A DNA stretch of 24,958 nt from a virus, in IMG/VR virus record IMGVR_UViG_3300037875_000405, positions 1-24,958 of that record. One strand, 5' to 3'. The position numbers and the translations under genes were made by a program. Numbering within the stretch: position 1 is the first letter of the stretch; each line of letters opens with the position of its first letter. Positions 1 to 24,958 of the stretch are shown one piece after another. The notes beneath the pieces were generated by a model. It made no database searches and was not told the origin of the DNA. It saw only the letters and a list, made by a program, of their open reading frames with translations.

Positions 1-1066
1 ATTCACCAATTTCATTATATACAGTGTTATTTGCTTTTAACTGACCACTAATAACTACATCATTAAGATATGCATCCCAAGTCAATGAAGGATGGCCTAA
101 AGCAAAAATACCACTTTCAGACGGTACTACACTTCCAGCCACAGTAATTAAACCGTGATCACCGGACGGGGCATTAGTACCAAATCCAATATTTCCATTA
201 CCGTCGAAATGTTGTCTAGCAGTAAGATTATATTGATTATATAGTTCAGGATATTGTATGGGATTAGAATTTTTAGGTGCATTACTATAAATTGTAAAAG
301 TGCCAGAGTTAGGGTAAGAGATTCCACTGGAAATATAAGCCATTTTCCAGTGTTTAGAACCATGACCTAAGTTTGTAGAAGCATTATCAGATGGAGAGGC
401 ATCTCCGGCAACTTGTAAAGTTCCGAAAGTATGTAAGGATTTTGTGTTTATAGCTAATAAGTTATCTTCTAAATTACCATACATCAATGGAGTAAGTGAT
501 GTTACACCATCTTCAATAAGACAATTATCATCTTGTTCTACTGGAATAGCACCAAGATAAAACTTATAACTGTCAGTTGCACCAATGTAGTTACCAGCAG
601 CATGACCTATAGCGATATTAAAACTACCAGTTCTGTTTCTACGTAAGGTGTAGTTACCAATACCTATATTACCAGAGCCTGTAGTATTCCCTCCTAAAGC
701 ACTAACTCCAACACCAACATTATGATCTCCATAAACATTACAACTGATTGATTGAGAACCAATAGCTGTATTATGAGTTCCCTCATAATTACCATTTAAG
801 GCATTATAACCAAATACAGAATTATCCGAAGTAGATCTACCAACTAAATCAAGTTTGCCAAGGGCTTCTTGTCCAAAAATAGAAGTCCGAGTGGATTTTG
901 TCCCCATATTGGCGGCATCAATATGACTTGATACGGTCATTAAATGAATAGAATCAGCTAAGTTTGTTATAACTGTTCTAAGATCTAACGGAGAAATCTC
1001 TTGATTAGCATTATCTGGAAGATAATCAGTAAGGGAGTTAATGAACTCCTGTTTACTTAAAATCAT
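1..1066 (-). CDS. Fiber-like virion protein, N-terminal 355 aa (runs off left edge)
   Basis: An open frame starts at ATG 1066 (weak AAGGAT ribosome site upstream) and stays open to base 1, so the C-terminus is missing. After about 60 residues there is a run of loosely repeated segments such as NTAIGSQS, NVGVGVSALG, GNIGIGNYTL and FNIAIGHAAG. This is the pattern of left-handed beta-roll heads in trimeric YadA-like adhesins and of many phage tail-fiber and neck-fiber proteins. Further on are motifs such as NLGHGSKHWKMAYI and ALGHPSLTWDAYL, common in phage fiber shafts. It lies downstream of the capsid genes. The role as a receptor-binding or decorative fiber is inferred from repeat type and position. 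Confidence 0.75.
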   Translation of the reverse strand, partial: MILSKQEFINSLTDYLPDNANQEISPLDLRTVITNLADSIHLMTVSSHIDAANMGTKSTRTSIFGQEALGKLDLVGRSTSDNSVFGYNALNGNYEGTHNTAIGSQSISCNVYGDHNVGVGVSALGGNTTGSGNIGIGNYTLRRNRTGSFNIAIGHAAGNYIGATDSYKFYLGAIPVEQDDNCLIEDGVTSLTPLMYGNLEDNLLAINTKSLHTFGTLQVAGDASPSDNASTNLGHGSKHWKMAYISSGISYPNSGTFTIYSNAPKNSNPIQYPELYNQYNLTARQHFDGNGNIGFGTNAPSGDHGLITVAGSVVPSESGIFALGHPSLTWDAYLNDVVISGQLKANNTVYNEIGE

Positions 1067-1102
1067 TTATCTAATCCTTAGTTGGTTTAGGAAATATAAT
1101 TG

Positions 1103-1585
1103 TCAATCCAAGGAGATTTGAAGTGTGCCTGCAGCAAATTTAACACTATCACCTATATAAATATTTCTTGCATTATCAAGTGTTGCGTGCATTAAAACAT
1201 TACCAGGGTCATCAGTTGGATGTGTAGCGTGGATTGCAGAATCAAGTACAACCACACCAGATATCCTACCCCAGTCTAATGTCGCTTGACTAAATGTAAT
1301 ATCAACTGCATTTTTAATAATTCCACTACCAGCAGTATTATCTGCAGTAGTATAGCTCCATTTAGAATTCCCAACACTGTTTGGGTCACCTAAACTAACT
1401 CTTGAATAACCACTAAGTGTTGTACCATCTCCAGATGCTACTTCTAAAATAGTAGTTCCCGTTTGATCATCACTTGGAACACCACTAGTCAATGCTATTG
1501 AAATATTTGTTGGTTTAGCAAAAGTTTCACCTCTAAAAACATGGTGAAGTAAACCAGATTCTAAATAATCTGAAAGAGCAGCCAT
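1103..1585 (-). CDS. Small virion-type protein (probable structural, function unknown)
   Basis: A 160-aa protein starting MAALSDYLESGLLHHVF, with GGAGAAG six bases before the ATG. The opening (short helix, then FAKPTNISIALTSGVPSDD) resembles a family of ~130-170 aa proteins found beside phage fiber or tail genes. The rest is Gly/Ser/Thr-rich and beta-strand-like, with no enzyme motif. It is the first gene after the capsid terminator and has its own late-type promoter motif 46-57 bases upstream of the start codon, so it probably opens a second late unit with the fiber gene. The virion assignment is inference. Confidence 0.6.
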   Translation of the reverse strand: MAALSDYLESGLLHHVFRGETFAKPTNISIALTSGVPSDDQTGTTILEVASGDGTTLSGYSRVSLGDPNSVGNSKWSYTTADNTAGSGIIKNAVDITFSQATLDWGRISGVVVLDSAIHATHPTDDPGNVLMHATLDNARNIYIGDSVKFAAGTLQISLD

Positions 1586-1630
1586 TATCTTCTCCTCATA
1601 GGAATTTCCTTGAAATAAAGAATTTATACC

Positions 1631-1642
1631 ATATTATACACA
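1631..1642 (-). promoter_or_regulatory. Candidate late promoter (GTGTATAATAT)
   Basis: On the minus strand TGTGTATAATAT lies just after the capsid terminator and 45 bases before the 160-aa gene. No TTGACA-like box lies 15-19 bases upstream. The GTGTATAAT core recurs at 4749, 6801 and (as GTGTATATT) 13810. Confidence 0.5.
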
Positions 1643-1676
1643 AAAAAAAGCCATCCCCGCAAAGTACGAGGATGAC
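1642..1676 (-). terminator. Rho-independent terminator after the major capsid gene
   Basis: On the minus strand a 10-bp stem (GTCATCCTCG with CGGGGATGGC, allowing two G-T pairs) with a 7-nt loop is followed directly by eight T residues. It lies 27 bases after the capsid stop codon and is the best classical terminator in the window. Confidence 0.85.
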
Positions 1677-1702
1677 TTATTATACTCACCAATTTGGCAA
1701 TA

Positions 1703-2710
1703 TTAGAAGGAGCCAAGGATAACTCGACGGTTATCAAGGACACCAAATCCAATTTCAGCCCAACCGTAGAATCCAGCTCTCTGCTGTCTATGAAGAGTAG
1801 GATCTTCAAAGACTTCAAGAGTCTGACGAACAGGCATTACAAAGCTATCATTAGATGACTGATCCAAACCAACAACCAATTCGAGGTCAGCAGCCTGAAC
1901 AGCACCACTTAAGCTACCTGTGAAGAATGTCTGATATTCTTGACCTTCGCCAAGTTCATCGAGATCATGCAGGTTAACACCAAATACACGGGTAATTGGA
2001 GCACCATCTTCAGAAGCACTGTAGATTTCGCGTCGAGTAACTTCATCAATCTGATCAAGACCCCAGTTACGGATATCTTCCAGAGCTTCTGGAGAAACAT
2101 ACAGGTCTGTCAAACGACCACGACCCGCAGAACCAGTGTTACCACCAGCATTACGACGCATAACGGTCTGCATAAGAGAAACAAGTCTCTTAGAGAACAT
2201 ACCCGCAGTAGCATCACCATCATAGACGAGGATATTTCTGTCAACACCAGCCGCGAGGATGGTATGCCAGCCGTCATCATTCATCTTCTTGGTAAAGCCA
2301 GCTTCCATAACCTGCATAGCACGAGCAGCGATATCCCAACGAGCTTCACGAGCATATCGAAGCAAGAAGTCGATAGAACTTGTGATACTGTAAGTTGGAA
2401 TCGCAACATAGTCACCTTCTACGCTACGCTCAGGAACTCTACCATTACCTGGATTAGTGTAAGCAATATGCTCACCTTCAAGTCCAGGAGAGATAAGGTC
2501 GAGTGGATACTCAGTTGTTCCACCGGCTTCTACCGTGGTTACTTCGAAAATATTACCAAGAATATCACCAGCCAAAACTCCCTTACGAAGAGGCAGCTCC
2601 AAAGCTTTAGCAAATTCTCGTTGTGCGGCAATAGCTACATTTTGGTCACTATCGCCAGCTTTACGAAGCAATGAAATAAATTCATCACTTGGTCTTTCAG
2701 TAAATGACAT
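1703..2710 (-). CDS. Major capsid protein
   Basis: A 335-aa protein located where tailed phages place the major capsid protein: after portal, protease/scaffold and a decoration gene, and before a strong terminator. No cleaved leader is obvious; it begins MSFTERPSDEFISLLRKAG. The central portion (RRNAGGNTGSAGRGRLTDLYVSPEALEDI, split across residues ~185-215) and the C-terminal RAGFYGWAEIGFGVLDNRRV are like the P-domain and A-domain of HK97-fold capsid proteins. Codons are more GC-rich than in the flanking genes, consistent with high expression. The ribosome site is AGGAGAATTT. The call rests on synteny and fold-like patterns. Confidence 0.8.
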   Translation of the reverse strand: MSFTERPSDEFISLLRKAGDSDQNVAIAAQREFAKALELPLRKGVLAGDILGNIFEVTTVEAGGTTEYPLDLISPGLEGEHIAYTNPGNGRVPERSVEGDYVAIPTYSITSSIDFLLRYAREARWDIAARAMQVMEAGFTKKMNDDGWHTILAAGVDRNILVYDGDATAGMFSKRLVSLMQTVMRRNAGGNTGSAGRGRLTDLYVSPEALEDIRNWGLDQIDEVTRREIYSASEDGAPITRVFGVNLHDLDELGEGQEYQTFFTGSLSGAVQAADLELVVGLDQSSNDSFVMPVRQTLEVFEDPTLHRQQRAGFYGWAEIGFGVLDNRRVILGSF

Positions 2711-2738
2711 ATTAAATTCTCCTATTGGTTATGGGCGA

Positions 2739-3230
2739 TTATGCACCGTTGTTGAGTGGAAGATTGACGTGTAATTTAGCATAGCCATCAGAGTCTTTAT
2801 AAGAAGCCCATCGACCTACACATAAAGATCCAGAATTCGCTGGTGCTACTGGTTCTACAGTAATATTACCAGCACTTGCACTATCAGCATAAGCAAGCTT
2901 ACCTGGAGATGGAGTACCAGTAATGTTACTAGTAACAACAGTACCACGAGTCATAATGGTAACCTTGCCACCCTTTTGAACTTCGTCTTTGTGCTGATTT
3001 AAATGAGTTCTCGTTAAATCTTTGTTAACAACATCATTCAACAGAATACCAACTGGAATATCTGTTGATGCTGCGGTTGCATAAGCACATAAGTTAGCAC
3101 CTTGGTCCATTGCTGCACCAGATGCAGTATTATTTTCCAGTACAGCTACACCACCACGGGTTGCCGTACCAGCATTGTAGAAAAAGCTAATATCAGTAGC
3201 CTCTACACTTCTGTCTGCTTTAAGAGCCAT
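2739..3230 (-). CDS. Probable head decoration/stabilisation protein
   Basis: A 163-aa protein between the scaffold and capsid genes, the slot of lambda gpD-type decoration proteins. It is rich in Ala, Gly, Thr and Asn and predicted to be mostly beta. The GGKVTIMTRGTVVTSNI and GKLAYADSASAGNI segments resemble the small trimeric decoration proteins that bind capsid three-fold axes. No enzymatic motif is visible. The start MALKADRSVEATD has AGGAGAAAACAA upstream. Function is inferred mainly from gene order. Confidence 0.6.
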   Translation of the reverse strand: MALKADRSVEATDISFFYNAGTATRGGVAVLENNTASGAAMDQGANLCAYATAASTDIPVGILLNDVVNKDLTRTHLNQHKDEVQKGGKVTIMTRGTVVTSNITGTPSPGKLAYADSASAGNITVEPVAPANSGSLCVGRWASYKDSDGYAKLHVNLPLNNGA

Positions 3231-3256
3231 TTGTTTTCTCCTATAGAAAAAAGGAT

Positions 3257-3940
3257 TTACTTACTAAGAATTGAATTTGAGATGTAATCAGCAATACTTG
3301 CTCGTGTTGCTGCTATTTCATCTACTTCTTCTGTTTCAGCTTCTACCAGAGTCGCTTCTGATGTCTCGACTTCATCGAAAATTTCAGTTGCTTCTGCTTC
3401 TGCTTGTTCTGTAGCTTCTTCTTTAACATCAGTCGCTACAACACTTTTGCGAGCATAAAGATTGACTACAGCATCAAATGCTTCGTCGTCAAGAGCACCA
3501 AAAGAAGCAAGAGTAGCATCTAATTCATCCGCTGAAACACCAGCTTCGATTAAAGCAGCTTTTCTCTTTTCTTCTTTTTGCTTTTTCTTCATATCATACA
3601 TTTCAGATTCAGCTTGTTTCAAATCCTGAGCTGATTTAGCAACAACCGCTTCTAATGCAGCAATCTTTGCTTCAGCAGATTTTAAAGCTTCTTCTAAAGA
3701 AGCCTTAGCTTCATCTTCTTTCTTCTTTTTCTTTTCATCATCATCTTCATAATGCTTTGCTGTTGTATCATCAGTATCTTCCGCAACAGTTTCAGACACT
3801 TCTTCAGCTACTTCAATAGCTTCCGTAGAATTATCTGTAACCGCATCAGCTTCTACTGTTTCAACAACCTCTTCAGTTAGTTCTTCAGCAACAACTGGTT
3901 CTTCAACCACTTGCTCCTCTTGAACCTGAGATTCAGACAT
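3257..3940 (-). CDS. Internal in-frame scaffold protein (nested start)
   Basis: Within the protease/scaffold gene an ATG at 3940 (MSESQVQEEQ) is preceded by AAGGAGACAAAT, a better ribosome site than that of the full-length gene. The frame is the same, so a separate 227-aa product would be the acidic coiled-coil scaffold alone. Lambda C/Nu3 and several other phages make a protease and its scaffold from nested starts in this way. The start is directly visible; its use is inferred. Confidence 0.6.
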   Translation of the reverse strand: MSESQVQEEQVVEEPVVAEELTEEVVETVEADAVTDNSTEAIEVAEEVSETVAEDTDDTTAKHYEDDDEKKKKKEDEAKASLEEALKSAEAKIAALEAVVAKSAQDLKQAESEMYDMKKKQKEEKRKAALIEAGVSADELDATLASFGALDDEAFDAVVNLYARKSVVATDVKEEATEQAEAEATEIFDEVETSEATLVEAETEEVDEIAATRASIADYISNSILSK

Positions 3941-4729
3941 ATTTGTCTCCTTCATCGTTGAAAACCCATCAACACTAAAAGCGATACTTTTAGAGTTTAA
4001 AATTATACTTCTAGGATTTGCTGGATTTGACACCAATCCTTTCCCAGAAAAAGAAATATCACGTAAAGCACGTCCAACTTTATAACCTTCATATTCACCA
4101 GTTCCACCATAAGCACGTAAATGCTTAGTTAAGAAAGATGAATCATCACTCCTGGTTACTAATTTCTGACTACCAGTCTTGTCAATAACTGCATAGTCGA
4201 AACCAGCAAATAAACACTCCATAGAAACAAACCACTTATCTTCATCGATTTCTGCAATGATACTATCCATTCGCTCTCTATTTTCTTCATTCATCCAACT
4301 GTTATAAAGAACGGCACGAGTAATAATATCAAAATTTGCAGGAGTTTCTTCTTGATCGTCGGAAATTCTATTTCCTTCAGTATCAGTAACATAACTACCT
4401 ATAATATGCCCAATGATATCATTTTCATCATGCATAAAATTAAATGGTTTGTCTTCTGGCGTATTTCTCGCAGCCCATGTGACATCTGCTAAAAATACAT
4501 CATCATTTCTATTCCAATTAGTAGAGACTAACACTGATTCTAAGTAATAAAGATCGTGTTGTTTATTATTATCGGCTAAAAGTTTTTCTATCTCACTTTT
4601 TTCTACTTCAGAAGTAAATTCTTCTGCTTTGACAGTGAAGGGAGATAAATAAGCAACTGAAGCAGTACTCTGAACCTGATCAGAAATACCATCTTCAATT
4701 TCTTTTTGAAAAATTTGTATTTTATTCAT
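3257..4729 (-). CDS. Prohead protease-like domain fused to acidic scaffold
   Basis: This 490-aa protein has two parts. Residues ~1-255 form a globular domain with FNFMHDENDIIGHIIGSY, DIITRAVLYNSW, DKWFVSMECLFAGFDY and a C-terminal SGKGLVSNPANPRSI. An early His and a following VSMEC Ser in this arrangement resemble phage prohead proteases, which drop the scaffold during maturation. Residues ~265-490 are very acidic (many E/V/A), with a Lys-rich coiled coil near the middle, typical of internal scaffolds. ATG 4729 is preferred to the in-frame GTG at 4738 because GAGGTG lies upstream of it. The protease activity is inferred and the catalytic residues are not certain. Confidence 0.65.
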   Translation of the reverse strand: MNKIQIFQKEIEDGISDQVQSTASVAYLSPFTVKAEEFTSEVEKSEIEKLLADNNKQHDLYYLESVLVSTNWNRNDDVFLADVTWAARNTPEDKPFNFMHDENDIIGHIIGSYVTDTEGNRISDDQEETPANFDIITRAVLYNSWMNEENRERMDSIIAEIDEDKWFVSMECLFAGFDYAVIDKTGSQKLVTRSDDSSFLTKHLRAYGGTGEYEGYKVGRALRDISFSGKGLVSNPANPRSIILNSKSIAFSVDGFSTMKETNMSESQVQEEQVVEEPVVAEELTEEVVETVEADAVTDNSTEAIEVAEEVSETVAEDTDDTTAKHYEDDDEKKKKKEDEAKASLEEALKSAEAKIAALEAVVAKSAQDLKQAESEMYDMKKKQKEEKRKAALIEAGVSADELDATLASFGALDDEAFDAVVNLYARKSVVATDVKEEATEQAEAEATEIFDEVETSEATLVEAETEEVDEIAATRASIADYISNSILSK

Positions 4730-4748
4730 AATTTTCACCTCGTATTAA

Positions 4749-4757
4749 ATTATACAC
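4749..4757 (-). promoter_or_regulatory. Candidate late promoter (GTGTATAAT)
   Basis: On the minus strand CTCGTGTATAATTTAATACG lies 19 bases before the protease/scaffold start, leaving only a short leader with the GAGGTG ribosome site. There is no -35-like box at the right distance. Confidence 0.5.
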
Positions 4758-4788
4758 GAGATACATTAAAACATAGATAAAACGGGTT

Positions 4789-6741
4789 TTAACTACCTAA
4801 AACATATTCTGTGTAACTTGCTACCACCTGTTTTTTATACTCATCCATAGACATATTTAAGATGTTTATATCCTTGTTTTCCATGATTATTTTAAACTCC
4901 TTTGGGGTCTTTTTGCTTGATTTAACAATCTCACTAATATAGTTTGCATCTACATTTTCATGCATAACTGGTAAATTTGTTAATATATCTACCTTAAGGG
5001 TTTCTAAAGAACCAACTTCTGCCTTTGTTAACTGTCTCATATTTTTCTTATTAGACACAGATAAAAACGCCTTGTTTGTGACATCAGATATTAAATCAAA
5101 TGATTTATTAGCCCAAACAATAAGATCAGCAACGCCAGGAGTGTTTTTAGGTTTTTCAACCCTTTTCTTTCGTGGCTCTTCATCCTTACTAAATTTAGGT
5201 CTACCATTTTCATTTTCTGATAAATCATCGTTTTCAGTAGGAGGATGGAACGGACCAACTTTATCTGGAAGTTTATCTTTGTCCCTATCTTTATTCTCTC
5301 TGTTGAGTCTAACTTTTTCAACAGCAGGTATTTCTTTAAATCTATCAAGGATAGTCTCATGACTAATGATAGACCTGTCAGCTAATTGAATTAATAAGTT
5401 TTTCTCTGCTGCTTCATCTGATAAACTCATTTGGTCATAGATAATATGAGCGGGCTTCCTGAAACCCATAGCCCTACGAACTAATTCTAACTCTTTTGCC
5501 CAGAACTTAGTTAATTGATCTCTACCATATTGTAATCGCTCGACCAATGTTTTAAGAGATATAAAGTTGTTTGTAAATCCACCACCATTAGATGCCATAC
5601 CCGTCAAGGTAGGAGGAACACCTAATCCCGCATAAATACTATTAAGAACTGATTGATATTTTTCAGAACCTAAGAATTTATAAACTTGACTGTTAGATTC
5701 AGTATATTTTAAGTCTGGACCCCAGACTAATTCCATTGTTCCACCACCAACATTACTGGCTAAAATATTTCTGAGCTTATTAACACCATCTCTTGTTGGT
5801 AAAATTTTGTGGTCAAGGCTTCCAAGCGTCCATAATCTAATATTACTAATAGCACCATCAAGAGCAGATAAATCTGCCAACCGCATCTTTTCGAGCATAA
5901 TGATGTCATCAAGAATCGCATACGTGAGAGGATTAGCCCATTGTTGCCAATCATCTTTTTTATAATAGTAAACACTGAGTTTGTTTTCATCTAAACTAAT
6001 TGACCTTTCACCATTTTTAATCTTATTTTTAATATCAGGAGGTAATGTTTCTAAAATTTTGGCTGGAATATTATCTTTCTGAAAATTGTCCAGAAAAGAC
6101 TTATTTGATATTTCAAATTTTTTTCTACCCAAAAATAGATTTAAATTACCATCCTTAATATTAATAGTTAGTGGATTAAAAAAATTATATCTCCAAGGAA
6201 CAACATCCTCCTTAATAGATGGTAGCTTAACCGTTATATCACTACCCATAGATCTTATGTATTTTACAATATCTTGGCTAATTTTTGCGTCACTGCGGTA
6301 AACAAATACATTTCCAGTTCTATAAAGGTTATTTAAAAATCTTTCAGACCTTTCTTTACCATCAACTTTATTGAACCATTGTTTATAAAATTTTTCGACA
6401 CTCTTGTTTTCGTGGACAATATTGATACCTTGACTACCGAAATCTCCCATTAAATCAATAATATTTCTAATAATACCAACCTTGTCATAAGCCTCCATAC
6501 ACATTTTAATTGCATGTTTTTGTTTTGTTGGGACTTGCTCATTACTACGAAAAGCATAATAATCATTTTTATCAAAAGATGGTCTGACAGACCTATTAGC
6601 TTCAATATCCAAAAATGTTCTATGGTTTGCTTTAGAAATTCCTTCATAAGCATCTATAGAATCTGCAAATCGCTCCATAGCACGAGACTTACTTGATGCA
6701 TCTCCATCTTCCCAGGTAATGATAGAATCTTTGTTGCTCAT
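4789..6741 (-). CDS. Portal protein
   Basis: A 650-aa protein immediately downstream of the large terminase in transcription order, the usual portal position. An N-terminal AYDKVGIIRNIIDLMGDFGSQ, a wing-like region with the short motif TGNVFVYRSD, and a central GSEKYQSVLNSIYAGLGVPPTL match phage portal proteins, where IYAGLGVPPxLTG lies near the crown/stem region. A charged low-complexity stretch at residues ~480-535 (rich in K, D, E, N, P) precedes a C-terminal helical domain. The ribosome site is CGGAGAATAAA before the ATG. The protein forms the dodecameric DNA-entry channel at one capsid vertex. Confidence 0.85.
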   Translation of the reverse strand: MSNKDSIITWEDGDASSKSRAMERFADSIDAYEGISKANHRTFLDIEANRSVRPSFDKNDYYAFRSNEQVPTKQKHAIKMCMEAYDKVGIIRNIIDLMGDFGSQGINIVHENKSVEKFYKQWFNKVDGKERSERFLNNLYRTGNVFVYRSDAKISQDIVKYIRSMGSDITVKLPSIKEDVVPWRYNFFNPLTINIKDGNLNLFLGRKKFEISNKSFLDNFQKDNIPAKILETLPPDIKNKIKNGERSISLDENKLSVYYYKKDDWQQWANPLTYAILDDIIMLEKMRLADLSALDGAISNIRLWTLGSLDHKILPTRDGVNKLRNILASNVGGGTMELVWGPDLKYTESNSQVYKFLGSEKYQSVLNSIYAGLGVPPTLTGMASNGGGFTNNFISLKTLVERLQYGRDQLTKFWAKELELVRRAMGFRKPAHIIYDQMSLSDEAAEKNLLIQLADRSIISHETILDRFKEIPAVEKVRLNRENKDRDKDKLPDKVGPFHPPTENDDLSENENGRPKFSKDEEPRKKRVEKPKNTPGVADLIVWANKSFDLISDVTNKAFLSVSNKKNMRQLTKAEVGSLETLKVDILTNLPVMHENVDANYISEIVKSSKKTPKEFKIIMENKDINILNMSMDEYKKQVVASYTEYVLGS

Positions 6742-6763
6742 TTTATTCTCCGCAATTCAATTG

Positions 6764-6792
6764 AAAAAGGTATAATTGGATTGTTAATCCAA
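6764..6792 (-). other. Leader hairpin upstream of the portal gene
   Basis: On the minus strand TTGGATT-AAC-AATCCAA forms a 7-bp stem, with TTATACC and then five Ts following. It lies just downstream of the candidate late promoter at 6801, so it would be at the 5' end of the portal transcript. It could also terminate read-through from the terminase gene, but the T-run is 7 bases from the stem. Confidence 0.4.
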
Positions 6793-6800
6793 CTACCTTA

Positions 6801-6809
6801 ATTATACAC
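6801..6809 (-). promoter_or_regulatory. Candidate late promoter (GTGTATAAT)
   Basis: On the minus strand TTGTGTATAATTAAGG lies between the terminase stop and the portal start, 59 bases before the portal ATG. The core is identical to that at 4749. Confidence 0.5.
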
Positions 6810-6812
6810 AAT

Positions 6813-8801
6813 TCACAAAATATCTTTCATACTATCCACAAACCAACTCGGACCAGTATACATATCACCTTTTGGTTTATTATCATCATCGATTATTGTG
6901 GCGAAGCCTCCATAGAACTGATAAGCCTGAGCCGTAGGAGTTCTCAATATTGTTCTAGCAGCCATATTAGACATAATTAATGAAGAATAACGGTCTTTCC
7001 TCATTTTACTTTTCTTTCCAGCACCAATAACAACTTCAGGTGTATCCCATCTATCTCTACCATTAGCGGTCTGTGTTATCTGTATCATAGCAAGCTCATC
7101 TTTAAGCTCTTCAATCTCCATAACACATTCTTCAAGAGTATCGTACATCCTTCCTTTTAATCCATCTTCAGCATTTGACAATCCAACTGTAATTGCATCA
7201 AATCTGGGAAAAATAATTGCCTTATCTTCAAAGTCTTTTCTTAATCCATGATTTGCTTCAGCTAACCATTCATATCTAGCAAATTGACACATTTCTAAAA
7301 TATGCAACCCACGCTCATCATCAGTATCTTTTGGTTTATCGTCATCAATAACCGGCCAAATAGCAACCTCATCATGTTGAATCTTATCTTTATCATGCAA
7401 TGACTCCATAACAGCGATACCACCACCTTGTGCATCCATAGCAATATGAACACATGGAAACAATTTCATAAGATCACGAATCTTACGAGCACAATAAGCA
7501 TAAAAATCTGTTTCGGAAGAAAAACCTTTTTTAACTTTTTCCTTATGCTCAGATCTAGTAGTAGTCCAACAATGTACAATTCTTCTATGATCATGATTTA
7601 ATTCGAGAACAACTATACTAAAATTATCTACTTCAGAAGCAGGGTCAACACCAAATACATATTTTTTATCACGGTCACCCATTAATTTAGCCTCAAAAAC
7701 TATTTCATTACCTTGACTATCTTTAATTGGTTCTTGATCATTAGCAACACACGACTCAATCAATGTACGCTTAAAGAAGCCTTGAGAATCCCGCGTAAAG
7801 CACGCTCCGAACTCCATTTGATAAATACCAGCATGAACTGTTGCTTTCGATCTAGCGACCTGTGCGGCATCCATAAACCCTTCCGGCAAAAGCTCATATG
7901 GTATTCTCACAATAGAATACTGAGTCCAATCAAAGCTGTCTGGAACATCTTCTCCACCAAAGATATCTCTAAGCTTATTATGTCTACCTCCGCTTTTTAT
8001 AATTGACTTCCACTTTTTCCAATATGTAGCAAAATGATTAAAATCATAATATGCAGTACCGGATAATATAATTTGATTATCTTTATTTGCTACAATGTCA
8101 TCATTATTTTTAATAATTTCAACACCAAGTGACTTAGCTTTCTTTTCAGAAGCTAATCTTTTTACATTTTCAATAGGATCTGAACTTACCGCAGCAAAAC
8201 CTGCCACAACGGTTTCAAAAATATCACGAGGTATGGAAGCAAACTCGTCAGAGATAATATCGTTAGCTCTTTGACCCCTGATTTTCTGTCCGTCCCCCAA
8301 AGGTAAACAAGTAATGCGAGATTTATTAATCCGCATAACGCAACGGTCCACATCTCTACGTGGTCCAGAATTCTCATCACACATACTCCTTAAAACAGGT
8401 GCATTATTCCAAATTGTTTCCATATACTCAAAAAGAACCTTTGACTGTCGAAAAGCAGCACCAACAACTACAACTTTTCGTTCAGGTAGAAGTAAAGCCC
8501 TCATCATAGAATAGAGAGAAAGAGTAAAGGATTTACCAAACCCACGACTAGCAATCAACATAGGAAACTTACGATTCCACATTTCATGTAAAATCAATGC
8601 TTGAGTCGGCAATATAGTAATATTGAATACTTGTTTGCACAAGAAAGAAAAATATTCTGGTTTTGTCATCAACCAAGATAGTTTCAGATGAAAATCATCT
8701 TCATTGAATGATATGAGAGACATTGGATTAAAGATTTGATCTTCATCAACATCTATATTCAACCAAGCTTCATTAATAATTTTTAAATTTGATTCAACCA
8801 T
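6813..8801 (-). CDS. terL: Terminase large subunit (packaging ATPase-nuclease)
   Basis: This 662-aa protein has the complete two-domain layout of a large terminase. The ATPase domain carries Walker A ASRGFGKS (residues ~84-91), Walker B DIISDE (~181-186, catalytic Glu) and a coupling motif SGTA (~247-250). The RNase-H-like nuclease domain carries FGVDPAS (Asp ~386) and HIAMDAQGGG (Asp ~456). It pumps DNA through the portal into the prohead and cuts the concatemer. The start overlaps the ClpP-like gene by 8 bases, so translation is probably coupled. Confidence 0.93.
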   Translation of the reverse strand: MVESNLKIINEAWLNIDVDEDQIFNPMSLISFNEDDFHLKLSWLMTKPEYFSFLCKQVFNITILPTQALILHEMWNRKFPMLIASRGFGKSFTLSLYSMMRALLLPERKVVVVGAAFRQSKVLFEYMETIWNNAPVLRSMCDENSGPRRDVDRCVMRINKSRITCLPLGDGQKIRGQRANDIISDEFASIPRDIFETVVAGFAAVSSDPIENVKRLASEKKAKSLGVEIIKNNDDIVANKDNQIILSGTAYYDFNHFATYWKKWKSIIKSGGRHNKLRDIFGGEDVPDSFDWTQYSIVRIPYELLPEGFMDAAQVARSKATVHAGIYQMEFGACFTRDSQGFFKRTLIESCVANDQEPIKDSQGNEIVFEAKLMGDRDKKYVFGVDPASEVDNFSIVVLELNHDHRRIVHCWTTTRSEHKEKVKKGFSSETDFYAYCARKIRDLMKLFPCVHIAMDAQGGGIAVMESLHDKDKIQHDEVAIWPVIDDDKPKDTDDERGLHILEMCQFARYEWLAEANHGLRKDFEDKAIIFPRFDAITVGLSNAEDGLKGRMYDTLEECVMEIEELKDELAMIQITQTANGRDRWDTPEVVIGAGKKSKMRKDRYSSLIMSNMAARTILRTPTAQAYQFYGGFATIIDDDNKPKGDMYTGPSWFVDSMKDIL

Positions 8802-9444
8802 TTCTTAAACTTGTAATGTCCTTAGCTTTTTTGTCACCTAATACAGAATCACAAAACCCATAATACAAACACTCGTGTGCATTTAGATACCAGTCACCGT
8901 TTTTCATTTTTCTTAAAATATAATTTTTAGCTTTTTCCTGTGTTGCATCTTCATAGCTTTCTTTGAAAAATTTAGATTTAAGAAGATATTTTGAATAAAT
9001 ATCCACCATAATATCACAACACCTTTTATCAAACTTAGCATTTGCCTGCATGTTTAAATAATGACCCTCATAGGCACTGGAACCATAATGCAACATAAAG
9101 TAGGAATATGGAGTCATTACTCTAAAATCTGCAGATTGCAATATAATACTACTCATAGATTCCGCTTGAGAATAACCAATAATAGTTATATAAGAATTAC
9201 AAGCTGAGATGGCATCATATATAGCCATTCCTGCTCCCCAATCTCCACCTATCGCATACATATGAATTAGAATAGGTTTATTGTTAATCGCATCTAAATG
9301 GGTTATATTCTTAATGAATTGTGATGACATACGATAATCAACCCCTGGATCATCCTCGTTAGAACTGATATAGGGATTTAAATATATTTCCCGCGTCTTT
9401 ACATTAACACAATAGTTATGTATATCATTCACGATATCATCCAT
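8794..9444 (-). CDS. ClpP-like serine protease
   Basis: A 216-aa protein with the ClpP/S14 fold signature: IGGDWGAGMAIYDAI, then IIGYSQAESMSSIIL holding the nucleophile Ser ~96, YFMLHYG holding His ~119, and NGDWYLNAHECLYYGFCDSV holding the third triad residue Asp ~184. The length matches ClpP. In phages such proteins often serve as prohead protease, but here it sits upstream of the terminase and a separate protease-like domain is fused to the scaffold. It could therefore mature the head or degrade host proteins. The ATG at 9444 overlaps the preceding stop (TAATG). Confidence 0.82.
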   Translation of the reverse strand: MDDIVNDIHNYCVNVKTREIYLNPYISSNEDDPGVDYRMSSQFIKNITHLDAINNKPILIHMYAIGGDWGAGMAIYDAISACNSYITIIGYSQAESMSSIILQSADFRVMTPYSYFMLHYGSSAYEGHYLNMQANAKFDKRCCDIMVDIYSKYLLKSKFFKESYEDATQEKAKNYILRKMKNGDWYLNAHECLYYGFCDSVLGDKKAKDITSLRNG

Positions 9445-9950
9445 TATTTTTGCCTCCCAATAGTATATAGATCATTTATCCTCTTAAAGAGGCTACTTAT
9501 ATACAAAAACGCATTGTATTTATTATCCGCAAATACAACATGTATTTTATCATATACTTGGAATTCCATTAAACATCTTAAAATGTATTTTCCAGTTATT
9601 CTCACAGACTTAATTTTATCTGCAGGTATCCTAGTTTCATCTGGAAATTTAAGTAAGTCATCTAAGCTAAATTCTAAAATTATGAATCTATGAGGAAATT
9701 CCTTCATTCTTTCAATTTCATTCATAAATGCGTGCTTTTGTTTACCAAGATTTATAGCGATTTCTTCAACAGAAGCTTTTCGTTCCACACAAATCTTATC
9801 TTCCATACCCTCAATAGTATAATCACCAGTGTCTAACTTCTGCGTGACCATACCTGCACATTTATTGAATTTACTAAAAAAATAACCGTTTTGTTCTCTA
9901 GTATCTTTAATAACATAATAATCTGGTGCTTTAGGATATTTTTTACTCAT
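9444..9950 (-). CDS. ERCC4/XPF-type nuclease domain protein
   Basis: A 168-aa protein with ERCC4 nuclease motifs in order: IKDTREQNGYFF (Asp16, Arg18, Glu19), LDTGDYTIEGM (Gly42-Asp43-Tyr44) and CVERKASVEE (Glu56-Arg57-Lys58). The usual final Asp of ERKxxxD is replaced by Glu. A single domain without helicase or HhH region is typical of phage ERCC4 proteins, which probably cut branched or flap DNA. Its position just before the protease and terminase suggests resolution of replicating DNA before packaging, which is an inference. Confidence 0.8.
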   Translation of the reverse strand: MSKKYPKAPDYYVIKDTREQNGYFFSKFNKCAGMVTQKLDTGDYTIEGMEDKICVERKASVEEIAINLGKQKHAFMNEIERMKEFPHRFIILEFSLDDLLKFPDETRIPADKIKSVRITGKYILRCLMEFQVYDKIHVVFADNKYNAFLYISSLFKRINDLYTIGRQK

Positions 9951-10212
9951 GATTTTTTGATCTCACTATATCTGTAAACAATGACTCATATATTTCTTCA
10001 TATTTAGTAATATTTTTATGACACCACTTACACAAAGTAATACCATTATCTATATCATACCTAAGATTGGAAGCTGACGACCATTTTTTAATATGATGTA
10101 CTTGTAATTGTTTAGTCTTGGAGCAAGAAGGCATTTGGCACTTATATTTATCTCTTTTTCTTACTCGTTGTCTCCATTCTTTATAAAGTGGGTCGTCATA
10201 ATTTCTTCTCAT
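9943..10212 (-). CDS. HNH endonuclease
   Basis: An 89-aa protein that is almost entirely an HNH domain. Zinc ligands are CQMPSC (Cys25, Cys30) and CKWC (Cys61, Cys64). The beta-beta-alpha-metal core has LQVHHIKKWS (His39/His40), then DIDNGITL (Asn56) and His65. Small HNH proteins beside terminases can be needed for packaging cleavage (as in HK97), and this one is three genes from the large terminase. It overlaps both neighbours, so it is translationally embedded rather than a recent free-standing insertion. Confidence 0.88.
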   Translation of the reverse strand: MRRNYDDPLYKEWRQRVRKRDKYKCQMPSCSKTKQLQVHHIKKWSSASNLRYDIDNGITLCKWCHKNITKYEEIYESLFTDIVRSKNHE

Positions 10213-10480
10213 TAGCTACACCTACACGCATAATACTTATGTCATTTAAAATATCTTTAGTAAATTCTAAAATATTTACATCATAATATCCATTTGTTTT
10301 ATAGAGACCTTGTTTGATAATTTTTTCTGATAATCCAATGTATGCTTGATGACATGCGTCATCTGGATCATTAGCGGGAACAAAAATTATTGGATTTTCA
10401 TAAGCATATTCATCCAATTTATATTTTTTTAATCTACTTAAAACTAAGCCTAAGTACATATAAACCTTAAATATTTTCAT
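10196..10480 (-). CDS. Hypothetical protein, 94 aa
   Basis: A 94-aa protein (MKIFKVYMYLGLVLSRLKKY...) overlapping the gmd stop by 14 bases and the HNH start by 17. The middle part IIFVPANDPDDACHQAYIGLSEKII looks like a small alpha/beta domain. No family recognised. The overlap on both sides supports real translation in this operon. Confidence 0.6.
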   Translation of the reverse strand: MKIFKVYMYLGLVLSRLKKYKLDEYAYENPIIFVPANDPDDACHQAYIGLSEKIIKQGLYKTNGYYDVNILEFTKDILNDISIMRVGVANEKKL

Positions 10481-11537
10481 TACCTACATCACTATCTACC
10501 ATCATTTTAATTAATTTACTGAATGAAGTTTGAGGCTTCCAGTTTAAAACAGTATTTGCTTTAGTAGCATCACCCTTTAGATAATCAACCTCTGCTGGTC
10601 TATAAAATTCAGGATCAATCACAACAAAATTAGTCCAATCAAAAATACCAATATGAGAAAATGCCACATCTAAAAATTCCCTAATTGTATGTGTCTCTCC
10701 GGTGCAAATAACATAATCGTCTGGATTATCTTGCTGCAACATCATCCGCATTGCTTCCACATAATCTCCTGCATATCCCCAATCTCGGAATGCTTCAAGA
10801 TTTCCTAAACGTAGCTTGGGAAAAGATCCGGCCAATCCGGAAGCATAAATATCATCTCCATTCTTACATTTATTACTTATGTCTTTATGTTTGATTCCAT
10901 TAAACTTCAACCATTTGCTGTATTCACCCATCCAGTGTGTAATTTTTCTTGTTACAAATGTTTTGCCTCTACGCGGACCTTCATGATTAAATAAAATTCC
11001 GGCACTTGCATGGACGCCATAAGCCTCCCTAAATAACCTCGTCATATAGTGAGCAGCACATTTTGCAATAGCATACGGAGATTGTGGTAAAAATTTTGTG
11101 TTTTCGTCTTGAAATTTATTTTGAGACCTGTCTACATCATAATTCTTCCCAAACATCTCACTCGAACTAGCTTGGTAAAATCTCGAATGTAACTTAAGAT
11201 CTACAATACTTTGCAAGATATTTAAACATCCTTTACCAGTAATATCCCAAGTTAAGGCTGGTTGACTAAAAGATACCTGCACATGCGACTGTGCAGCGAG
11301 ATTATAGATTTCATCTACATCTTCGCTATCTCTTAAAATATTCATAACACTAAATACATCGGTGATATCACCGTGTACCAGATTAAATCTATCAGAATTT
11401 AGTAGATGCTTTATCCTACCAGTATTATCCACACTGCATCTTCTCGATACACCAATAACTGTATATTTTTTTTCAAGCAGTAAATCCGCTAGATGGCTCC
11501 CATCCTGTCCGGTCACTCCAAAGATTATGGCTTTCAT
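10467..11537 (-). CDS. gmd: GDP-mannose 4,6-dehydratase
   Basis: A 356-aa short-chain dehydrogenase of normal GMD length. The NADP-binding motif is GVTGQDGS (residues 7-14). The catalytic region shows SSSEMFG (~124-130) and SPYAIAK with Tyr155/Lys159. NHEGPRRGKTFVTRKI and AAQSHVQVSF are GMD family signatures. It converts GDP-mannose to GDP-4-keto-6-deoxymannose, the first step to GDP-fucose, GDP-rhamnose or GDP-perosamine. No partner reductase or glycosyltransferase is in the window. In a phage it could supply sugars for virion or DNA glycosylation, or alter host surface polysaccharide. It starts one base after the preceding stop and is fully embedded in the late operon. Confidence 0.93.
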   Translation of the reverse strand: MKAIIFGVTGQDGSHLADLLLEKKYTVIGVSRRCSVDNTGRIKHLLNSDRFNLVHGDITDVFSVMNILRDSEDVDEIYNLAAQSHVQVSFSQPALTWDITGKGCLNILQSIVDLKLHSRFYQASSSEMFGKNYDVDRSQNKFQDENTKFLPQSPYAIAKCAAHYMTRLFREAYGVHASAGILFNHEGPRRGKTFVTRKITHWMGEYSKWLKFNGIKHKDISNKCKNGDDIYASGLAGSFPKLRLGNLEAFRDWGYAGDYVEAMRMMLQQDNPDDYVICTGETHTIREFLDVAFSHIGIFDWTNFVVIDPEFYRPAEVDYLKGDATKANTVLNWKPQTSFSKLIKMMVDSDVGNENI

Positions 11538-11538
11538 A

Positions 11539-12333
11539 TTATTCCTTTACTGTATCCGGTGTTAAAAAAGGTTGATCCACCTGTCCGTCTTCATATTTAT
11601 GATACGCACCCAATCTTTCTTTTTCTTTAATCATAGCAATCTTCATTTTTTCCATTTCAACACCATATTTTCTGGTAATTTCGGGATTACTGATAAGATA
11701 GGCTAACCAGCCCGTAAAAGATTGCTTACTATCTTCTAATCTCTTAACTCTTTGCTCCCTAGTAGCCTTCATCTCCTTCAACATCTTATTTTTTTTATCC
11801 TGAAGGTCGCGATAATCACGGTTTAATGACTCCATCGACGCTTTTAGAGAAGCACACTGTCTTTCTAAGTTAAAAATATGATCTCTGTCCTGCTGATCGG
11901 GATCTTTAGCCCTCTCTTCTTGAACTAAAACCTCAAAAGCCGCAATTTGATTTAAATTTTCCTTATTTGCCTTTAAAGACCTGTTCATTAGCAAATCAAG
12001 CTTAATTAAATCAACCACCTGCAATTCTTCGGTGGGTATTACATCATCTTTAAATTGCGAAATGATTCTGGCCCAATGATATTTAAACATTACCAACTCA
12101 TCATCGGTAAATTGCTGCTTTAGGTCATACCAATAGGGTCGCTCCTCCAAATCATATGCCGCCTCTTCCTCATCAGAAAGCCCCACCTTGAATTTCCGCT
12201 TAATAAATTGCTGGACACTATCTGGGTCTCTATCTAATTCTTCAGAAATCTCAACTACGGACATAATGCCCATATTTGATTCTATAAATTTCTCTTCTTC
12301 TTTAGATATTCTACCCCTCTTCATAATATCCAT
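11539..12333 (-). CDS. Helix-turn-helix/coiled-coil protein, possible small terminase
   Basis: This 264-aa protein begins with a helix-turn-helix (KRGRISKEEEKFIESN, then VVEISEELDRDPDSVQQFIK, about residues 5-48). A long, highly charged helical region follows, with a clear coiled coil at ~150-210 (LERQCASLKASMESLNRDY and following). DNA-binding head plus oligomerising coiled coil is the layout of small terminase subunits. The gene lies in the operon that leads to the large terminase, though not next to it. A transcription regulator is the main alternative. The ATG at 12333 has AGAGGAAC upstream and overlaps the sigma gene by 23 bases. Confidence 0.55.
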   Translation of the reverse strand: MDIMKRGRISKEEEKFIESNMGIMSVVEISEELDRDPDSVQQFIKRKFKVGLSDEEEAAYDLEERPYWYDLKQQFTDDELVMFKYHWARIISQFKDDVIPTEELQVVDLIKLDLLMNRSLKANKENLNQIAAFEVLVQEERAKDPDQQDRDHIFNLERQCASLKASMESLNRDYRDLQDKKNKMLKEMKATREQRVKRLEDSKQSFTGWLAYLISNPEITRKYGVEMEKMKIAMIKEKERLGAYHKYEDGQVDQPFLTPDTVKE

Positions 12334-12820
12334 GTTCCTCTAAAATGTTTTGAATAAAATCCTTAATCTCATCTCGCCGTGGTTTTGCCATATAAACATC
12401 ATTGATCAATTTTAAATAGTCAAGCCGCATGTCTGGTGGTATTTCACTATCTAATAATTTTGCCATGTCGCGGTAATCAATATCCTCATAATTGATTTGA
12501 TCATCATCATGTTCCATATAATAAGACTCATCAAGTTGAGCCGGTTGCGTTATATTAATACGCACAGGGTCGTCACTTTGGGTAAAGTGATTGTCCCTTA
12601 CAAAATTTTTCATTCTATTAGAGAGATGGACCGCTAGGAAATTCTCTAACGGCCTTTCGCCGTCATAACGAGGCAATGCATCCATACAAATAATAAATGC
12701 CTCCTGCTTCATATCAGCCACTGTATACCCGTAAAATGTATACTTAGGGGCTGTGCGATCAACAACTCGCTGAATAATTTCAACGGTTTCTTCTTCTGTC
12801 ATATTTTCCGGTACTTGCAC
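12311..12820 (-). CDS. Sigma-70 region 2-like transcription factor (candidate late sigma)
   Basis: A 169-aa protein starting at GTG 12820 (AGGAG five bases upstream). Residues ~20-85 (YTFYGYTVADMKQEAFIICM, ALPRYDGERPLENFLAVHL, NRMKNFVRDN) match sigma region 2, which binds the RNA polymerase clamp and melts the -10 element. Region 4 is not visible, as in T4 gp55-type late sigma factors, which recognise only a -10-like element. That fits the GTGTATAAT motifs without a -35 box found upstream of the structural genes. The C-terminal third is acidic and unassigned. Confidence 0.75.
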   Translation of the reverse strand: MQVPENMTEEETVEIIQRVVDRTAPKYTFYGYTVADMKQEAFIICMDALPRYDGERPLENFLAVHLSNRMKNFVRDNHFTQSDDPVRINITQPAQLDESYYMEHDDDQINYEDIDYRDMAKLLDSEIPPDMRLDYLKLINDVYMAKPRRDEIKDFIQNILEEHGYYEEG

Positions 12821-12832
12821 GTAAACTCCTCG

Positions 12833-13615
12833 CTACTCAGCTACCAATGTTCTCCACTTTTTCCCGTCGTGAAACTCAAATGTCTTTTTACCCCTATTGT
12901 AATATAGGGAACCTACGGAAAATCGCTTTGGCCTTGATCTCATAGGTCTTAACTGAATTTGGTCAGTCATTATAATAGAATTCTTACCATCTACAGACAA
13001 TTCATCCGTTCGTAACTTTAGGGGACTTTTTGATTCCTCGACGGCGATTTTAATGTTTTCTCCCAGAATAAACTTGAGTTCATCTTTATCTATAGATTGT
13101 ATGCGTCCATCAAGGCGACCTAGTAAGGTGGCTTCCTCAAGGGGAACTGGAGTTGGATTGAATTTGCCCTCTGAACATAGAACGGAATTCGCTTCGGCAA
13201 ATATTTCAATATAATTAGTTGGTACATAAGTTTTTAATATGCCAAAGTTGAAATCTTCTGGTATATCACACGGTTTTCCACCCATTGGCTTAAATACAGT
13301 TTTAAGTTCCGTGGGATTATAAGCCTCAAATGCATATTCTCGTTGTAATAGCTTATGATTATGAATTTTGATAATTTCCCCTAAACCCTTTTCAGCAAAA
13401 ACTATCTTTTCGTTCTTATATTGCTCAACTTGATAGAAAAAATTAACATTAACGGGCATTTCAGATGCAATACTAAAATCATCCGATAATACTCCCGCAT
13501 ATGGTGATTCGGTTTTATGGGAAAAATCTGCTTTAGCTAATTCTAAGCCACCATCTTCTAATCTTCGCACAGGAGAATATAAATTATGTCTAGCATGTAC
13601 TTGTTTATTCTTCAC
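12833..13615 (-). CDS. Hypothetical protein, 260 aa, possible virion component
   Basis: Start is GTG 13615 with GAGGAGG upstream; it overlaps the preceding stop in GTGA, so translation is coupled. No catalytic motif was recognised. The C-terminus, GSLYYNRGKKTFEFHDGKKW followed by RTL, resembles the short beta-hairpin motif (xYYNxxxxxFxxxDGxxW) often found in phage fiber and baseplate proteins, which suggests a structural role. Its translation start lies within one arm of the 27-bp inverted repeat described at 13613. Confidence 0.6.
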   Translation of the reverse strand: MKNKQVHARHNLYSPVRRLEDGGLELAKADFSHKTESPYAGVLSDDFSIASEMPVNVNFFYQVEQYKNEKIVFAEKGLGEIIKIHNHKLLQREYAFEAYNPTELKTVFKPMGGKPCDIPEDFNFGILKTYVPTNYIEIFAEANSVLCSEGKFNPTPVPLEEATLLGRLDGRIQSIDKDELKFILGENIKIAVEESKSPLKLRTDELSVDGKNSIIMTDQIQLRPMRSRPKRFSVGSLYYNRGKKTFEFHDGKKWRTLVAE

Positions 13616-13791
13616 TCGTCGTTCCTCCTCGATAATTTGGATTCATCATCTTCATTTATTAGGGAACCTATTGACTTGTCAGGTGGATCGGGAACTTGTA
13701 AATCATCGAGAATTTCATCACAGAGATCAGCAGTGGCTTTTGCAACAACGACGGTTTTTATGTTTGTAACTTCTTCTGGATCTTTTTTCAT
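13612..13791 (-). CDS. Small acidic hypothetical protein, 59 aa
   Basis: Begins at ATG 13791 (MKKDPEEVTNIKTVVVAKAT) with AGGAGGTGTCAC directly upstream; the upstream extension to 13869 lacks a ribosome site and is rejected. The product is acidic with a Pro/Asp-rich middle (LDDLQVPDPPDKSIGSL) and no recognised domain. It is the first gene of the leftward late operon, right after a late-type promoter motif, and its stop overlaps the next start. Confidence 0.7.
   Translation of the reverse strand: MKKDPEEVTNIKTVVVAKATADLCDEILDDLQVPDPPDKSIGSLINEDDESKLSRRNDE
13613..13639. repeat. 27-bp inverted repeat, left arm
   Basis: Exact reverse complement of 14241-14267. In minus orientation it contains the GAGGAGG ribosome site and GTG start of the 260-aa gene, and it also encodes the last codons of the 59-aa protein. 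Confidence 0.95.
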
Positions 13792-13809
13792 GTGACACCT
13801 CCTATTAAT

Positions 13810-13818
13810 AATATACAC
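13810..13818 (-). promoter_or_regulatory. Candidate late promoter (GTGTATATT)
   Basis: On the minus strand TCGTGTATATTATTAATAGG lies 18 bases before the ATG of the first leftward gene. It differs by one base from the GTGTATAAT motif at the three other late sites and has no -35 box. Confidence 0.45.
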
Positions 13819-13876
13819 GAAACGGTGGTTTTGATGGATAAAAGATTCTAAAATGGTAAAAATTAACAAAAAATCA

Positions 13877-13904
13877 TTGTAAAACTGTTACTTGTGGATA
13901 TTAT
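13877..13904 (+). promoter_or_regulatory. Candidate sigma-70 promoter for the structured leader and endonuclease gene
   Basis: TTGTAA, a 16-base spacer, then TATTAT. It is the only promoter-like site before the structured non-coding stretch and the rightward endonuclease gene. It is weaker than the other rightward promoters. Confidence 0.45.
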
Positions 13905-13919
13905 AGATAGTGACTATTC

Positions 13920-14240
13920 GAGAGGGGAACTCTTTCTGAACCATGTCCGGCAAATAAATAACTCACTGCGTTCGAGTGAGATCAGTTGTGTGACCGGCGA
14001 GCTGCAATGCAGAAAGAATTCTTTGAATTGTCTGGAGTTGAGAATTAGGTATTACCCGTGCCTAAGAAAATGCGTCAGCAGAGGCTTTTGTAAAAAAGAA
14101 TTTACTGCCTAGTTGCAGAAGTTGGGACTGAGCCTTGTCCCCCACACTACCATGAAATGCTGGTCTATTTGCTCACAGATGAATAGTTTATATCTGATCG
14201 TATTCATGCGATGAGATAAAAGGTCGGGTTGTATTTATAT
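13920..14240 (+). ncRNA. Structured non-coding leader/candidate ncRNA
   Basis: About 320 nt with no convincing gene but dense stable hairpins. An 11-of-12-pair helix joins 13927-13938 to 14010-14021 and encloses a perfect 6-bp hairpin (CTCACT 13962-13967 with AGTGAG 13975-13980). Beyond it lie TTAGGTA/TGCCTAA (14045-14051 with 14059-14065) and GTTGGGAC/GTCCCCCAC (14121-14128 with 14137-14145). It could be a regulatory leader, an independent RNA, or the remnant of a ribozyme intron associated with the following homing-type endonuclease. I could not place a group I catalytic core. Confidence 0.5.
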
Positions 14241-14267
14241 CAAATTATCGAGGAGGAACGACGAGTG
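14241..14267. repeat. 27-bp inverted repeat, right arm
   Basis: Exact reverse complement of 13613-13639. It supplies the GAGGAGG ribosome site and GTG start codon of the rightward endonuclease gene. Confidence 0.95.
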
Positions 14268-15746
14268 CATATTACAGAATTAACAAATGATCAACTCCAG
14301 TACATATTGGAGCATATTGAGGTTAATGAGTCTGGTCATATCTTAACCAAAAAACAACAACGGAAATTGCAGACAGTAGATACCAAATGTACTGGTATTC
14401 ATGAAATGATTTCAGGAGACACTAGAACTAAAATTGGTAAAAGAAGGGGAACTAAGAGTAAATATGGAATGTTGTTCAGTTTTGTCTTTCCAGACAGCAA
14501 AAATAAGTTGTCTTGTAAGGCTAGAGAAATGGTTTGGGTAGTAAATTATGGTATGTATAGTCAAAACGAGAAAGTTGTGCCGATTAATGGTGATCTATTT
14601 GATGACAGAATTGAGAATTTGAAGCTTATTACCAATGATCGTAACGGCAGACCTAGTGGGTCAACCGATAATAAGAAGAGAGCAAAGAGAGACCACCTCA
14701 CGGTCAGACAAGAGAAACAGATAATAGAGATGAGAAAGAAAAGTCCTATACCGGCACCAATAATTGCTAAGAAATTAGGGTTGAAGGTTGATTCAGTTAA
14801 ACGGTTGCTTCCTCAAGCTATTAAAAGAGGCAAGCTGAAGCCTTACCCTTATATGAAAGAGAAGATGGTTGAGATTGACAGCTCTAGGGATCAAATGGGA
14901 GTTTATGGTATTTTTGCCTTTGCTAAAGATTCTTCTATGACTGTAGACAGACTGTATATTGGGTCCAGCGTGAGAATTAGGGCGAGAGTTGAAGATCATC
15001 TTTCGCAGTTAGAGAGAAATGTTCATTATAACAAGGATATGCAGGAGGATTATAATAGTGGCCAGTACTATTTTAAGACGGCCTTGATTGAAGAGTGCGA
15101 TACTGAGGGGGATGAGCTGGAGAGAGAAGGGTTCCACATGAGGCAGTATGAATTCTGTAGCTTGTATAACTATTGGGTTACGCAGGATATTAATGAGATG
15201 AAACCGTATTTAGAGAAATCTAAGCATAAAATAAATCCAGATAATTATACCGTCACCGAGTGTGGATGTTGGGAGTGGAATATAGGAGCACCGAGTGGGT
15301 ATGGAAAATCAATTTCAGCAAACATTGGAGACAGGGGATATAAGGATCTGAAATGGATTATACCTCATAGATTATCATATTATAAGTATAAGGGCGAATA
15401 TCCGCCTCTCATAAGACATATGTGTGATAATAAGCTTTGTGTCAATCCAGATCATCTTGAGTCGGGTAGCTACAGGGAGAACAACCTTGATAACACGAGG
15501 CAGTTTAGAATAGATTTTGAGGAGAAATGGACGGAGTTTAAGGGGGATAGAGAGAAACTTATGGATCACTTCGAATTTAAAGCAGTGGGAAGTATCTATG
15601 AATGGGAGAGAAAGTTGAGACTGAGAGAGAAGTATCCCGAAATAGCGGCGATCTGCTACAAGTCCTATGGTGCTGAAAAAAGAAAGGAAGCAAGAGAGCA
15701 GGAGCGAAAGGAGAGACAAGACGAGAGAAACAAAAGGCTCGAATAG
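14265..15746 (+). CDS. Dual-domain GIY-YIG + HNH endonuclease
   Basis: A 493-aa protein. The GTG at 14265 is chosen because GAGGAGG lies eight bases upstream inside the inverted repeat; the ATG at 14229 has no ribosome site. Residues ~60-130 look like a degenerate HNH/AP2-type fold (VPINGDLFDDRIENLKLIT). Residues ~145-185 form a helix-turn-helix (PAPIIAKKLGLKVDSVKRLL). Residues ~212-300 carry GIY-YIG motifs GVYGIF...LYIGS with conserved Arg in SVRIRARVEDHL and a downstream Glu. Residues ~375-405 carry a metal-binding HNH motif, IRHMCDNKLCVNPDHLESGS. The C-terminus is a charged helix. It is probably a selfish homing-type nuclease, and two nuclease chemistries in one chain is unusual. Confidence 0.8.
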   Translation: MHITELTNDQLQYILEHIEVNESGHILTKKQQRKLQTVDTKCTGIHEMISGDTRTKIGKRRGTKSKYGMLFSFVFPDSKNKLSCKAREMVWVVNYGMYSQNEKVVPINGDLFDDRIENLKLITNDRNGRPSGSTDNKKRAKRDHLTVRQEKQIIEMRKKSPIPAPIIAKKLGLKVDSVKRLLPQAIKRGKLKPYPYMKEKMVEIDSSRDQMGVYGIFAFAKDSSMTVDRLYIGSSVRIRARVEDHLSQLERNVHYNKDMQEDYNSGQYYFKTALIEECDTEGDELEREGFHMRQYEFCSLYNYWVTQDINEMKPYLEKSKHKINPDNYTVTECGCWEWNIGAPSGYGKSISANIGDRGYKDLKWIIPHRLSYYKYKGEYPPLIRHMCDNKLCVNPDHLESGSYRENNLDNTRQFRIDFEEKWTEFKGDREKLMDHFEFKAVGSIYEWERKLRLREKYPEIAAICYKSYGAEKRKEAREQERKERQDERNKRLE

Positions 15747-15874
15747 AATAGATTGGGTAGGACATTTATTTAGTCCGGTTTGGAAGGTCCGAATTTTAAC
15801 AGCACCACCATAGCTTTTTTCCGAGCGAAAGGGACTTCGATTTTGTAAGATAAAACCATATACCCCTATATTTC
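15747..15874. other. Intergenic stretch after the endonuclease gene
   Basis: No gene is seen. It contains weak hairpins (GGAC/GTCC around 15762-15777; CGAA/TTCG near 15826-15840 followed by ATTTT) that could end the endonuclease transcript. Confidence 0.4.
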
Positions 15875-15958
15875 CATAAGTCGTTGTACAGTATAGACTT
15901 AGAGCGATACTAGTGGGCTTTCGGCGACGTAAGTCGTTTGATAGCAACAACTTATATC
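15875..15958 (+). repeat. Early-region repeat copy 1 (diverged)
   Basis: Shares the CGGCGACGTAAGTC-TTTGATAGCAAC core with the other copies, but has CGTT for CCTT and an altered last arm. It ends 49 bases before the promoter at 16008. Confidence 0.75.
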
Positions 15959-16007
15959 AATCTTATATCAATCTTAGAAAAATCTTTTATTTTCTTGTGT
16001 AAAGCTA

Positions 16008-16036
16008 TTGACAAATGCATGAGATGTCGATATAAT
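16008..16036 (+). promoter_or_regulatory. Early promoter: TTGACA-17-TATAAT
   Basis: Both hexamers match the sigma-70 consensus exactly with 17-base spacing. GTCGA abuts the -10 box. Drives the 73-aa gene. Confidence 0.9.
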
Positions 16037-16077
16037 ACTTAGAGACAACAACGAACGACAAACAAGAAAGCAAAACA

Positions 16078-16299
16078 ATGTTCAACTCAATCGACGACAT
16101 CTTCGACAACATCAACTCTGACATCAAAGTAATTGGAAAAAGTATTTCAATTAAGTGGGATGACACTGACATCTACGATGGTGTAGTAGTATTGAACGAT
16201 TGGGATGGAAACGATGTTTACGTTTCCCCAATCACCAACAAAATTGTTGGATGGGGATTCTATGACAGTGCTTTGCATGGCATCGACAAGATTGCATAA
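16078..16299 (+). CDS. Small acidic early protein, 73 aa
   Basis: MFNSIDDIFDNINSDIKVIG..., with an ISIKWDDTDIYDGVVVLNDW core followed by beta-type sequence ending GIDKIA. The 5' leader is the A/C-rich type seen throughout this block, with only a weak AAGAAAG ribosome site. The WDDTDIYDGVVVL part loosely resembles the D-x-V-x-x-DG motif of the 61-65 aa paralogs that follow. Unknown function; probably an early host-interaction protein by position. Confidence 0.7.
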   Translation: MFNSIDDIFDNINSDIKVIGKSISIKWDDTDIYDGVVVLNDWDGNDVYVSPITNKIVGWGFYDSALHGIDKIA

Positions 16300-16317
16300 A
16301 AACTTTGAAAAACACTG

Positions 16318-16346
16318 TTGACAAACGGCTCAAATGCCGATATAAT
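16318..16346 (+). promoter_or_regulatory. Early promoter: TTGACA-17-TATAAT
   Basis: Exact consensus hexamers and spacing; TGCCGA directly precedes the -10 box. Confidence 0.9.
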
Positions 16347-16384
16347 ACTTAGAGACACAAACAACACAACAAAGGAAAAACAAA

Positions 16385-16570
16385 ATGATGAACTCAGCAG
16401 AATACACCGGCGAAACACTCATGGGCGAAGCAATCACAATCAAGGAAGATGACATGGTCATCATCGACGGAGTTGAATTCAACATCTCCGACGTTTACGA
16501 GGATGGCACATTCTTCGCCGTCTCCGCTGATGGAGAAGAAAACTTCTTCGAAATTGACGATATTGGTTAG
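16385..16570 (+). CDS. Small acidic early protein, DG-family paralog
   Basis: 61 aa, preceded by AAAGGAAAAACAAA. The core is IKEDDMVIIDGVEFNISDVY then EDGTFFAVSADGEENFFEIDDIG. The same pattern, D-[ML]-V-[IL]-[IV]-DG, a beta strand, then DGT-x-F and a final acidic D-[DN]-I, recurs in the genes at 16647 and 17587 and more loosely at 20708. It looks like a tiny five-stranded beta domain. Strongly acidic small phage proteins often bind host enzymes or mimic DNA, but no function is shown. A second ATG follows immediately. Confidence 0.75.
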   Translation: MMNSAEYTGETLMGEAITIKEDDMVIIDGVEFNISDVYEDGTFFAVSADGEENFFEIDDIG

Positions 16571-16578
16571 CATTGGCC

Positions 16579-16607
16579 TTGCAATTGGCGGACGTTTCTG
16601 CTATAAT
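16579..16607 (+). promoter_or_regulatory. Early promoter: TTGCAA-17-TATAAT
   Basis: The -35 is TTGCAA, the -10 is consensus, spacing 17. It starts eight bases after the preceding stop codon. Confidence 0.85.
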
Positions 16608-16646
16608 GCACCTATCACAAACAACACTATCAAGGACACAAGACAA

Positions 16647-16844
16647 ATGACCAACAACACACAAGCACCACAGGCAACGACAACTTACAACATCTTGACC
16701 GAAGATGGCACAATCAGCATCGGTGATATGGTGCTGATCGACGGCGATCACGTATGCGTTGACACACTGTACACTGACGGGACGATGTTCGTTGCTGATG
16801 ACAACGGGGATGTTGACGAAACACATGTTGACAATATTGGATAA
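16647..16844 (+). CDS. Small acidic early protein, DG-family paralog
   Basis: 65 aa from ATG 16647; the open frame extends further upstream into the previous gene and across the promoter, so the longer version is rejected. After MTNNTQAPQATTTYN comes TEDGTISIGDMVLIDGDHVC, then VDTLYTDGTMFVADDNGDVD and a C-terminal VDNIG. It is clearly paralogous to the proteins at 16385 and 17587. Function unknown. Confidence 0.75.
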   Translation: MTNNTQAPQATTTYNILTEDGTISIGDMVLIDGDHVCVDTLYTDGTMFVADDNGDVDETHVDNIG

Positions 16845-16963
16845 TATCCGCCAAACGCAGGATGCCATTACTTGTAGTGGACGATACGGTTCAGAGTAAC
16901 ACCGCCCTTTACCTGTTCCGATTTGCGGGAATAGGTGTCCCACCTAAAGGAATCAGCTAAGCC

Positions 16964-17050
16964 GACGTAAACCCTTACACAGTAACGACTTACGACACGG
17001 AAGGCCCGCCCCCGGCGACGTAAGTCCTTTGATACCAACAGGTTACGTCA
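16964..17050 (+). repeat. Early-region repeat copy 2
   Basis: About 87 nt with outer arms GACGTAAACC...GGTTACGTC, inner arms GACTTACG...CGTAAGTC and a GC-rich GGCCCGCC core. An upstream block (GTGTCCCACCTAAAGGAATC, from 16936) is also shared with copy 5. It ends 46 bases before the promoter at 17097. Confidence 0.9.
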
Positions 17051-17096
17051 TAATAAATATCTTTGTGATTTTCTTTTTATTCTTGTGGAAATACTA

Positions 17097-17125
17097 TTGA
17101 CAATCACGCGAATAGACGATATAAT
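17097..17125 (+). promoter_or_regulatory. Early promoter: TTGACA-17-TATAAT
   Basis: Exact consensus. An ATG (17132) lies six bases after the -10 box, at the expected transcription start. Confidence 0.9.
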
Positions 17126-17164
17126 ACATATATGACAAACGCAACAACAAACAAGGGAACGAAA

Positions 17165-17332
17165 ATGAACGACATTCAGAAATGTGAAAAAATTGCTTCA
17201 GAAGTTTCTGCAAAAAATGTTCCTTCTGCATTCGTTCGAGATCTGCTGATTCAACGGCTTTTGATGGAAAATGATCTGACGCCAACCGTTCAGCTTGTCG
17301 CGAATATTGAAAATCTTATTGAAAATCGATAA
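17165..17332 (+). CDS. Small early protein, IQKCE-family paralog
   Basis: 55 aa from ATG 17165 (AAGGGAACGAAA upstream). An in-frame ATG at 17132 lies at the predicted transcription start and would add 11 residues (MTNATTNKGTK). The protein is all-helical: MNDIQKCEKIASEVSAKN, then AFVRDLLIQRLLMENDLTP, then IENLIENR. It is paralogous to the product at 19124 (near-identical motif order) and to the N-terminal half of the 84-aa protein at 19969. Function unknown. Confidence 0.78.
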   Translation: MNDIQKCEKIASEVSAKNVPSAFVRDLLIQRLLMENDLTPTVQLVANIENLIENR

Positions 17333-17347
17333 ATAGTGATGTCGGGC

Positions 17348-17376
17348 TTCCAATACGCCGATGATTATGGTATCAT
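17348..17376 (+). promoter_or_regulatory. Early promoter (weak): TTCCAA-17-TATCAT
   Basis: Degenerate hexamers, but with the same ACGCCGAT spacer motif and TATGG before the -10 as its neighbours. An ATG (17383) lies six bases after the -10. Confidence 0.6.
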
Positions 17377-17412
17377 CCCGATATGACAAACAACAACACA
17401 AAGGAAACAAGA

Positions 17413-17523
17413 ATGGACACTATCAAACGAATCGCAAACATCGTCGCTTTTGTTATCGTGGCCGAAGTAATTCTTTTTACGATCTTCGGAATTATTCCGG
17501 AATTGTTAAAGCTAAGCTTGTAA
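17413..17523 (+). CDS. 36-aa single-span membrane peptide
   Basis: ATG 17413 has AAAGGAAACAAGA upstream; an in-frame ATG at 17383 would add MTNNNTKETR. The peptide begins MDTIKRIANIVAFVIVAEVI and continues LFTIFGIIPELLKLSL. Nearly all of residues 7-31 form one hydrophobic helix, after a positively charged N-terminus, so it should insert in the inner membrane. The next promoter overlaps its stop codon. Possible roles are superinfection exclusion or membrane modulation, but this is only inference. Confidence 0.65.
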   Translation: MDTIKRIANIVAFVIVAEVILFTIFGIIPELLKLSL

Positions 17524-17547
17524 TTCTGCCGATACTTATGGTATACT
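17518..17547 (+). promoter_or_regulatory. Early promoter: TTGTAA-18-TATACT
   Basis: The -35 box overlaps the stop of the 36-aa gene. The spacer contains TGCCGAT, and an ATG (17554) lies six bases after the -10 box. Confidence 0.7.
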
Positions 17548-17586
17548 GGTCATATGACAAACAACAACAACACAAAGGAAAACAAA

Positions 17587-17781
17587 ATGAGCAAAGCAAC
17601 AAAAGTAAATTCTCTGATTGCAGAAGACGGATTCACAGTATCTCTTAAGGATCTGGTTTTGGTTGATGGCAGCGAATTGTGCGTTGAAGAAATGTGGACC
17701 GATGGAACGGTTTTCGCCGGATGTCCAGACGGTGAATTAATTGAATTGGAAATAGATGACATTGAGCTTGCAATCTGTTAA
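17587..17781 (+). CDS. Small acidic early protein, DG-family paralog
   Basis: 64 aa from ATG 17587 (AAAGGAAAACAAA upstream). An in-frame ATG at 17554 at the predicted transcription start would add MTNNNNTKENK. The core is IAEDGFTVSLKDLVLVDGSE, then WTDGTVFAGCPDGELIELEI and a DDIELAIC tail. It follows the D-x-V-x-x-DG...DGT-x-F pattern of the genes at 16385 and 16647. Strongly acidic; function unknown. Confidence 0.75.
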   Translation: MSKATKVNSLIAEDGFTVSLKDLVLVDGSELCVEEMWTDGTVFAGCPDGELIELEIDDIELAIC

Positions 17782-17796
17782 TCGGTTTGGTACAAT
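17768..17796 (+). promoter_or_regulatory. Early promoter: TTGCAA-17-TACAAT
   Basis: The -35 lies inside the last codons of the preceding gene; spacing 17. Confidence 0.75.
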
Positions 17797-17834
17797 CCAT
17801 ACTCACGAACGACACAAGAAACAAAGGAAACAAG

Positions 17835-18050
17835 ATGAAACACTTCAACGTAACCGCTAAATGGCTCGACACTGACAAAGTGATGAATCATCAGAGCGTT
17901 CAGGAAAACCAGATTGATTTTGTCAATCAGACTTTCCACTACAACAATTTCTATCCTGCTCAACCAATCCAGAGCATTGAAAACGTCGATACCGGATATC
18001 TGGCGGCATTTGAAAGTTATTGCGACGAATTCGGAACGGCTGCCGAATAG
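17835..18050 (+). CDS. Hypothetical early protein, 71 aa
   Basis: Starts MKHFNVTAKWLDTDKVMNHQ after AAAGGAAACAAG. Middle part FVNQTFHYNNFYPAQPIQSI, acidic C-terminus. No close paralog in the window and no domain recognised. Confidence 0.7.
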   Translation: MKHFNVTAKWLDTDKVMNHQSVQENQIDFVNQTFHYNNFYPAQPIQSIENVDTGYLAAFESYCDEFGTAAE

Positions 18051-18052
18051 AC

Positions 18053-18081
18053 TTGACAGCGTTTCGGGCATACGCTAAAAT
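18053..18081 (+). promoter_or_regulatory. Early promoter: TTGACA-17-TAAAAT
   Basis: Consensus -35 two bases after the preceding stop codon; spacing 17. Confidence 0.75.
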
Positions 18082-18114
18082 GCCCGCATCTCTCACCTTT
18101 CAGGATTCAAACTC

Positions 18115-18330
18115 ATGATCAGGCCCGTCGCTCACGTCACTTTCCCCGGTGGATATCCGTTGTTCTACTATGTCGAATCGGATAACGGAGAATTTTACAG
18201 TTGTCCGTCGTGCGTCAATCAGAATCGTGTTGGCCGAAATGTCAAAGCCGCTATTGGCCGTGTCAATTATGAGAACGACAATCTCACTTGTGAGATTTGC
18301 GAGAAAACAGTCGAACCAGCATATTCTTGA
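18115..18330 (+). CDS. Zinc-ribbon-like early protein, 71 aa
   Basis: Contains two CxxC pairs, SCPSCVNQ (about residues 30-33) and TCEICEKT (about 59-62), separated by 25 residues, the spacing of a small zinc ribbon. The N-terminal FPGGYPLFYYVESDNGEFY is beta-like. The ribosome site is weak. Small zinc ribbons in phages often act on transcription or as inhibitors; here the function is unknown. The stop codon lies in the first of three tandem hairpins. Confidence 0.75.
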   Translation: MIRPVAHVTFPGGYPLFYYVESDNGEFYSCPSCVNQNRVGRNVKAAIGRVNYENDNLTCEICEKTVEPAYS

Positions 18331-18385
18331 GACTCGGTCTCAATACGAGTGAGACACGTAGTGTCTTACCCGACCCTGTCGGGTG
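18327..18385 (+). other. Three tandem hairpins at the end of the zinc-ribbon gene
   Basis: TTGAGAC-TCG-GTCTCAA, AGACAC-GTA-GTGTCT and CCCGAC-CCT-GTCGGG follow one another, each a perfect 6-7 bp stem with a 3-nt loop. There is no T-run, so this looks like a transcript-stabilising or processing structure rather than a standard terminator. Repeat copy 3 begins 16 bases later. Confidence 0.65.
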
Positions 18386-18400
18386 ATGTGACGGCAAATC

Positions 18401-18486
18401 GACGTAAACCCTTACCACGTAAGGACTTACGACACGGAAGGCCCGCCTCCGGCGACATAAGTCCTTTCATACCAACAGGTTATGTC
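18401..18486 (+). repeat. Early-region repeat copy 3
   Basis: Same layout as copy 2. The last stem is GACATAA/TTATGTC where copy 2 has GACGTAA/TTACGTC, a compensatory pair change. It ends 78 bases before the promoter at 18565, and the intervening spacer is shared with copies 4 and 5. Confidence 0.92.
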
Positions 18487-18564
18487 AATTTGTTATAGCA
18501 ACTTGCATACCAAAAAAAACCTTGAAAACTTTCTAATTTAAGTTAAAAAAAGAGGACAGTAGCC

Positions 18565-18593
18565 TTGCGAAATGCCGATCATTATAATATAAT
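18565..18593 (+). promoter_or_regulatory. Early promoter: TTGCGA-17-TATAAT
   Basis: Part of the shared AGTAGCCTTGC-AAATGCCGAT block that follows repeat copies 3, 4 and 5. Confidence 0.8.
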
Positions 18594-18629
18594 GCAAGCC
18601 TAACGAACGACACTTCTTAAGGGATTGAC

Positions 18630-18773
18630 ATGACGAACAGCTTTGACGAAATTCACAGCGACGAATTGGCTGAACTTTTCAATTATGAGTGCGAGCAGGA
18701 TGCCGCAAACGACGAATGGTACGAAATGGATCGGGAGGAAATTAATAAAGAACTTCAGGAATTGGCAAGTTAA
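18630..18773 (+). CDS. Small acidic early protein, FDEI-family paralog, 47 aa
   Basis: Starts MTNSFDEIHSDELAELFNYE and ends EINKELQELAS. It is very acidic and entirely helical. The N-terminal [FI]-DEI-x-x-[DE]-E motif recurs in the 57-aa gene at 21225 and the 51-aa gene at 21576, and LQEL near the C-terminus recurs in the latter. No function known. Confidence 0.7.
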   Translation: MTNSFDEIHSDELAELFNYECEQDAANDEWYEMDREEINKELQELAS

Positions 18774-18776
18774 AGG

Positions 18777-18805
18777 TTGACGGGCAGGCAGGTTTCTGAT
18801 ACAAT
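18777..18805 (+). promoter_or_regulatory. Early promoter without an evident gene: TTGACG-17-TACAAT
   Basis: Good hexamers and spacing three bases after the preceding stop. Downstream, the first ATG is followed at once by TGA, and no frame longer than about 10 codons occurs before repeat copy 4. Confidence 0.65.
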
Positions 18806-18811
18806 ACACAC

Positions 18812-18893
18812 GACTTTTTCTTAAAAAAGAGAAAACCAATGTGAAATTTGAGAGGGCGGGAATATCCCGATAAAAAACCTAATCCTCGGCTGG
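18812..18893 (+). other. Possible short non-coding transcript region
   Basis: Between an orphan promoter and repeat copy 4. It holds an A/T hairpin (TTTTTCTT with AAGAGAAAA) and CGGGA-ATA-TCCCG, but no recognisable gene. Confidence 0.35.
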
Positions 18894-18980
18894 AACGTAA
18901 CCTCTTACCATATAACGACTTACGGCGAAAACGGCCCGCCCCCCGTGTCGTAAGTCCTTTGATAGCAACGGGTTACGTCA
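18894..18980 (+). repeat. Early-region repeat copy 4
   Basis: Outer arms CGTAACC...GGTTACG and inner arms GACTTACG/CGTAAGTC are intact; the core is GGCCCGCC. It ends 78 bases before the promoter at 19059. Confidence 0.92.
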
Positions 18981-19058
18981 ATTTTCTGTAAGCAAATCTT
19001 GTACCAAAAAAAACTTTGGATACTTTTGGATTTTAGGCCGAAAAGGTGGACAGTAGCC

Positions 19059-19087
19059 TTGCAAAATGCCGATAAATATGGTATAAT
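19059..19087 (+). promoter_or_regulatory. Early promoter: TTGCAA-17-TATAAT
   Basis: The spacer begins AATGCCGATAAATATGG. An ATG (19094) lies six bases after the -10 box. Confidence 0.88.
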
Positions 19088-19123
19088 ACTTATATGACAA
19101 ACAACAACACACAAGGCAACACA

Positions 19124-19297
19124 ATGACAGATATCCAGAAATGTGAAATGATCGCTCGCACCGTAGCCAATGAAGGCATTGAATCTGGATTCGTTCAGAG
19201 CTTGCTCATTCAGAAATTCCTGAAGGCAAATGATCTCGTCCCTACTGTTGAGGTTATCTGCTTTGTTGAGAATCTTATCGAAAAGATGGGCGATTAG
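19124..19297 (+). CDS. Small early protein, IQKCE-family paralog
   Basis: 57 aa from ATG 19124 (GGCAACACA upstream, a poor ribosome site). The in-frame ATG at 19094, exactly at the predicted transcription start, would add MTNNNTQGNT. MTDIQKCEMIARTVANEG, then FVQSLLIQKFLKANDLVPTV and VENLIEKMGD match the protein at 17165 motif for motif. It is predicted helical; function unknown. The start choice is uncertain. Confidence 0.75.
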   Translation: MTDIQKCEMIARTVANEGIESGFVQSLLIQKFLKANDLVPTVEVICFVENLIEKMGD

Positions 19298-19299
19298 CC

Positions 19300-19328
19300 T
19301 TGACAAATGGCACTTGTTGTGCTATAAT
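19300..19328 (+). promoter_or_regulatory. Early promoter: TTGACA-17-TATAAT
   Basis: Exact consensus directly after the preceding stop. An ATG (19335) lies six bases after the -10 box. Confidence 0.9.
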
Positions 19329-19334
19329 ACACAT

Positions 19335-19385
19335 ATGAGAAGTCGAGACTCATTAACATTCGACGGGAGAAGCGGAACTCCTTAA
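19335..19385 (+). CDS. Possible 16-aa upstream reading frame
   Basis: ATG at the predicted transcription start opens MRSRDSLTFDGRSGTP and stops 43 bases before the 62-aa gene, in a different frame. If translated as a leaderless message it could regulate the downstream gene. No ribosome site is present. Confidence 0.3.
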   Translation: MRSRDSLTFDGRSGTP

Positions 19386-19428
19386 CAACCGCACCGCACA
19401 ACACACAACACTACTAAGGTAAGAGAAA

Positions 19429-19617
19429 ATGAAACTTGATATCCAAATCCGAGCTAACGGAAAAGTTCGAAACGTTATGAGCGTTAGCCATACCTCTATC
19501 GTTATGAGCGGTTCTGGAATGCTGTTCAACGGGCATCAGGTTTTGAAATTCCGCAGACTTTGCACTGAAGACGAAAAACTTATCTGGTCTCGCAGAATTG
19601 AGCTACTTGAGGCTTGA
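19429..19617 (+). CDS. Hypothetical early protein, 62 aa
   Basis: Starts MKLDIQIRANGKVRNVMSVS with AAGGTAAGAGAAA upstream. Two short beta segments (SIVMSGSGMLFNGHQVLKF) precede a C-terminal helix ending RRIELLEA. Basic overall, in contrast to most neighbours. The long 5' leader (about 95 nt) is unusual for this block and carries the 16-codon upstream frame. No family recognised. Confidence 0.68.
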   Translation: MKLDIQIRANGKVRNVMSVSHTSIVMSGSGMLFNGHQVLKFRRLCTEDEKLIWSRRIELLEA

Positions 19618-19642
19618 CAAACGCCGATAAATCTGCTATAAT
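19614..19642 (+). promoter_or_regulatory. Early promoter: TTGACA-17-TATAAT
   Basis: The -35 overlaps the preceding stop; the spacer starts AACGCCGATAAATC. Confidence 0.9.
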
Positions 19643-19678
19643 ACACACACAAAAACGATACTTTGAAAGGTAAGAAAA

Positions 19679-19906
19679 ATGAGTTACATCCTCGCAAAAA
19701 AAATCTTCGATGATCGCATCGGCAAATCTCTGGCAGCATACGACAAGTATGTTCAGCGAAACGGCGTACCAACCGCCGAAGATATGAAGCAGTTTCTGGC
19801 TAGCATTCCAGACCTGCGAAAGAAAAGCCCAAAACTCGGCTGGTGGGGCGTAAAAGTCTACAACGGTTGGCTGTATACTACCACAAAACAAACTATCTGG
19901 AGTTGA
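19679..19906 (+). CDS. Hypothetical early protein, 75 aa
   Basis: Starts MSYILAKKIFDDRIGKSLAA after AAAGGTAAGAAAA. The N-terminal helix and middle helix (AEDMKQFLASIPDLRKK) are followed by a Trp-rich C-terminus (LGWWGVKVYNGWLYTTT). Basic. No family recognised. The next promoter overlaps its stop. Confidence 0.7.
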   Translation: MSYILAKKIFDDRIGKSLAAYDKYVQRNGVPTAEDMKQFLASIPDLRKKSPKLGWWGVKVYNGWLYTTTKQTIWS

Positions 19907-19932
19907 CAAACCTCCGGCGATTTTGGTACAAT
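19903..19932 (+). promoter_or_regulatory. Early promoter: TTGACA-18-TACAAT
   Basis: The -35 overlaps the preceding stop codon; GGCGAT lies in the spacer. Confidence 0.8.
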
Positions 19933-19968
19933 ACACACTCACAAGTCACATTAACAGGAAGCAACAAA

Positions 19969-20223
19969 ATGCAGAAGTCACTCGAAACAATCGCTCGCGA
20001 AGTCGGAAGCCTGAACATTCCAAGCAATTTTGTCCGCAGTCTCAAGATCATCCTAGAGTTGAACATTGCCGGTGCAACGTCCGAAGATGTTGCAAAGGTT
20101 GAAGCTCTGATCGATGGACCAACACCGGAACCAACACCGGAACCAAAACCGGAACCAGTAGTCTCACCGCAAAGCGTAGGCTTCCTCGGTTCCGCATGGC
20201 AGGCGTTTCGACCTAGATTCTAG
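19969..20223 (+). CDS. IQKCE-family paralog with Pro/Glu-rich tail, 84 aa
   Basis: From ATG 19969; the frame is open further upstream across the promoter, but that part is not expected to be transcribed. Residues 1-50 (MQKSLETIAREVGSLNIPSN, FVRSLKIILELN, VAKVEALIDG) match the helical proteins at 17165 and 19124. A repetitive linker (PTPEPTPEPKPEP) then leads to a short C-terminal segment GFLGSAWQAFRPRF. The linker plus tail suggests a domain that tethers a short binding peptide. Function unknown. Confidence 0.72.
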   Translation: MQKSLETIAREVGSLNIPSNFVRSLKIILELNIAGATSEDVAKVEALIDGPTPEPTPEPKPEPVVSPQSVGFLGSAWQAFRPRF

Positions 20224-20240
20224 ACTGTAAAGGAAACAAA

Positions 20241-20432
20241 ATGAGACGAAGAAAACACAAGAACGACCACAATCATTCAAAAAATGGTTATATTGCTGGA
20301 AATCCCCGATACTCACGCAAAGGAAAAAAAATGGAATCTTTACCAGAACCGCCAAATCCTGAATTGGAAGAAATGAAAGAATTGTGGGAGGACGTGCGGG
20401 CGTTGTATCGTTATATTCACGCGAATGACTGA
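20241..20432 (+). CDS. Hypothetical early protein, 63 aa, possible dual start
   Basis: ATG 20241 follows AAAGGAAACAAA, 17 bases after the preceding stop, so it is probably cotranscribed. The N-terminal 30 residues are very basic (MRRRKHKNDHNHSKNGY). A second in-frame ATG at 20331 has its own AAAGGAAAAAAA and would yield a 33-aa acidic helical peptide (MESLPEPPNPELEEMKELWE...). No family recognised. Confidence 0.6.
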   Translation: MRRRKHKNDHNHSKNGYIAGNPRYSRKGKKMESLPEPPNPELEEMKELWEDVRALYRYIHAND

Positions 20433-20473
20433 TTGTGAGAATAAGTGTCTCACCTAAAGGAATCGGATAAGCT

Positions 20474-20560
20474 GACGTAAACCCTTGGTATCAAACGACT
20501 TACGACACGGAAGGCCCGCCCACGGTGACGTAAGTCCTTTGGTGGTAACGACTTACGTCA
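20474..20560 (+). repeat. Early-region repeat copy 5
   Basis: The last arm pair is a perfect 10-bp stem, GACGTAAGTC with GACTTACGTC. The upstream block CACCTAAAGGAATC is shared with copy 2; the downstream 76-base spacer is shared with copies 3 and 4. Confidence 0.92.
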
Positions 20561-20636
20561 ATGTCTCATAGCAAACCCTATGCCAAAAAAACTTTGGATA
20601 CTTTTGGATTTGGGGGTAAAAATGTGGACCGCAGCC

Positions 20637-20665
20637 TTGCAAAATGTCGATACATATGATATAAT
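20637..20665 (+). promoter_or_regulatory. Early promoter: TTGCAA-17-TATAAT
   Basis: The spacer begins AATGTCGATACATATGA, closely like the promoters at 19059 and 22241. Confidence 0.88.
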
Positions 20666-20707
20666 ACATGTATTGAAAGTTTAAGAGTTTTTGAAAGTAG
20701 AAACAAA

Positions 20708-20887
20708 ATGAGATTTTTTAACAACGAAACTGAAACGACCGTCGAACTCAAGCGGGGCGACATTATCGCTCTGGCCGATGGTGTCAAGGTTTTTATCGAA
20801 GCACTTTCCAGCACAGGAAACGTGTGGTTTACACTGAACAAAAAGTTTCAGTGCGTTGACTTCAAAACAATCACGAAAATTGCTTAA
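20708..20887 (+). CDS. Small early protein, distant DG-family member, 59 aa
   Basis: Starts MRFFNNETETTVELKRGDII, followed by ALADGVKVFIEALSSTGNVW and a beta C-terminus ending KTITKIA. The K-x-GD-I-x-x-x-x-DGV-x-V pattern resembles the acidic paralogs at 16385, 16647 and 17587 but is much less acidic. Eleven bases separate it from the next gene, so the two form a small operon. Function unknown. Confidence 0.7.
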   Translation: MRFFNNETETTVELKRGDIIALADGVKVFIEALSSTGNVWFTLNKKFQCVDFKTITKIA

Positions 20888-20897
20888 GGACAAAAAA

Positions 20898-21164
20898 ATG
20901 CCATTGTTTCAATTTCGACAGAATAACTCTGGTGGGCGTGACATCGGACCCAAAAACATTGTGGTCAAGGCTGACGATGCGGCTCAGGCAAATGATATTG
21001 CTCAGAATTCTGATCACATCTATTTTCATGGTGTTGCCAAGGGACTCGATTGCGACTGCTGCGGTGATCGTTGGCACGCTGTCCACGATTTCGATGCCGA
21101 CGATATTTGGGGCGTGAATATGGACAACCCGAATTCTGATGATTTTTTGAAGATTAACTGTTGA
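20898..21164 (+). CDS. Conserved-type phage protein with CDCCGDRW motif, 88 aa
   Basis: From ATG 20898 (AAGGACAAAAAA upstream), MPLFQFRQNNSGGRDIGPKN... The central IVVKADDAAQANDIAQNSDH looks like a small alpha/beta unit. It is followed by IYFHGVAKGLDCDCCGDRW with three cysteines likely to bind metal. I associate this arrangement (a ...DGVxxGxDCxCCGDRW... string) with small uncharacterised phage proteins, from memory only. The next promoter overlaps its stop codon. Confidence 0.75.
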   Translation: MPLFQFRQNNSGGRDIGPKNIVVKADDAAQANDIAQNSDHIYFHGVAKGLDCDCCGDRWHAVHDFDADDIWGVNMDNPNSDDFLKINC

Positions 21165-21189
21165 CAGTCGGGCGAAATGCCGATACAAT
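21161..21189 (+). promoter_or_regulatory. Early promoter: TTGACA-17-TACAAT
   Basis: TTGACA includes the TGA stop of the preceding gene; TGCCGA abuts the -10 box. Confidence 0.85.
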
Positions 21190-21224
21190 ACTCAGACACT
21201 TTTCATTTTTGAAAGATTGACACG

Positions 21225-21398
21225 ATGAACATCTTTGACGAAATCCAGTGTGAAGAAACAGCGGAAGCTCAGCACCTTTTCAACCCGGAACCAAAAATGG
21301 AAGAAATGGCATTCATGCAGGAATGGATGGAAGAACTGAGCAAACAGGAAGAACTGGACAGGATGGCGGATTTAATGGACGCCGAAGTTGATTTTTAG
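21225..21398 (+). CDS. Small acidic early protein, FDEI-family paralog, 57 aa
   Basis: Starts MNIFDEIQCEETAEAQHLFN and has a Met/Glu-rich helical C-terminus (MEEMAFMQEWMEEL). Shares the [FI]-DEI-x-x-E-E N-terminus with the genes at 18630 and 21576. No standard ribosome site is seen (GAAAGATTGACACG). Function unknown. Confidence 0.68.
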   Translation: MNIFDEIQCEETAEAQHLFNPEPKMEEMAFMQEWMEELSKQEELDRMADLMDAEVDF

Positions 21399-21419
21399 AA
21401 AAACAGCCACCCAAACAAG

Positions 21420-21525
21420 CCTTTGGCACGGGCACAACGCCAGTAGCGTAGCTCGCTGAAAACTTGCCAATATAGACTGGTGGCAAGGCTGAGAGATTCG
21501 CGGGGTTCGATTCCCCGCCAAACCT
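21420..21525 (+). tRNA. tRNA-like RNA 1 (degenerate, class-II layout)
   Basis: A perfect T-arm (CGGGG-TTCGATT-CCCCG, 21501-21517) is followed by CCAAACC and a T-run. The matching 5' strand CCTTTGG at 21420-21426 pairs at only five of seven positions. Between them lie AGCG/CGCT with a 5-nt loop and a 7-bp arm CTTGCCA/TGGCAAG like an oversized variable arm. No normal 7-nt anticodon loop can be drawn, so the identity is unknown. There is no own promoter; it follows the 57-aa gene. Confidence 0.45.
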
Positions 21526-21540
21526 TTTTAAGTTTTACTG

Positions 21541-21569
21541 TTGACAACTCACCTCTCATCTGGTATAAT
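21541..21569 (+). promoter_or_regulatory. Early promoter: TTGACA-17-TATAAT
   Basis: Exact consensus. The gene's ATG (21576) lies six bases after the -10 box. Confidence 0.9.
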
Positions 21570-21575
21570 ACTGAC

Positions 21576-21731
21576 ATGCAAAACATCATCGACGAAATTC
21601 AGGTTGAAGACAATGTGGCTCTTGAAGCATGGGAAACCGTGCAGGAGTTGACTGACGCGGAACGCGATCAGTGGTTTGAGGAAGAAATTGCTGCGGCGAA
21701 TGCTGAACTTCAGGAATTAGTCAACAGTTAG
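21576..21731 (+). CDS. Small acidic early protein, FDEI-family paralog, probably leaderless
   Basis: 51 aa, starting MQNIIDEIQVEDNVALEAWE and ending ANAELQELVNS. The ATG lies at the predicted transcription start, so the message has no room for a ribosome site. An upstream in-frame extension through the tRNA-like region is rejected because it precedes the promoter. It is acidic, helical and paralogous to the products at 18630 and 21225. Function unknown. Confidence 0.72.
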   Translation: MQNIIDEIQVEDNVALEAWETVQELTDAERDQWFEEEIAAANAELQELVNS

Positions 21732-21733
21732 GG

Positions 21734-21762
21734 TTGACATTGGCGGGGAAACCTGCTATAAT
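21734..21762 (+). promoter_or_regulatory. Early promoter of tRNA-like RNA 2: TTGACA-17-TATAAT
   Basis: Exact consensus. The -10 box ends seven bases before the first base of the tRNA-like RNA, so +1 should be its mature 5' end. Confidence 0.9.
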
Positions 21763-21768
21763 ACACAT

Positions 21769-21867
21769 GAGTTGGTGACCCAGAATAGGCTATGGGCGTT
21801 GAATGACTTCATGTCATAAAAGTCGGGGAAGAACCGACATATGCAGGTTCAAGTCCTGCCCAACTCA
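21769..21867 (+). tRNA. tRNA-like RNA 2, class II, possible UCA anticodon
   Basis: A 7-bp acceptor stem is perfect (GAGTTGG with CCAACTC), with discriminator A and no encoded CCA. The D-arm is CCCA/TGGG with GG in the loop. The anticodon arm is ATGA/TCAT around CTTCATG, which reads UCA at the anticodon position, although C and G at the loop ends also pair, leaving five bases. A long variable arm (GTCGG/CCGAC) and canonical T-arm (GCAGG-TTCAAGT-CCTGC) follow. A UCA anticodon would read UGA (opal suppressor or selenocysteine type), but position 37 is U, which is atypical. The anticodon reading is uncertain. Confidence 0.62.
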
Positions 21868-22116
21868 CTTACAATCTTGAGAACGCCACCCAAATCCGCT
21901 CCTGGCAAGAGCAATACTTGGGCCGCAAAGATCCGTGCTTGAATTGCCGGTGAGCGGTTCGACATTTAGGAGAGTAGTCCAATGTGCTACTAAAGGCTGG
22001 AATCCTTGACGCTCCCGCGAGCGGAAGCAAGGTAGGTCGTATTGAATCGCGGGCACGTCCAAGAAATGGGCCGCATCGTGCGGACTGGGGCGTGATAAAC
22101 AATCTCAATCGTGAGA
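21868..22116 (+). ncRNA. GC-richer structured region, candidate non-coding RNA
   Basis: About 250 nt without a gene, transcribed after tRNA-like RNA 2. Stable hairpins follow each other: CCCAA/TTGGG (21889/21918) enclosing GCTC/GAGC (21898/21909), AGTAG/CTACT (21973/21987), CGCTC/GAGCG (22010/22019), CCGCA/TGCGG (22071/22079) and TCTCA/TGAGA (22103/22112). Its start, GCCACCCAAA with partly matching sequence for about 33 nt, also occurs at 21406 before tRNA-like RNA 1. Not assigned to any known RNA family. Confidence 0.5.
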
Positions 22117-22202
22117 GTCGTAAGTCCTTGCCCTGTAAGGACTTACGACACGGGGGGCCGGTCTCCGGCGACGTAAGTCCTTTGATAGTAGGGACTTATG
22201 AC
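22117..22202 (+). repeat. Early-region repeat copy 6
   Basis: Has the clearest alternating arms: CGTAAGTCCTT, AAGGACTTACG, CGTAAGTCCTT and then GGGACTTATGAC. The first three are exact complements, so arm 2 can pair with arm 1 or arm 3 over 11 bp. It ends 38 bases before the promoter at 22241. Confidence 0.93.
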
Positions 22203-22240
22203 TTTCTTGATATATTTGTGGGATTTATTCACGTTTAGCC

Positions 22241-22269
22241 TTGCAAAATGACGATAAATATTGTATAAT
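22241..22269 (+). promoter_or_regulatory. Early promoter: TTGCAA-17-TATAAT
   Basis: The spacer begins AATGACGATAAATATTG. The gene's ATG (22276) lies six bases after the -10 box. Confidence 0.88.
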
Positions 22270-22275
22270 ACACAT

Positions 22276-22518
22276 ATGAGAATTAAACACAAACGCATCG
22301 TAGAGCTGTTCAACTACAATACACGTCTGATGATATCGGAGGTCAGTGTTCCAGGGCATCGGTTCATGTCTATAGGGACTTTTGACGGAGAAGTCAAGTG
22401 GTTTGTTGGGCGATTTTCCCCTAGTGGACAAATTGTCACGTTCAACGTAGGCAGCGAAAGATATATCCGCAAAGTATGGAAAAACTTCAAGAATTCGGAT
22501 TGCGTTTCTCCACGGTAG
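22276..22518 (+). CDS. Basic early protein, 80 aa, probably leaderless
   Basis: Starts MRIKHKRIVELFNYNTRLMI at the predicted transcription start, with no ribosome site and no later good start. The sequence is basic and beta-rich (FMSIGTFDGEVKWFVGRFSP, then IVTFNVGSERYIRKVW). It looks like a small beta-barrel of a nucleic-acid-binding type, but no family is recognised. The next promoter overlaps its 3' end. Confidence 0.72.
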   Translation: MRIKHKRIVELFNYNTRLMISEVSVPGHRFMSIGTFDGEVKWFVGRFSPSGQIVTFNVGSERYIRKVWKNFKNSDCVSPR

Positions 22519-22528
22519 TTGGTATAAT
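22500..22528 (+). promoter_or_regulatory. Promoter of tRNA-like RNA 3: TTGCGT-17-TATAAT
   Basis: Lies inside the 3' end of the 80-aa gene; the -10 box ends eight bases before the tRNA-like 5' end. Confidence 0.7.
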
Positions 22529-22535
22529 ACATTTC

Positions 22536-22630
22536 GACCGAGTCTCCAAGCAGACAATTGGTTAAAGGGCGTCGTGGCTACGGCTTGGTATTGTAGGCGT
22601 CTATAGCGGGTTCGAATCCCGAATCGGTCT
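22536..22630 (+). tRNA. tRNA-like RNA 3, class-II layout, unassigned anticodon
   Basis: Acceptor strands GACCGAG and ATCGGTC pair at six of seven positions, and the T-arm GCGGG-TTCGAAT-CCCGA has a canonical loop. The D-loop region holds AATTGGTTAAAGG. The anticodon position is occupied by GTCGT/ACGGC closing only four bases, so no anticodon can be read. A small variable arm TAG/CTA follows. The total length of 95 nt fits class II tRNAs. Transcription would begin at or within a base of its 5' end. Confidence 0.52.
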
Positions 22631-22660
22631 TTTTGAAAGTCTTTTTGTAGGAGTGTTGAA

Positions 22661-22873
22661 ATGGCGTATTGTGAAGATTTCCCGTGTTGTGGTCACGAAG
22701 CTGGTTGTTGCCCCAATTTTGACGACGACGGACGACAAACTGATATGGTTTGCGTTTGTGGTGCGAGATTGCCTGTTGACAATCCTTCATCTTGTTGTGA
22801 TCATTGTCTCGGAATCAAGAACGATTACGATTCTTATGATTGGGATACTTTTGACGGTCAAGGAGAATGGTGA
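22661..22873 (+). CDS. Cysteine-rich probable zinc-binding protein, 70 aa
   Basis: Starts MAYCEDFPCCGHEAGCCPNF after GTAGGAGTGTTGAA, one of the few strong ribosome sites in this block. Nine more residues on, MVCVCGARLPVDN and CCDHCLGI add further cysteines, giving three Cys clusters that could hold two zinc ions. I associate such CEDFPCCGHE...CxCG...CxHC proteins with small uncharacterised phage proteins, from memory only. The C-terminus is acidic and Tyr/Asp-rich. It is probably cotranscribed with tRNA-like RNA 3. Confidence 0.78.
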   Translation: MAYCEDFPCCGHEAGCCPNFDDDGRQTDMVCVCGARLPVDNPSSCCDHCLGIKNDYDSYDWDTFDGQGEW

Positions 22874-22957
22874 CGTAACTATAGGCTCTCGCTCGACTTA
22901 TATCGAGCCGGGGCTGCCCCCGGCGACGTAAGTCCTTTGATAGCAACGACTTATGAC
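22871..22957 (+). repeat. Early-region repeat copy 7
   Basis: The first half has diverged and forms GGCTC/GAGCC instead; the second half (CCCCGGCGACGTAAGTCC onward) is intact. It begins in the stop codon region of the cysteine-rich gene and ends 46 bases before the promoter at 23004. Confidence 0.88.
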
Positions 22958-23003
22958 AATTTGATAATATTTTGTTTTTTCTTTTTATTTTAAGTGAATA
23001 GGG

Positions 23004-23031
23004 TTGCAATCTTTTGCCGATATGATATAAT
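23004..23031 (+). promoter_or_regulatory. Early promoter: TTGCAA-16-TATAAT
   Basis: The spacer contains TTGCCGATATGA, nearly identical to the promoter at 24833. The gene's ATG (23038) lies six bases after the -10 box. Confidence 0.85.
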
Positions 23032-23037
23032 ACAAGT

Positions 23038-23232
23038 ATGAAAAACACACAAACAAAAACATTTGTCACTGACTGCGACTACTGTGGTGACATCTCATTA
23101 TGCTTTAACGACAATTTTGGTGGCACATGCTGTAAGTGCTGTGGCGATGTTGCCACGGGCGAACCGTGCCCCGATGAAGATCATGATAGACCGGCAGAAC
23201 ATCCGGTGTTTGATGTGTCCTATCCGATCTAA
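23038..23232 (+). CDS. Cysteine-rich probable zinc-finger protein, 64 aa, probably leaderless
   Basis: MKNTQTKTFVTDCDYCGDIS contains a first CxxC, and GGTCCKCCGDVATGEPCPDE a second cluster, the layout of a small zinc ribbon. The ATG lies at the predicted transcription start and has no ribosome site. The C-terminus is acidic then Pro-rich (HDRPAEHPVFDVSYPI). Function unknown. Its stop codon lies in the loop of a terminator-like hairpin. Confidence 0.75.
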   Translation: MKNTQTKTFVTDCDYCGDISLCFNDNFGGTCCKCCGDVATGEPCPDEDHDRPAEHPVFDVSYPI

Positions 23233-23245
23233 TCGGATTGCTTTT
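23222..23245 (+). terminator. Terminator-like hairpin overlapping the zinc-finger gene stop
   Basis: ATCCGAT-CTA-ATCGGAT is a perfect 7-bp stem followed by TGCTTTT. The stop codon TAA spans the loop and second arm. Confidence 0.55.
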
Positions 23246-23254
23246 AATGTGTAT

Positions 23255-23287
23255 AGCCAGTAAGCCAGTGAGTTAGCGAGTTAGCCA
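23255..23287 (+). repeat. Short tandem octamer-like repeat
   Basis: AGCCAGTA, AGCCAGTG, AGTTAGCG and AGTTAGCC follow each other between two transcription units. Function unknown. Confidence 0.6.
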
Positions 23288-23324
23288 ATTTTCAAAAACT
23301 TTCCATAATCTTGGGGATTTACTA

Positions 23325-23353
23325 TTGACCACCGCGTGAAATGACGATATAAT
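23325..23353 (+). promoter_or_regulatory. Early promoter: TTGACC-17-TATAAT
   Basis: ATGACGA abuts the -10 box, and the downstream ATATAGAGACGC resembles the start regions after 16036 and 16346. Confidence 0.85.
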
Positions 23354-23390
23354 ATATAGAGACGCGAACGATACAACAAAGGAAAACAAA

Positions 23391-23609
23391 ATGAAGACAC
23401 TACAAGAACGAATCAACGAGTTGGAAACACCGGCAAAATTCTACCTGCAAAATCTCTATGATGCTCTGGCTGAAGCCATTGTGATTCCAAACGAGATGTT
23501 GCCGGTCGATTTACGTCAATACAAAGAATTCGACACGGGATCAATTGGATCTGATGACGGTGAAGTATATGGGCGAACATGTGCAGAGTTATTGAAAAGG
23601 AACAAATAA
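23391..23609 (+). CDS. Hypothetical early protein, 72 aa
   Basis: Starts MKTLQERINELETPAKFYLQ after AAAGGAAAACAAA. An amphipathic N-terminal half (FYLQNLYDALAEAIVIPNEM) precedes a polar Gly/Asp-rich stretch and YGRTCAELLKRNK. Its stop overlaps the next start (TAATG), so the two are translationally coupled. No family recognised. Confidence 0.75.
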   Translation: MKTLQERINELETPAKFYLQNLYDALAEAIVIPNEMLPVDLRQYKEFDTGSIGSDDGEVYGRTCAELLKRNK

Positions 23610-23827
23610 TGAGCACTCAACTGATGACAGCAACAAACGACAGCGGAACAATTTCAATGACTGGTTATCATCGTGAAAAACAGCGACGATACCAGATCAC
23701 AGTAGTGGGCCAAACTGGGCTTGACATTACAAAGACTGTTTATCTGGATGTTGACGCCGAAACTATTGCAAACATGCAGCGATGTGTCGATGAATATCGC
23801 GAACTTTACTCTGATTCGAGTGATTAG
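23609..23827 (+). CDS. Hypothetical early protein, 72 aa
   Basis: ATG 23609 overlaps the preceding stop and has AGGAACAAATA upstream; the longer frame from 23579 is rejected. MSTQLMTATNDSGTISMTGY leads to a beta segment (YQITVVGQTGLDITKTVYLD), then a helix (ETIANMQRCVDEYRELYSD). It resembles a small alpha/beta protein; function unknown. Confidence 0.75.
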   Translation: MSTQLMTATNDSGTISMTGYHREKQRRYQITVVGQTGLDITKTVYLDVDAETIANMQRCVDEYRELYSDSSD

Positions 23828-23830
23828 CGG

Positions 23831-23859
23831 TTGACGAGCCTTTTCAAGTGTGTTACAAT
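23831..23859 (+). promoter_or_regulatory. Early promoter: TTGACG-17-TACAAT
   Basis: Begins three bases after the preceding stop codon. Confidence 0.78.
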
Positions 23860-23893
23860 ACACACTCACAAACCTTTTTTGGAGATTGAACGA

Positions 23894-24124
23894 ATGAAGA
23901 TTGAAACGACGTACAATGTTGGCAAAGTCAAGTATATTTCTTGCTGGACTGATTTGGAGATCACATGCGAAAACGGCGACAAGATTGTTGTTCCGATGTC
24001 AATTGCGGACAAGCAGAGTCTGGCTGATACTTTGCTGAATCGAGTCAAGACCGACAAGAAACGTGAGTTGGAAAGTCTGAAAAGTGATTTGGAAGAACTC
24101 GAAGCGAAAGAAAATGAGGAATGA
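23894..24124 (+). CDS. Hypothetical early protein with C-terminal coiled coil, 76 aa
   Basis: From ATG 23894 (GGAGATTGAACGA upstream). An N-terminal beta domain (KIETTYNVGKVKYISCWTDL, EITCENGDKIVVPMS) is followed by a charged helix (KRELESLKSDLEELEAKENE) likely to form a coiled coil. It is the first gene of a four-gene unit running to 24623. No family recognised. Confidence 0.74.
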   Translation: MKIETTYNVGKVKYISCWTDLEITCENGDKIVVPMSIADKQSLADTLLNRVKTDKKRELESLKSDLEELEAKENEE

Positions 24125-24128
24125 TTTA

Positions 24129-24311
24129 ATGTTCACGCATGTACAGTTTTTTCGACCGTCCACAAATTCAAATATCTTCATAGAAGCACCGTTTGAGTTT
24201 GGCGAAGATGCTCATATGGACGAACGTTTTATATCATGGACAATTGAAGAATATTCAGACTGGATTCCAAAAGCTTATTTAGTAAAGGAAAATTATGGAA
24301 GCGACGATTAA
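24129..24311 (+). CDS. Hypothetical early protein, 60 aa
   Basis: ATG 24129 has GAGGA eight bases upstream and follows the preceding stop by four bases. MFTHVQFFRPSTNSNIFIEA leads to an acidic C-terminus (WTIEEYSDWIPKAYLVKENY). It overlaps the next start by 17 bases. Function unknown. Confidence 0.65.
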   Translation: MFTHVQFFRPSTNSNIFIEAPFEFGEDAHMDERFISWTIEEYSDWIPKAYLVKENYGSDD

Positions 24312-24432
24312 AGTAGGAACCGAGTTGGAGATCGGCACCGTTATTAAGATCCTGCATGACGGTGTTATGATTAAGAAGGCAGGAAATGAGTTTAAAGTAT
24401 CTTTTAAAACTGTAGAAAGAGAAGTTCAATGA
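24295..24432 (+). CDS. Hypothetical small beta protein, 45 aa
   Basis: ATG 24295 is preceded by AAAGGAAAATT and overlaps the preceding gene by 17 bases. MEATIKVGTELEIGTVIKIL, then HDGVMIKKAGNEFKVSFKTV. The alternating pattern fits an SH3-like or KOW-like mini-barrel. A distant relation to the DG family is possible through the HDGVMI strand. The stop overlaps the next start (ATGA). Confidence 0.68.
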   Translation: MEATIKVGTELEIGTVIKILHDGVMIKKAGNEFKVSFKTVEREVQ

Positions 24433-24623
24433 TTAAGACACACAAGCGAATTGGTAGCACTGTAAAGTTTATGTATCCACGGCATGGGAAATATAATATT
24501 CTTCGGAATGTTATTGGTGTTGTGGTTGACAAGGGACAGGGGCCGAATGGTCCATATCTGACCGTTGACGAGGTCCGAGGTGGCACCCGCTGCTTCTCGA
24601 CTAAGAAAATTGTTGATATGTAA
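24429..24623 (+). CDS. Hypothetical SH3-like early protein, 64 aa
   Basis: ATG 24429 overlaps the preceding stop, indicating coupled translation; AGAGAAG lies upstream. Basic, with MIKTHKRIGSTVKFMYPRHG, VIGVVVDKGQGPNGPYLTVD and RGGTRCFSTKKIVDM, typical of a small beta-barrel that could bind nucleic acid or protein. No family named with confidence. Confidence 0.72.
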   Translation: MIKTHKRIGSTVKFMYPRHGKYNILRNVIGVVVDKGQGPNGPYLTVDEVRGGTRCFSTKKIVDM

Positions 24624-24633
24624 ATTGTGTTGT

Positions 24634-24723
24634 GTCGCCGTAAGTCCCTGCCCCGTAAGGGGTTAGGGCTGGCGGGGCGGGCCGGTTTTGTCGTAAGTCC
24701 TTTACTGCCATACACTTACGTCG
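24634..24723 (+). repeat. Early-region repeat copy 8
   Basis: CGTAAGTCCCT and CGTAAGTCCTTT arms are present, with a very GC-rich middle (GGCGGGGCGGGCCGG). The final arm is ACTTACGTC. It starts 11 bases after the last gene of the preceding unit. Confidence 0.88.
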
Positions 24724-24751
24724 ATTGTTATTTTTGAGAACTTTTTTATTT

Positions 24752-24790
24752 GGGTGGGATGTACCACCCAACCCTAAAGGGTTGCGATTT
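24752..24790 (+). terminator. Two tandem hairpins, possible terminator
   Basis: GGGTGG/CCACCC is followed at once by AACCCT-AA-AGGGTT and GCGATTTT. It lies between repeat copy 8 and the last promoter; the T-run is short. Confidence 0.45.
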
Positions 24791-24832
24791 TATGAGACAG
24801 CCAGCGAAAGTTAGCGAAAATTGATAAAGTTC

Positions 24833-24861
24833 TTGACACTGGTTTGCCGATATGATATAAT
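24833..24861 (+). promoter_or_regulatory. Early promoter: TTGACA-17-TATAAT
   Basis: Exact consensus; the spacer contains TTGCCGATATGA as at 23004. Confidence 0.9.
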
Positions 24862-24893
24862 GGAGGGATACTTTACCCCTATTGGAGAAAATC

Positions 24894-24958
24894 ATGCCAC
24901 GGAAAATTCATTGTGCCAATGTTCACAAAGCAGATTCTAGGCTTGCGGAACTATGCCG
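24894..24958 (+). CDS. Early gene, N-terminal 21 codons only (runs off right edge)
   Basis: ATG 24894 with TTGGAGAAAATC upstream, after a consensus promoter. The visible product begins MPRKIHCANVHKADSRLAEL. Too short to assign. Confidence 0.6.
   Translation, partial: MPRKIHCANVHKADSRLAELC

Follow-up and report, generated by a model that had tools for sequence, protein, structure and literature searches.

On sigma70 promoters, CRP acts at -61.5 and also at positions still farther upstream (PMC2859248). At these class I activator sites the dyad of a dimeric protein lies upstream of the -35 box and the face of the helix matters (PMC2859248), and the phage DNA element described here appears alike in both respects. 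Contact with the alpha C-terminal domain, as made by CRP, is also the model proposed for the element as a putative activator site. Compared with CRP sites, the element has two large dyads of a different sequence, lies farther upstream and occurs in a phage clade. In phage phi29, protein p4 is needed at the late promoter A3, which has a poor -35 box (PMC3100819). The p4 sites are likewise paired inverted repeats upstream of a promoter; they have the A-tract form CTTTTT-N15-AAAATG and belong to one switch region (PMC3100819), whereas the element is present as many copies of 11-7-11 dyads that head separate modules.

Repeats with sigma70-like promoters between small genes are also known from variable regions of T4-like phages. 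These promoter-early stem-loops, or PeSLs (Arbiol 2010 and Comeau 2014, as cited in PMC4503421), mediate module shuffling, as is suggested for the element. Phage attC clusters without an integrase are likewise palindromic repeats of similar size and one orientation which separate modules of small genes (PMC9892861); the element differs from them in having no GTTRRRY boxes and no integrase and in being phased to promoters. REP/BIME repeats are short palindromes too, often paired and intergenic (PMC3733652), but the element has a fixed 7-nt centre, a GC-rich middle and promoter polarity, and is found almost only in viral records. The bacterial viruses that carry it form a large clade without cultured members, represented here almost entirely by metagenomes.

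Eight copies of the element in the window

The window is the whole stretch of DNA that was analysed, a 24,958-base IMG/VR virus record. Up to about 13.9 kb its minus strand encodes the terminase large subunit, a head maturation protease and virion proteins. Beyond an HNH gene, small genes on the plus strand form an array, with strong predicted promoters of the sigma70 type. Eight copies of the element were located, all in one orientation (plus strand, as are their promoters), with 65-85% identity to a reference copy over 65 nt. The associated promoters are near-consensus, with TTGACA, TTGCAA or TTGCGA and TATAAT separated by 16-17 nt; distances below are from the element edge.

Copy 1 (15875..15956), the most diverged, has two dyads with 7-nt spacers and a 24-bp centre, and lies 51 nt from a predicted TTGACA-17-TATAAT promoter (16008..16036). 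The same promoter sequence and spacing were predicted 49 nt from copy 2 (16966..17047; promoter 17097..17125) and 112 nt from copy 8 (24639..24720; promoter 24833..24861). Copy 3 (18403..18484) is 80 nt from a predicted TTGCGA-17-TATAAT promoter (18565..18593). Predicted TTGCAA-17-TATAAT promoters lie 81 nt from copy 4 (18896..18977; promoter 19059..19087), 79 nt from copy 5 (20476..20557; promoter 20637..20665) and 40 nt from copy 6 (22119..22200; promoter 22241..22269), which has the strongest single-strand fold among the eight (-53.9 kcal/mol). Copy 7 (22874..22955) is 48 nt from a predicted TTGCAA-16-TATAAT promoter (23004..23031), and its other edge adjoins the end of the upstream ORF 22661-22873.

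The original prediction described copies with a GC-rich core, none inside a gene, each 38-109 nt upstream of a promoter. The copy centres are indeed 58-83% GC against 43% GC in the region, the copies are intergenic (copy 7 touches the stop codon of its upstream ORF), and the measured distance from element edge to -35 is 40-112 nt, close to that given. The statement that no T-run follows the copies holds with one exception, a weak terminator-like match over copy 6. The alternating complementary arms exist, as two dyads with a fixed 7-nt spacer, but without base-pair covariation. The earlier observation is right and extends beyond what the window could show.

Anatomy of the element

The 82-bp register consists of arm 1 (11 bp), 7 nt, arm 2 (11 bp) and a 24-bp GC-rich centre, followed by arm 3 (11 bp), 7 nt and arm 4 (11 bp). 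All arms are variants of CGTAAGTCCTT read inward; each half is thus a dyad, CGTAAGTCCTT-N7-AACGACTTACG, with 11-bp arms. In the logo the symmetry runs two or three bases past the arms (TGA...TCA). From one dyad centre to the other the distance is 51-53 bp, or about five turns of the helix. Whether the two dyads are helically phased to each other was considered and set aside: the gap peaks of 24 and 13 differ by 11, but gaps of 21-23 are also common.

The length of the spacer was examined in units with one mismatch or less. In the fetched loci, 1,170 units had a 7-nt spacer and about 15 in total had any other length between 0 and 20 nt, a count that is partly pre-selected where loci were fetched by the dyad pattern and contain one 7-nt match by construction. 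The other units of these loci, and the loci fetched by terminase, showed the same spacer behaviour. Among 156 hold-out loci, 524 units had the 7-nt spacer and 3 had other lengths.

The search for covariation between arms covered 181 distinct elements whose centre is 24 bp long and 49 whose centre measures 23 bp. No covariation was seen for nested or for side-by-side pairing, and several arm positions were anticorrelated. The single-strand folds are strong (z -2 to -6.8); since no compensatory change was found, they are attributed to the dyad symmetry. The absence of any co-varying arm pair argues that the element is not an RNA or single-strand hairpin. No match of the elements to Rfam was obtained.

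Promoter polarity and helical phasing

Most arrays of the element adjoin predicted sigma70-type promoters. Promoters were taken as near-consensus when they matched at 10 of 12 positions or better and pointed away from the element. In 352 of the 355 elements having such a promoter, it was present on one side only. The distance from element edge to -35 peaked at 18, 28-29, 38-40, 47-51, 58-60 and 68-71, with almost none at 41-46 and 52-57. After spacers sharing more than 30% of their 6-mers had been removed, 111 spacers from 64 loci of the main clade remained; their best period was 10.1 bp (nR2 46), a phasing value that none of 2000 smooth resamplings reached. With the phase preset and a 10.5-bp period, phasing was recovered in 37 hold-out spacers unlike any earlier ones (p=0.0018), 21 of which fell within 1.5 bp of the lattice where 10.6 were expected. 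Differences between distances within a locus, which require no anchor, also clustered at multiples of 10.5 bp (n=94; R 0.45, nR2 18.9). All the window distances (51, 49, 80, 81, 79, 40, 48 and 112) are within 1.9 bp of the lattice.

The phasing has a limited range. The first periodogram, which took in every distance, was broad, with a period of 9.5-12, and became sharp only for distances under about 85 bp; above about 85 bp no overall phasing was seen. In the sub-clade with gaps of 12-14, phasing appeared at a lower promoter threshold (8 of 2000 nulls), and in the sub-clade with gaps of 19-21 it was not significant.

As at the sites of upstream activators, a two-fold symmetric site of the protein-binding type lies upstream of -35 and, in the main clade, its distance to the promoter steps by one helical turn. 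Steps of one turn imply that what is bound at the element must face what is bound at the promoter. By analogy with known activators, such phasing with sigma70-type promoters is characteristic of a regulator that contacts RNA polymerase from upstream.

The -35 boxes were compared between element-linked and element-free promoters. TTGCAA and TTGACA numbered 21 and 72 at the former and 15 and 179 at the latter (Fisher p=0.0009, ignoring relatedness). In the window, TTGCAA was counted at 5 of 8 element-linked promoters and at 2 of 13 others (p=0.056). With the same caveat on relatedness, the higher frequency of the weaker TTGCAA box at element-linked promoters favours activation over repression.

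Distribution of the element in the phage clade

An 18-base pattern of the element matched 40 stretches in viral_contigs, where about 1.5 were estimated by chance, and the majority of these stretches show the complete four-arm layout. In 346 fetched loci (3.4 Mb), drawn in part from the matches listed for general dyad patterns, 646 elements were found on 177 loci. In an earlier, smaller set, one search found 158 elements in the real sequence and 0 in shuffled sequence; the repeat is therefore far beyond chance. A relative of the window's large terminase was present in 39 of 40 tested records (26 to 100% identity), which indicates that the element marks one deep phage clade. The bacterial genome collection gave only two matches, both on contigs that look viral by gene content, and no near matches were seen in INPHARED phages or PLSDB plasmids.

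Two genomes that could be read almost whole carry the element only in one array near structural genes. G003 (157 kb; terminase 89% identical to that of the window) has six elements, all at 116-123 kb, and G009 has six, all at 144-153 kb. A further relative, G006 (167 kb), whose terminase shares 79% identity, carries numerous promoters of this type and no element. The original prediction had tied a functional role to the occurrence of the repeat in related phages; most of them carry it, with this close relative as an exception. Several G006 promoters are preceded upstream by a different GC-rich repeat flanked by TTGACA...TGTCAA. This other repeat suggests that the dyads are replaceable and that the GC-rich centre may have a role of its own.

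Exchange of modules at the element

In one G003 element the upstream flank and body correspond to window copy 2 (95%), whereas the downstream flank is that of copy 4; in a second, the upstream flank of copy 5 is followed by a leader like that of copy 7. At the G003 elements that match window copies 1 and 8, both flanks agree. The mixed flanks indicate that gain or loss of modules runs from one element to another. A mobile repeat carrying promoter-gene modules had been among the roles suggested earlier; the gain and loss of modules between the window and G003 bears this out in part, but no recombinase was found. A search for the tyrosine recombinase family Phage_integrase (PF00589) in 30 records, several of 138-174 kb, gave none.

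The resemblance to PeSLs is partial. As in PeSLs, a strong predicted sigma70-like promoter is present in the repeat unit and modules are exchanged at the repeat, the latter in one pair of relatives. A terminating stem-loop is not apparent from the letters of the elements, which have neither covariation nor a T-run.

It is possible, though we hold it only tentatively, that a single element serves throughout the clade both as a phased dock for a regulator and as the crossover point for modules. If so, an incoming module would automatically fall under the same control. A border that holds recombination homology together with a control site suggests how variable modules could be exchanged without losing regulation.

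A probable binding site for an upstream regulator and its alternatives

The copies are probably double-stranded binding sites of a putative dimeric regulator, which would most likely be an upstream activator. The protein-binding locus named in the original prediction is strongly supported by the invariant 7-nt spacer, the lack of covariation and the helical phasing to predicted promoters. Most likely, the element is a phased twin-dyad regulatory site, a new family within a known kind of control element, and also a border for module exchange. In the proposed mechanism, two dimers, or a tetramer, of a putative sequence-specific protein would occupy the two dyads of each copy. From its upstream position the bound protein would face the RNA polymerase holding the sigma70-type promoter and most likely activate that promoter, in the way that class I activators contact the C-terminal domain of the alpha subunit. 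In the commonest cases the near dyad centre would lie about 68, 78, 89 or 99 bp before the transcription start. Each site would govern the first promoter of one module, whose genes are small and probably early, and the sites, being homologous repeats at module borders, would double as joints for module gain and loss. The results suggest that a protein docking at the site controls, and probably switches on, the small early gene modules. Several observations count against this explanation: many of the linked promoters match the full consensus and should need no activator, the close relative G006 lacks the element, the phasing is not significant for gaps of 19-21 or beyond about 85 bp, and the comparison of gene content described below points to no clear regulator.

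The same type of site could instead be bound by a protein that represses or times the promoters, for instance through loops from element to element or by wrapping of the DNA, and is removed at some stage of infection. The phasing, the twin dyads about five turns apart and the presence of several copies within 0.5-1.8 kb would fit such a role; as the sites are found 40-112 bp before -35 and do not overlap the promoter, and the linked promoters tend to weaker rather than stronger -35 boxes, we regard it as unlikely. Recombination alone would need neither a 7-nt spacer nor 10.5-bp steps to the promoter, which makes it improbable that the element is chiefly a joint at which homologous recombination swaps modules as PeSLs do, with dyads of no regulatory role. 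The G003 elements that join flanks of different window copies (2 to 4; 5 to a copy-7-like leader), and the restriction to one array in each genome, where promoters and small genes abound, would nevertheless suit a joint of this kind.

A terminator, an insulator hairpin or a transcript processing site is suggested by the stable folds and by the location between modules. The stem-loops of PeSLs are described as terminators; the element differs from them in lacking a T-run and base-pair covariation and in having dyads of the protein-binding type phased to the promoter. A GC stem followed by a T-run, as in an intrinsic terminator, was not found at the copies, apart from the weak match over copy 6. 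The folds are a consequence of the dyads, no Rfam match was obtained, and a loop in RNA would have no need of a spacer of just 7 nt. The hairpin reading was rejected for lack of covariation, and an RNA element of these kinds is very improbable. The RNA processing or stability role of the original prediction is not supported, given the missing compensatory changes, and an insulator is not needed and alone would leave the phasing unexplained. An integron-like attC site, or another tyrosine-recombinase core site, was also rejected and is very unlikely. The element recalls attC in its arm-spacer-arm layout and folded form, 11-7-11 dyads are like the core sites of tyrosine recombinases, and modules are separated by the element. 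However, the arms, whose logos read CGTAAGTCCTT and AACGACTTACG, have no GTTRRRY/RYYYAAC boxes (PMC9892861), the stem is not kept by pairing, and the phasing to promoters would be left unexplained. PF00589 is absent from the 30 records, which alone is not excluding since attC clusters without an integrase exist.

Candidate binders and host

From sequence alone, hundreds of loci have yielded the footprint of a putative regulator together with its working geometry, and this footprint can serve directly as bait in the search for the protein and its host. Among the genes common to G003 and G009 that G006 lacks, no clear regulator that binds DNA was recognised. A D5-like HTH protein (window 11539-12333) and a sigma-like protein (12311-12820) are encoded beside the terminase and conserved in a large part of the clade. 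As the binder, the D5-like protein was rejected since it is also present in G006, which has no element; the sigma-like protein was tried along with it and not adopted. The structural model of the D5-like protein (pLDDT 82) gave no significant PDB match, with the HK97 small terminase among the top weak ones, and the protein may be a small terminase.

The same dyad geometry was found in 10 of 293 Planctomycetota and 1 of 298 Pseudomonadota genomes (Fisher p 0.006), a count that leaves out the two viral-looking contigs. A possibility raised by this geometry is that the element copies the site of a host regulator. One element-bearing contig is binned with a Planctomycetaceae genome, and these matches give a weak hint of Planctomycetota as the host.

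Promoter motif and alternative repeat

Across the clade, roughly one in two distinct TTGACA/TATAAT promoters has the motif CGATA, frequently in the longer form GCCGATA, between the -35 and -10 hexamers. When distinct promoters were counted across the window (16008-24861) and all clade loci, the motif was present in 54% of the 300 with a 16-nt spacer and in 38% of the 191 with a 17-nt spacer, against a chance expectation of roughly 1%. The closely related G006 lacks the dyad element and has a different GC-rich repeat upstream of its promoters. This repeat, ACCCGGCCGGG..CCCGG with TTGACA/TGTCAA on its flanks, occurs at 4745-4792, 7869-7916, 9605-9652 and 10894-10941 of the G006 locus L400.

Other features of the window and clade

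A Sigma70-region-2-like protein (12311-12820, minus strand) and a D5-like HTH/coiled-coil protein (11539-12333, minus strand), the latter possibly the small terminase, are kept upstream of the terminase across much of the clade. A degenerate or unusual tRNA-like gene at 21769-21867 matched the Rfam tRNA model at 28.5 bits, just below the 29-bit cut-off; ARAGORN called no tRNA. Two further tRNA-like stretches, recognized by eye from T-arm-like CGGGGTTCGATTCCCCG (21430-21525) and GCGGGTTCGAATCCCG (22538-22632), were called by none of the tools used.

Occurrence in bacterial assemblies

Two viral-looking contigs carrying the element (L135 and L136) were binned into metagenome-assembled genomes of Planctomycetaceae and Thalassolituus, respectively. 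Dyads of the form GTAAGYCNTT-N7-AANGRYTTAC are scattered across Planctomycetota chromosomes (L409-L419), where they frequently end in AATGGCTTAC, and are commoner there than in Pseudomonadota chromosomes.
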